Assembly (NCBI GenBank): GCA_963995525.1
Contig: OZ023205.1
Span: 57,328,098-57,392,097 of the forward strand
DNA: 64,000 bases
DNA from: Escarpia spicata
Lineage: Eukaryota; Annelida; Polychaeta; Sabellida; Siboglinidae
Direction of reading: 5' to 3'
In this document: positions 1 through 64,000 of the stretch, one piece after another
Layout: every line of letters begins with the position of its first letter
How positions within the stretch are numbered: the stretch's first letter is position 1
Notes under the pieces: model-generated
Seen by the model: the letters and a program-made list of their open reading frames with translations, nothing else
Databases searched by the model: none
What the model was told of the DNA's origin: nothing
Program-made: the position numbers and the translations under genes

Positions 1-1110
1 ACAACACCGACTTGACTGGTGGATGGTTGACTTGCGTGGTTCCAGCGCACATTATATGTATGTAACAAACAATATTCGTTTGACGCTCGATATGGTGCTT
101 CGTTTAACAGGTGATTTCAACAGTGGAACACACTATAGGATATGAAAAACAAATGCCGGAAAAGACAGCGTGAAGGGATAGCCATTGCAAGATGGCTTCA
201 AGCGGGAAGGAAGGTAGGGATTTCATTTGTTTAGAACGTCAAGAAGTTGTAGTCTGTTCAACATATTGCCTTTGGGTACAACAAGAAAATTGGTTATTGT
301 TGACAGTCTATTCACGGCGGCAAGCACGAGCGCGCAAGAAATGAACATGGTTATTGTGTTTAAGCTTAACCTTTGTATCGTACCATAATGTAGACACATA
401 TGTTGACATACACGTACATACGCACTGGCGTAATGTGTTCATAGAACATCTTGCCAATCGTAATGCAAATACACACACGCTTGTGCTTGGCTGGTTATAG
501 TTATATTGTTTGGCAGTGATCAAAGAACTAGAAACAAATGTATCGTTATTTAAGGCAAACAAAATTAATGCACGAGGTAAACATTGTTTAATGCTATGCA
601 CCACGGAGGAGTAAACACAAGTTCGAACACCATCTCTCTTCGTTATTAATTCACCATTAATACCGCACTGTGTATTATACTTGAACAACAGTTGTTGGTA
701 TAATACATAGACAATAAATATGATTTGATTTCTGGAATTTTCCCCACTGTACTGTGTGCGGCCATATTGGATTCACCCCCTATCGTCGTCAACGAATACT
801 ATCGATGAAATTGCATACATCAGAATACTTATAATAGATTAGTAATATTATTTATGCCGCATATACACACGTTTACTGCATCATATCATATAACATAACA
901 TATGGCCGAAGTTTTAATACCATTCTAACGAATAAATAACTTTAACAAGTGTAGATATGCAAGTTTAATTAATGTTGAAGTTCACACACCACAATTCCGG
1001 CTGCCTGTGTTTGGCTGGTTATATAAGGCAGTTAAAATGTCTATGTTAATTGCAGCTTGACGCGCTCAATATATAGGGTTATATCACGTGGCATGGATGA
1101 CCACACCGGT
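1..1110. other. No gene seen
   Basis: AT-rich sequence with frequent stops in all frames. The one longer open frame on the minus strand (308-688) has no recognisable motif or coding bias and looks like chance. No splice-flanked coding segment or repeat was recognised. Confidence 0.6.
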
Positions 1111-1112
1111 TA

Positions 1113-1340
1113 TGGGAACGCCGGGATGGCTTAGGGGCCGATATATACCCTCCCTTGCAGAGTGCTACCACAGGGAGTGGGTCAACTGTGAGAGATCAGG
1201 ATTGTGACACTACTCTCCAGAGTAGGGTTGTAAGGAGCTCCCAATGAGATGTCCCGAGCCGATCATTGGTACAGTTAGCTCTGTATCATAGGCAGTAACG
1301 GCTCCAGTGTCTCCCACTTCCGGATTCTCTCTTTTTGTTA
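1113..1340 (+). repeat. Possible LINE 5'-region remnant
   Basis: GC-richer than its surroundings. The stretch ending around 1310-1330 (GTGTCTCCCACTTCCGGAT) resembles 51145-51165, which lies in the 5' region of the minus-strand LINE at 47.8-51.5 kb. An imperfect CTACTCTCCAGAGTAG palindrome lies at about 1211. No open frame. Assignment to the same repeat family rests on short eye-matched blocks only. Confidence 0.22.
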
Positions 1341-1552
1341 AAAAAAAATTAACTTCAATGTTGCTGGGCCATTTTCAAGACCTGAAAAGTAAAGTGCATA
1401 ACATCTTACAGGTTCTTACACGTCCTCTTCTGGCTTGACTAGGGATTACAGTATCTGCCTCTGATGTGCCAACTCTCGCTTTTGACATATGCTCGGACTA
1501 TTTCCATGCGTCTGAGTGTGGAACAATCTAAGATATGAGTGGGGCAGTGTAT

Positions 1553-2245
1553 TTAGCTTCCATTGGGTGGTTTTGGTATAACATATATTTTTGTGTCAAA
1601 CGACTGGATCGGTGAAACGTCAACCACAGACTGTGGGAGACTGTTTCATACGCCTCTGCGTCGGTATATAAATGAGTTATTTCTAATATTTAATCGGCAT
1701 CTTTCTTTAAATAGTTTTAGGTGGTGCCCTTTCGTATGTGCTTCGTTGGCTCCCAAAGTAACAACATTTGACAAGACTGCTGGATCATATTTCCCTGTTA
1801 GTATCTTATACATTTCAATCATATCTCCCGTGTGGCGACTGTATAATAGAGTTGGTAATTTCAGTCTCTGTAAACGTTCTATCTATTCAAGGTCTTTGAA
1901 ACCAGGAATTAATTTGGTTGCTGTGCGCCGACCATTTTCAAGAGCTGTAATATATTTAATTAAGAATGGACTTAAAAGTTGTAGAAAAACACTTTTCATC
2001 GATGTGATCGAAAGTATGTCGGATTATCCCCATCATCGAATTGGTTTTTTTTTTCTTTCTGACATATATGCTTCAAAATCAAGCGATGGATCGAAAGTGA
2101 CTCGAATAACTTTCACATTGTCCGTACTTGTAAGTGTTGTCTGGTTGTTTCCCAATGAATAGGCTTTATTCCTTGTGAATAATGATCCAATTCTCATATG
2201 GATACATTTATGTGGATAAAATGTGATATTTACTCTTACTCGCAA
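1553..2245 (-). pseudogene. LINE reverse transcriptase C-terminal fragment
   Basis: Read on the minus strand, this encodes the C-terminal part of a non-LTR retrotransposon ORF2. A DPSLDFEAY block (usually preceded by DLGV) is followed by RRTATKLIPGFKDLE, LPTL, RHTGDMIEMYKILTGKYDP and RLNIRN, ending in NSLPQSVVDVSPIQSF before a natural stop at 1553-1555. Two in-frame stops break it: TAG where the family has Tyr after KDLE, and TGA where it has Trp before NSLP. There is also frame drift around 1960-2060. This matches the jockey/CR1-like group seen widely in fish and molluscs. Its 5' end (2167-2245) is also the first part of the 804-bp tandem unit next to it. Confidence 0.8.
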
Positions 2246-5200
2246 GTGCCTGTACAGAAGAAATAATTGTATGGTTTACAAATGCTGATGTACTGAAAAG
2301 AAGAACTAACTGGACTAAAACGTAAAATATAAAAACCACTCAACTCCACCACATGTTATAGCAATATCAGAAGTAAATTCTACACGTTTTAATAGACAAC
2401 TTACCACGCAGGAATAACACTTGGAATTGTATTATAAGGAAACTGTGAACATTAGTGAAGGCAAAGGCAGAGGGATGTTCTTGTTTATTCACCATTTGTT
2501 TGCATTTCAAGTACACCAGTTTGATGTTGAGTTGAATGAAGCACTGTTTTGCATTTTGGTACTGAAACGGAAGGATACCCTTTTGTTAGGCTCTTTTTAT
2601 AGAAGCCTTAACAGTACCATTGAGAACAATGACAACCTTAAGAAATTACTGGATACAATAACTGAGAAATGTTTTTCACATGTTCTGCTATTCTTGGAGA
2701 TTTCAACTACCCGTAGATTGATTAGTAAATAATTTAAACTACAGCAGCAAGTACTGAAGATAAATAATTTAAATTAATAAAATAAATCGAGACTGTTACT
2801 TGGTGCAACGTTTTATAGAGCCCACTAGAGGTAACGGTACAACTAAACCATCGCTCCTTGACCTTATAATCACTAGTGAATACCGAGATCTCAAGAGTCG
2901 AGACTCCATCAGCATTAGGAAGAAGCGACCAATCATTCAAAGCCAAGCTAAAATCATTAGGAAAAACAGATATTCCTTGTGAATAATGATCCAATTCTCA
3001 TATGGATACATTTATGTGGAGAAAATGTGATATTTACTCTTACTCTCAAGTGCCTGTACAGAAGAAATAATTGTATGGTTTACAAATGCTGATGTACTGA
3101 AAAGAAGAACTAACTGGACTAAAACGTAAAATATAAAAACCACTCAACTCCACCACATGTTATAGCAATATCAGAAGTAAATCCTACACGTTTTAATAGA
3201 CAACTTACCACGCAGGAATACAACTTGGAATTGTATTATATGGAAACTGTGAACATGAGTTAAGGCAAAGGCAGAGGGATGTTCTTGTTTATTCACTTTT
3301 TTTTTGCATTTCAAGTACACCAGTTTGATGTTGAGTTGAATGAAGCACTGTTTTGCATTTTGGTACTGAAACGGAAGGATACCCTTTTGTTAGGCTCTTT
3401 TTATAGAAGCCTTAACAGTACCACTGAGAACAATGACAACCTTAAGAAATTACTGGATACAATAACTGAGAAATGTTTTTCACATGTTCTGCTATTCTTG
3501 GAGATTTCAACTACCCGTAGATTGATTAGTAAATAATTTAAACTACAGCAGCAAGTACTGAAGATAAATAATTTAAATTAATAAAATAAATCGAGACTGT
3601 TACTTGGTGCAACGTTTTATAGAGCCCACTAGAGGTAACGGTACAACTAAACCATCGCTCCTTGACCTTATAATCACTAGTGAATACCGAGATCTCAAGA
3701 GTCGAGACTCCATCAGCATTAGGAAGAAGCGACCAATCATTCAAAGCCAAGCTAAAATCATTAGGAAAAACAGATATTCCTTGTGAATAATGATCCAATT
3801 CTCATATGGATACATTTATGTGGAGAAAATGTGATATTTACTCTTACTCTCAAGTGCCTGTACAGAAGAAATAATTGTATGGTTTACAAATGCTGATGTA
3901 CTGAAAAGAAGAACTAACTGGACTAAAACGTAAAATATAAAAACCACTCAACTCCACCACATGTTATAGCAATATCAGAAGTAAATCCTACACGTTTTAA
4001 TAGACAACTTACCACGCAGGAATACAACTTGGAATTGTATTATATGGAAACTGTGAACATGAGTTAAGGCAAAGGCAGAGGGATGTTCTTGTTTATTCAC
4101 TTTTTTTTTGCATTTCAAGTACACCAGTTTGATGTTGAGTTGAATGAAGCACTGTTTTGCATTTTGGTACTGAAACGGAAGGATACCCTTTTGTTAGGCT
4201 CTTTTTATAGAAGCCTTAACAGTACCACTGAGAACAATGACAACCTTAAGAAATTACTGGATACAATAACTGAGAAATGTTTTTCACATGTTCTGCTATT
4301 CTTGGAGATTTCAACTACCCGTAGATTGATTAGTAAATAATTTAAACTACAGCAGCAAGTACTGAAGATAAATAATTTAAATTAATAAAATAAATCGAGA
4401 CTGTTACTTGGTGCAACGTTTTATAGAGCCCACTAGAGGTAACGGTACAACTAAACCATCGCTCCTTGACCTTATAATCACTAGTGAATACCGAGATCTC
4501 AAGAGTCGAGACTCCATCAGCATTAGGAAGAAGCGACCAATCATTCAAAGCCAAGCTAAAATCATTAGGAAAAACAGATATTCCTTGTGAATAATGATCC
4601 AATTCTCATATGGATACATTTATGTGGAGAAAATGTGATATTTACTCTTACTCTCAAGTGCCTGTACAGAAGAAATAATTGTATGGTTTACAAATGCTGA
4701 TGTACTGAAAAGAAGAACTAACTGGACTAAAACGTAAAATATAAAAACCACTCAACTCCACCACATGTTATAGCAATATCAGAAGTAAATCCTACACGTT
4801 TTAATAGACAACTTACCACGCAGGAATACAACTTGGAATTGTATTATATGGAAACTGTGAACATGAGTTAAGGCAAAGGCAGAGGGATGTTCTTGTTTAT
4901 TCACTTTTTTTTTGCATTTCAAGTACACCAGTTTGATGTTGAGTTGAATGAAGCACTGTTTTGCATTTTGGTACTGAAACGGAAGGATACCCTTTTGTTA
5001 GGCTCTTTTTATAGAAGCCTTAACAGTACCACTGAGAACAATGACAACCTTAAGAAATTACTGGATACAATAACTGAGAAATGTTTTTCACATGTTCTGC
5101 TATTCTTGGAGATTCCAACTACCCGTAGATTGATTAGTAACTAATATCAACTACAGCAGCAAGTACTGAAGATAAATAATTTAAATTAATAAAATAAATC

Positions 5201-5386
5201 GAGACTGTTACTTGGTGCAACGTTTTATAGAGCCCACTAGAGGTAACGGTACAACTAAACCATCGTTCCTTGACCTTATAATCACTAGTGAATACATCGA
5301 GATCTAAAGAGTCGAGACTCCATCAGCATTAGGAAGAAGCGACCAATCATTTAAACCCAAGCTAAAATCATTAGGAAAAACAGATT
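2167..5386. repeat. Four tandem copies of an 804-bp unit
   Basis: The word TATTCCTTGTGAATAATGAT starts at 2167, 2971, 3775 and 4579, exactly 804 bp apart; the fourth copy ends near 5386 and has a 2-bp insertion. Copies 2 and 3 appear identical. Copy 1 differs from 2-4 only in its first half (GTGGATAAAA versus GTGGAGAAAA; CATTAGTGAAG versus CATGAGTTAAG; T/C at 2620). Copy 4 differs from 1-3 only in its second half (from C at the site matching 2703, then AGTAACTAATATC). The unit joins a minus-strand LINE reverse-transcriptase piece (first ~80 bp) to a plus-strand LINE endonuclease piece. Confidence 0.95.
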
Positions 5387-5910
5387 ATGGAAGAATATCT
5401 TCTTACCAAAGATATCGAAACTTAAGAGAAATTTTGTCGATTGCGCTATTAGGTCAGGAGACTGACAAGAAAGCACAGAAACTGTATGAAAAGGATATAA
5501 TTAATGAAATAAAACATAATCTAAGAAACCTGGCAGTATGCAAGGGCAAAAATTAAGACATAAACGGAAATACCCAACTTTCCAGAAAACAAAAACAAAG
5601 ATGACATGACAAACTCGGCGGACTTGGAAAAACATAGGTGTTAGCCAATTACTTCTCCTCGGTAATTATGAGAGAACCAGAAGGAGATATCACGGAGGAA
5701 CCTATGATATTTTTATAACACAATGGAATCTTCCAAAATCAACCCATCGATAGTGGCATATAAAAACTATAAAAACTAGCATATCAAAACTAAAGACATT
5801 TAAACCATCAGGACTTGGTGGCCGCCATCCTTGTGTCTTAAACGAAGTAGTAAAGAGCACCGGCAGTATATTATCAAACATATATGACCTGCTCTGGTCC
5901 TATTTCTTCC
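4887..5910 (+). pseudogene. LINE endonuclease to reverse transcriptase fragment
   Basis: The open stretch at 4887-5144 carries endonuclease-type motifs: KRKDTLLLGSFYRSLNST, then a HVLLFLEI block where GDFN is expected. At about 5215-5300 comes EPTRGNGTTKPSLLDLIITS, the usual post-GDFN block. Beyond the last tandem unit, coding similarity continues in broken frames: KAQKLYEKDIINEIKHNLRN, then NYFSSV, then KPSGLGGRHPCVLNEV, which corresponds to the KSPGPDGI region at the start of the RT domain. It stops near 5910 before the catalytic motifs. The order matches CR1-like LINE ORF2, and the copy is dead. The endonuclease part is also in the earlier tandem units. Confidence 0.7.
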
Positions 5911-6211
5911 TTATTTGTTGTCTCCAGACCTGCTCTGGTCCTATTTCTATACTTCATTGCAGAGGCATGTTTATTGTGCTTAACTCTCCTGTTGACATCA
6001 ACAAGTGACTTGGCTCTCTTTCTCAGGAGGGCATTTTTCACACCCTAGAGAATAGATGACAATGCATGGTCTTTCACAAGCCACCTGCACAATGTGACAC
6101 CGTTCTGCCCCCTTAGCAGATAACATAAAGGGTGGCCTGATAAAATTGCCTTAAGTATTCCTCTCCTGGGGATGTAGAAAGTTGACTGTTATACACAGTG
6201 TATAGGGACAC
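5911..6211. other. No gene seen; short direct repeat
   Basis: A 21-23 bp sequence, GACCTGCTCTGGTCCTATTTC, occurs at about 5886 and again at about 5928. Nothing else recognised. Confidence 0.5.
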
Positions 6212-6215
6212 ATGT

Positions 6216-6270
6216 CACGCACACGCACACGCACACGCACACGCACACGCACACGCACACGCACACACAC
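6216..6270. repeat. CACACG microsatellite
   Basis: About nine uninterrupted hexamers of CACACG. The open frame across it is an artefact of the repeat. Confidence 0.97.
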
Positions 6271-9080
6271 GGTGTTATTTCAGAACGTATGGTTGAGTAA
6301 TAGTGAGATTATGACAGCTATCCTTTGGCCTTTTTTAAATGGCTCGAGTTCAGTGTGTTTGATACAGGAAATGTCGTCACAAAGAAGAAGACAGAGTTAA
6401 CAGGCATTAATATAGCGCTGGCGGCCAGTCACGCAGGGTCACCCAGAATGGGATGATGAAGAACAAGGGTGAGTGCTAATGAAAATAATGTTCAGTAATC
6501 TAAGGGCGAGTGCTGTTTTGTTGACTTAACTGTCTACTAGTGCATCACTAGTGAGTATAATGTGCTTGGTGTGGAACTTGAAAACACGTTTTCAACATTT
6601 TAGTGACACTGTTAAAAAGATATTCAGCCGGGTTATCAATTAATAGTAACACGTGGACATGAAATTTACACTTGAAAGTGGATATATCTATAACATTATT
6701 ATATTCGTAGCATAGCTGTATCTATTCGTTATTTACATATAAAATACAAGTTTTGTTAAAACTAATGAAATAACAACACATGTTAATGTTTGTGAATATT
6801 TAATAAATATAATGATACATGTAGTAAAGCAATTGATAGTGTTCTGCATATACACTCGTCACACTGCAAATACACTTTTGGTGACGTGTCTATCGTCACA
6901 CAAAATTTCCTCCCTAACCCTTAAAAAGTGGGTTTATATATGTTTGTTCAGAAAGTTTCCTAACAAGTATATATTGTATTATTTTTCTGTCAAATTATAC
7001 AAACATACAATATTATTTCTTTTGTGAAACATTAACATTCGTTTATGAAATTGCAGATACGTGTATGTATGTACCATACGACTTTTGCAACAATGTAAAC
7101 AATATATTTGTGACTGAATGCTATTAGAGTATTGTGTTGTAAATGCAGACATACTATGTCATTTGTTTGTTTAAAAACTGTTGGACTGTTGTTTGTGATA
7201 ACAATGTTTCAGTGTTGTGTGTGGCAGGTTCGATCCCTGCTAATGTTCATTCATACATTACTGGTTGTGCACACACACACTTACTCCATTCAGTAATTTC
7301 AGCCGTTTACAAGAACTCCATCTAAATTAAGTTAATTCCACTTAAACAACTATTGGAAATAGCACAGCAAATTATGGATTTTAAAAGAAATTAACCAGGT
7401 ATATTGCAAGGTATATTATGTCCTGATGTCTGATGTTATGGTTTCTAGATTATCAGGGTTTCACTATCATATGAACACTTGTCATAACAAGTTAAAATTT
7501 GTGTAACAAATTTATTGACACATCTATAATCATGTACACACATGCTGAATAATATTAGGCATTGGCAATTGGTATGACAACAATATTTTCAGACAAACAT
7601 GTGTATTAAAACAGGCAATTCTCTTTTACTTCATCCCATGATCAGAGGTAATTAGTGACTAGTCTTTTTGTTTTCACTTCTCTAGATTTAAGTACAAATC
7701 GGCTTGCATTTTGCTTAATTAACATAATGCCAGTTCTTGATGTGTTTACCATAAAGGTTCTTCTATATTCAACAATACGTGGCCAGTGACATCTGTGCTG
7801 TTATTGCCACCTTGAGATTTATTTTAAATACAGTTTTAAGAGATAGTGTTACTGAATGTCAAATGTTTCAAACAATTTCAAGTTAGGGAATAACAAAATA
7901 ATGCTCTTCTTGAGGAAACATTATTTCTTAATATAAAAATAAATAGTACACAAGTTACTATTGATAGCATACATACTTGAATTGAATGAACTTTGCCTAG
8001 TACCACCAATATGGGCAAAAACCCAACATTACCCAGCTAAATGTAGATCTACACACCATAAACTGTGTTCATCTTGGAACTAATGAGCATCTAGTATTCA
8101 CCAGGTCAGATATCCACAGCTAGACGAGCATGTTGATAAATCTTTAAATAATTTACTACGAAAACCTATCGTTTCTTTACCATGTGCTTTTGACATTTTC
8201 ATTTGAACGTACTGGCATTTAAAATATAAGGCAACAATGCAGTATTTTGAACATATATATCGTTAAACCAGGCATGGTTCCTTCAGCTCTACAAAACTAC
8301 AAAAGCAGGCATGGGACATGTGAAATGTTGTACATTCTAATAAAATACATCACAAGATTTCTTTCCCTACAATTCTGTTTCTGTGTGAAAAAATATTAAA
8401 TAAGTATTTGGCATATTTGGCATTTGCACTCAATAAATACTTTGCATCAGACCATCACTTCTGTTGGCATGATCTAGTGATAAGATTGCACATAATTACC
8501 TTATCTCGCCATCATATTAACATTTCTTTATGAATTTACCCTTCACCATTCAAGGACAACATTTCACTGCTAGAAAATGTGTACACATTAAGCAAAATTA
8601 CAAAGAATTCACATCTACAGGCTAATGGTACAATTCAATCTGACATTAGTTAACCTCCTGTTTTGCATAGATCTGATCTACACATTTTGTATCATTGTAG
8701 CTACACACAAGTTTATAGTGTCTAGATTATGTTCGCAACATTGAAAATACATTGAATGTTTCTCTTGGGTTGACTTGGCTCCGATGCCTAAGTCAATATC
8801 TACTCTTCAGCATGTCCTATTACAGCATCAGGCCCAGCAGAACCAACCAACCAATCCTCTAACATCTCCCTTCCAGCAGTGCATAGGCATCCACCTTCAT
8901 GACATTTTGTTTGCCACTTGTCACGACTTCCAATACTTAATAATTTCATCAGTCATATAATAGATCTTTTTATAATACATTTTTCAGCATGATGACAACA
9001 AAACTGTGCTTTTGTTTGAAATATCAACCAGTTCTTATTCTGTTAATACGTTTCAAATCAACTATCAACCAGCCGAGATA
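6271..9080. other. Gene-free AT-rich region
   Basis: About 2.8 kb with stops in all frames. No coding segment, transposon ends or tandem array were recognised. Apart from the tRNA-arm-like motif near 7226 I see nothing in it. Confidence 0.55.
7222..7246 (+). other. tRNA T-arm / B-box-like motif
   Basis: GCAGGTTCGATCCCTGC can form a 5-bp stem around TTCGATC, as in a tRNA T arm, and contains a perfect pol III B box (GGTTCGATCC). No convincing A box or acceptor stem lies upstream, so it is at most a worn SINE or tRNA remnant and may be chance. Confidence 0.2.
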
Positions 9081-9213
9081 TATCATTTTAATCGGTTACA
9101 TTTATGTTAATAAAACTAATAAAGCTGACAAAGCCCCAAAACATAAAGAAACAAGAACACTGTAGCAACTGGATGGCCGTAGCAATGAGGGGTGTCAGGG
9201 CGCCACGACATAC

Positions 9214-9335
9214 CCCGACAGCGTCATTGGTGAGGTCCAGGGGTCCCTTACCCTGGATATACAGGTTGCTGACACAACCCTCTAGCATCTTCTCGTACTG
9301 ACCAAATGTCATGCCATCCAGGATAGGCACGCCAC
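9214..9335 (-). CDS. Internal exon encoding the end of a laminin-G domain
   Basis: A 122-bp minus-strand exon bounded by TTATGCTTCAG| (acceptor) and |GTATGTCG (donor). The reading frame, entered in phase 1 and left in phase 0, gives 40 residues including GQYEKMLEGCVSNLYIQGK and PLDLTNDAVG. The pattern F/L-x-G-C-hydrophobic-SNLYI-x-G-K-PLDL is the hallmark of the C-terminal strand region of laminin-G domains (laminin alpha, perlecan, agrin, neurexin), in which this Cys forms the domain's disulfide. Such domains bind heparan sulfate, dystroglycan or other extracellular partners. No further laminin-G exon was found. It could be the 3' part of the gene whose laminin IV exon lies at 33.5 kb, or a separate gene. 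Confidence 0.75.
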
Positions 9336-9343
9336 CTGAAGCA

Positions 9344-9440
9344 TAACCAAATCAAATCAAATCAAATTTATTGTAACTCATTACAATACAAATCAAGTTA
9401 AGACAAATCCTATATAATAACATAATGAGCAGAACAAGGG
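9344..9440 (-). mobile_element. 3' tail of a retroelement next to the laminin-G exon
   Basis: On the minus strand the sequence runs GTAATGAGTTACAATAAA into a TTTGA-type tandem tail (ATTTGATTTGATTTGATTT) and stops about 9 bp before the acceptor AG of the laminin-G exon. Short tandem 3' tails are typical of CR1/L2-type LINEs and the SINEs they mobilise. No coding part is left. Confidence 0.5.
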
Positions 9441-9589
9441 AAGAACATTATACTATGTTATATTCCCTACATAACAACCAATGTCAACCCTCTGGCAATA
9501 CTGGCCGAACACGCTTAAATATTAATCTATCCTGCACGTGATATGTTGCCTAGCAAAACCTCCCGTCAAATCATCAGAAAACAGAGGTG

Positions 9590-10690
9590 TGTGTGTGATA
9601 ATTTAGATATATTTGCTGCGGTCTCTGATGATGATGTGCACAAGTTGGTTATGAAATCTAAGACAACCAGCTATGTTCTGAACCCCATGCCAACCAAATT
9701 GGTCAAATAGTATATTGAGGAATTTGTGCCATTCCTTACACACATCATCAATTGCTCCATTGCTGCTGGGGAATTCCCACACGAATGGAAGACTGCACTT
9801 GTAGAGCCACTGCTTAAAAAAGCAGAACTGGATCCTATTCCAAAAAACTATCGCCCTGACAGACAGTCAGACATGGGGTCAAGTACATTGAAAGGTATTT
9901 AAATGCAAATGCAATTTGTTAATGTCAAATGCAAATACTTTTCAAAAGTATTTCAATACTGTTCAAATACTTGACGTCCCCGTGCTCGTGTATAATACAT
10001 AATGACAAAAATGAGCTATACTTGACCTTTGTTTATCCAGAATTAAGGGAGTTCATTGAGTCCATAGACCCATGTTATAATTGGTCACACATTTTTTTAT
10101 TTTCTCCTGTGACAGGTTAATCCTGTTTTCCATTTCCTGTGCCCATTGATGCGTCTTCCAATAAAATTAGAATAAGCCACCCACTGTTAATTAAATGCCT
10201 GCTAACCTGATCCTGTCACAGGCCAACTGATACACTGATCATCCATCTGATAATGACCCGAGTAGTTAATGATCATCAAAGCATGCAAATGCTGCAGTTG
10301 GTCAGCTAATAAAAGAGCTATAGGAAGGCCAGTTTTCTCTCAGTGAATGTCATGCCTCGGTGATCACATAAGTAACACGATTGACCTGTATCAACAGCTC
10401 AGACCAAGCAACAATTTAATTAAGTACAGCTGTGATAACAGTTTTCATTGACATAATTAAATGCTATAAGTTCAAATACTTTTAAAAATGTATTTAAATG
10501 CAAATAGTTTTGGCTCCAAATTTTCAAATGCAAACACTGGATCAGTTGCATTTAAATGCGTTTAAATGCAAATGCATTTGCATTTGACCCCATGTCTGCG
10601 CCCTATATCGAATCTCCAGTATATCTCTAAATTAACAGAACGGTCTGTTGTAGACCAACTTTGCTTTCATTCAGAATGTGGATTTCCTTG
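9590..10690 (+). pseudogene. LINE-C reverse transcriptase fragment, split by an insertion
   Basis: Segment 9590-9857 encodes the N-terminal RT region of an L2/CR1-like LINE: FAAVSDDDVHKLVMKS, then CSIAAGEFPHEWKTALVEPL and LLKKAELDPIPKNYRP, with an in-frame TAG after TKLVK. The frame resumes at 10599 with PISNLQYISKLTERSVVDQL, exactly as expected after NYRP. The 740 bp between is a DNA transposon insertion. Similarity fades by about 10690, before the catalytic FADD motif, so the copy is truncated and inactive. Confidence 0.8.
9858..10598. mobile_element. Non-autonomous hAT-like transposon with ATTTAAATGCAAATGC subterminal repeats
   Basis: Inverted termini CAGACATGGGGTCAA (from 9868) and its complement, ending at 10598, bound a 0.74-kb element without coding capacity. 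Many copies of AAATGCAAAT / ATTTAAATGC crowd the first 100 and last 150 bp. It sits inside LINE-C. The target word CGCCCT is present on both sides (9852-9857 and 10599-10604), supporting a target-site duplication, though about 10 extra bases (GACAGACAGT) lie between the left target and the terminus. CAGAC-starting termini suggest hAT, which is inference because the TSD length is unclear. Confidence 0.75.
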
Positions 10691-10785
10691 CCACCTTGTC
10701 AGTCGGCGTAAAGAGCTGGACATTCTACTGAAACTGCACTTGTAAAGGTCCAGTCTGACATTCTTTTAAACATGGACCAACAGAA

Positions 10786-12680
10786 ACGCCACAGCAGTTG
10801 GGGAGGATTTGACACTTCCAATACGAACGACTTGATGCCGACCGGACAAGTAAGATCTGAACCACTCAAGTGCAGCGCCAGTGACACGGAATCTGTGAGT
10901 GATTCTGCTCAATTGAATTCCGTGGACAATTGTGTCAAAAGCGGCGATCAAGTCAAGCATAACCAACACAACAACACAACAACACAGCTACGGTCTACTG
11001 CAGACATAATATCATTGTGAACTTTAAGCAGAGCCGTTTCAGTTGAGTGATCTTGTCGCTATGCCGATTGAAACTGGTCGTGCAAGTTGTTCTCTTGCAT
11101 GTGGACATTCAGCTGTTTTGCTACAACGCGCTCGATTACTTTAGAGAGAAATGTCAGATTCGATACAGGTCGATAATTCTGCATTGATTCTGGATTTAGT
11201 CCAGCCTTCTTGATGGCGAGATGCAGCCAGTCTTGTATTTATCCGGAACAACGGACGCGTGCGAATAAACTAAGCTGACCTGCATTATGATTGTATTGAT
11301 AAACCAGTTCTTCTACGTTCAGCAAGTCAAGATCATCCGAACGGAACAGTGGAATGTCTTGTCGAAAAGACACTACATTATTGTTGCATAACTTGCAATA
11401 TTTGATTTTCATCAAAAGAGTGCGATGTTGAAGAATGGCTATGATGAAACTCACCGCAATGTGGTCAGAAAGGCCCATGTCCGTAAAGGTAACATTTCGA
11501 ACAAGGTACCTTGTTCGTCCTTGCTGCGGCCTGGTCATGAGTACATCCAAAGTGTGTCCTTTCCAGTGGGTTGGCCCGCGAACATGCAACACCATCCCTG
11601 TGGCATTCACATAATTGGTCAATCGCCGTGCATCAACATTTGCAGCGTTGTCAATATGAAAGTTCAAATCTTCCATGATAATCAGAGGTCCAGGTTTTGT
11701 GGCATGCTGGTCGATGAAACGGTCCCATTCTTTAAAAAAACACAGTTGTTGACAAGCCATTTATCACAGATGGCGGCGGTCGATAAATAACAACGATTCT
11801 CAAGGATGACATTGGTGTTCAAAGGATCGAAATGCATCGGTATCCTGTTTGTGTAAGACGATTTCGGCGTGTGCTTGATGGAATATCCATATGGTACAAT
11901 GTCTGTAATCACATTGGCGTCCCTCGAAGACTTCAACCACGTTTCGCATATCGCCATCATATCGAGATGGTTTTCAAGTATATGATCCGCAATGGCGAGT
12001 GTTTTGTTCTGACACGATTGTGCGTTAACGTAGCATACTCTTACGCCTTGATCGCGCTATAACTGTTTACGCAATGGTAAAGTTATGAAATTTGGTACAT
12101 TTGGCTTGGTTGTGCCAACGTCGGTACTCTTGCGTAGTGAATTATTGTCCTGATCTGTTTTGTGACTTTACGACCGCCAAGGTGTTTACGTTTCGTAGAC
12201 GAACGCTTGAAGATGCACAGTTGGTGAAAGAGAAGATTCACACAGCAGGTCACCGGAGATCTGATATACCTGGTTGCATGGGCGGCAGTTGACAACAAAT
12301 GTGTCCTAGAATAACGCACCACTGATGTTGACACACACGCATGCTGAAGTGCGTCTTGCGTCACTGAGTATCATCGGCGATTGCACAAAAGTTGTCCGTG
12401 GTCCGGTGTTATCCAAGAATAGACCACAGCGTTCTGCTTGACAAGTTTGCAACCGGTTCTCAAGGCAAGCGTAGAAGAATGTCGATTAAAAACAATAACA
12501 GTCCGGCACCAGTAATCATTTTCAAGTAAAATGTAAACGTCCGAAGTAATATATGTACCTCTATACACGCACCTGAGAAATATGAAAAACGTTCCTAGAA
12601 TTGAAATACGTCAAACTTGTAACAATAAGACAGCTGTCGTGGAAGCTACTGCCAAGCACAACACCTCAGCTCCATGTCAT
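10786..12680 (-). pseudogene. LINE-B (L2-like) 5' two thirds, left copy
   Basis: Broken minus-strand frames: an N-terminal region (12568-12371 and 12364-12083), then APE-type endonuclease motifs MMAICETWLKSS, EDLNFHID (the right copy reads GDLNFHID), GPTHWKGHTLDVLMT and LSDHIAV, then RT motifs LIAAFDTIVHGIQLSRI and [15 protein letters not shown]. The family would read [11 protein letters not shown]; here the His-preceding residue is changed. Frames change several times and the GDFN-type glycine is Glu. The copy ends before FADD. Its better-preserved partner is at 58.4-62.3 kb. Confidence 0.85.
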
Positions 12681-12687
12681 GCCATGA

Positions 12688-12818
12688 ATATGTACAAAAT
12701 AAAATCGACACACACCTCAGAAGGGCGGGATACTTGTAAATAAACAAGGGTTGAACTCTCGATAAGCCAAAAGGCTGCCATCTAAAGTTAATTATCTGCG
12801 TGGCAATCTTGTTAAATA
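12688..12818 (+). mobile_element. CR1 3' tail (left arm)
   Basis: Plus-strand end of the CR1 family found complete at 41.4-45.5 kb: AAAATCGACACACACCTCAG, GGGCGGGATAC, CTCGATAAGCCAAAAGGC, and an ending in GGCAATCTTGTTAAA. The same tail lies at the equivalent place in the right arm, so it predates the duplication. Confidence 0.85.
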
Positions 12819-12819
12819 A

Positions 12820-13280
12820 GCTGAAATTATGCTGACGCGGCGGTGAACAATTTCAATAGCAACCCCCATCTTCTGATGTCACAGTTGAGCCAGGCAAGCA
12901 AGCGGAGAAACTGAAGAAAAGTTGAAGTGAAGATACAGCGACATGGCGTAGCGGCAAAAAAAATCAACAGACCTCCCCCACCCGTCTTCCCATTTCATCA
13001 GTTGAGACGAGTTAGGAGACAGCGCAAGAGACAGCGAGAAGACGGTGAAATTACGGCTGCGCAATGACGAAACATTTTCAACAGCACCCCCCCCCTCCGC
13101 CCCATACTCCCCTTCACCCCCCAGTCATCCGATGTCACCAGTCGAGCAGAGACAGTGGAGAAGCTGAAGTTACGGCGGTGCAGAAGCAACACATTTTCTG
13201 CGACTACAGCATTTGGTTTGGCTCAGATCGAGAAACCCTCACCTGCACCTTAAGTTAAGCCTGAAGACTCCAAAAAAATG
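12820..13280 (-). repeat. Rep-A dispersed repeat, left-arm copy
   Basis: Three degenerate internal units of roughly 110-130 bp. Each has a C-rich run after ACATTTTCAACAGCA-like sequence, then TCTTCCGATGTCA, then CAGTCGAG...GACAGCGGAGAAGCTGAAATTACGGC. Relatives occur at 14.5, 39.7, 51.7, 57.8 and 63.7 kb, and more distantly near 25.7 and 28.8 kb. No coding capacity. The proline/serine-rich open frames here are repeat artefacts. Confidence 0.75.
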
Positions 13281-13815
13281 TCTGATTACACCCCCGTGAA
13301 GTTCACAGAAACTCTCTGATGCTCACAAAACACTTCCAATTATACACCTACCAACCTCACCTCCTTCACTGTAACAGCAAGACGTCTCTGGATGTAGTTT
13401 TTTTGTGTGCGACAAATAGTGGCGCCACATCACGGGGCTTGGTTAATCAAGGCTAGAGGAAAATGCTTTAGTTCCAACAGATGACATTACTGCTACTAGC
13501 AGTCCATGGACAGCCGTCTCAGATCTGCTGAACCGGAATTAAACGTACTTAAGAAAGTTCATGCCAGCATGACACAGACGCCTACAAACAATCATAGTTG
13601 TTGATGAGATGGTAGCTGTTTGAGTGTCAACACAGTGTGCTTGCGAGATCACTCAGAACAGCCTCAACTAGTCGTTTAGTTAGTTAATGGGTAGATGTCA
13701 ACACCATCCCAATGAAAAACCATTGCACGTAATATTTTATCATACCTTTACAGACTTATGTTACGTATAAACATCGAATCAAACAGACATGCAAATAATA
13801 TAGTAATTGTTATAG

Positions 13816-14420
13816 ATGTGGGCTCTCCATCTTTGCGCATCATCTTTGTCAAACACGTCCGTAGATGAAAGCAAGGCTGACCTGGCTCACTGTCTCATCC
13901 ATTACACGATGGAGCACGGTAAGCACCTGCCCGAAGGATGCGAACTCGTCGTGGGTGGGGGATTTCACGACAACAAATGCACAAAATCAACTGTTAGAGA
14001 TGTTGGTTGTGCATTTAAATAAGGAAGCAGACACGCGCCTCATATTACATGCATGTGACAGTGGCAAGCACGTTCAAGGGGACAGTGGTCGTGTACATAG
14101 ACACACGCGTCTTCCTCGTGTTGCTTCTCTTTATAGCCTACTGTGACATGAATGAGGCAGTGACAAGCACGTTCAAGAGGACAGCGGTCGTGTACATATA
14201 CACACGTTTCTTCCTCGTGCTGCTTCTCTTTATGGCCTCATATTACATGCATGAGACAGTGACAAGCACGTTCAAGAGAGCAGTGGTCGTGTACATAGAC
14301 ACACGCGTCTTTCTCATGTTGCTTCTCTTTGTGGCCGGATCCAGTAAAACCAACTATTGGGTTGTACTTGGTAATGTTGTAAGAGATGGCACTACTTTGA
14401 ATCTGCAGGTGGTGTAGTGT
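13816..14420 (+). pseudogene. Fragment of a transposon-associated protein (EADTRLILHA family)
   Basis: Broken plus-strand frames carry LIHYTMEHGKHLPEGCELVV, GGFHDNKC and then HLNKEADTRLILHAC. This order (a GGFHD-like block, then HEEADTRxILHA, then a VVVxSPDTDVxVLL strand) recurs in repetitive uncharacterised proteins of mollusc and fish genomes, from family knowledge. At least one frameshift separates KEADTR from the following VVVYIDTRVFLVLLLF block, where DTD has become DTR. The last part is triplicated (separate entry). Function unknown and the copy is not intact. Confidence 0.5.
14041..14340 (+). repeat. Three in-frame tandem copies of a 99-bp coding segment
   Basis: The word GTG(G/A)CAAGCA starts at 14061, 14160 and 14259, so the unit is 99 bp or 33 codons. 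The frame 14049-14417 stays open through all three units. Each encodes STFKR(T/A)-VVYI-TR-FL-LLLF, which is strongly hydrophobic, so the translated product would look like repeated membrane segments. The units differ by several substitutions. Confidence 0.9.
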
Positions 14421-14421
14421 T

Positions 14422-14470
14422 CTATATATATATATATATATATCTATATATATATATATATATATATATC
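14422..14470. repeat. TA microsatellite
   Basis: About 23 TA dinucleotides interrupted once by TCTA. Confidence 0.95.
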
Positions 14471-14539
14471 AGTTTGGAGGTGAACGCGTATTGTGAACGC
14501 ATTATGCTAAACCATTAATGTAAGTAAAAAACAATCTGG

Positions 14540-14958
14540 AGCTTCAGCGCCATTCCGTTCCGCTATCGGTTCACGACAGCGGAAGATGGGGGGGGGGGGG
14601 GGGGTAGTTCTTGAAAATTATTATTCTGCATCGCGCCGCGGTAATTTAACCTTCTCCGCTGCCTCGGCTCTCAGCTGATGACATCGAAGACGAGCGGTGG
14701 CGGTGGGAATATTTCTCGCGGGCCGCGGCGACGTTCAAAATTGTTGAAGCTCTTTAGAAACCTCCAGTTGCACCCCATTGACAATCGCCACGAAAAAAAA
14801 CACCTTATGGATTCCAGAATACTTCGATTTGCCCATTGAGGCTCGCCAAAAAGCCCATATGCACGCTCAGATTTATTCGGGGGGGGGGCAGAACCATATG
14901 TCTGCCCTCAGCGAAATTCCAGACCCCTTTGCACCCTGTTCCCACGCATATGACTCAC
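14540..14958 (-). repeat. Rep-A dispersed repeat, most complete end
   Basis: Read on the minus strand it starts CATATGCGTGGGAACAGGG, passes a G/C-run block with GGCAGACATATGG, TTTTTGGCGAG, TGCAACTGGAGGTTT, then CATCAGCTGAGAG...GGCAGCGGAGAAGG and a C-run. The order is the same as at 51726-52080 on the plus strand. A homopolymer of about 17 G lies at 14588-14604. Confidence 0.75.
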
Positions 14959-14959
14959 C

Positions 14960-16760
14960 ATAGAAACGAGCGCAGTGGCTCGCAGCAGCATCTTAATTGT
15001 ATATTAGAGTGTGCACGTGTCTTTTACGACCAGCACGTGACTCCATACTTGTCAATGTGACGATGATAAAGAAAACGATAGGGCAGAACTATCGTCCAGT
15101 GGCAGACCAACGGATGTGGAATATTTTATGAAATATGTCCGATCAACAGTAACATTGAAGGCATTCCGGCAAACATCTAACTCACCTATTTTGCTTCTAA
15201 TATGGGATCGGGCAAGTATTTTGTTATAAAATGCCATTTTTGACCTAATACAAGTTTTTAATTAATATCTTGAATCTCATAATATTATACCTGTCCAAGG
15301 ACAACAACATATATATTTAGTACGCAAAAATAAGATGGATATGAATGGTAGTTTTCGAGATATCATGTTTTCAAAATAAGGTTTTAGCAGTTTAGCACCT
15401 GGCAGGAGACCAACAAACATAACAAAAATACAACTTAGGCAAATAAATAGATGAACACTTGGAAGATACATTTTATATGTAGGCATTAAAACAAGTTTCA
15501 TTGAGCTGTATTGTGTTGTTTGGTTTTTATCTGACTTTTTGTGAATGGGTTTCCTTTCCCTGATCACCTTGAGTCAGGGAAAATTGTCAAAACTATACAA
15601 CTGTTCTGGACATGAAACCAGAACATCCATTACAACATAATAAAGTAATTACATGAAGAAATAATGGGATATTTCTAATGTACTTTAGTTAAAAAGTTAA
15701 GTTCTGTAAGAAATATAGCTTACTTTGTATAAGTATAACTGCTTTTTATAAAATAACATTAAATTAAAACTATCTGTAGTCGCATATTTAACACAACCAC
15801 TGTTTCTTTGCAATTTTGTAAATTTGGATATTCGTTTTTAAATATATTAATGTACATTTCAAAATGATTTGGTCGTATAACAAAAGGAACAACCAGCCTA
15901 CGTTCTTATGAAAGTTATAACTAAATGTCGTCGATCTTGGCCCGCCGTCCATTCTACCATCGACATTACTTTATTATATGATATTATATTTGCTTTAATT
16001 TGACATATGTACACTATTTCCAAAGTAGAGTAAAAAATATATATTATTTAATAAATACGATTTTCCATGCGTATCCGTAGATCGTATGCACAATTTGAAA
16101 GTCGGCCTAAATAGCAACGACATGCCAACATAATTATTATCGCCGGTCGGACATGGTCGTAGTAGCATCTTTTGCCGACATTCCAGTTATTGACTAAATA
16201 TTTCGTAGTTCCCTAATCGTTTTTAACGTAACACATACATGTTACAGTATACATAAAACATATTCGATCATGTAAAGTGGGATAACAAACAGTGAAAATA
16301 GCACAAAGAATGTTGAGCAAAATATCAGTTAACGACGGGTATAGCATGCCCCTCACACCAAAGATCGACTTGTACTATAGCGCACATTGCTAAGGTTGTG
16401 TGGATCAGTCTATTTTATCGCGATGGGAGATCCACTTTTAACAGTAAACAAATACTCAAATTATTCGCTACGCGTTATCAATACAATATTATTTGTTGTG
16501 TAGATCATATTTATTTGCAATTAGGAACCACAATATACCGAAATATCTTGCATATGCATCGACAAAAATATTAGAAACGTAACTAACGGCACGAGTAGCG
16601 AGCGAGCTACCGGAGCCGCGCTAAGCGTCGGTACTCGGGTAAAATTCGCAAATCTTTCACCTTTCAAGTATCGGCGCGGCAACAATTTAATGTAGCTAGC
16701 CGCTCACCGCCCGATTGTCTACGCTGCGACGCATCTCGACGGTCGTAGGCAAATCGCGTA
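14960..16760. other. No gene seen
   Basis: Mostly AT-rich with short chance frames. A CpG-rich patch at about 16585-16740 (CGAGTAGCGAGCGAGC, CGCGGC) stands out from the base composition but has no clear open frame. Nothing else recognised. Confidence 0.5.
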
Positions 16761-16767
16761 TGATCGT

Positions 16768-17050
16768 AAAGGTAGGTAAAGCTAAGTTCTTATACAGCGC
16801 AGTATCCAGTCCTCAGGACTGCTCAGAGCACTTTACACTTTACTCCCTGGCAGACCTCTTCAATCGAACACCATCTCGACTTCTCTGGGACGAATATCCA
16901 CCACTGTCTATCGCATACAGCTGGGTGAACTGAAGCAATGTAGAATAAACGAACTTGCCCAAGGTTCGACACCGCCGCACTGGATTCGAACCCACGTTCT
17001 CTCAGTTGAGAGCCCTGAGCTTTTAAAGCTGCGCTACTGCGCTCTACATG
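16768..17050 (-). mobile_element. tRNA-derived SINE, minus orientation
   Basis: On the minus strand it opens with a tRNA-like head (GTAGCGCAGC A-box region, GGTTCGAATCC B box at 16982-16992), then GCGGCGGTGTCGAACCTTGG, TTCAGTTCACCCAGCTGTAT, a GTCTGCCAGGGAGTAAAGTG block, and ends GCGCTGTATAAGAACTTAGC. Same family as 22011-22328. Internally shorter than that copy. Confidence 0.88.
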
Positions 17051-17059
17051 AGCTAGTGA

Positions 17060-17594
17060 CTGGCCTACGACTGACCGCCGCACACCGGTTAGCTGTGACG
17101 CAACGAAGGGCAAATTGCCGTTAGAAACTATGTATTTGTTATGGTAATTACCAACAAATCAAGTCGAAAATATAGGCGTACATTTGTCTTGGTAAATTAG
17201 GCATAGTACAAATTAAAACAAATACATCACAATTATAATTGCAATTTTTAAATTGATAATGTCGATTATGATTACCATATGTGTCCTTTGTAAATAAATG
17301 TTGCTCGAACAACTTTATTATTTGCAATATTTTTAGAAGACGACTGTGCCAATACTGTTCATTGCAATACAATTTAGTACCGCTCATTGATTAAACGAAG
17401 TCATACCATTGAGAGTGGTGTGCATCGAGTTTTAACCAACTTTGAAGGCGTGATGCAGAGCCTGTTACAGAGTCGATTGTACACGATTACAATAGAGTGT
17501 CGTAGGAGGTCTATATAGCGTGCATGAGAGGAATGAAGACGGACAACTGTACAGTTTCCGAGAATCACATCGAAGAAGTTAATTATGCCTTCGA
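17060..17594. other. No gene seen
   Basis: AT-rich sequence between a SINE and the Tigger-like element. No coding or repeat signal recognised. Confidence 0.5.
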
Positions 17595-19553
17595 CCGATA
17601 TTGGACCAGTCGGGGTGTCCTATGTTGGACCACTGGTCCAATGTAAAACACCCGTGGTCCACTATACGTACCATCCCAACACACATGATATATGAAAATG
17701 TGTCATACTGAAGTTTCTGCATGTGTATATTAGACTCCTACGTATGGCCCGGTACCTTGTTGAGTAACAGGGGAGGCCTACATTTTTAATCACGGGGTAT
17801 ATTATTTTCTGAAATGTTCACTTTGTTTGACAGTTTTGCTGGAATATGCGGGAAACTAAAAAACAAATAATATTTGTTTCTTCAAAACGCCTCATTATTT
17901 TATTGATAATCACCACACCTTGCTTAAAGTTTGGTAGACATGGCTATTATTTTCACAGACAAGCAATAATGTGAAACTGCCTCTTATTATGTTATCAATG
18001 GTCAATAACTGCATATGTGGCACGTATACTTAACCCGTAGCAAGCATCATAAGTCGATCACGCTCATTTGGGCAAAAACATCCCGTATTCAAACCTAGCC
18101 CCTCCTGCCAGAACGACCAAAACTAAAACATGGTTTATTTAGTTTTAGATACAAAATACTATTATTATTATATTATATCATATCAATGACATACTTGGGA
18201 ATGTCGCATCTGTTTGATTGATTTAGGCTACAAATTATATTTTCCAGAGACAAAAACAAAATCGCTAATGGTCCAAGAAAGTATTTTGGTCGCCCTTGCA
18301 CTCTGCCGCCAGAGTTGGAGAACATGCTGGTGGAGCATGTTTTAAAACTGGAGAATATGCTGATTGGTATGACCAGGAAAGATTTGATGGATATGGCATA
18401 TCAGTTGGCTGAAGCGAATGGGATAAGGCATTGCTTTAACACTTAAAAACAAGCAGCTAGCAGACATTGGTAGCGTGATTTTATGAGGAGACACCCTGAA
18501 CTCTCCCTCCGTCAAGCCGAGGCAACTTCTATTACGAGAGCCAAAGGGTTTAATCGTGAGAGTGTGCATGAGTTCTACGATAAACTAGAAACTTTGGTTG
18601 ACACGTACTGATTCGATACTACAAACATCTTTAACGTGGATGAATCGGGTATAACAACTGTGCAGAAGCCTGGCCGGGTCTTTGGGAAAATAGGGAAAAG
18701 GCAAATCGGATCTCTTACTAGTGGTGAGAGAGAGAGGCTTTACTACAACAGTGGTGTGCAGCATGACTGCAGGGGGCAACTATGTTCCACCAATGATAAT
18801 TTTCAGGCGTAAACGCATTATAGAATCACTGGAAGCGTCAAAGTGAATAATGAATCAGGCTGGATGAACAAGGAACTCTTCGTCGTCTGGCTGAAGAACT
18901 TTGTATCTCATGTTGGCTGCACCAAAGACAAACATGTTCTGTTGATTTTTGATGGTCATTCGTCACACACGAAAAATACTGAAGCAATCCATTACGCCCG
19001 GGACCATGGAATCGTCATATTATATATTCCTCCACACACAACGCACCGTCTCCAACCCCTTGATCGGGTTTTCTATAAACCTGTGATGACCTATTACAAT
19101 GTGGAATGTGACACTTGGCTGAGGACCAAACAAACTACAGTCACCATCTCCTCAGTCTGTCGTATCTTCGGAAGGGCATACGTACGCTCTGTTTCCATGG
19201 TAACTGCTGCCAATGGTTTCAAGTGCACAGGCATTTGGCCTTGTGATCGGAACATATAGACTAATGCAGATTTCGCCGCGGCTGGAAGGTTTAAGTTGTC
19301 CTACTCGGAAACTGGTATAGATGTTCCATCGAATTCTGCCTGAGATGCCACTGTGCAGAATGACAATTCGTCAAATACAACAACCTCGTCCGCGAGCGAG
19401 CAACAGTCCAACAACCGAAGCCTGTCCACGTGCGACCGACAGTCCAATGATCCATGTCCGCCCACAAACAAGTAACAGCTCAATGAGCTGAGCTCATCCA
19501 CAAGCACCAGGCAGAATAATTTCAGGCATGTCACAACCAACCCATGCCCATCA

Positions 19554-20348
19554 GTGAGAGATCAACAGTCTAACAAACCTAGCCTGTCCGCGAATGAGCA
19601 ACAACAGTATAATGACCCAAGCCCGTCTACAAGCGAGCAACAATCCAACAACCAAAAGCTGTCCACGAGAGAGCAACAGTCCAATGATCCATGCCCATCC
19701 ACAAGCAGCAGACAGAGTGGTTTCAGGTGTGTCGCAACCAATGCAGATGGACGTTGTTTCTTCCGAGTCGTTGTTATTTGTCAAGATCTCGATATGCAGC
19801 ATGCAGAAAGAGACAACGATGGCAATTTAAAGGACCTGCGAATGAGAATGCGAGAAATGACTTCCGCTGATGCGCTACGATCCAACACGATTGTACATAT
19901 GCTAGACAACGTTGGCCTTTATGAAAACTTTGATGAGAGGAAGGTGAACGCAGATCTACCTCAGAGACTGTGCTATGCATCTATCGAGGACAGAATCGCA
20001 TCAATGGCGAATCCCAGTGAAATTATTGGGGATATAGAGATCGTTGCAACGGCACGCTGTCTACAACGACCAGTGCATGTCTGCGTTGGAGAGAGTGTAC
20101 TTGAATTTGGGACGGAATTTCAGGAGTCTGGTGCAATTATGCTCAAATACATAAATCTGAGTGAAGATGCTGGTCATTGTGAAGCATTAGTCCCAATCAC
20201 GGGGCAGCTTACTGATCAACCAGAGCTGGTTAGAAAGGTCACCACTCCTGCAATCATGTCTCCCATCCCAAAACCAGCGATTTCTAGGGTCAAGAGAAGA
20301 ACCACCAAGTCGGAAATCATAAACTCCAGTCCCTATAAAAAACTTTAA
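19554..20348 (+). CDS. OTU-like cysteine protease part of the transposon frame
   Basis: The longest intact piece of the fusion frame (264 codons). The first ~55 residues are low-complexity repeats of EQQSN/STSEQQ. The OTU signature follows: ATNADGRCFFRVV with the nucleophile Cys at codon 19755-19757, a helical MLDNVGLYENFDERKVNADL, IEDRIASMANPSEIIGDIEI (the W-G-x-x-E-like segment), and GHCEALVP with the catalytic His at 20175-20177. OTU proteases cleave ubiquitin chains. In transposons they are known from some Helitrons and retroelements, where the role is unclear. Cys and His are kept although the transposase upstream has stops. The start is arbitrary because the frame is open upstream only to the TAA at 19473. 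It probably was never a separate gene. Confidence 0.75.
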   Translation: MRDQQSNKPSLSANEQQQYNDPSPSTSEQQSNNQKLSTREQQSNDPCPSTSSRQSGFRCVATNADGRCFFRVVVICQDLDMQHAERDNDGNLKDLRMRMREMTSADALRSNTIVHMLDNVGLYENFDERKVNADLPQRLCYASIEDRIASMANPSEIIGDIEIVATARCLQRPVHVCVGESVLEFGTEFQESGAIMLKYINLSEDAGHCEALVPITGQLTDQPELVRKVTTPAIMSPIPKPAISRVKRRTTKSEIINSSPYKKL

Positions 20349-20630
20349 CAACAAAAGTCAAAAGGCACAAAAGTAGGCATAACTCAACAGTTGGCAAAAC
20401 AAATAGAAAGACAACAGATCCAATTAAGAAAAAAACGAAAAAAACGGCAGCTTTCTCCTGCCAGCCAAAACGAAAAAAGCGGTCAATGTGACAACGAATC
20501 TTGGTAATGTGTACTGTGTAACGAACAACGAAAAGAAACCATGGTGAAATATGTATACTGTGGGATATGGATACATATGAATTGTGCTGGTGGCCTGCCC
20601 TATAACTATCGATGTGACATGTGTCAGTAA
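20349..20630 (+). pseudogene. Basic linker and PHD-finger end of the transposon frame
   Basis: Same frame after the TAA at 20346: a K/R/Q-rich stretch (QLAKQIERQQIQLRKKRKKR, a likely nuclear localisation signal), a TAA at 20505, then C-x2-C (CVLC), C (YC), H-x2-C-type HMNC and CDMC, spaced as in a PHD finger of about 38 residues ending at the TAA at 20628-20630. A comparable C-terminal zinc-binding domain is familiar from jerky/Tigger-like transposases. Confidence 0.7.
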
Positions 20631-21066
20631 AAGATCGTATTCCTAATTTGGTGATCAGGGACCATCAATTACCGACTGGTATCTTTTTGTCATTATTAGA
20701 CACTCTACTGGCCATTATTCCGTTGGTTTGTTCGTTTATCCGTGACAGACTCTATCATGGCAATCACTTCGTTGGCGTATTCTTCTATTCGTGACAACAT
20801 ATAATAGTTTGTTCTCAGTTCATAATTAAATTGTGTCAAATCTATTTGGCGTTTAGTCGTCACATGTCATTTGTATGCTCATTGGAACGCCGTAGTTTTC
20901 GTGATTTATGAATTAAGCGACTATCTTCTTATAAGTCTGAAGTGGGTGCTGAACCTTGGTTTCTTTCAAAGCATCAAGACAGATGACGTATATCGAACCA
21001 GAAGCACCTATATTGGACCACCTGGTCCAATATCAGGACCACTGTAGTCCAATATATGTCACCCGT

Positions 21067-22000
21067 TACCAATTACGAAAAACACTTTTTTACATTTTGT
21101 GGAAAAAAAATAACAAATGCATTGACCCTATTTCCTGCTTGCACACAGAGCTTGTAGTAACTCGTGGCCTGATCCTTGATAATCCTCGATATCACGTACA
21201 GGAATGGAGAAAGATTGCTCGGAAGTTAGGTGTTCAATATCGGTGCACTTTCCCAACGCAATTAACGAGTGAAAACAATCGATATGGCTATAACAGAGGG
21301 TTGTCTTTCTCAAGACAAACGCACAGACGGTGCTTGTTTAATAAATCCTTCATATGCTTGAGCGTGTTGACAAGACGGCATGCTGATATGGACATTGCGC
21401 GTCTTCAGGTTCAACAGCAGTCACGTGGGCACGGAGGCTCGCAGGCCAGGTTAAGAAAATGGTGGGGAGGCGATCAAGTGGCGCCACGATGCGTAATTTT
21501 GGTGACCCTCTTCGAGTGACAAATGTTCGGGTTTTGATCGATGCAAGTGTATATTTTATAAGGAAGCGTTTACGCATGTAGGACGCATGTGACGAAGTTT
21601 GGCGGCTCTATGTCGTCGTTTTGATGGTTAGGTGAGAAAGTAAAAGATCGTCCTCATCCCCCTCTCCTGTTATTTTATGGGTCACTTTCACTTCTGGTCT
21701 CATCACAGGGAAATGGGAAAACAGCCTTTTATTGGTTAGTCTACTGACTTTTTCTACAACCGAAACTCTTATGCGAGTGCGAAACACCAAAAGGTGTGGT
21801 TTGCTTCCACTTAATTAAATGGTGCTATTGGGAATCTTCATTGTGAACATAGAACATAAATAAATACAGTAGATCCACACAAATTATATATAACGGGCGC
21901 TGCGTGTGATTTCAACCAGGGTAGGGGGCAATTGAAATAGGTGCGGTAACACAGCCCTGAAGACTGTATAAATACTATTCATGGTTTACAATCAGCATGT
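21067..22000. other. No confident gene
   Basis: An open plus-strand stretch at 21140-21520 includes DNPRYHVQEWRKIARKLGV, vaguely like the middle of a death domain, after an acceptor-like TTTCCTGCTTGCACACAG. No donor or partner exon was found and the C-terminal part is unlike any family I know. Otherwise nothing recognised. Confidence 0.3.
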
Positions 22001-22010
22001 TGCATTGTGG

Positions 22011-22328
22011 AGTAGCACAGGGGTAAGACCTCCAGACTCTCGACTGAGTAAATGCGGGTTCGAATCCAGTGCGGCGGTGTTGAACCTTGGGCAAGTTCGT
22101 TTACTCTACATTGCTTCAGTTCATTCAGCTGTATGAATGAGTACCTGGCTATGGACAGTAGTGGATATTTGTGTACGAATAGTCTTCGTGCATTAATTGC
22201 AGTGTGGCTGAATGCTTCCCAGAGAAGTCAAAATGGTGTTTGATTGAACAGGTCTGCCAGGGAGTAAAGTGTAAAGCGCTTTGAGCAGTCCTGAGGACTG
22301 GATACTGCGCTATATTAGAACTTACCTT
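22011..22328 (+). mobile_element. Full-length tRNA-derived SINE with 11-bp target duplication
   Basis: The element has a pol III A box (TAGCACAGGGG, 22013-22023) and a perfect B box (GGTTCGAATCC, 22057-22067), a central conserved domain (TTGGGCAAGTTCGTTTACTC, GTCTGCCAGGGAGTAAAGTG, GCGCTTTGAGCAGTCCTGAG) and a 3' end GCGCTATATTAGAACTTACC. It is flanked by TTGCATTGTGG at 22000-22010 and 22329-22339. The clean duplication fixes both ends and implies LINE-mediated insertion. Other copies: 16.8-17.05, 40.7-40.9 and 62.7-63.0 kb. Confidence 0.95.
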
Positions 22329-22339
22329 TTGCATTGTGG

Positions 22340-23691
22340 TCACATATTTTGCAGACTATGACTTATTTGTTGAAATAAAACATTTCATTGTCACAGACAC
22401 ATAATAATATTGACGCAATAATAAACAGTTCAAGTCCATTATAACGTGACTTATCGAGTAGTTTTTATTCAAACATAATTTCTGTAGTGCATACAACATA
22501 CAGGAGCTAGCTGTTAACATGACGACATCGATCTACCACTAGTGGCCGTGAAAGACAACGCTGCGGCCCACACGCTGTTTGATGTAGATTTGCCTAACTC
22601 GCTGCAGTGGCAAAGACACGCATAACAATGTGGTGTGATGTCACAACAAACATTCTGACCAATGAGTGGTATTTACCAAAACACCATGCTGGGCTTAAAG
22701 TAAAACAAATATACATGAACGATTTTGAAGTATGTACACTTCAAGTTACCTCATTATGGTACAACTAACTGCATATACTTTAAAAATAGTCTAAGTTAAT
22801 TAAACTACCATAACATTGATCACTTGTTAAATGGAATGGTGACATTGACCTTCAATGAATTCTGGACCACAGTACACCGCTGAGCAAATACCAAATGTGA
22901 CTCGTACACATGTTGTACCATCACGTACACACAGTAGAGCAATCAAGTGAGACAATGGGTGTATGGTCAACGTAATTATACAAATAAATAACGATGTTTA
23001 CAGATATGAAATTATACCATATACATCATACACATAGAGAACATATAATGCTAAATAATACAAACAATTATTACCATATATACCCGGTACTAAAACATCT
23101 AATTTTCCTTGTAACATCGCAAATACTGATTGTGACATATTCTGCTAATAGAGAAATTAATAGCTTGTTAACATCGCTTCTCAATTACAGTATTTTTTAA
23201 TATACATAAAAAAAACTGTTCTAAACATTCCAAAGCAATGACGTTTTATGTTAAAATTTAACCGGTTATACAAATGTTGGAGTATGCGTATTTTAGTAGC
23301 TGCATATTTACCATAAATTAGCAACATCTGCCATAGATAGTAACCTCACATGGTAAACGTGAATGACACATGAAGACATAACACAGCAAAGCAATAACGC
23401 ACGAGACACAATAAATAGGCAGTTCAACAAAAAATCTCTTTCGTTCTACGCAATGATTTTTTCAACACAGACTAACTTAAACCGAAGAACATAATCATCC
23501 CCCTAATGCATCCTTCAATGTTAAAACAGCAAGTGAAACACAGCTGTCATCAAATCAATGACATTTAGCATAAATTGGATCAAATTTCAAAAAAGAAAAC
23601 AACATGGATAATGTTCAGCCTAACACGATCCAACAGTGAATGAGATAAGTGACCAGAAATACACCACCAAAACACAAGTTAAAACAAACCA
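22340..23691. other. No gene seen; possible 3' UTR in the right part
   Basis: AT-rich sequence. If the minus-strand terminal exon ending at 23692 is real, its 3' UTR runs leftwards into this region, but I saw no convincing minus-strand polyadenylation signal in a favoured position. Confidence 0.4.
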
Positions 23692-23781
23692 CTACACAGG
23701 TGCCTGTGAAAAAATTAGCTCTGCACAGACTGGCTTTCTGCACACGATGCAGGAACCAGCTGGCAGGTTTTGTTGAAGTGC
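23692..23781 (-). CDS. Candidate terminal exon of the minus-strand cysteine-rich gene
   Basis: After acceptor TTATATTGTAG| the phase-0 frame reads 29 residues (ALQQNLPAGSCIVCRKPVCA, then ELIFSQAPV) and stops at TAG (23694-23692). The previous candidate exon (25134-25062) ends in phase 0, so they join in frame. Contains a C-x2-C and one more Cys. I do not recognise the family. The polypyrimidine tract is weak, and a single short exon of this kind could be chance. Confidence 0.4.
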   Translation of the reverse strand, partial: ALQQNLPAGSCIVCRKPVCAELIFSQAPV

Positions 23782-23789
23782 CTACAATA

Positions 23790-24785
23790 TAATGTCAAAT
23801 AAAGTCATATCAGAATGAAACTTTTATATACAGAACACGTTTTTATCTAGCGCTAATGATAACTTAAACATCTAAACAAAATACAGCTGTAACTACAAAA
23901 GCATAATTGACCTTTCTTTCCCATGAGCATTCATTAAGAGACAGCTAATTTACTGCCATGATAATTATGTAGAATTAAATATATGTCGATGACGACTGTG
24001 TTTGGCTTTGTACATTCAGACACGTCAATCATACTACACTGTATATACATCAAACGCAACAGTATCAAATAATAACAGTATTGTCTAAGTATACAATCAA
24101 ATTGCTAGGCTAAGAATAAGGAATACAATATACTAACAGTAAGAAATAAACTAAAATACACTCGGCAAAATTATCTTCCATAAGATATATATATATATAT
24201 ATATTTATGACAAAAAAGCATAAGCAGAAAGGTCAATTGCAAGTGTGATTAGACGTAAATAAGTGACGTAATGGAGGTAAGTCTCGAGCAGGCGCCGCAG
24301 TGTCACGGTCAGTTGTGTTGACCAGACTAACAACAGAAGATAACACTTTACTGATTTATGTAGTTAACCCGGTTGTAGTTCTGCCATCATTGACTGCTAT
24401 ATGTATAAACGTGTGCACGCACGCATTACTCGTGCACACATGCGAATATGAAGACAATCCAAGTTGACTCCTTCATATAAAAATATTGATAACAAAAACA
24501 TGTTTCTATAATTTAGATTAAATATATCATAGATTAATATGACTCTACCACATAAACTAATATTAATATTTGACAAGAACAGTCCATGTTGTTTGAGATA
24601 TATAAAACACACTTTCTGGTCTGTTTTGACAGTTGTTGTTGACAAAGAGTGGACGATTTAGATACAATGTTTCTTTGTTTGAGCTGTGCTGACTTGGACT
24701 GATGCTACAATGTGATACATTTAAGGCCTGACCTTGGGTCAATCCCTTGTATACAACATGAGGGGTAAACATCATCGTTACCCAG
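23790..24785. other. No gene seen; presumed intron
   Basis: AT-rich, with a 10-unit TA/AT microsatellite at about 24186-24205. Lies between the candidate exons at 23.7 and 25.06 kb. Confidence 0.45.
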
Positions 24786-24789
24786 TTTA

Positions 24790-24985
24790 TAATGCCACAA
24801 CTTAACTAACGACTGTATAAATAAACACAGATACACAATACGGGGACATTTGTCACATCCAGCGACACAATTTAACGGCGTTTTCGGGAATCGAACCCTT
24901 TCTAGGGCCTTCAGACCCATAAAGTCACTGCCCTGGTATGACATCAGTGTATTGCAGGTTATAACCCCCTGAGCAACAAGGGTCG
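24790..24985 (-). mobile_element. Second tRNA-derived SINE family, minus orientation
   Basis: On the minus strand: A-box-like TTGCTCAGGGGGTTA (24978-24964), then a B box GGTTCGATTCC (24897-24887) followed by CGAAAACGCCGTTAAATTGT. The A-B spacing is longer than in a tRNA, so the head is rearranged or the A box is wrong. The tail is unrelated to the 22.0-kb SINE. Confidence 0.45.
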
Positions 24986-25061
24986 GGTTCTCTTTGACAC
25001 AGCAGGGTAAACCAGGACAAGGAGGGTGAATGACCAGGACTAAGTTAATTGATCTACTTAC

Positions 25062-25134
25062 CAGCCATACTCTGTCACCAAACTGGTCCTCCAGATGATG
25101 GCAGGTGTCATGTGACAGAGAACAGCTGTAGAGA
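25062..25134 (-). CDS. Candidate internal exon, minus-strand gene
   Basis: A 73-bp segment between acceptor TTATGTTCCAG| and a consensus donor |GTAAGTAG. Entered in phase 2 and left in phase 0, it encodes LYSCSLSHDTCHHLEDQFGD then RVWL. The alternative frame compatible with no stop (phase 1) gives a less Cys-rich peptide. Phase 2 is chosen because it matches the end of the exon at 25533-25446. Family not recognised. Confidence 0.5.
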
Positions 25135-25445
25135 CTGGAACATAATTAATGACTGTTGTTGATTACACTCATTACAAGGCAAAATTACAACAACACTAAC
25201 TTTAAGACCACAACTTCCGGTGTAATTATTTACCACCAATTACACGTGGATTCGTAAAGAAATGTGGGCTTTGTAATTGTAACTTGACCAAGAAACAGAT
25301 CCACTTTTGTTGATCTTCTAAAAGACGACAAATTAGCTGTGCACCTGTCAAAGTTTGTCACGTAGGTGTGTTTAGTTTAGTGACACATGAACTGACACAT
25401 GTGTCGTGTCAATGTCAACACACATATATAAAAGGGCTTACTTAC

Positions 25446-25533
25446 ATGAGGGTTAACCCCCTCCGTGCCCTCAGCATCTCTGTCACATGACCACCTACAG
25501 ACGATGTCAACTTTCCGTAACTTGTCTCAACAT
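25446..25533 (-). CDS. Candidate internal exon, minus-strand gene
   Basis: An 88-bp segment with acceptor AATTTACAG| and strong donor |GTAAGTAAG. Only one frame is open: phase 1 in, phase 2 out, 28 complete codons beginning VETSYGKLTSSVGGHVTEML and ending RARRGLTL. It joins in frame both to the furin-like exon upstream (which ends in phase 1) and to 25134-25062 downstream. Family not recognised. Confidence 0.5.
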
Positions 25534-26072
25534 CTGTAAATTGTAAACAAACCTTTGAGTTATAATTTGTCTTCAAAACTTTGTTTATTTCGGTGGCTGT
25601 AAAAGTTAATTACAAGTTTGAGATCGACGCAAACATCAAAACTAAAACGAGTCATATAAAATGTCACTAAAGACAATAAACTGATTTGACGCGTCGAGTC
25701 CAATAGCAACCACACCAATCTTCCTATGTCAAGATCCGAGATATATGGGAAACATGCTGAACCCCTGAGGAATCTCCCGGATTTCAACAAAAAAGTTGGC
25801 AGGTATAAATTATATATTTTCTTTGTCATGTTGTAAGAACTTCTAGGGTCAGGTGTGTTTAAGGTGTCAGACGAGTATCCAAAAATAAAAATAAATTATT
25901 CTGGTACGATTTAACCATGGGAGTAGAATATCATCTTTAGACACATCTGCCTGATTCACAGTGTAAACATTGTTGTCTGTTTATTGCTCTCACACAGACT
26001 GGATTATTTACACTTGTCTTTGACGTGAATAATACAGACGGCGTATTGCACACAACAATGTAATCCACTTAC

Positions 26073-26162
26073 TTGAACATGTAGTGCCATCAAACATATA
26101 ACCGTACGAGCATGTCGTACATTGATCAGCAGTGGTGCAGGAATCACAGATGTCAGCACAAG
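26073..26162 (-). CDS. Furin-like cysteine-rich exon
   Basis: A 90-bp exon with excellent acceptor CTTCTGCTTCTAG| and donor |GTAAGTGG, phase 1 on both sides. The 29 codons carry the pattern C-x3-C-x2-C-x5-C-x2-C-x2-GY-x7-C (CADICDSCTTADQC, then TTCSYGYMFDGTTC). Such CxxC-spaced modules occur in furin-like and IGFBP-type cysteine-rich regions of extracellular proteins. Symmetric 1-1 exons are the classic class for module shuffling. In transcript order it follows the nonsense copy at 26644-26543. Confidence 0.7.
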
Positions 26163-26542
26163 CTAGAAGCAGAAGAACTTGATATAACACCCAGAATTGT
26201 ATGTGGTTCACAGAAACACTGCGACGTCTCAGCAGCACTCGGATCCACTGCGACATACAGCAAGAAGGCTGCATGTTTATCTGCAAGGCAACCGGATAAC
26301 ATTTACATGTGTCCGCTGTATAGCTCGTCATTGTTCTGCAATGTAGAATATATTAACCGCTAACAATGCAGTTGTTTGTGTTGGACTCCCCATGATAATT
26401 TACGTGTAGGGAAGGACATCACTGCAAACTCAACACACCATTTTGTCTAGTGGTGTTGCACCACCAGCACAACGTACAACAAATAACCAATGTTGAAGTT
26501 GAACGTGTATTAATATAAAACACTGTAGAATGCAATACATAC

Positions 26543-26644
26543 CTTTACATTTCTTTCAAGTACTGTCATAAACTAAGGGTGACTTGCAAGAGTCACTGTC
26601 ACACACGTTTGCCACAGAACACTTGGAGCAGTCAGCCGCACATT
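26543..26644 (-). pseudogene. Duplicated cysteine-rich exon with a TGA stop
   Basis: A 102-bp copy of the exon at 29376-29275, with intact acceptor (CTTGTTGTAG|) and donor (|GTATGTATT) and phase 1-1. It reads CAADCSKCSVANVCDSDSCK, SPLVYDST and then TGA where the other copy has TCA (Ser). If spliced in, it would truncate the product. If skipped, the frame is kept because the exon is symmetric. Confidence 0.7.
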
Positions 26645-26695
26645 CTACAACAAGCAAATAAACATCAGTTGAGCAGTCACAACAAGGAACAGTAG

Positions 26696-26935
26696 ATGAC
26701 ACAGTCTCTCAAGACAGACTTCAGCCATAGAGACAGGGAGAGAGTGACACAGAGAAAGGAGACAAAGAGAGAGGGAGAGCGAGGCAGAGAGAGAGGAAGA
26801 GCGATGGAGAGAGAGGGAGAGCAAGGGAGAGAGAGGAAGAGGGAGGCAGAGGGAGGGAGAGAGACAGAGGTGGAGAGAGACCGAGGGGGAGAGAGAGAGG
26901 AGGGGAGAGGGATGGAGAATGATGGAGAGGAAGAG
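26696..26935 (+). repeat. GA-rich simple repeat (block A)
   Basis: Imperfect GAGAGAGG(C/G)A runs. Overlapping Ser/Leu-rich and Glu/Arg-rich open frames are artefacts. The matching, shorter run in block B is at 29455-29585. Confidence 0.95.
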
Positions 26936-27114
26936 AGACAGACATACATAACATATAACATTCACATACTGCAGATATTTCATTACCATCTTTCTGGTAG
27001 ATGTCTACTGATCATTCCACCACGATCCGAGAAGTCTCGCGGGAATAACCCTACCATGTCGCCCCCTTACACTAACATATCATAACAACTTATGACACAT
27101 TATTGTTAACTTTT

Positions 27115-27600
27115 TTGTAGTGGACTGCATAGAACAGTACACAAGCCTTATAGAGACGATGTTCTCGCTGACTGCAGATCCGTAGTCCTTCGCTCAGTTC
27201 ACATGCAGTAAATTGAGCGATTTGATGTGCTCATCAGCAAGACATGTGGTTCTGCAACTGTCAACGATGCAAGGCATCAACTCTTCTCCAATGGCAGTCA
27301 TCAACGACCCAGGCCGCCCTCTTCGAGCATATCAAGAGGTACTTGTTCCAAGTCTCTTTTATCGGGAAGCAGTCAACCGCTTGCCACCAGGCAATCGCTG
27401 TGTTTGGTCAATAGAGATGGGAACAGGATGAGCGCAGCAAGCAATGGCTTCCTTTCTGGACCACTCTCGCCGATGCAAGTATGGCTTGTGCCCTCCTCCT
27501 ACATGGTGGCTGCATGAAACATGCAAGGGCAATTGAAAGAACTGCAGGGCAGGCCTTCATTGCACAGCATTGTGCAAGTGCGAGGGTGGCTTCCTAAACA
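27115..27600 (+). pseudogene. Degenerate CXC (tesmin/TSO1-like) repeat protein fragment
   Basis: Shifting frames read VLADCRSVVLRSVHM, IERFDVLISKTCGSA, NDARHQLFSNGSH, QAALFEHIKRYLFQ, WLPFWTTLADAS and then a Cys/Gly-rich end (HGGCMKHAR, AFIAQHCASA) where relatives have the C-x-C-x-K-rich motif of CXC domains. This order is familiar from multi-copy uncharacterised proteins of molluscs and cnidarians, probably transposon-related. At least three frameshifts. The start of the same fragment recurs in block B at about 29780-29898. Confidence 0.55.
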
Positions 27601-28720
27601 ATGATGGCAAAGATGCTAACCATTGAACTTCTACTAATGGATAGAAGGATGGTCGGATGATGGATGCTATTGTTTAGGAACATTCATTGCAGGTTTCGTT
27701 TCGACCCATTGAAGCAATGATTCTGAACTATTTTAAAATTAAATCTTCACAATAACGGTTGAAACAAAATATCATTGAATTTGTGTATCTAACTGACATA
27801 TCATTGCTATTTCTAGAATAATATCATTACTATGAACTGGGTTACATTCCCAGTTGTACATAATCATAAGTTTCTGTAATAAATGACGACATTGATCTTC
27901 ACCTTGACCTTCATTATATATAATCCATTTCGCCTTTCAGTATTGGTTCGAACATAATAATACAAACTATACCCCTGTTCACACAGTAAGATCAATCGAA
28001 TCATCAACAGATACATCGATTTTTGTGCATTTATGAGCAAATTTGACCGTTACCTTCACTGAAGTGACACTTAACCTGAATATTTAAGAAAACACAGGAA
28101 AAGAATTCGTTATTCTCGAAAACGCCTAAAAGTGGCCTCATTTATGGTTCTACTACTTTTGGTTCTCGAGTTATTGCACAACCTTACAACGGACAGTGGC
28201 CATCTTGGTTTTGTCCCATATGACCGTCACATAGGGAGCTCAGCTTGGCTCCCGTGGAAGAATGAACTGTCACGGCCATATCTAACGCTGGTCCAAAAAT
28301 GGTGATTGTGGAAAGATGTGAACAATTATAAGATTAAGCCCCCTGACTATAGGCCAGTTACAATCTATGGCCTCAGCTCAAAATGAACTGCATTTTAAAA
28401 GGGGTAGGATCCAAGTGTTGCACATTTGGGGTTGGGTCCATTCTCAGTGTTCAACATTACGACAAAATTAATTTTTTGTACAAAATGTGCATTAAATTTA
28501 GGTGCAACTGATTGGAGGATGGAAAAAATTCCTGTGAACAAGAATGTTCAAGACAACTAGGAGGCATTGATCTGTGCTGTGAAGATGTCAATAACAATTT
28601 TTTCAGACCAATAAGGAATAAACATTCCCGTAATTTAACAACATGATATTAGGTCGGGCGGCAAAGATTTTTTTCCCTTATGCTGTTTGGATTTATACAG
28701 CTAAGCTAATCAATTATTAT
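27601..28720. other. No gene seen
   Basis: No open frame with recognisable motifs and no tandem repeats. It lies between the duplicated blocks. Confidence 0.45.
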
Positions 28721-29274
28721 ACCTGTCAACTCACCCGTGAAATCTGGGAGTTGCCCGGAATATAGGTAAGTCTCCCGTCTTCGAGACAGCGCGACACCAT
28801 GGGAGATGTGCCAATACGTGCTGAACCACTGAATTTCCAGCAAAAAATCTCCAATAACAACCACACCAATCTTCTTATGTCAAGATCCGAGATATATGGG
28901 AAACATGCTGAACCCCTGAGGATCCACAGCGACATACAGCAACAAATGCAAGGCAACCGGATAACATTTACATGTTTCCGCTGTACAGCTAGTCTTTGTT
29001 CTCCAATGTAGAATATATTAAATGTGTGATATAGATTTGAATATGCTTTTGCAGCACAGCATTTGAATTTTTTTTGAGTGCTTTGTGCTATTCCACTAAT
29101 AATGCAGTTGTTTGTACTGGACTCCCCACGATAATTTAGTGTAGGGAAGGACATCACTGCAAACTCAACAAACCATTTTGTCTAGTGGTGTTGCACCACC
29201 AGCACAACGTACAAATAACCAATGTTGAAGTTGAACGTGTATTAATATCAAACACTGTAGAATGCAATACATAC

Positions 29275-29376
29275 CTTTACATGTCTTTGAAGTACTGTCA
29301 TAAACTAAGGGTGACTTGCAAGAGTCATTGTCACACATGTTTGCCACAGAACACTTGGAGCAGTCAGCCACACATT
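29275..29376 (-). CDS. Intact cysteine-rich exon (block B)
   Basis: A 102-bp exon, acceptor CTTGTTGTAG| and donor |GTATGTATTG, phase 1-1, 33 codons with CVADCSKCSVANMCDNDSCK followed by SPLVYDSTSKTCK. The spacing C-x3-C-x2-C-x5-C-x4-C resembles the module at 26162-26073, so both are probably repeats of one cysteine-rich ectodomain. This copy has TCA where block A has TGA. The flanking 3' side toward 33.5 kb lacks a clear partner: joining directly to the laminin exon would create a TAA at the junction, so at least one exon is missing between them. Confidence 0.65.
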
Positions 29377-29898
29377 CTACAACAAGCAAATAAACATCAG
29401 TTGAGCAGTCACAACAAGGAACAGTAGATGACATGGTCTCTCAAGACAGACATCAGCCAGAGGGAGAGCGAGGGAGAGCGAGGGAGAGAGAGGAAGAGGG
29501 AGGCAGAGGGAGGTGGAGAGAGAGAGCGAGGGGGAGAGAGAGAGGAGGGGAGAGAGGGGAGAGAGAAAGGGATGGAGAATGATGGAGAGGAAGAGAGACA
29601 GACATACATAACATATAACATTCACATATTGCAGACGTTTCATTACCATCTTTCTGGTAGATGTTTAATGATCATTCCACCTCGATCCAAGAAGTCTCGC
29701 GGGACTAACCCTACCCTGTCGCCCCGTTACGCTAACATATCATAACAACATATGACACATTATTGTCAACTTTTGTGTAGTGGACTGCATGGAACAGTAC
29801 ACAAGCCTTAGAGAAACGATGTTCTCGCTGACTGCAGATCCGTAGTCCTTCGCTCAGTTCACATGCAGTGCATTGAGCGAATTGATGTGCACATCAGC

Positions 29899-31449
29899 CA
29901 GACCTGGGGCGGAAGTACTCGGTACTCGTGTATTCGATTACATTTTTGAAGTACTCGTACTCGTACTCATAAAACTTATGGGTCATGTACTCATACTCGT
30001 ACTCATTGTACTCAGATTTTACGAGTACATTACGAGTACATCTGAGTATTTTCTCAATATATACTGGGAACAATTAATTTATTTGCAGTTATAAAATCAA
30101 ACTTTCCTGAAATATTTAAATGCTCAACTATTTTTTTTAATACTTTGTTATTTCACATAGAATGCCACCTTGCCATCCCTACACATAGTACATCCTCATT
30201 CTCTGATAGCCATGAGTCCATGACTATGATACCCTAACATGGCAACAGGCAGCATCTTTCCCCAGTCAGAAACACCCTGTTAAGCAAACAATAATTGTAG
30301 GCTATCAGTTCAGGCCATAAAACTGTTTAATCAAGCCACCAGGATGTCCATAAAGAGCCAACTACTAGTAGCAGTTAACCCACCTGTTAGACAGGGAATG
30401 CATTTAATGTAGTCTGGAGACCATGCCAATTGGCACTGGCAGACAGTGCTAACTGCTAAGAACAAGAACTGCCAGTCTTCCTCTGTAGAAGTAAGGTGGC
30501 TCAAGTCAGACTTCACCCTACACTAATATAATCTGGTGCCAACTTAGTGTGACACCAGTGAAGCCATGTGGCATGATAGTCTAGGTCAGAGAGAACACAC
30601 ACTGAGGGAGCAGAGATAAGAGAAATGCTAAACAAAGACATGTAGCCAGTGGGATGCCAGGTAACAAATCCTCCTGTTGGTTGCTTTGTTTTACATGCTT
30701 AACCTGGAGACAACCAACAAAGTTCAATGATTGGCTGGGGGTATCCACTGGTCAGTCTCTTTTACCCACTCATTTGTGATCATTAAAGACAGATATCAAC
30801 TTGATTGGCTAAGTTTTTTTCTCAAATGTCAATCGTACTTTATGATTGGTTTACGTGTGCCTAGTTGGTCGGTGACTCAATATTGCCCCTAGATATATCA
30901 TGACAGTGATACCACATGCCTACATTGCAGAGAGATCTACTACATTGTCGATTAAGTTAATTGGAGTATTGTTTGTTCAACTTTGTTGCAAGAGCTGAAG
31001 TATAAAACTAGTACTAGCAGCATATGTCGACTGTACTTAGCCATTAGCCATAGCTGGGAAAGTATTCCGCCCTGAACGGTGCAGCCTCAAAGACTCAACC
31101 TTTGAACAACTCATGTTCATCCGGTGCAATGGAAAATAGATGTAGAAATCATAGGATGCCACATAAATAAATGTCATTGTCGATGAAATAAAGAGTTTTT
31201 TTTACAATTTTCCTCATAAAAAAATTGATCAACTGCCATTGTATATTCACTTGTGCTGAGTTATATAAATTAGATTCATTTTAATAATTTAGCAATACGT
31301 TATTATTTATATTTACAAAAATGTCCTTGTACTCGTACTCGTGAGAATGTACTTGTACTCGTACTCGTACTCAGTTTTTAGCAAAGTACTCGTACTCGTC
31401 CATCGTCAAAGTACTCGTACTCATGAAAATGTACTCGGCCCCAGGTCTG
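29899..31449. mobile_element. Non-autonomous hAT-like transposon with GTACTC subterminal arrays, copy 1
   Basis: Inverted ends CAGACCTGGGGC (29899) and GGCCCCAGGTCTG (ending 31449). The outer 120 bp at each side are packed with GTACTCGTACTC / GAGTACGAGTAC words. The interior has no long open frame. A short minus-strand stretch near 30400 that looks like a Cys-rich exon is also present in the inverted copy at 36.2-37.5 kb, so it belongs to the element. Flanking 8-mers ACATCAGC and ATGGAAGC do not match well, so the target duplication is unproven. It interrupts block B of the segmental duplication. Confidence 0.8.
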
Positions 31450-32480
31450 ATGGAAGCTGGTATCAATCCCCACCCCAGGGGCAACCCTCACATTAGGGTC
31501 AACACCCTCAAGTTCCAAGGGTCTCTTCAGATTGAGCCCAATAGTTCAGCCATGGGACGAACCTGCAAAGAGGAATAATCAAAAGGCCTTATAACTTACT
31601 GTTTCCATTCTCCCTCTATTTGTTGACTTGACTTTAAGTCAAGTAGGCTGATTTATAGCTGATCAGAGGCAAAAGCAGTGGCTGAAGCTGTAAAGCCAGG
31701 GTACAAAAGTAGTGTACACAAGTTGTGTACACAAGTAGAGTACACAAGTAGTGTTTACAAGGAAGGAACAAAAGCAGGTACATCTAGACCAATGGGTTTG
31801 ACCATTAAAGCAGCTGTGTGTGGAAATAAAAGATTCCTGCAAATGCGACACAAATAAACACACAAATAGGTAGAAGACGCATATAAAGGCCCATTCTGTG
31901 AAGCTGCCTAGAATCCATGTTGTTGACTCCAGCAGTACACCAGGAATAAGGGTAATTAACCACATGTGTGGACAAGTACAAAAAACATGGATAGATTTTA
32001 TTTAGAGCAAACCTGGCATTTCAACAAGGATTTATTCTAATCATCTCAAAGAGAGAAAAAACTTATTTTATGTCCACAATGTAAGATAAAATAGATTACA
32101 ACATTTATAAACGTTACAGCCAATCATCACCAGCTGTTATTCACGTATGATTAACCGATTTATATGGCTTTATGCTAAAAGATTCAAGGCGAAATTCTGG
32201 ATGCTGAGAAATCGCATACATTTTCCCTACCTTCTTCTCCTCTACTTCCCCATATACAACAAGTGTCATATTACTTGAAAACATCAATAAAAAAACATTA
32301 GCTGCCCTGGCTATTGTAACTACTGACATTTCAACTAATGCATATGAAATGTGGCTAATGTAGGAATGTTCTTTCCCTAGGAACTGTTTGTGAACACAAA
32401 AAGTCTGTCCGTGTGGAGGTTAATTTGTCACAGCAATCGTTGAAATCACCAGTTCCACCACTCCAACAACATAAGAACTT
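31450..32480. other. No gene seen; small minisatellite
   Basis: A 14-bp GTACACAAGTAGT-like repeat is present about four times at 31697-31762. The rest shows no coding or mobile signal. Confidence 0.5.
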
Positions 32481-32489
32481 CTGAGGCAT

Positions 32490-32915
32490 CTTAGTTACGA
32501 AATACGCCTAAAAATGTGGTTTAACAACACTAGAGACCAGGAGACTGAGAGGAGATCAGATAGAAGTGTTTTAAAATATTGAATGGTTATGAAAATATTA
32601 ATAGAATTGGTTTTTCTCAGTTAAGAAAGATAGAAGAACCAGAGGACATGAAGTTACATTAGTAAAGGTACAGTGTCGATTAGATATAAGAAAGTTCTCA
32701 TTCTCACAAAGGACTGTAAATGAATGGAACAGATTATCTCCTGATTGTGTTGGTGCCAGTAGCGTGAATGTTTTTAAAAAAAATGTGCACAAAAGGGCGG
32801 AATACACGTAGATAAAAAGTACTGGACTCTCGATAAGCGAAAAGGCTTCCTTGTCTACCTGCCATCTAGAGTTAATTTTCTGGACGGCAATCTTGTTAAA
32901 TCTTGTTATCATCAT
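32490..32915 (+). mobile_element. CR1 3' fragment
   Basis: The C-terminal codons and 3' end of the CR1 family at 41.4-45.5 kb: RLRGDQIEV, RTRGHE-like, KFSFSQRTVNEWNRL and CVGASSVNVF in broken frames, then the untranslated end CTCGATAAGC and GGCAATCTTGTTAAATCTTG. 5'-truncated, as usual for LINE copies. Confidence 0.9.
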
Positions 32916-33119
32916 TACATTAGGAAACAACTGCACAGAAAATTAATATTGTGATTGTAACACATTCAGTGAAAACATAAAAACATTGCAAGAGGCAAGA
33001 AAATGAACAAACTAAATTATACACAAAAAGATGCCAAGACTCACAGTGAGAGATCAAAGACAAGAGCTCATAAAATTATCACTGATCCAACACACACCGT
33101 TCACCATCTGTTAGAATAA

Positions 33120-33215
33120 CTTTCTTCAGGCAGGTAATTCAGATATATCCGAGCTAACACAAATCGCTTCAGAGACAGTTTCTACCCCCACGCCGTGGCT
33201 GCATTTATATTGCAT
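33120..33215 (+). mobile_element. Probable LINE 3' coding remnant
   Basis: Short frame YIRANTNRFRDSFYPHAVAA followed by a stop. It resembles the last residues of some LINE ORF2 proteins (a KDSFFP-type block). Too short to classify. Confidence 0.4.
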
Positions 33216-33544
33216 TATTAGGGAATAAATATAAGCCTGAGCGACTGATTAATGGAATGGAATTTTGCCACATGTGTTTTATTCTTCTTTTATGTGTTAA
33301 TTTTATAGCTTAGCCTAGCAATGTTAATGGATAATTAATTTTTAGACAATTGTTCATATGACAGAGTATAATACATGTTTAATGTGACTGTGTGTTTTAA
33401 CACCAACACACATTCTAAATTGACATATATTTTATGTTTATCATGGCAATGCAGTATCTGTATAATCTTTATATTTATAAGAGAAGTGAGAAAACAGGAA
33501 TTTGTACACTTATATAACAGACTTGAAGGGGCGACTCAGCTCAC

Positions 33545-33651
33545 ACGACAATCCTCGATAGCCAAGGGGGCAGTTGCACTGTTCCGCACCAAATACCCTG
33601 TCTCGGCCTGTGTCACGGTTCTCAGCAATGTCAAGAGACACTTCTTGAATC
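33545..33651 (-). CDS. Laminin IV / EGF-like junction exon
   Basis: A 107-bp exon with strong acceptor CTGCCTGTCCCCAG| and donor |GTGAGC, phase 2 in and phase 1 out. It encodes IQEVSLDIAENRDTGRDRVF then GAEQCNCPLGYRGLSC. LDIA...VE/AEQC-x-CP-x-GY-x-GLSC is the characteristic passage from the end of a laminin IV (domain B) module into the following laminin-type EGF repeat, as in laminin alpha/gamma chains and perlecan, which are basement-membrane proteins. On the same strand and 5' of the laminin-G exon at 9.3 kb, matching the module order of those proteins, but the intervening exons do not clearly belong to such a protein. Confidence 0.78.
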
Positions 33652-33675
33652 CTGGGGACAGGCAGACAATGATAT

Positions 33676-33676
33676 G

Positions 33677-33712
<36 letters not shown>
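33676..33712. repeat. TA microsatellite
   Basis: ATATAT run with one AATATA interruption, just upstream (minus sense) of the laminin IV exon acceptor. Confidence 0.9.
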
Positions 33713-33714
<2 letters not shown>

Positions 33715-34100
33715 ATGGTCAGTTATCACGGTATTGTAATGGTGTTCATGGCAACCGTCTCGGTGAAAAGTGTCAAGGGAACCCAATTTTTATGTGAGTA
33801 TCTTCATAACTAGGGCCGATATAGTGAAATAAAGGGTATTTGTCACCATTTTTGGAAGTTGTTACTTTAGTACTATTACGCTAACATGAATTATACAATA
33901 ACCAGTAATCATAAGTGTGTGCTTTGTTCTCCTATATAACGGTAAATAGTTCTACATAGTCTTCAAGAAATCTCAGCGTTTTGTTGAATGGTTGTGTCGT
34001 TGGGACAACGTATGTGGTGGGGTAGTTTGGGAGAGTGATCCTAGCTATAGAGCAGCACAGGCTTTGCGGCACAAAGTATGTACAGTAAAACCTGTCTTAG

Positions 34101-34990
34101 TGGTCTGTTGGAACTTGGTCAGGACATGTTATGATTTAATAGTGTTACACGTTCTGTTGTATCTATAGTGGTCTGCTGTGACTACGTCAGGGCATGTTAT
34201 GATTTAATAGTGTTACACGTTCTGCTGAGTCTGTAGTGGTCTGCTGTGACTAGGTCAGGGCATGTTATGATTTAATAGTGTTCCACATTCTGTTTAGTCT
34301 GTAGTGGTCTGCTCTGACTTGGTCAGGGCATGTTATGATTTAATAGTGTTACATGTTCTGTTGTATCTGTAGTGATCTGCTGTGACTTGGTCAGGACATG
34401 TTATGATTTAATAGTGTTACATGTTCTGTTGTATCTGTAGTGGTCTGCTGTGACTTGGTCAGGACATGTTATGATTTAATAGTGTTACATGTTCTGTTGT
34501 GTTTGTAGTGGTCTGCTGTGACTTGGTCAGGACATGTTATGATTTAATAGTGTTACACGTTCTGTTGTATCTGTAGTGGTCTGCTGTGACTTGGTCAGGA
34601 CACGTTATGATTTAATAGTGTTACATGTTCTGTTTGATCTGTAGTGGTCTGCTGTGACTTGGTCAGGACATGTTATGATTTAAAAGTGTTACATGTTCTG
34701 TTGTGTCTGTAGAGGTCTGCTGTGACTTGGTCAGGACATGTTATGATTTAATAGTGTTACACGTTCTGTTGTATCTGTAGTGGTCTGATGTGACTTGGTC
34801 AGGACATGTTATGATTGAATAGTGTTACACGATCTGTTGTATCTGTAGTGGTCTGCTGTGACTTGGTCAGGGCATGTTATGATTTAATAGTGTTACATGT
34901 TCTGTTGTACCTGTAGTGGTCTGCTGTGACTTGGTCAGGCCATGTTATGATTTAATAGTGTCACGTCCAGTTGTTTCCATAGTGGTGGTC
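34101..34990 (+). repeat. 68-bp satellite, about 13 tandem copies
   Basis: The phrase TGGTCTGCTGTGACTTGGTC recurs every 68 bp from 34101 to 34917. Each unit continues AGGACATGTTATGATTTAAT then AGTGTTACA and TTCTGTTGTATCTGTAG. Units differ by a few substitutions. The regularity is exact (12 x 68 = 816). Confidence 0.96.
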
Positions 34991-35021
34991 TGCAACGCAC
35001 TGTCACAGTGTCACTTGTTGT

Positions 35022-35100
35022 GCAGTCCCTGCTTTGGGGGTCATGGCCCCTGCTTTGAGATCATGGTCCCTGCTTTGGGGGTCATGGTCCCTGTTATCAG
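35022..35100 (+). repeat. Short minisatellite, ~22-bp unit
   Basis: CCCTGCTTTGGGGGTCATGG is repeated three to four times immediately after the 68-bp satellite. One copy is shortened. Confidence 0.85.
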
Positions 35101-35109
35101 CACACTTAA

Positions 35110-36210
35110 CAAAAACCATGCCATGTAATAAAACAATAAACTACCACTAACATTATAATATTAGTGACATTTTAATATAGTGATTTTGTTTCATGTTGTT
35201 ATAATTATAGTAGAAATTTACACATTCAATTATTTGGTTAAATTTAATTATTTATTTAACTTATTAATTTAATGTGTTTAATGATCTTTTAGACACATTT
35301 TATTTTTAACATCACTACTTGTAGAACAAATGCTTAATTTTATCTTGTTATTGCCTATGAGCAGCCTTGTTTAACCCAGATATATTACATTGCAAATGAC
35401 TACAAATAAAAAAAACATCCACAGTAAACAAAATGATTTTACTCCGTATACAGATACAGTTGTTTTAATAAATCACACAAGTAAACATACTATTATTGTT
35501 TGTTACAGTTAGTTCTTTGACAACCGTTTCCATCCCAAATATGTGTTCATGTGGGAAATGCTTATCATCCACTTGGAACATGTTCACGGGAAAGGGTGCA
35601 GAAGTCTCACAGAGTCAAAAAATGACACATAGTTTTGTCGGGAAACATGCTTATGAATTTAAAAGTGTGCATCTACACAACAGGAGCTAAGGCATGCATG
35701 GGTTGAAGATGAAATGCATTTGCACATTTTGTTATTTTGGTCGATTCTAGTCATACATATTGACACTTGAAAGTTGAGAAGTCAAGTGACTGAAGTGAGC
35801 AACATCTTAGCTAATTCAATATCATACACTATAACATACTGAGTTGACCACAAAGAGAGGTTTGACTGTGCACAGCTTCAAATCCAGGCTGTTCTACATA
35901 TCTACGGCATATATATATGCCGAAGGATAAAGAACTATGTCTGGGATAACTGTATTCTAGTTTTGACATATTGACTGGTTGCACAAACGTGCACAAGGTC
36001 CGTTTTTGGTACCTCTGTCTGAAAATCCGACGCCACCTTGTCTTCTCCTCTAATCATATGCGCCGATTTGCATGTGCCCTGTGCATTGTAGGATTCATAT
36101 TTTGCAATTTCTCTCACACTTTGATGATATATTTAGTAATAATTTATGTTTTTTATGATTAGGACTTAGTTTGCTGATTGCATGAACTGTAAGATAGCAT
36201 AACACGCAAG
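35110..36210. other. No gene seen
   Basis: AT-rich. An open stretch at 35496-35690 with MCSCGKCLSSTW follows an acceptor-like TTGTTACAG but has no partner exon. A short palindrome CGGCATATATATATGCCG lies at 35905-35922. Confidence 0.45.
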
Positions 36211-36693
36211 AGACCAGACCTGGGGATGAGTACATTTTCATGAGTATGAGTACTTTGATGATGGATGAGTACGAATACATTGCTGAGTACGAGTACAAGT
36301 ACATTCTCACGAGTACGAGTAAAAGTACAAATACATTTAAAAAAAAATTAATATTGACACATTTTACATTTTATTAATTAATCTAATTTATATAACTCAG
36401 CACAAGTGAATATGCAATGGCAGTTGATTGATTTTTTGTTGATATTATAAGTTTGCAATTTATATTTTCTGATCATAGATTACTGGTTTTAGAGAGGGTT
36501 AGCACATGTCCATAATCCCCTTTGGACTTTTTAGCCAGCGGATTATACTAGTGTAGGAGGCAGTCTGACTTGAGCCACCTTACCTCTACAGAGGAAGACT
36601 GGCAGTTCTTGATCTTAGCAGTTAGCACTGTCAGCCAAGAGGCATGGTCGCCATTAGCCGTAAAAACACTGCTGGACAATAAAACTTGGTGGA

Positions 36694-36730
36694 CTTCTGA
36701 TGCTGCATGTGTAATATGCAGCATCAGAAG
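36694..36730. other. Perfect 15-bp hairpin
   Basis: CTTCTGATGCTGCAT, a 7-base loop (GTGTAAT), then the exact complement ATGCAGCATCAGAAG. The stem continues past a 9-base bulge (AAAACTT on the left arm against AAGTTTT on the right). Lies in the part of copy 2 that copy 1 lacks. Confidence 0.9.
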
Positions 36731-36889
36731 TTTTATACTGAATATTTCTGTTACTTTGGATTGAATAAATTGTTACTTAATACAACCGTAGTTCACATTC
36801 ATTCATATTAAACAACGGTTATTAGCCACTAAGTTTCCTAAATAGTTTTGTAAAAAGAGGTACACACTGTAGATTATTAATTTTGTTGG

Positions 36890-37080
36890 TCTTACTGAAA
36901 TGTCCTATTACAAAATGTGTGGTTACCAGATCTTTAAAAATGACCATGAATTCTGATTACTTTTAATAGTTTTACCCAAATGTACGATTACTGAAATGTC
37001 CAATTACCAAAATGTCTGATTATCAAAATGTCTGTTGCCCAACTGTCCATGGCCAAAGTATCCTTTACCAAAACTTCTGG
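36890..37080 (+). repeat. Degenerate ~16-bp minisatellite
   Basis: About eight diverged repeats of AAATGTC(T/C)GATTACCA, e.g. AAATGTACGATTACTG, AAATGTCCAATTACCA, AAATGTCTGATTATCA. Decays at both ends. Confidence 0.7.
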
Positions 37081-37539
37081 CTACCCTCCTGACTACATCA
37101 AAGGCATTTCCTGTCTAGCTGGTGGGTTAACTGCTAAATGGCTCTTTATGGACATCCTGGTCACTTAGTTAAACAAACAGGTTGATGGCCTGAACAGATA
37201 GCCTACAATTCTTGTTTGCTTAACAGGGTGTTTCTGACTGAAAAAAGATGCTGTCTGTTGCCATGTTTGGGTATCATAGTCATGGTTGTCAGAGAATGAG
37301 GGTGTACTATGTGTAGGGATGGTAAGGTGGTATTCTATCAGAAATAACACAGTATTTAAAAAATAGTTGAACATTTAAATATTTCAGGAAAGTTTCATTT
37401 TACAACTACAAATAATATATTTTCCTTAAGTACTCAGATGTACTCGTAAAATCTGAGTACAATGAGTACGAGTCCATGACCCATAAGTTTTATGAATACA
37501 AGTACTTCAATAATGTACTCGAGTACTTGAGTACCGAAA

Positions 37540-38818
37540 AATTGTTAGTGAAACAGCATCAGTGATTTATACATTCATAATATATGACTGCTTGTGTAAT
37601 TTACATTTGTTAACTTATATATATAGCACTGCTGCATTAGAAACAACCAGTCATTTATGTTATTGTGTGAGAGGAATTATTTTATTATGTAAATTGATTA
37701 TGCACGATTGTTACTGTGTTGCAAATATTGCACAAATAAATGTTGTTAGAAAAGTTAACCACACAGTAAAACAGTATTATTCAGATGCATAGATCATAAC
37801 ATTGTGAATTTTTTTATATTTGACAGAATGTATTATTTCTCAAAGTTAACTTTGAAATAATATATAACTTTTCTGAACATAAATCGGCTTCTTTTCCACC
37901 TTAACCAGGAATAGCATAATTTGACATGGAAAATGCATTATTTGACACTGTATTTTTCTGAAACAGAATTTTGAAACAGAAAATCAGTGTACCTACGGGT
38001 ATACATGCATCATGTATATTTACTGTTAATTATTGGTAATTTCAGGGATTCCACATGACTGTTATTAATTTGCCAGTGTACCATGTTATAATGCATAAAG
38101 TTAGTATCTGGCCACATATTCATACATGTTTTAAATTTATTTATATTTCAAACGAACATCTGTGGTTAATTTGGATTAAATTGGTACTGAAAACAGAGTT
38201 GCATATATACGCACACAATTACTTGGCTGATACTTTTTTAATTTGGCTCCTAAAAATGTAGATAGGAGCCAGTTGGCCCCTAGACAAAAAAATAACTTAG
38301 AGGGCTGCTATGGGCCCGCTACCGTCGCGAGCCGAGTCTAGGCGGAGAAACTGGACACAGCGTAATTTGGGCCCGCCACATCGGATCCCCGTGGGCCGTG
38401 GCTTGTCAACTTGTTATTCTAATAAGCATGTTGTGTGATTTTGTTTCACGAATACTACATTAATTAGTTACATTTCACGTGTAGTTTCTAAACTGGTTGA
38501 CGTATATTGTATTACTTACTTGACAGTCATAGCAGATTTCCGATGTCAATAAACACTATTCCAGGTATCCAGTGTTATTTGCGGCCAATTCCTCGCAGGA
38601 ATTTCGACGTGAAATTTACTCAACAAACGGTGGCGCCACCACACGGTGTCTGTATTATCGCGTCAACGGCAAAACATCATCGCAGAGCTACTAGAGTACT
38701 GACCTCACGCGGACAGTTTGAAAATATCTTTTAGCCAATGCGGTATACCTATAAATCGGGTATGAACATGTTTTTTGACGGATTATTGACAAAAGGCGTG
38801 ACCAGAAAAAAGGGTCAT
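37540..38818. other. No gene seen
   Basis: AT-rich, with a GC-richer patch at 38300-38400 (GGGCCCGC words) without an open frame. Nothing recognised. Confidence 0.5.
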
Positions 38819-38819
38819 G

Positions 38820-38864
38820 AGTGATCAGTCCCATCGTCACCGGTGACGATGGGTACTGATCACT
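38820..38864. other. Near-perfect 45-bp palindrome
   Basis: Left arm AGTGATCAGT then CCCATCGTCACC; right arm GGTGACGATGGG, one extra base, then ACTGATCACT. 22-bp arms with no loop and a single unpaired base. Could extrude as a cruciform. No coding or terminator context. Confidence 0.92.
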
Positions 38865-39660
38865 TGGGCAACTGAGAGCTACACCTAACAGCGTGATCGC
38901 GTGTGATTGTGACATAATTAAAATGTGCCGAGTCTCATCATATCTTTTATTTGTTACACATTATAAAGAAGACAACTTGATTTCTTTGATTGGATATCGG
39001 ATCAATATTATAATAAATATAACGGAAATGTTACCCCCATTCGATGTCACATTCTGCAACCCCACCCAATTGACTACATATTTATGTCTGATCCGATACG
39101 ATGCTGGGCATGTGAGTAGGGCATACGATGTGTGTGTGCTACCAACATGGTCACGAAAGCGTTTAAATTTGCCCCATCCCACCCAACATAAAAGTTTAAG
39201 CCCGAGCATTCGTGACCATGTGAATGAAGCACTTGAATATTCGACGTAATGATCATCCAGTCATCCATCATTATAGTAGGTCTAATTTAAGATATGTCAA
39301 GTCGAACCAAAGACAACACAATCGACATTTCGGTGGTTCGGTTGAAACAGTTGAAACGAATGAGCATATATATATATCATAAATGTGTAAGTTTTTTAAC
39401 AAAGGTGTATAAATATAGTACAAAAGGCCTAATATACATGCCGATGGCAACGGCAAACCTTGACGTACGGCAATTGTAAGCGGCAAAATAAAATCGCTCT
39501 AATTGGAATTATAAGAGCCTGGAACACATACGGCGGCATACCGCTCGACTGCAAAACTGCTCGACGGCAAAAACGTGTAGAATCGAAACAAAGGCGATTT
39601 TCTAAAAATTGCCGAAGTGAACCAGGACGCGCGCAATAACGTCAGAGCACCGAGTCCCGT
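38865..39660. other. No gene seen
   Basis: Short chance frames on both strands. No motif, repeat or splice-framed exon recognised. Confidence 0.5.
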
Positions 39661-39664
39661 CACT

Positions 39665-39796
39665 GGCGTCTCTGGGGTAACGAACAAACATTCACGCTCA
39701 CATTTAATGCGGAGGGGGCAGAACATTAATTATGTCTGACCCCCCCCCCGGGACAAATTCCAGGGGGCAGCTGCCCCCCGTTCCCGCGCCTATGGT
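39665..39796 (-). repeat. Rep-A terminal fragment
   Basis: Minus strand: CATAGGCGCGGGAACGGGGG, GCAGCTGCCCCCTGGAATTT, a C-run, then GACATAATTAATGTTCTGCC. Same terminal order as the 14.5-14.96 kb and 51.73 kb copies. The sequence CATAGGCGCGGGAAC is probably the family's terminus. Confidence 0.7.
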
Positions 39797-39834
39797 GTGT
39801 TTAATTTTAATTTTATTATAATATTATGCTAAAT

Positions 39835-39921
39835 GTATACGCCGCACGCACACAGAGACACGCGCGCACATTCACAAACACACTCACGCACACACACACA
39901 CATACACTCAAACAAACACAC

Positions 39922-39963
<42 letters not shown>

Positions 39964-40220
39964 ACACACACACACACACTCAAACAAACACACACGCGTA
40001 CGGACGCACGCACCCAGCCACCCACACCAACACACACATACACACATACACGCACACGGTAACGCACAATCAGACATACACGCACGCATGGGTACATACA
40101 CGAACGCACGCTCATATAAAAACACACACAAGCACAAACAAAAACACGAATCACACAAACACACGCGCGAGCGCACACACATACACACACACACGCACGT
40201 TTGCGTGCATACACACAAGC
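39835..40220. repeat. CA-rich complex microsatellite
   Basis: About 385 bp of ACACAC with CGCACG, AAACAA and TACACA variants. All long frames across it, on both strands, are artefacts. Confidence 0.96.
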
Positions 40221-40224
40221 AAGT

Positions 40225-40690
40225 AAACAACCAAACAAGATGTACAGAAACAGGTTCAAAAACAGGTTCGTTCCCCATGCCATAATTCACCTAAACAAGT
40301 TAACAAGTTTGAGTTAACAAACCACCACATGCAAGCCGACCGTTAAAATAAAAAAATTATGCACTAACTACTCTCACGTTTGTATTACTATTATAAACTT
40401 ATTTCTTGTATGCACTACGTTTAACTATGTTTACTAACAATACCTTGTATTCTCTTTATGCTCAGCAAGCAGAAGAAAGTTATCTGATGTACCTATTATT
40501 ATTGGACAATAAATTCGTATTGTGTTGTGAACAGTGATTCCGTCATCATCACCCATGTGGCGCCACTGAGCCCCGCCTAAGTTGACCGGATAGACAGCTG
40601 TCGGCATGTGGCGTCACTTTGTTAAGCCTAAAGCTAGCATATGCAAGGAAACAGCATGCTGATGCGGGATGCAACAACAGAATTGGAACG
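40225..40690. other. No gene seen
   Basis: Sequence between the microsatellite and a SINE. Nothing recognised. Confidence 0.45.
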
Positions 40691-40937
40691 TAGCTTGGGC
40701 AAATTCGTTTACTCTACATTGCTTCAGTTCACTCAGCTTTATGAATGATTACCTGGCTATAGACAGTGGTGGATATTTGTTTACGAATAGTTTCCCACAT
40801 TAATTGCAACGTGGCTAAATTCTTCCAAGAGAAGTCGAGAGGGTGTTCGATTGAACAGATCTGCCAGGGAGTAAAGTGTAAAGCGCTTTGAGCTGTCCTG
40901 AGGACTGGATGCTTCGCTATATAAGAACTTACCTTAC
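40691..40937 (+). mobile_element. tRNA-derived SINE, 5'-truncated
   Basis: Begins at TTGGGCAAATTCGTTTACTC, so the tRNA head is missing. It keeps the central CTGCCAGGGAGTAAAGTG and GCGCTTTGAGC blocks and ends CGCTATATAAGAACTTACC. Same family as 22011-22328. Confidence 0.92.
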
Positions 40938-41079
40938 TACTTATTTTTTGTTCACCCGTAGAATTGTATATTTTTTGATAATTTTACATTGATTAGATTG
41001 GCACGACTAAAAGCATTCGTTTGGATCTTGCGGAGTACACGCGCACGCGCGGAAGTGCGCACACGGAAGCGCGGAAGGG

Positions 41080-41230
41080 CACACGCACACACGCACACAC
41101 GCACACACGCACACACGCACACACGCACACACGCACACACGCACACACGCACACACGCACACACGCACACACGCACACACGCACACACGCACACACGCAC
41201 ACACGCACACACGCACACACGCACACACAC
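41080..41230. repeat. ACACACGC microsatellite
   Basis: About 18 perfect 8-bp units. Overlapping frames are artefacts. Confidence 0.97.
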
Positions 41231-41465
41231 GTGGAGTTTGCATGGTTAAGATACATATTACGATTAGTAATCAACTACACGGGTTGGCGATGTACCAGAA
41301 TGCCTCTGGTGTGCATTGCAGAAACGTTACAAAACACGGACGGACATTTACAGCTAGTAACGTCTACTTTTAACAAGATTTAACAAGATTGCCACCCAGA
41401 GAATTAACTCTAGGTAGCAGGTGGACAAGGAAGCCTTTGGCTTATCGAGAGTCCGACCCTTTTAT

Positions 41466-44377
41466 CTATGTGTATCCCGCCCGTCTGAGGTATGTGTCGA
41501 TTTTATTTTTAAACATATTCACGCTACTAGCACCCACACAATCAACAGGTAATCTGTTCCATTCATTTACAGTCCTTTGTGAAAATGAAAACTTTCTTAT
41601 ATCCAATCTACTCTGCTCCTTTGCTAATGCAAGATCATGTCCTCTAGTCCTTCTATCTTTCTTAACTGAGAAAAACATATTTCTATCAATATTTTCATAA
41701 CCCTTCAATATTTTAAACACTTCTATCTGATCTCCTCTCAATCTCCTGGACTCTAGTGTTGTTAAACCGCATTTTTTTAGGCGTATTTCGTAACGAAGAT
41801 CCTTCAGATTTGGTCTCATTTTAGTTGCTCTCCTCTGCACTCTTTCTAGCATATCTATGTCCTTCCTGCGATATGGCCTCCACGCTTTAATACAATATTC
41901 TAAATGAGGCCTAACTATTGTTTTGTACAGCGGTATTATTAGCTCTTTTTCCTTATACGTTATGTTTCGCCTAATTAATCCAAGGATTTGATTTCCCTTT
42001 GAAGCTGCAATTCCGCACTGCTCTGAAATCTTCATATCAGCACTAACGGTTAACCCTAAGTCTTTTTCTTTTACAGTAGTACTTAGTATAGTACCCCCCA
42101 TTGTATATTATACTTCTTCGTTCCCATGTCCTATGTGGAGGCATTTACATTTCCAAAAATTGAACATCATTTGCCACTTTTCAGACCATTTGATCAACCT
42201 GTCAAGATCATCTTGTAAATGCTGTCTATCTCCATCACTTTTAATCCTTCTAAACACTTTTGTATCAACCGCAAATTTCAACACCTTGCTTGTTATTTCA
42301 TCATCCAAATCGTTGATGTATATTAAGAATAATATAGGACCTAATACTGATCCCTGTGGTACCCCACTCAATACCGATTTCCAGTTTGAAGCCTCCCCAT
42401 CAACTACTACACGTTGTCTTCTGTCAATCAGCCATTGTTCTATCCAGTTTATTATACCATTTCGTATGCCATGGGCCTTTAGTTTAAGCAGTAATCTTTG
42501 ATGTGGTACTTTGTCAAAAGCTTACAATCTAAGTAGACGATATCTACTGGTGATCCCTCATCTACCCACTTAGTGATGTCTTCCAAAAAACATAACATAT
42601 TTGTTAAGCATGACCTCGCTTTAAAAAAACCATGTTGAGATGGGTTTATCAAGTTTTGTTTAACAAGAAAATCCTCCATGTGATCTTTAATTAGTCTTTC
42701 TAATAATTTACAAATCACTGATGTTAAACTCACTGGTCTATAGTTCTCTGACTTGTTTCTCGAACCTTTTTTGAATAACGGTATAATGTTTGCTTCTTTC
42801 CATTCTAAAGGAACCACTCCCTCTTCTAATGACAAGTTGAAAACTGTTGCAAGTGGTATGCTAATTTGTTCTACAATTTCCAATAATAGTTTGGGTGGAA
42901 TACCATCCACTCCAGGTGATTTATTATCCTTCATAGCCCTTATTTTCTTAGCTACCATTTCCGGGGTTACAATTAATTGTCCTAAATAGTCTGAATCTGC
43001 CCCCTTGAACTTAGCCTCTGGTATTGGCAGTGAACTAATATCTTCCCTGGTAAACACTGAACTAAAGTACTCATTCAGGTCTTCTGCCATTATGAATCCC
43101 TCTGATATTATATTTCCAGCACTATCTTCTAGAGGACCGACCATATCTTGAACTTTCTGTTTGCTTCGAACATACGCATAAAAACTCTTGCTGTCATGTT
43201 TTATATTACTAGCTAATTGTTGTTCATAGCTTCTCTTTGAATTTCTCATTTCAGCTGTAGCTTGGTTAAGTGCTTCTTTATAATTGTTGTAGTCTTCATC
43301 ATTTCCAGTACATCTATATGACTTCCACATCATTTGTTTATACTTAATTTTTCTAATGGCTTCTTTCGATAAGTGTTTCTTTTTGGACCGTTTTCCTTGT
43401 TTTTTGAAGGGTACAAATTTATCGATTATGCACTTAATTTCACTCTTTAATATATTCCAGCATTCTGTTGCCGTCTTATTTTTTAGTGTCTTATTCCAGT
43501 CTATCTTTGCTAAATATTTCCTCATGTCCTTATACCTTCCTTTGTAGAAATTTCTCCTATACTGCTTTTTGCTATTCCTTTCTGATTTTACTTTGATGGT
43601 AAAATGTATCTGGTTGTGATCGCTACTCCCCAGTGGCTCACATATCTTGACATTGTCAACTAATTCATTCTGTGAGGACAAAACTATGTCTAACACATTC
43701 TCACCCCTGGTTGGTTCTACCACATGTTGAGAAAGGAATGTATCTTGAACTAAAACTAAAAACTTGTGGTCCTCTCTCCCCATACTCTGTAGAGATTTCC
43801 ATTGTATATGCCCATGGTTAAAATCCCCCATAATAATACAGTCCCGTTTGCTTACTTCCCTTATAGCGTTTTGTATTTTTTCATTCTCTTCTATGCTTAT
43901 GTTTGGACTTCGATAAACTAACCCAACTGTTAACGTTGAGTTTCCTGTAACTATGTTACACCAAACAGCTTCTTCGCAATCTGCTTCTCTTTCTAATTTT
44001 ATTTCATAAGCCTGAATAGATTCTTTAATATATAAAATAACTCCACCCCCCTTTCTTCCTATTCTATCTTTTCTAAACATTACTTATCCTGTCAGTCCCA
44101 TTTCAGCATCTGATATATCGGTGGTGGTCCAGGATTCGGTTATACCTATTATATGAGGGTCAATATCTTCTACCATAATGTTTAGTTCATTTCTTTTGTT
44201 TACTATACTCCTTGCATTTAAACAAACACATTTATATCCAGCTTCAGAAGAGTTTTCCAGACTGTTATTTGTTGATTTATTTGTGCTGTCCTTACCTATG
44301 CCTCCATTTTCTCTCAACAGATTGCAGCTGTTTCTCTGAGAAAACTGCTGCCCCCTTTCCACTAAGATGGAGGCCAT
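41466..44377 (-). pseudogene. CR1 ORF2: endonuclease and reverse transcriptase
   Basis: Endonuclease motifs: CLNARSIVNKRNEL, IIGITESW (catalytic Glu), RSPNISIEENE, IIMGDFNHGHIQW, EPTRGENVLDIVLSS, SSDHNQIHF. RT motifs: KSPGVDGIPPKLL, EWKEANIIPLFKKG, NYRPVSLTSVICKLLER, SQHGFFKARSCLTN, IVYLDCK, SGVPQGSVLGPILFLIYIND, then FAVDTKVF where FADD is expected, and a CR1 C-terminus (LVRPHLEYC-like block, RRATKMRPNLKDLRYEIRL, NEWNRLP). Lesions: TAA at 44086-44084 before MFRKDR, frameshift near 42528 inside the LDFQKAFD motif, Asp-to-Val at 42269-42267, and TAA near 42108. Start chosen at MASILVERG, overlapping the end of ORF1. Would have made the target-primed reverse transcription enzyme. Confidence 0.93.
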
Positions 44378-45499
44378 CTATCATGTACATATCTTCCCTC
44401 CCAACAAAGTATCCCCATAAATCTGTGAATCCCACCCCCTCTTCTTCACACATCTGCTCAGCTAGTGCATTGATCGCCATCCTCTTGCAGTTTCTATACG
44501 TTGACCCCCTTCCTCCCATTACTGGCAAAATTCCTGACAAATTAACCTGTTCGACTCTCGTCTTCTTTAGCTTCCTCACTAACTGTCTATACTTCTGTAC
44601 TATCGCAGTTGTTCCCTCCCTGTCTGCATTATTTGTTCCTACATGTACCAGTATAGACCCCCCCCTTGCCATGTCCCAATACCTTCTCTACCCTGTCAGT
44701 TACATGTTCAATCCTAGCCCCCGATAAACAAACAACGATGTCCTTCCCCTCGCTCAGTGTCTTGTCCGTCTTTCTCATAATGGAGTCACCCATAAACACC
44801 CTCTCCTTCCTCATTGCCCCCTCAATCACTGCCTTAGAATAGCTCCTTCTTCGGTTTGCATCTGTCTGGTTGTTGTCTTTCCCCCCTGCCGTCTTCTCTC
44901 CTGTCACATTCTCTTCCGATCCATTCTGTCGCTTTTTCTCTTGTCACCTTTCCTCCTGTCAGCGTCCCTTTTATCGACTTCTCTTCTATCACATTTGCTC
45001 TCACTTCCTTTTGTCCCTTCTTCTTTCGCCCCGTCTCATTTTCCTCTCTCCTCTCCCGTTCCTTCTTCCCTCCCTCCTTCTCTACAGTCACTTTCTTCCC
45101 TGTCACCTTCACGCTTGTCACATTTTCTGTTGTCGATTTTCCAATTTCTTCCCCTCCAATCACCTTCTCTCCTCTCAATCTCCTTTCCTCGGTTTTCTTG
45201 CCACTGCTATTCTCCTTCAGTCTTGCAGTATCCTCACCTCTCTCCCTGTCGTCTCTCTCCATTCGACCTGCCTCCTTGCTAATTCCCATCTCCATTCCCT
45301 TCACAATATCTGTCAACCTAACTAACTCCTTCTGCAAACACTCCACCTTCCAACATCCATTGCAGTGAAAGGTGAATCCTTCCTCCATGGTTTCTGCCCA
45401 TGACTTTCCACACCCGGACAATGCAAAATCTACCCAGCTGTGGCAGTGATCGCACACCAAGTGTCGCTTTGCCTTGACTTGCCGCTTGCAAGGCGCCAT
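44292..45499 (-). pseudogene. CR1 ORF1: PHD-like zinc finger and SGNH esterase
   Basis: From MAPCKRQVKAK the protein has a Cys/His cluster (CDHCHSW, then CGKSW, HCNGCW) like the PHD-type finger of CR1 ORF1, and a long K/E/R-rich linker. It ends in an SGNH-hydrolase domain with FMGDSIMRK (catalytic Ser), VHVGTNNAD (Asn) and DGLHLSGKG (Asp and His). An esterase in ORF1 is known from CR1 and some L2 elements; its role is thought to be membrane or RNP association. Two frameshifts, both at C runs on the plus strand (CCCCCCC at about 44880 and CCCCCCCC at about 44660), split it into three frames; all catalytic residues survive. Confidence 0.9.
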
Positions 45500-45530
45500 A
45501 CCCCGATCAGAATTTATTTAATAACTTAAC

Positions 45531-46110
45531 TAACTTAGTCTTTATAAAGACTGTTTCCTGTGTACTACAGCACACTTTAGGTTACAAATTTCAATTACAC
45601 AGCCGACTATTTATCCTAACACGAACGCTAACATCACCGGTAGTGACCTAATTTAAATACAATCAATTACGTTATGTTAGGCTGCTTTACTTATTTAGAT
45701 TACGCCGCCCGACTATCGCCCTTGCTTAATTTTAACAACAATGCTACCTAATCAAAATATATAACAAGTACTGGCTTACACAGATATTATCTTATGTAAG
45801 TAGTTTGATGGTTGTTACTTTATCTCCTATATATATTCTACCACATAATCAGGTTTGTTAAATCTTGTGTACAACTTATCGAAGGCTAAGCCGCCTAAGT
45901 GAGTTACCCTATTATCACTCACTAAACTAAGGTGTTCTAAAATACTTTAACTAACTAACTTTAAGCATAACTGCTACTCAATATATGTTTATTGCAACTT
46001 TATGAATTATATTAAGGCAAACATAATACTTATCAATCAGTAATTCCACTTGTTTATCCACTTTTTTACACCACCAATTTCTACGATCTATCTCCGCCAA
46101 ATACAGCCTC
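45531..46110. other. No gene seen
   Basis: AT-rich spacer between CR1 and a Gypsy fragment. It may hold the CR1 5' UTR, but I cannot show it. Confidence 0.45.
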
Positions 46111-46119
46111 GATTGCACT

Positions 46120-46990
46120 ATCTGGGTGGATAATCACAAATTCAACTTAACAGGTTTGATAGCTCGTGATGAACGCCTGATAGCAGCTGGCGACTGAATG
46201 ACAGTCGGTGTTGGTGACCCTAACATGTTAGGTGCCTTAGCATTGGGTGCTTTTTCTGTTTGTCCTCTGGATCGACCACCACAGGCTCTGTCTCGGATGT
46301 CACGACAATGGGAGGTGCAGTCGCGACATCGCTCTAACCTCCAGGTGTAGCTGGGTGGTCATCATTCGCGACCATGTGGTCCACATGAACGGATCGCCTC
46401 CTGTTTCCTGGCAGTCTAACCAAATATTGTTAGTGGCCCTAAAACTCTGACCACCGTTCCAGTGTCCACTTCTCCATTCCTCATGTCATGTTTCTGACTC
46501 TCACTCTCTAGTAGACGTCGAACTTGCGAAGGCTTAAATGAGCTCCAACATGCTGTTGTTTCTGCTTTAATTGCCGATCTTGCACTACTGCTTCGAGACT
46601 GAGTTTCGACATCGCAAGTCTGGTGCGTGGCGCTCGGTTCAGGTACAACTCTGACGGCGTTTTATTGTAAGTGAATGCGGTATGTTTCGGTATTGGAGCA
46701 GTATGTCCGACAGACGTTGCTGTAATGGTAGCTGGCTGTTCGATTTTGCAAGCATCTTCTTGAATGTTTCGACATTCCTCTCCGCGAGGCCGTTCGTCGC
46801 CGGGTGGTAATCTGGACACAGTATATGCTTGACGTCATTCAACCTCAAGAAACGACAAAATTCCTCGCAAGCGAACCGAGGTCTGTTGTCTCGCGTGGTA
46901 ACCCAAATGCTGCGAATATACTTCTCAGTTGCACTATCGTCTTGCTTGCAGTAGCTCGTTTGACGGCTTGTGTCTGTAAACAAAGCCATT
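46120..46990 (-). pseudogene. Gypsy-type integrase C-terminal fragment
   Basis: Minus strand: RDNRPRFACEEFCRFLR (DDE second Asp, relative pattern SDNGPQF), VKHILCPDYHPATNGLAERN (the HPxTNGxAER motif with catalytic Glu), VETFKKMLAKS, LLQYRNIPHS, then after a frameshift ELYLNRAPRTRLAM and a broken C-terminal tail ending near 46130 in RRSSR-type basic residues. Frames change at about 46650 and 46500. No LTR recognised on either side. A solo piece of a Ty3/Gypsy polyprotein, a retroelement of the host genome. Confidence 0.85.
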
Positions 46991-46994
46991 TGTT

Positions 46995-47765
46995 ACGGAG
47001 AAAGGGGGTCACAGTCTATTGTAATTCATGGATATACATAATTATTTGTAATGTTCCAAATGCTAACAATGTCGTTTTCCTGCGGTACGTGCATAGTTGC
47101 CTATATAATAATAATACACCAACTGAACCCATGACCCATTGGATATGCGATCACTTCACATATTTAGGAGTTAGTAATAATTAAGCGAGATTTCTCATAA
47201 AGTTGATATTTATAATTCTAGTACATTTGTTTTCTATGTGATCATCTTCTCCACTTTTCTGACTACGTTTGTACTAAAATTCAGCGTATTCCTAATAACA
47301 TCACTGTATCTACGGGGTGTCTCAGAACACCACCCGATTTTTGACTCCCTAAAAATGTGCGAAGGTACGAGACATTGCAGTGGCACGGCGAACGATCACG
47401 TCCTTCCCCCTGTAGTTCCACTCGTAGTTTTTTGTTGTTAGATCTTGTTCTCAATCGAAGTTGACGTTTGTATAGGCCGTGAGTGGTGAGACATGTCTTT
47501 CTCTGTTACACCTCTTTCGTTTTATTGATTGATCTCCTTTCAGTATAGGTGATACACTCTCTACGAGGTTTATTATCATGGTTTAGTGATACAGCTGTAC
47601 ATGCAACTTAACAATATACTTATACATTACACTACTTGATAATATATGACGTATCCATAAAGTTCATATTTATATAATATAAAAGTAAATTATTAATATT
47701 TTTGTTTTGCTTATGAGTTGTAGTATTATTTTTACTATTCTATAACTAGGTAATATCTAGTAGTA
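46995..47765. other. No gene seen
   Basis: AT-rich. Short frames only. Nothing recognised. Confidence 0.5.
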
Positions 47766-47767
47766 GG

Positions 47768-50700
47768 CATCCTGCAGTCTCGTAAGACTATGGATCTGTG
47801 CCCTGGTGTCGAAGATCAGTTGTTGGCTTGGCAGCGTTTGTTGTGGCTGTAGAGGCCAATTCTTGAGTGGCAGTCTTTATTGCATATGCTGCACTTGAAG
47901 GTGCTCTCGGCTCTGTTCTCGGCATGGGTGTTTTTTTTCTGCGGTTGCGTTTTTCTTTTGCTAGCCTGCGGAGAGTATCCTCTCCTCTTTTGAGACCCCT
48001 GTGTAGTTTCTGCCTCCATGTGGATCGATCTCCAGCAAGATCTTCCCAGTTGTCAACATATATGTCTAGTGCCTTCAAGTCGCGCATGCATACGTCCTTG
48101 AAGATCAGCTTTCTTTTCAGTGGCCAGCTCACCGTAGAGGATATCTTTTGGAAGTCTCCCATCTTCCATCGGATGAACAAGGCCGAGCCAGCGGGGACGG
48201 CGTTGCCTGAGCATGGTCACCAGGCTTATAGACTTGGCACGTGAGAGGACCTCTGTATAGGGGACTCGGTCCTTCCAGGAGATCCCGAGGATGCGCCGCA
48301 AGCAGCGCATGTGAAATGAGTTCAGTCGATTCTCCTGAGTGGAGTACATCGACTCACTACCGTACAGAAGTGTACTCAGAAGCTAGGCGTTGTACACTGT
48401 CACCTTTGTGTGCTCTGTCAGCATTTTGTTATTCCACACTCTCCTTGCGAGCCGGGCAAGTGTTGAGGCCGCTCGCCCAATCCTTCTGCTGATTTCTGCT
48501 TTTAAGGAGAGGTTGTCAGCAACGGTGGACCCGAGGTAGGTGAAGAGGTGGACGACCTCTAGCTCATAATTGTTTATGGTGATGGCTGGGGGAGTGATCA
48601 AATCCTACCTCATGATGTTAGTCTTTCTCAAGCTGACTGTCAGTCCGAAATCCATGCATGCGTTTGCAAAGCGGTTTATGAGGTTTTGTAGCTCGTCCTC
48701 AGTATGCGTGATGACTACTGCATTGTCCGCAAACGGAAAGTCTCTGACGAGGGCCAGGCGCATCTTGGTCTTCGCCTTTAGGCGAGCCAAGTTGAATAGT
48801 TTTCCGTCAGATTTCGTGTGCATGTACACTCCCTCAGTCGAAGATCCAAAGGCGTGCTTCAACATAAGGGCAAAGAATATCGCAAAGACGGTTGGGACGA
48901 GGACGCATCCCTGTTTGACGCCACTGGTAACCTTAAAAGTCTCAGAAGTAGAACCGTCATACAGGATTGTACCTCTCATATCATCGTTGAATGAATTGAT
49001 TATGCTGCAGAGTTTTGGGGGGCATCCTATCTTCGGTAGGATCTTGAACAGATCATCCCTGCTCACAAGGTCGAAGGCTTTGGTAAGTTCGATGAAGGCA
49101 ATGTGCAGCGGCTTCTTCTGTTCCCTGCACTTCACATGTAACTGTCGAAGCGAAAAGATCATGTCACTAGTTGATCTATTTGCTCTGAAGCCACACTGAA
49201 AATTATGGGTAGAATCTGTCAGCGAGTATGTGTAGTCTGTTCAGGAAGACACGATCAAACAACTTGCCAACTAACCCCAGGAGTGAGATGCCTCTGTAAT
49301 TGTTACAATCACTCATGTCTCCTTTGTTTTTTGTATAGCGTGACGATGTTGGCGTCCCTCATGTCTTGCGGCATGGCCCCTTCACTCCAGCACTAACAAA
49401 GAAGTACGTGTAGGGGTTTGAGTAGGGTTCTCTTGCCGCACTTGATGATTTCGGGTGGAATCCCATCGCCTCTAGGTGCTTTTCTACTGGAGAGGTTGTC
49501 AATAGCCTTGCTGAGTTCGTCGATGGTTAGTTCCTCGTCCAGCTCCATTAAAATGGGTAGATATTCTATGCCACCCATGGCTGAGCTGGTGACAGCATTC
49601 TCTCAGTACCCTACCCACCTCTCCATTAGATTTTTCCTGTCATGGATCTGCTTGCCTGTGGAGGACCTTAGGGGAGTTGTCTTTCTTGATGCCGCTATAC
49701 GTGGCCCCAGTGTTGCCTGTATTAGCTGACCCTTGTATGTCCTTGCATATATGGTGCCAGTATTCGTTCGCACAACGCCTAGCAGTCTGCTGGACTTTGC
49801 TTCTGGCTGTTCGGAGTGTCTGGAGGGTTGCTTGGCTGGGTGAGCGCTTGTGTTATTCAAGGTCTGCGCGCTTGGCCTCGATAACTGAAGTCATGACACT
49901 GCAGTTAACCTCGAACCAATCATTTGTCTTCCGTGACTTCTTCTTTTCAAAGACTGCTGATGCCAGTGCTTTGATCGGGGGTGTCTCCAAGATGTATTGT
50001 GTCGGGGCTTCGTCTGAAAGAAGGAGTTGGTGATGCAGAGGTCGAATTGGAGCACAACTAAAGAAGTTGCTGTCCACACTAATTTATCTTGCCGACTCCG
50101 TGATGTCCCAACTGACTGGCCAGGCGACATGATCGGCTCCCACCCTTGCGTTGAAGTCACCCAACAGCAGCAGGTGTTTCTGTGGCGGTATGTGGCTGAT
50201 GATGAAATCCAGGTTTCCATAAAACTCATCTTTGGCTTCTGATGTTGAGTACATGGTTGCCGCATACACATTGATTATGTTGACAGGGCCGTCAGACGTT
50301 TGAAGACGGAGCGAGACGAGTATTTCAGATCCGTTTCCGTCAGGCTCTATCATCCCTATCAGTTTGTTCTTGACTGCAAAGCCTACGCCCTGCTCTCTTG
50401 TATCGTCGAGTCCCTTGCCTTGCCAATAGAACGTGTGGTCCCTTTTCCTCAAAGACCCTGATTCGGCCAGGCGTGTTACTTGGAGTGTGGCGATGTCGAC
50501 ATCAAACTTTTTGAGCTCGTTGTTAATGACTGCAGTCTTTCGGGCGTCACTGATGTCATGGAGGTCCTGTGAGATGCCTGTCGTCATAGTACGAATGTTC
50601 CAGCATCCCAACTTCATAGACGATTTCCTTTTCCGGTTCCGGTCCGTTTTCCTTTTCATTGTCTGTTTTGTACTCTGTCTTGTGTTGCTTAGTGCAGGGA

Positions 50701-51480
50701 TTTCAGTCCACTCTTCAGGCTACAAAACCCTAAGCCCCGCGCAACCAGTGAGGCAGGTGAACTGTGGCGAGACAACACCTTGCTGGCTTGGAGCTGCCCA
50801 GCTTGAGGCGGACGGTAGCTATCCAGTGAGATCTGTAGATCTCTCCCACCGTCAGAAGCAACCCCTGGCGCCACACTCCACGCCAATCGAGCAGGAGGCT
50901 TATAACCGGTAAACTGCTGCTTCCCGTGTTTTATCTACACCGTGAGGTGAAGCTGGAGTGTCCTCTCCAAGGCACAAGTCTGGGCAAGTTGATATGGAGG
51001 GCCAGTTTTTGCCCGTGCAGCAAGTCCCCCTCTCCACGTCACTGGTGTATCCAAAGGAACAGCCAGAGCTGATACAGTTTGGCACCAGTGCCGTCGCAGG
51101 AGCTACCAAAAGGAAGTTGAACACATCATCGGATTGCCTTCGTGTCTCCCACTCCGGATTTGTTGTCAGGATTTTCTAACTTAGCCTTTCCCATGCATGT
51201 GAAGGTATAGCCGCAAGGCCGCGAAGGTTTGGAACAAGAGTTTACCTTCTCCTAGACATGCGACCTGTCAAGGTTAACGAGTCCCATCTGCCCGAAGCGT
51301 CTGATTTTAACTTTTAAGGCGCCAGATATCCGCCTCTGCCCCTTCTTCTGTCAGTAAAGAACAATTCCGTCATGTGAAGGCCAGGAGCTGGATTGGGCTG
51401 TTAGAGGCTTTACGAGACGCACACCGTTGAGGCACTTAATAGGTAGTGAGAGCTTATCCTCATACCCATCCCGCTTAATA
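47768..51480 (-). mobile_element. Non-LTR retrotransposon with C-terminal zinc finger
   Basis: About 3.7 kb on the minus strand. It ends in TCTTACGAGACTGCAGGATG then CCTACTACTAG, a short TAC-type tail familiar from this LINE group. The 5' region upstream of the ORF (50660 to about 51480) is GC-rich with the KVLSRHSSPASLVARGLGF frame and the RPRRFGTR / YLLLDMRPVK-like frame commonly seen upstream of this group. The group is often annotated as craniofacial development protein 2-like; I do not assign a clade. Confidence 0.85.
47788..50659 (-). pseudogene. LINE ORF2: endonuclease, reverse transcriptase, zinc finger
   Basis: From MKRKTDRNRKRK: KLGCWNIRTMT, a VTR where SETR is usual, GVGFAVKNKL, VNIINVYAAT, LLLLGDFNARVGAD (endonuclease); IDELSKAIDNL, SSRKAPRGDGIPPEII, NNYRGISLLGLVGKLF, IELTKAFDLVSRDDLF, GVKQGCVLVPTVFA, then PFADNAVVITHTEDEL where FADD is expected (Asn codon at 48724-48722). 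C-terminal region: LFTYLGSTVADNL, RRIGRAASTLARL, FHMRCLRRILGISWKDRVP, and near 47820-47890 a C2H2-like FKCSICNKDC...HNKRC finger. Several frameshifts and at least one stop (near 49180). Non-functional. Confidence 0.88.
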
Positions 51481-51725
51481 GTCTTGGAATCAGTAATATG
51501 TAATTACCCTATATATGTAAACTAATGTAATACCATAATACATTACAAATAGAGGTGTGCGTATTGTACCAAGGAACCATAGCGAACCCCTGTTAGCATA
51601 GCGGACAACTTATTACCGCGTTTATGACCCTATTGGCCAGCCATAATACGCCGTGTGGCGTCGTTGATGTGGTACGTGTATGGCAGACCGATAGGGCCAT
51701 ATACGCGGTACTAAGTATATATTAT
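51481..51725. other. No gene seen
   Basis: Spacer between the LINE 5' region and Rep-A. Confidence 0.4.
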
Positions 51726-52080
51726 CGTAGGCGCGGAAACAGGGGGAAGGAGCAGCTGCCCCACCTGGAATGTACAACCCCGAGTCAATATGAGCCTAAA
51801 TGTGGGTTTTGGCGAGATTCAAGGGATGCAATTGGAGGTTTGTGGTGAGCTTCGATAATGTTGAACGTCGCCATATAAAATATTCAACATTCAATCTAAC
51901 CCCCCTTCTTCTGATGTCATCAGTCGAGAGCTGAGACAGCGGAGAAGCTTAAATTACGGCAGTGCGGCGGCGAAAACATTCCAACAGCACTCCCTCCCCG
52001 TCTTCCGATGTAATGATCCGACAGCGGAGCGGAGTGGTGCTGAAGCTCCGCTCCTCCAATATTAATTTCGTTCCCGCGCC
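51726..52080 (+). repeat. Rep-A copy with both candidate termini
   Basis: Starts CGTAGGCGCGGAAACAGGGG and ends TTTCGTTCCCGCGCC, which is the inverted form of TAGGCGCGGGAAC. If those are terminal inverted repeats, this ~355-bp copy is a complete small non-autonomous element. Interior: GGAGCAGCTGCCCC, TTTTGGCGAG, TGCAATTGGAGGTTT, then two TCTTC(T/C)GATGT...CAGCGGAG units. A second CATAGGCGCGG occurs at 52186. Confidence 0.7.
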
Positions 52081-52427
52081 AGTGCATATTATTACTGTAT
52101 TAATTAATTACGATACACTAAAACTGAATCACCTGCTAACATCCTGCACAATGCACATTATCGGCCTGCCATATTATGGCGTATATTATCATAGGCGCGG
52201 AAGAAGCAGCGACTAGAATTACCACTGACTCCACGACGGTGCACGTCAACGACACGCAGTGAGTGTTTGGTTACCGGAGAACGATAGCTGTCGACATAGC
52301 AAACGCCGGTGAAAACTCCTGCATGAATTGGCAAGCGGCTAATGTAGACAAGGAATGTTGGTAGTATGTCGCACCGATGACAAACCAAATCCGCGCAACT
52401 GTCACTTTCAACCGACGTTAACAAGAT

Positions 52428-53330
52428 CCAGGTGAAAAGTTTGACAACTTTGTCACGGATCTCCGAATTCTTGTGAAAGACTGTGGCTATGCTGAAGACG
52501 ACCGCATGCTCAGAGATGCAATTATTCTGAGATCATCGCAAGCCGCGGTCTGCGTGAAATGTCTAGAGAAAGGATACAAACTGACTCTAAACATGGCCAT
52601 GAATATTGGCCAGACCTACGAGACGTCCCAGGAAATTATGCGCGCAATAAACGTCGATGAAGACCCCACAATTCATGCCGTGAACATTGAAGGTCGGGGG
52701 AAACCGAGGATACCTGGACGTTCGAGGAACTGATCACAGTCCAGATTCCGCAAAGACCATGCTAAACAGAAAGCGCGATACCAGGCTCAACGGAAATGTC
52801 AGAAATGCGGGTACAACATATCGCACGAACGTTGCCCCGCTAAGGACAGCAAGTACCACTACTGTCATAAGACGGGACATTTTGCGTCGATGTGCCGCAA
52901 CAAGGCGAGCGCCCACATAGTTGAGGACATGTGTGGCTTTGAGCAATCAGATGATGACGGCGACGCACATCTGATCAATACCATCACCGATACGGACGGC
53001 GACTGGTGGGAAAGCACAGGTGTAAACGGAACACACATCCAAATGCAGATAGTCACCGGCGCTACGAAATCTCTGATGCCGTACAACGTGTACAGAGATA
53101 TGCACTGCAATCACCCAATCATAAAGACCGCTCGCAAGTTCAAATGGTACACTCGTCACCCAATTAAGGTAGAAGGTTGTGTCACACTCCCAACTCGGTA
53201 CACAACAATTGCGTTAAGGTACAGTACTACATCGTACATATATACCAGAAACCATTGTTATAAGAGCTTTGTTGTCGAAATTAATCCCAAACATGAGTAC
53301 AGTGGACACTCCACTTCGGGATGTGATGAA
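52428..53330 (+). pseudogene. Gypsy gag and protease region
   Basis: Gag: DNFVTDLRILVKDCGYAEDD, RDAIILRSSQAAVCVKCLEK, TLNMAMNIGQTYETSQE, DPTIHAVN. Two zinc knuckles follow at about 52799-52905 (CQKCGYNISHERC, then YHYCHKTGHFASMC). The protease segment TGATKSLMP has Val in place of the catalytic Asp (IVTGA where DTGA is usual; GTC at 53052-53054). Frames shift around 52740 and 52890. Resembles Mag-like Gypsy elements by gag motifs (inference). Confidence 0.82.
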
Positions 53331-53379
53331 ACGAGACGTCGATTTTTACTGAGGCAAACCACAACAGAGAAGCTTCGAA

Positions 53380-54560
53380 GAGCTGAAGTAACTTTGTTGC
53401 AGTGCGCCGGTGTTGGCGTATTACGATGTGACAAAAGATGTCACAATACAGTGTGATGCGAGTAGCAACGGACTAGGAGGAGTCCTCCTACACAACCAAT
53501 TACCTGAACGAGCTACACGCTATGATCCTCAAGGGCTGGCCAGATACATAGCAGGAAACACCGCACACAATCAGAATGTACTGGACAATATGTGACGAAC
53601 TCTCCGTATCTGACGGTGTAGTGTACAAAGGTATGATAATCGTGGTGCCGCCATGCATGAGGCCAAACATGCTTGCACAAATACATGAGTCGCGCATGGG
53701 CATAACGGAATGCAAGCAGCGAGCACGGGAAGCACTATACAGGCCAGGGATGACGCAACAAATCGAAACTCTCGTGAGTGATTGCGCTGCGTGTAATACG
53801 AACTAGAATAAGCAACGAACCGAAACGCTCAGGCTAACGAAAACACCCGATCTGCCTTGGATTGAGGTAGCTGCGGACATTTTCGAGTGGGAACGAAATA
53901 ACTAGTTGGTCACTGTGGATTACTATTCTAAGTACATGGATGTCGACAAACTCGAGAATTTGAGCAGCGCAACAACGCTTGATGCCCTCAAGTCACAAAT
54001 GAGTCGACACGGTATTGCAGAAAAATTGAGATGTGACAATGCGACTCAGTTCTCGTCTCGTGAATATGCGCTATTCTGCAAAGACTGCCAGATCGAACAT
54101 TGCACGTCATCGCCTGCCTTCTCACAGTCGAACGATGAGGCAGAAAGAGTGGTACAGATTGTGAAACGACTTTGGCGAAAGTGTACAGTTAAACAATTGG
54201 CCTTGCTAGATTACCGCATTACGCCGCTAGAAAGCTGCAATGTGTCACCAGCCTAGCTGTGCATGAGTCGCAGGCTAGAAACAAATTGCCGATCGCCAGA
54301 GAGCTTCTAAAGCTAACTGCCTACGACGTGACAAAAGTAAGACGTACACAGCCTGAACCGGGACAAAGAGAACCAGCGTTACTATCACGACCGGAAGTTC
54401 GACAGGGATCTCCCTGTACATCTGCCAGGAAATCCAATGAGGTTGGCTCCATTTCCGAGCTCCAAGAAATAGCTACACGCCAAAGTTGTAAGCCAACATC
54501 AAGCTCCTCGATCGCATGTCGTTGAATGGAACGGGAAAAAGCACAGACGCAACAGAAGGC
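53380..54560 (+). pseudogene. Gypsy RNase H and integrase region
   Basis: Directly after the protease region the sequence reads TVDTPLRDVMKRDV and then APVLAYYDVTKDV, TIQCDASSNGLGGVLL: the end of RT and the start of RNase H. The RT palm motifs between are deleted. The integrase follows: zinc-binding HH-CC region (HESRMGITECKQRAR, CAACNT), LVTVDYYSKYMDV (first Asp), LRCDNATQFSS (second Asp), SPAFSQSNDEAERVVQ (Glu). Stops at 53804 and in the linker to VTVDYY. The C-terminal domain is degenerate. Confidence 0.85.
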
Positions 54561-55249
54561 ACCTGCCACTGTCAACGTTCGGAGCGGAACGGGTATACCC
54601 CAGAGTCAGGCCAGAAATATGCCGTGAGCGAGCCTGACCAACAAATGCTAATCTGGGAGTTACTCAAACAGCAGCAGCCCTGAAGAATCACAAGCCGCGT
54701 CTAGCGTTCGCAGTGCGCCCGTTACTTACCCGTCGCCCCCCACCGGAATTGTGACCCGTAGTCGTTGTGTGAGCAAGTCAACAAGACGCATGGACTTGTG
54801 AACTATGGCCAGGTTAACCGAAGGGCAAACGTCGTGACTGAGACGTTCCAGTCCCACCAGGATAGAATAATCGCTGAGTGACCCGTAGTTGTTTAGTTCA
54901 AGACGGCAGATAGTCTACCCTACAGTCTATTTAACTTTATATGTGTTTTAGTAGTAGTTCGCGCACGAAGAGTTGTTCGCAAGAAGAAGTTGAACTTTAC
55001 ATCTTAGTTTCGAGGAAGCACATAATACCAAAGACATTAATTGTTTAATAATTTCAGTAATTTGAGCTTTAATTAGAAGTGTGAATAATTGACAGAAAAT
55101 GGAAGCAGACGTGGACCTTTATAAATACGAACTTACTTGGTAAATTGTACAATTGCATAAGTACACGTTCACATTTATTAACTATTTATGAATTGAAAGA
55201 TCATACATTTTGTTTTAGCAGTACAGTTAACATGTCTTTGAAAGAAAGG

Positions 55250-55370
55250 GAGGTGTAGTGTTCATGCTTGCTCTAACTGCGCATGCACGCGATTAGCGGC
55301 AAGCCGTCAATAAACGTATAGAGTTACCACACTCTCGTTACATAGTCGAGTCACGATATGTTACAATCAC
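55250..55370 (+). repeat. Candidate 3' LTR
   Basis: Begins TGTAGTGTTCATGC after a purine tract, has an AATAAA at about 55308, and ends ATATGTTACA, giving TG...CA termini over about 120 bp. No second copy in the window to confirm the boundaries. Confidence 0.5.
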
Positions 55371-55859
55371 GCCACATTGTGTGTGTTCGGCTTATGTCAG
55401 CGAACTGAGAATTAACCAACTAATGACCACTTAGGCCAACGGTGCCATTTCCAGTGAAAACGATGCGGTTATTCACGTCTAGCTGTTTGTTCCTGGCGGT
55501 AACTCAATTACAGCTGTTGATTTGTTGAATGCGGCAATATTGTCAGACACACGGTCCAATACACAAGTGTATATATTACAGCGGGGCCAGCAGGCACGAA
55601 TAAACAGTCAGTGCAAAGGTGGCTCACTTCAAGACGTACGTGACATCACAATTTCAATTTGCCAACACCAATTACGAGAACCAGGGAGCAATGTCTGGTT
55701 TGTTATAATAGTGTGCTACCGACGTATAAGGGCCTACTATCTCACTTCACTCATGTCGGTCACTCGGGTCGAACTCTCTTTCCAAACTCTAGTCTTCTTC
55801 ATGTCCCCACGCTGTCCTGTGTTGTTCTTCCATGTGTTTGCTGCAACGGGATGGTCTTG

Positions 55860-56115
55860 GATGCAATCATTATTTAATATTTATGTCTACAACAGTGTCC
55901 AGCAAATCTCACCCTTATTTCTTGGATCTTCTGAGTAATTCCGTTTGTATCTTTATACAAGTGACACGTGTTTTCCCCGTTAATGTTGAATATGGCTTGC
56001 AACATACTTGTAAAACACCCATCTAGTTGTGTTCTGGGTGTCTTTGTTAGTGTCCAAGACTCGCATCCGTGCAGCAGCAGAGAATCCACCGTTACAATGA
56101 ACCGCTGTTGCATGA
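55860..56115 (-). pseudogene. LINE RT C-terminal fragment
   Basis: Minus strand: LLLHGCESWTLTKTPRTQLD, GCFTSMLQAIFNINGE, then IQEIRVRFAGHCCRHK, matching the GSESWTLT...LDGCYTRML...RRLRFAGHC pattern of a non-LTR ORF2 C-terminus. Related, more diverged coding continues leftwards to about 55660. Confidence 0.75.
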
Positions 56116-56259
56116 AAGTATAGGCCTAGATTTCAAAACAAGTATTCTTAGTTCGTTTTCATGTTATTGTCTTCCTGATCTGGATATATTTAGTTGCAAA
56201 GATGGCTCAAGTGCCCGACGTACTTAATATATTTGACCTTCTCCTAATACTATCGTACT

Positions 56260-56790
56260 ATGCAATACTATCATGTGCAATTTAAAATCCTGATGCACAC
56301 ATATAAATCCCTACATGGACAGGTTCCATGATGTATATCGGACGTGCTGAATGTGTACAAATCAAGAAGAACGCAGCGATCCATGGATTCAGTGACATTT
56401 GAAGTTCCAAGGGCTAGAACAGTTACTTGCGGAGACTGAAAATGTCAGTGTTCAGCAGCCAAGTTGTGGAATGCGCTACTGGCTCACATTCGTGAAGCAA
56501 AAACATTGAACACTCTAAAGAGGCTGCTAAAACACATTTGTTCCTGGCCAATTTGTGTGCTTAACTATTTCTAGTCAGTTTTTATTACATTTTAAAACAG
56601 TATAATTATATATATATTCATCTTATTATATCCAACCTTCTGATTTTTTTTTTCTTTCTCATGCTATCTTTTTTATGCTTTGTTTTTACTGTCCATGATT
56701 ATTCTATTGATTGTATATAGCGCTTTTGAGCAGGCTTTTATGTATAAAAAGAGCGCTTTATCAATTCTGTATAATAATTGTTCCTCCTCT
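56260..56790 (+). pseudogene. L2-like LINE 3' end
   Basis: Broken plus-strand frames read QFKILMHTYKSLHGQVP, VYKSRRTQRSMDSVTFEVPR, CSAAKLWNALLAHIREAKTL, LLKTHLF, then a 3' UTR with TATAGCGCTTTTGAGC and AGCGCTTTATCAA, which matches the end structure of LINE-B at 62.2 kb. 5'-truncated. Confidence 0.8.
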
Positions 56791-56849
56791 GGTCACAATG
56801 TCAATGTTTTCGGGGAGGCTGTATGCCATTAATTCAGGGAATAGAAGGG

Positions 56850-56960
56850 GTCTTGTGCGTGTGTGCGTGCGTGCGTGCGTGCGTGCGTGTGTGTGTGCGT
56901 GTATGCGTGCGTGCGTGTGTGAGCGCGGATGTGCGTTTGTGCGTTTGTGTGTGGGTGTTT
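56850..56960 (+). repeat. GTGCGT microsatellite
   Basis: GTGCGTGC / GTGTGT runs, about 110 bp. Overlapping Cys/Val-rich frames are artefacts. Confidence 0.93.
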
Positions 56961-57181
56961 GACAAAGTTGATGCGCAAAGATTATGCATGGAGAGCCTAG
57001 ATCTATAACAACAACTATGATTGTTTGTAGGCGTCTGTGTCGTGCTGGAATGAACTTTCTTACGTTTCATCCCAGTTCAGCAGATCTGAGACGGCTGTCC
57101 GTGGACTGCTAGTAGCAGTGGTGTCATCTGTTCTAACTACAAGCATTTTATTCTAGTCTTGATTAAGCAAGCCCCGTGATG

Positions 57182-57622
57182 ACGTGATCTGCCAAGAAAA
57201 TCGATGCTTGCCAAGAAAATCGATGCTTTCGCCGTGAACAGCCTCCGACGCCTCGCCAACATAAAGTGGGTCAATATCAGCAATAACACGATCATGGAAT
57301 GTGCCGGTCAGAAGCATGCATCAATACTCATCACCCAGCGACGCCTTCGATGGTTCGGCCACCTGCAATGTATGGCACCAAACTACCCTGTCGCTCTATT
57401 ATACCAATTCCACCCACAACACATCGGCTGGAAACGGCGCCGTGGGCGTCCACGCCTTCGATGGATCGACTGTGTTCAGCACGATTTGGATGACCTGGGC
57501 CTCATGCTTGAGAGTGCCGAGCAGCTGGCCGTTGACCGCCTCACCTGGAAGGCGATGATAGAGGATGTGGTATGACCTGTACGCCTGGATATCCGGCAAG
57601 AACCCTAAGTCAAGTAAGTCAA
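57182..57622 (+). mobile_element. LINE 3' fragment inserted with a GTGATG target duplication
   Basis: A 441-bp insert between GTGATG (57176-57181) and GTGATG (57623-57628). The left arm has the uninterrupted site (CCGTGATGTGGCGCCAC on the minus strand near 13425). The insert encodes an ORF2 C-terminus: IDAFAVNSLRRLANIKWVN, ITQRRLRWFGHLQCM, RRRGRPRLRWIDCVQHDLDD, VDRLTWKAMIEDV then stop. It ends in an AAGTCAAGTAAGTCAA tandem tail. Related to, but not the same family as, the LINE at 47.8-51.5 kb. Confidence 0.92.
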
Positions 57623-57789
57623 GTGATGTGGCGCCACTATTTGTCGCACAAAGAACAAAACTGCATCCAGAGACGTCTTGATGTTGCAGTGAAGGAGGTG
57701 GAGTTGGTAGGTGTATAATTGGAAGTGTTGTGTGAGCCTCAATGAGTTCTTTGCGAACTTCATGGGGATATAATCAGACATTTCTGTGA

Positions 57790-58230
57790 GTCTGATGGCT
57801 TAACTTCGGGTGCAGTTGAGGGTTTCTCGATCTGAGCCGAATCAAATGCTGTAGTCGCAGAAATTGTGTTGTTGCTGCACCGTCTAACGTCAGCTTCTCC
57901 ACTGCCTCTGCTCGACTGGTGACATCGGAAGACTGGGGGTGAAGGGGAGTATGGGGGGGGGGGGATGCTGTTGAAAATGTTTCGTCACTGTGCAGCCGCA
58001 ATTTCACCGTCTTCTCGTTGTCTCTTGCGCTACCTCCTATCTCGTCTCAACAGATGAAATGGGAAGACGGGCGGGGGAGGTCTGTTAAAATGTGTTTGCT
58101 GCTGTGTCATGTCGCTGTATCTTCACTTCAACTTTTCTTCAGTTTCTCCGCTTGCTTAACTGACACAACTGTGACGTCAGAAGATGTATGTTGTTATTGA
58201 CAGTTTTTTACCGCCGCGTCCGCATAACTT
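57790..58230 (+). repeat. Rep-A, right-arm copy
   Basis: Mirror of 12820-13280: minus-sense units with a G-run (57953-57963), GACATCGGAAGACTGGG and CAGAAGATG, separated by CTTCTCCACTG-like blocks. Confidence 0.75.
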
Positions 58231-58235
58231 CAGGT

Positions 58236-58372
58236 TATTTAACAAGATTGCCACGCAGATAATTAACTCTAGATGGCAGGTGGACAAGGAAGCCTTTTGG
58301 CTTATCGGGAGTTCAAACTTTTTTTATCTACAAGTATCCCGCCCTTCTGAGGTATGTGTCGATTTTATTTTT
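58236..58372 (-). mobile_element. CR1 3' tail (right arm)
   Basis: Minus-strand equivalent of 12688-12818: TTAACAAGATTGCCACGCAG, GGCTTATCGGGAG, TATCCCGCCC and GTGTCGATTTTATTTT on the plus strand. Confidence 0.85.
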
Positions 58373-60125
58373 ACATATTCTGGCATAACACGGTGTTCAG
58401 GTGTTGTGCTTGGCAGTAGATTCCACCACAGCTGTTTTATTGTTACAAGTTTGACGTATTTCAATTCAAGGAACGTTTTTCATATTTCTCAGGTGCGTGT
58501 ACAGAGGTACAGACATTACTTCGGACGTTTACATTTTACTTGAAAATGATTACTGCTGCCGGACTGTTATGGTTTGTAATCGACATTCATCTACACTTGC
58601 CTTGAGAACCGGTTGCAAACTTGTCAAGCAGGACGCTGTTGTCTATTCTTGGATAACACCAGACCACGAACAACTTTTGTGCAACCGCCGATGATACGCA
58701 GTGACGCAAGATGCACTTCAGCATGCGTGTGTATCAACAATGGCATCAGTGGTGCGTTGTTCTAGGACACAGTTGTTGTCAACAGCCGCCAATGCAACCA
58801 GGTATACCAGATCTCCGCTGACCTGCTGTGTGAATCTTCTACTTCACCAACTGTGCATCTTCAAGCGTTCGTCTACGAGACGTAAATACCGTGGCGGTCG
58901 TAAAGTCGCAAAACAGATCACCACGCAAGAGTACTGGCGTTGCCACAACCAAGCCGAAATGTAATACTTTAATAACTGTACCATTGTATAAGCAGCGCGA
59001 TCAAGGCGTACGAGTATGCTACGTTTACGCACAATCGTGTCGGGAAAAAAACACTCGCCATTGCGGATTATATACTTGAAAACCATCTCGATATGATGGC
59101 AATATGCGAAACGTGGTTAAATCCTTCGAGCGACGCCAGTGTGATTACCAAATGGATATTCCATCAAGCACACGTCTCGTCCTACCACCAAAGGGGGCGG
59201 TGTCACTATTATCCATAAATCCGAAATCGTCTTACACAAACAGGTACCAATCCGTTTCGATCGTTTGAACACATCGAGTGCAGGCTGAAAACACATACGT
59301 CATCCATCAGAATCGTTGCTATTTACCGCCCGCCGCCATCAATGAAAAATGGCTTACCAACAACTGTGTTTTTTAAAGAATGGGACCGTTTCATCAACCA
59401 GCATGCCATAAAACCTTGACCTCTGATTATCATGGGAGATTTGAATTTTCATATTGACAACGCTACAAATGTTTATGCACGACGACTGGTCAATTCTGTG
59501 AATGCCACAGGAATGGTGTTGCATGTTCGCGGGCCAACCCACAGGAAAGGACACACTTTGGATGTACTCATGACCCGCAGCACGGACGAACACCTTGATC
59601 GAAATGTTATCGTTACGGATATGGGCCTTTCTGACTACTTTGCGATGAGTTTGAACATAGACATTGTTCAACATCGCACTGGTTTAATAAAAAAAACGCA
59701 CCATTGATGCAATGTCTTTTCGACAAGACATTCCACTGTTCCGTTCGGATGATCTTGACTTGCTGAACGTAGAAGAACTGGTTGATCAATACGATCATAT
59801 GCTGGTCAACTTAATTGACTCGCAACCGTCCGTTGTTGCAGGCAGATAAATACAAGGCTGGTTGCATCTCGCCATTAATCAAGAAGGCTGGACTAAATCC
59901 AGAACCAATACAGAAATATCAACCTGTATCGAATCTAACCTTTCACTCTAAACTAATCGAGCGCGTTGTAGCAAAACAGCTGAATGTCCAAATGAAGAGA
60001 ACAACTTGCACGACCAGTTTCAATCGGCATATCGACAAGATCACTCAATTGAAACGGCTCTGCTTAAAGTACACAACGACATTCTGTCTGCAGTAGACCG
60101 TGGCTGTGTTGTTGTGTTGGTTATG

Positions 60126-60642
60126 TGGACATCGTTGGCCCTCTTCCACCGTCAAAGGACATAAATATGCTAGAAAGAGTGCAGAGGAGAGCAACTAAAA
60201 TGATCCAAAATCTGAGGGATCTTAGTTATGAAATACGCCTAAAAAATGCGGTTTAACAACACTCGAGACCAGGAGATTGAGAGGAGATCAGATAGAAGTG
60301 TTAAAAATATTGAAGGGTTATGAAAATATTGATAGAAATATGTTTTTCTCAGTTAAGAAAGATAGAAGGACTAGAGGACATGATCTTGCATTAGCAAAGG
60401 AGCAGAGTAGATTGGATATAAGAAAGTTTTCATTTTCACAAAGGACTGTAAATGAATGGAACATATTACCTGCTGATTGTGTGGGTGCTAGTAGCGTGAA
60501 TATGTTTTAAAAAAAATCGACACATACCTCAAACGGGCGGGATACACATAGATAAAAAGGTCGGACTCTCGATAAGCCAAGGGCTTCCTTGTCCACCTGC
60601 TACCTAGAGTTAATTCTCTGGGTGGCAATCTTGTTAAATCTT
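60126..60642 (+). mobile_element. CR1 3' fragment nested in LINE-B
   Basis: 5'-truncated CR1 (MLERVQRRATKMIQ-like start, RGDQIEVLKILKGYENIDRN, KFSFSQRTVNEWNILP, then the standard 3' end) inserted between GTTATG at 60120-60125 and GTTATG at 60643-60648. The left arm of the inverted duplication has the intact site (TTGGTTATGCTTGAC, minus strand, 10970-10955). The copy is close in sequence to the full element at 41.4-45.5 kb. Confidence 0.93.
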
Positions 60643-60787
60643 GTTATGCTTGACTTGACCGCCGCTTTCGACACCATTGACCACGGCATTCTATTGAGCA
60701 GACTCACTCACAGATTCGGTGTCACAGGCGCTGCGCTTGAGTGGTTCAGATCTTACTTGTCCGGTCGGCATCAAGTCGTTCGTATTG

Positions 60788-60940
60788 AATGAACGTTTAT
60801 TCAACAACAAATAACAACAACATAATACATGCACAGTGTGGTTTGCTGCTGCAGCTGAAAGGACATAGCTGAAGTCATAGACTTATGTGTTGCTATGCCC
60901 TTCTCGAACTAAAAAAACCTCAATAAATACAACACGATTG
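60788..60940. mobile_element. Small insertion nested in LINE-B
   Basis: About 153 bp between GTATTG (60782-60787) and ATTG (60937-60940), absent from the left arm where CGTATTGGAAGTG is continuous (minus strand, about 10820). Contains AATGAACGTTTATTCAACAA at the left. Family unknown; target duplication at most ATTG. Confidence 0.75.
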
Positions 60941-62259
60941 GAAGTGTCAAATTCTCCCTCCCCAACTGCTGTGCCGTTTGGTGTACCGCAAGGCCCCGTA
61001 CTCGGGCCATTGCTGTGCATTGCATATATCACACCACTTGGTGACGTTATATCAAGAAATTCGGCTAGGTTTATCACCCTTATGCCGACGACACGCAACT
61101 TAATGTTTCGTTTTGTCCTGGTGGAGATGGCCAACTGAACTCAATAGGTCGTTTGAGCTGTTGCCTAGAAGAAATTGGCGAATGGTATCGGAACAATTTA
61201 CTGAAATTAAATGATCAGAAGACGGATGACATGGTGCTTGGTACGAAGCAAAAGCAGCCACTGCTAAAGGAGATTCATATTTTTGACATGACTTTGACTT
61301 CGTCTTCAAGTGCGCGCAATCTGGGCGTTGTATTTGATCAATCCCTCAACATGACTAACCACATGAGTTCCATTTGCCGAACAGCGTATATGCACCTCCA
61401 CAACATCAGTCGTATCAGGCGATACCTCACAACATATACGACTAAACCACTAGTGCACGCTTTCGTCATATCTAGATTGGACACGGGAACGCGCTACTGG
61501 CTACTGGCTACTGGCCTACCACGTGACCTTAGAACTCAGAATCAAATTATTTGACGTATAGATACGATACTTATACAATGAATAACGTAAGGAATATGTA
61601 AGATCGGGAGACTCCCATTAAGATACATACTATCGCCAGCACAGGAGCCATCCCATAAATATAAACAAACAACAACATTGACACATTCACAAACTTCAGC
61701 GAATCCAACACATGGCAGTCAGAATCATCAGGTTCACACCTCGCCGTGCTCACATAACTCCGGTTCTAAAAGAATTACACTGGCTGCCAATCAAATGCCG
61801 AATCGACTTTAAAATACACCTTTATATGTTCAAATGTCTGAACGGGACGGCGCCGCTGTATCTTGCCAATCTGTTAACCAGGCACTGTCCCGGACGCACA
61901 CGTTCATCTGAACAACTTTTGCTTAAAGTTCCACGAACGAACCCGGTCAGGTTAGGAGACAGGTCCTTTCGTGTGATTGGACCTCGATTATGGAATGCAC
62001 TGTCCATTGCTATCAAGTGCAGCAGAACTCTGTTGGCGTTCAGAAAGACACCAAAGACGCACATGTTCAAAGCTCAATACTGCTAAAATTTTTAACATTT
62101 CATTTCACTTGGGGACATTCTGTTCTACATTTTTTCTTATGTTTCTTTGTTTGCAGGTTTTATTAATATACATTGAATCGCTTGATTGAATTTGATTGTA
62201 CAGCGCTTTAAGCATATTATGGATATTGCGCTTTATAAATATTATTATTATTATTATTA

Positions 62260-62740
62260 CTAGCACCCACACAATCAGCAGATATAGGAGAGAAAACATC
62301 AATGAGATTTGATAATTCGTCTCCTCTTTCGATATCACGATGCTATTGCCGAACGGCAACAACGGACACGTATCAGTACCCCAGAATAAACCCTGAAAAT
62401 CTGGACACATATGTATAGGCCTACTACTCAGAGCTCGCAACAGAAAGGTAATTGTTCATATCTTCCATTAAGATATCGACGACTCGTCGTTAGCTATATA
62501 TTCAATGAGCTAGCTTATTGAATTGCCATGCGACTCCGCGAAACTCAGGACGACCTCCAAGGAGTTCGATCTGTCGCATGCATTTGCCGACGGAACTGTA
62601 CCCTCGTCTGATCAAACAAGCCAAGCGCACATTGCAATCTGTTTGACACAGCATACCACAGCGTTCGCTTTATTTTATGTCCAAAAACAACATTCCGTGT
62701 ACTCTTTGTAAAATATATGTTCTTTTATAACATGGCATGC
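62260..62740. other. No gene seen
   Basis: Begins with a short remnant resembling CR1 minus strand (CTAGCACCCACACAATCA, 62260-62278). The rest is unrecognised. Confidence 0.45.
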
Positions 62741-62744
62741 AGTC

Positions 62745-63000
62745 CTTAGGTCTGTTCAAAGCGCTTTACAATTCACCCCCTGACAAAAATTTTCAATTGA
62801 AGACCATCTCGGCTTAACTGGGACGCCGTCGGATACACTGCAATTGGTGCGAGAATACTATTCGTTCACAAATACCTTCCAATGCCTATATATAGCGTTG
62901 TACTCACTCATACAACTGAGTGAACTGGGACAGCGTGGAGTGAACGAACTTACACAAGGTTCGAAACGGCATCAAAACGATTCGATTGAGAGTGCGATAT
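62745..63000 (-). mobile_element. tRNA-derived SINE, diverged
   Basis: Minus-strand relative of 22011-22328: AAAGCGCTTTGAACAG, TTTGTCAGGGGGTGAATTGT, GATGGTCTTCAATTGAAAA, and AACCTTGTGTAAGTTCGTTC near 62960. Tail lost and many substitutions, so an old copy. Confidence 0.75.
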
Positions 63001-63654
63001 TCTGAGTGCCGACACCGCGTCCCACGTGTCCCGCAACAGCTTAATTCAATTCATGTCCCACGCAAATATCCTACTGCAATGCATCTAGCGAGTGTGATTA
63101 TGACTGTAAGCTATAGGTATTGAAAATTACCGTATGTTCGTTGTTTATTAACTGACATCCTTTGACTGCACAACTGTGTGAAACAAACAATGCGACACTT
63201 CTTTGGCTTCCAGAGTTTTTTTGTTACGAAAAGGTGCATCAAATGACGAAAAGACACAGTAGGCAATCAACCAGTCATTTAATAATATAAATATATATAA
63301 TATCGGAATTGATATATCGCCCGAATGCACTTGACGCTTTGCAAAAAGCAGCATAAATTAAATAAAACTATAAAATATACATTATTTAAAAAATAAATAG
63401 TGTAAAAGAATTTATTTAAACGTAACAAATAAATAAATACATAGAAAGTACATTTATAATATACACACATGAATAAAACATTACGAATAATCATAGGTGC
63501 CTGGCTGAAACCTTTGAAGCGGGAAATTTGACGGAATGTCAAACATGACGTCACCGTCCAATGCTGATTCGTAGATATCACTTGGGTTGCCTGTATCGAT
63601 GTTACGTGTCCCGTGTTACCCATCAAATGTCTCTATATATCTTTGGAATATGCC
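63001..63654. other. No gene seen
   Basis: AT-rich. Short chance frames only. Confidence 0.5.
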
Positions 63655-64000
63655 CCCGTTAAGTGCCCCCCAGACTTTGGAATGTGGCCCCACTTAGGTT
63701 AGTCTCAAGGAGGTGCAATTGGAGGTTTTTGGTGAGCTTCCGAAATTGTGAATAAATGTTCAACAGCATCCCGCCATCGTATTCCGATGTCATGATCCGG
63801 CAGCGCAACAGCAGAGTGGTGTTGAAGCTCTGGCAACAAATCTTCAATAATACCCCCCAAGCTAGCTTTTCCAATGTCAAGATCCGACAGCGCGACGGCG
63901 GAGTGGCGATTTCGTTACAACGCGATAACAGCGAAGTCATGGTGAAGCCCTGGCTCAGCCTATCCAATATGAATTTGTTTCAGTGGAGGTTTTTTGGCGA
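63655..64000 (+). repeat. Rep-A copy, cut by the window end
   Basis: GTGCCCCCCAGACTTTGGAA, GTGCAATTGGAGGTTTTTGG, GTGAGCTTCC, then two units with TTCAACAGCA, TTCCGATGTCATGATCCG, CAGCGCAACAG and TTGAAGCTC. Continues past the window. Confidence 0.75.

Follow-up and report, generated by a model that had tools for sequence, protein, structure and literature searches.

Introduction

Can a cut-and-paste transposase and a deubiquitinase be parts of one protein? The question is raised by a stretch of 64,000 nucleotides from Escarpia spicata (hereafter the window), in which a preliminary description had noted a Tigger/jerky-type transposase, an OTU protease domain and a PHD-like finger following each other in one codon phase. 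Deubiquitinase use by transposons has already been raised, in excerpts of the respective papers, for Ginger1 (PMC2836005) and for Helitrons (PMC9741609). Ginger1 transposons bear OTU or Ulp1 domains, with a PHD next to Ulp1 in Ginger1-9_HM (PMC2836005, in part), VTD and OTU domains occur in Helitrons (PMC9741609) and OTU domains in Helentrons (PMC4067079), and PMC9741609 describes the OTU domains of transposons as untested for activity. A pogo-like case would add another transposase type to those with a captured deubiquitinase and so point to convergent selection. Cell assays are feasible with Tc1/mariner-type transposases, and an OTU-bearing pogo-like element with close OTU-less relatives would make the deubiquitinase question directly testable.

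Domain organization of the window copy

Read through its stops, the plus strand from 18222 to 20627 encodes the DNA-binding and catalytic transposase domains, a repetitive linker, the OTU domain and the PHD-like finger in a single codon phase (Table 1). The claimed succession is therefore borne out, though nine in-frame stops interrupt it (18444, 18471, 18609, 18810, 19257, 19341, 19473, 20346 and 20505). All four motifs on which the preliminary description relied were located as claimed and in this one frame, NVDESG starting at 18633, DGHSSH at 18951, DGRCFF at 19746 and GHCEA at 20172.

Table 1. Features of the element copy, in window coordinates. Bit scores are from Pfam, with the cut-off in parentheses.
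Feature	Position	Strand	Evidence and remarks
Decayed element copy, left terminal inverted repeat absent	17431..21254	+	Borders shared with independently inserted copies
Inverted TTGGACCA motifs, left subterminal cluster	17593..17675		Retained at 86-96% in other copies
Site where about 125 bp (N-terminal psq helix-turn-helix) are deleted relative to the C8 sister	18250..18257		blastn of L065
HTH_Tnp_Tc5 DNA-binding domain	18309..18512	+	PF03221, 25.1 bits (22.2), read-through residues 30-97; stops 18444 and 18471 inside
DDE_1 transposase core	18633..19277	+	PF03184, 55.6 bits (22), best stretch 18849-19133
Ser/Gln/Pro-rich linker, degenerate repeats at about 36-nt spacing	19389..19714	+	Repeat family D1 (repeat search)
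OTU cysteine protease domain	19722..20195	+	26.1 bits (23.3); within 290-codon open stretch 19476-20348
SEIINSSPYKKL (SSPYK motif)	20310..20345	+	Common to most relatives of the window transposase, with or without OTU
PHD-like finger	20508..20627	+	Alignment to relatives; one Cys ligand replaced by Tyr; stop 20505 precedes
Right subterminal cluster of inverted TTGGACCA motifs	20982..21060		Motif and repeat searches, copy comparison
Right terminal inverted repeat TTCAATATCGGTGCACTTTCCC	21232..21254		12/12 other copies end likewise, then TA

In an alignment of 40 rows, each residue of the DDxD triad (D165, D274 and D311 of the related protein P0005) is conserved to 90% or more, and the window retains 3/3. 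The acidic residues of the window lie at 18639 (NVDE), 18951 (DGH) and 19059 (QPLD), the last two 35 residues apart, in columns that are nearly invariant across 40 relatives. The linker is predicted to be disordered in structural models. In the OTU domain, the catalytic Cys is encoded at 19755-19757, the His at 20175-20177 and the acidic residue at 20181-20183; directly behind the catalytic His the window has Cys, where the remaining 11 of the 12 aligned OTUs have Tyr. The PHD-like character claimed for the finger stands by alignment to relatives. The finger piece of the window alone, however, matched no PHD model in Pfam (the best match was zf-RING_2, E 0.098), and its third zinc ligand is Tyr, where 29 of 30 near-identical copies and 22 of 22 other comparable copies have Cys.

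A sister copy on scaffold C8 (L065, 98.6% identical) aligns by blastn with 16620-18255, continues with 125 unmatched bases and resumes at 18250. An intron ending before 18250, in a splice-acceptor-like stretch, was considered and rejected, because the sister holds the missing N-terminal codons in place; the gap is thus a deletion. With its stops, the loss of its left end and N-terminal helix and the loss of a finger Cys, the window copy of the transposon is dead. Rfam and ARAGORN gave no match in the 64-kb window.

Fused homologues from other sources

Uninterrupted counterparts of the window frame are found in other proteins. Querying with the OTU portion of the read-through returned three proteins at E ≤ 0.001 among 561 candidates: P0001 (479 residues), which starts within the last part of the transposase and continues with OTU and finger; P0002 (855 residues), which has HTH, DDE_1 and OTU domains and is colinear with the window over residues 52-855 (E 5e-133); and P0003 (1096 residues), in which a homologous OTU and finger stand behind a different N-terminal part. 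At E up to 0.5, Pfam offers no family for the N-terminal 840 residues of P0003, the whole protein matching only OTU and PHD; by eye, its motifs GHGKG and SDGP..QY appear transposase-like. Searching with the P0002 tail yielded P0004 (805 residues) as the sole additional protein at E ≤ 0.001 among 1887 candidates, and the P0004 transposase found 1006 proteins at E ≤ 1e-5, of which the 120 listed underlie the OTU and finger counts in relatives given below. In Pfam, the HTH and DDE_1 domains of P0002 score above their cut-offs, as do DDE_1 and HTH_psq of P0004, with HTH_Tnp_Tc5 of P0004 below. No confirmed match was obtained when viral contigs were searched with P0002 (five pattern matches).

An OTU domain is present in ten of the 120 listed relatives by a purpose-built profile, as against six with a precomputed OTU. 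The alignment seeds of this profile were chosen by the word DGRCFF, and the invariance of the Cys there is partly a matter of choice; among 124 sequences the profile found no OTU without DGRCFF. The OTU-bearing P0026 comes from the gastropod Biomphalaria glabrata and P0038 from the gastropod Babylonia areolata. Together with the window, P0001 and P0002, the ten relatives form 13 OTU rows of window-type transposase. The finger pattern is seen in seven of the 13 and is absent from P0006, P0026, P0038, P0064, P0111 and the window; two of these six, P0064 and the window, show visible damage. The C4HC3 zinc-ligand pattern is present in seven OTU-bearing relatives, and the Pfam PHD scores of P0001, P0002 and P0003 are 19.9, 16.1 and 19.4 (cut-off 24). 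A precomputed PHD-type domain occurs in 14 of the 120 listed relatives, none of them OTU-bearing.

In P0002, P0004, P0005, P0009, P0027 and P0032 (805-890 residues), transposase, OTU and finger are joined in one uninterrupted protein. The check that the preliminary description had proposed, a stop-free frame from transposase to finger, thus succeeded in these six. Given that intact fusions occur elsewhere and that copies in the E. spicata genome keep this order (see below), the fusion is almost certainly a real element family, as had been suspected.

Two further sequences deserve mention. The last 40 residues of P0102 (TRRQVFFFQ...) resemble the start of the OTU in another frame, and this protein may be a frame-broken OTU carrier. 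P0084 (Callosobruchus chinensis, 837 residues) carries PF13843 in addition to DDE_1 among its precomputed domains, as though two kinds of transposase were combined in a single predicted protein.

Element boundaries and terminal repeats

The element was delimited by blastn of 25 copies from the same genome against the window. Copies L039, L042, L043, L045, L048, L051, L052, L054, L056 and L057 start at 17430-17431 and end at 21250-21257 in window coordinates. Extended copies read TA-GGGGAAGTRCACCGATATTGGACC ... GGTTCAATATCGGTGCACTTCCCC-TA, with terminal inverted repeats of 24 bp. The left repeat GGGGAAGTRCACCGATATTG... was found in seven of 12 copies and its reverse complement at the right end of all 12; both ends could thus be located in seven, every one with TA on both flanks. 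TA follows the right end in the 12 other copies inspected, and the window copy is without flanking TA. Copies with both ends measure 3667, 3851, 3954, 4176, 4199 and 4257 bp, which gives an element size of about 3.7-4.3 kb, leaving aside the deletion copy L056 (2860 bp).

The preliminary description had placed the element inside clusters of inverted TTGGACCA motifs. These clusters are real, the motif occurring seven times in the window against 2.36 expected (none of 100 shuffles reaches seven) and six of the seven occurrences falling within 17601-21030, but they are subterminal and the element ends lie farther out. As element ends (17601 and 21052) the clusters were rejected, the copy borders giving 17431 (truncated) and 21254. 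The two cluster stretches gave an alignment score of 58, where shuffles reach up to 55 in 500 trials, a weak test when taken alone. The motif TTGGACC is present in the left repeat and in the subterminal clusters, an arrangement that fits putative transposase binding sites. SINE-like repeats in opposite orientation flank the element (16778-17038 and 22011-22329), with more copies at 40694-40935 and 62707-62985.

Copies in the E. spicata genome

When the genome of the same species (1.06 Gb, 1097 contigs) was searched with the window OTU, at least 150 matches were obtained among 520 candidates; 102 of the 150 listed, the window included, are 94-100% identical and 48 are 80-89% identical. Among the 25 divergent copies inspected (L039-L058 and L059-L063, from the 48), the transposase lies directly upstream on the same strand in 18 of L039-L058 (20 copies), and the finger is at least partly present downstream in 18 of these 20, L041 and L054 holding only the residues before it; L059-L063 have all three parts (5/5). 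The best 30 near-identical copies likewise contain transposase, OTU and finger (30/30). L056 keeps both element ends as well as OTU and finger and has an internally deleted transposase, and L058 is a fragment without upstream transposase. Searching with the window transposase part gave 123 matches. Transposase copies lacking the OTU had been named as the observation that would speak for a chance insertion, and they did not appear: seven transposase matches without a counterpart among the listed OTU matches were sampled, and all seven carry the OTU at the expected distance. The stop-riddled window copy alone would leave room for an OTU-bearing element inserted in or beside a transposase copy, yet such a chance nested insertion is excluded because intact fusions exist elsewhere, the transposase lies upstream in the OTU copies of this genome and these seven hits carry the OTU, the part order being the same in every copy inspected except the deletion L056 and the fragment L058.

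An open frame within this genome was found in part: in L039 one frame stays open for 723 codons, starting midway in the psq helix-turn-helix, with its second half, and extending through the OTU, but the finger of this copy lies in a different frame. Pairwise comparison of the OTU among copies gave a mean dN of 0.060 and a mean dS of 0.089 (ratio 0.68; 0.46-1.58 against the window), a mildly low ratio that is expected for mostly dead copies and does not demonstrate constraint inside this genome. The transposase-region ratios, 0.75-1.60, are spoiled by frameshifts.

The abundance of near-identical copies might be read as recent jumping of an active element, 102 of the 150 listed OTU matches being of this kind. 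That reading is highly improbable: these copies carry the stops and frame breaks of the window copy, and the identity extends far outside the element, the start of scaffold C8 matching window 1-2505 at 98.6% identity (L064, L065; C8:1-21500) and sequence further inside C8 matching window 16620-22524 at 98.6-98.7%. Recent activity of the window copy was accordingly rejected; the dead transposon was carried along in a large amplified unit, 22 kb or more in length. Many of the listed OTU matches sit at a distance of 17-22 kb from the beginning of a contig. Telomere repeats were looked for where C8 begins and rejected (one TTAGGG and no CCCTAA in 3000 bases).

OTU-less DDE_1 families also exist in this genome, since its eight best DDE_1 loci (L001-L008), far relatives with 26-30% identity to P0002, have no OTU match within 3.5 kb. 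These eight loci show open frames of 414-515 codons with the domain free of internal stops, three of them with identical scores, and are possibly a younger OTU-less family.

Origin of the fusion

The finger pattern stands at the end of 70 of 110 OTU-less relatives, and the SSPYK motif is found in the tail of 66 of these 110 and of nine of the 13 OTU-bearing rows. Because most OTU-less relatives have this motif and end in the same finger, transposase-SSPYK-finger was probably the older plan, into which the OTU would have been inserted between transposase and SSPYK. This is the OTU position in the other rows, whereas in P0002 the OTU sits between SSPYK and finger; the OTU was perhaps gained more than once.

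Transposase trees were built from 122 and from 36 rows, without reference Tigger, pogoR, Passer, Lemi, Mover or Fot transposases. The tree of 122 places 12 OTU rows within one 19-row set (SH-aLRT 96) and the window in an all-OTU set of seven (95), beside P0064 and P0111; OTU presence requires five changes on it, against a shuffle mean of 11.7 (0/500 as low). In the more careful tree of 36, a set of 16 rows (81/90) takes in 11 of the 12 OTU rows, and the remaining one, P0002, adjoins the OTU-less P0115 (90/90) outside that set, with the caveat for the number of OTU gains that P0002 is a long branch. A single OTU origin, with all 12 OTU rows in one clade, was rejected (p-AU 7.8e-9), subject to possibly truncated rows: the nested OTU-less rows P0013, P0007, P0102, P0016 and P0021 have their ends in the linker, ahead of where the OTU would stand, and may be truncated or broken by a frameshift rather than truly OTU-less.

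In the OTU tree, the window pairs with P0001 (95/91), joined next by P0002 (89/84), and P0003 pairs with P0004 (90/91). OTU data nearly reject a grouping of the window with P0111 (p 0.063), and transposase data reject its grouping with P0002 (p 0.020), a hint, short of proof, that elements may have exchanged their OTU. The OTU and transposase trees disagree (Mantel r 0.32, a value reached in 212 of 2000 permutations), and therefore the two parts were not simply co-inherited. A broader, doubtful reading is that OTU and finger form a mobile tail, ubiquitin eraser and chromatin reader in one, repeatedly captured by unrelated transposases as a general counter to host ubiquitin control; it is proposed because the OTU occurs at two chain positions (P0002 and the others) and on the different protein P0003. 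If it holds, the transpososome would sit on finger-marked chromatin and strip ubiquitin from, for example, histones and repair factors.

Comparison with known transposons

With pogo/Tigger elements, as presented in excerpts of PMC7386202, PMC9219625 and PMC7325037, the present element shares HTH_Tnp_Tc5 together with DDE_1, the DDxD triad, the TA duplication and short terminal inverted repeats. These features identify it as a pogo-like member of IS630-Tc1-mariner, a class called by pogo-like features and not narrowed to Tigger in the strict sense. It differs in having an N-terminal HTH_psq, where the pogo-derived genes tabled in those excerpts have CENP-B_N, in the C-terminal OTU and finger, and in the length of the protein, about 800 residues against 532-575 for intact molluscan Tigger (PMC9219625, in part). 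The words OTU and PHD have no match in the main text of the same three papers.

Ginger1 (PMC2836005, in part) resembles it in joining a cut-and-paste transposase to a C-terminal OTU protease. The Ginger1 core, however, is of Gypsy-integrase type (zinc finger, DDE, GPY/F) in the excerpted text, in contrast to the DDE_1, Tc5-type HTH and TA duplication found here; on the window transposase piece, a search for Pfam families at E up to 1 gave no Gypsy-type integrase core and only DDE_1, DDE_3, HTH_Tnp_Tc5 and two sub-threshold DUFs. Helentrons and Helitrons with OTU or VTD (excerpts of PMC9741609 and PMC4067079) are similar in that a transposon OTU has conserved catalytic residues, but they are rolling-circle Rep/helicase elements, whereas a DDE transposase is fused to the OTU here. 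No Rep or helicase family is among the domains listed for P0001-P0004, and the element has inverted repeats and TA instead. In PMC6875170, OTU stands for operational taxonomic unit. An OTU in a pogo/Tigger-type transposase was not found in the open-access literature, subscription papers and Repbase being outside the scope of this search. A pogo-like transposase with OTU and PHD-like finger thus appears to be new; deubiquitinases in transposons as such are already known.

Conservation and proposed role of the OTU domain

Both OTU catalytic residues had been said to be kept, and this holds widely: the window and all 12 aligned rows have Cys, His and the acidic or amide partner. Profile and fold identify the domain as an OTU cysteine protease. 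The modelled fold of the window OTU is OTUD3-like, identity to the OTUD3/OTUD1/yeast Otu2 class is low (14-21% over aligned residues), and in a profile search with the OTU, yeast Otu2 chains were the only cellular OTUs below E 0.001; phmmer with the 290-residue ORF gave no match in the PDB. In intact copies the OTU is likely an active deubiquitinase.

The architecture, the intact relatives, the ends, the TA duplication and the conservation of transposase and OTU catalytic residues can be read from the sequences themselves. The full protein runs HTH_psq, HTH_Tnp_Tc5, DDE transposase, disordered linker, OTU, SSPYK and PHD-like finger. Its helix-turn-helix domains would bind the terminal and subterminal repeats that bear TTGGACC, the DDE core would cut and join at TA, and the finger would dock the protein on chromatin. 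The OTU could then work in cis and strip ubiquitin, or a ubiquitin-like tag, off its own transposase or off chromatin or repair proteins at the site, and such local deubiquitination would lengthen the life of the transposase or favour repair of the cut. Taken as a whole, the explanation of the locus as a dead copy of a pogo-like IS630-Tc1-mariner cut-and-paste element, encoding transposase, OTU and finger in one chain with the OTU acting in cis, is moderately probable. That the OTU acts mainly in cis is by itself a serious possibility rather than a probability, and is favoured over action in trans on the host. The data suggest that the element may act on the host ubiquitin system while moving, and the role originally put forward, an effect on ubiquitin signalling that stabilises the transposase, fits the architecture as a putative function.

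The OTU might instead act in trans, blunting a cell-wide ubiquitin-dependent defence or damage response, with the fusion serving only for co-expression. We regard this as unlikely. It would agree with the recurrence of OTU or other deubiquitinase domains in unrelated mobile elements (Ginger1, and Helentrons with OTU or VTD), with the homologous OTU and finger of P0003 behind its unassigned N-terminal part, and with the retention of OTU and finger in L056 after loss of the transposase; L056, however, resembles an ordinary internal deletion, and the linkage of the OTU in one chain to DNA-binding and finger domains argues for local action. It is quite improbable that the OTU came along as a captured passenger, or serves as an inactive (for example ubiquitin-binding) module, with no protease role. 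Transposons do capture host segments, and OTU constraint is weak among the copies of this genome, but the catalytic residues and the fold are retained in OTUs only 31-52% identical to that of the window, and the OTU has been joined at two different chain positions, that of P0002 and that of the rest.

Other features of the window

Outside the element, self-comparison reveals a tandem repeat at 2167-5385 with a period of about 804 bp and copies 97-99% alike, and a 68-bp tandem repeat occupies 34098-34986 (13.1 copies, 91% matches). Pieces of non-LTR reverse transcriptase were recognized by eye on the minus strand at 41466-44083, which includes a 534-codon open stretch (42479-44083), and at 48605-49240. 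A 240-codon open stretch at 52734-53456 (+), with motifs that look zinc-knuckle-like and protease-like by eye, is perhaps a gag-protease piece of an LTR retroelement.
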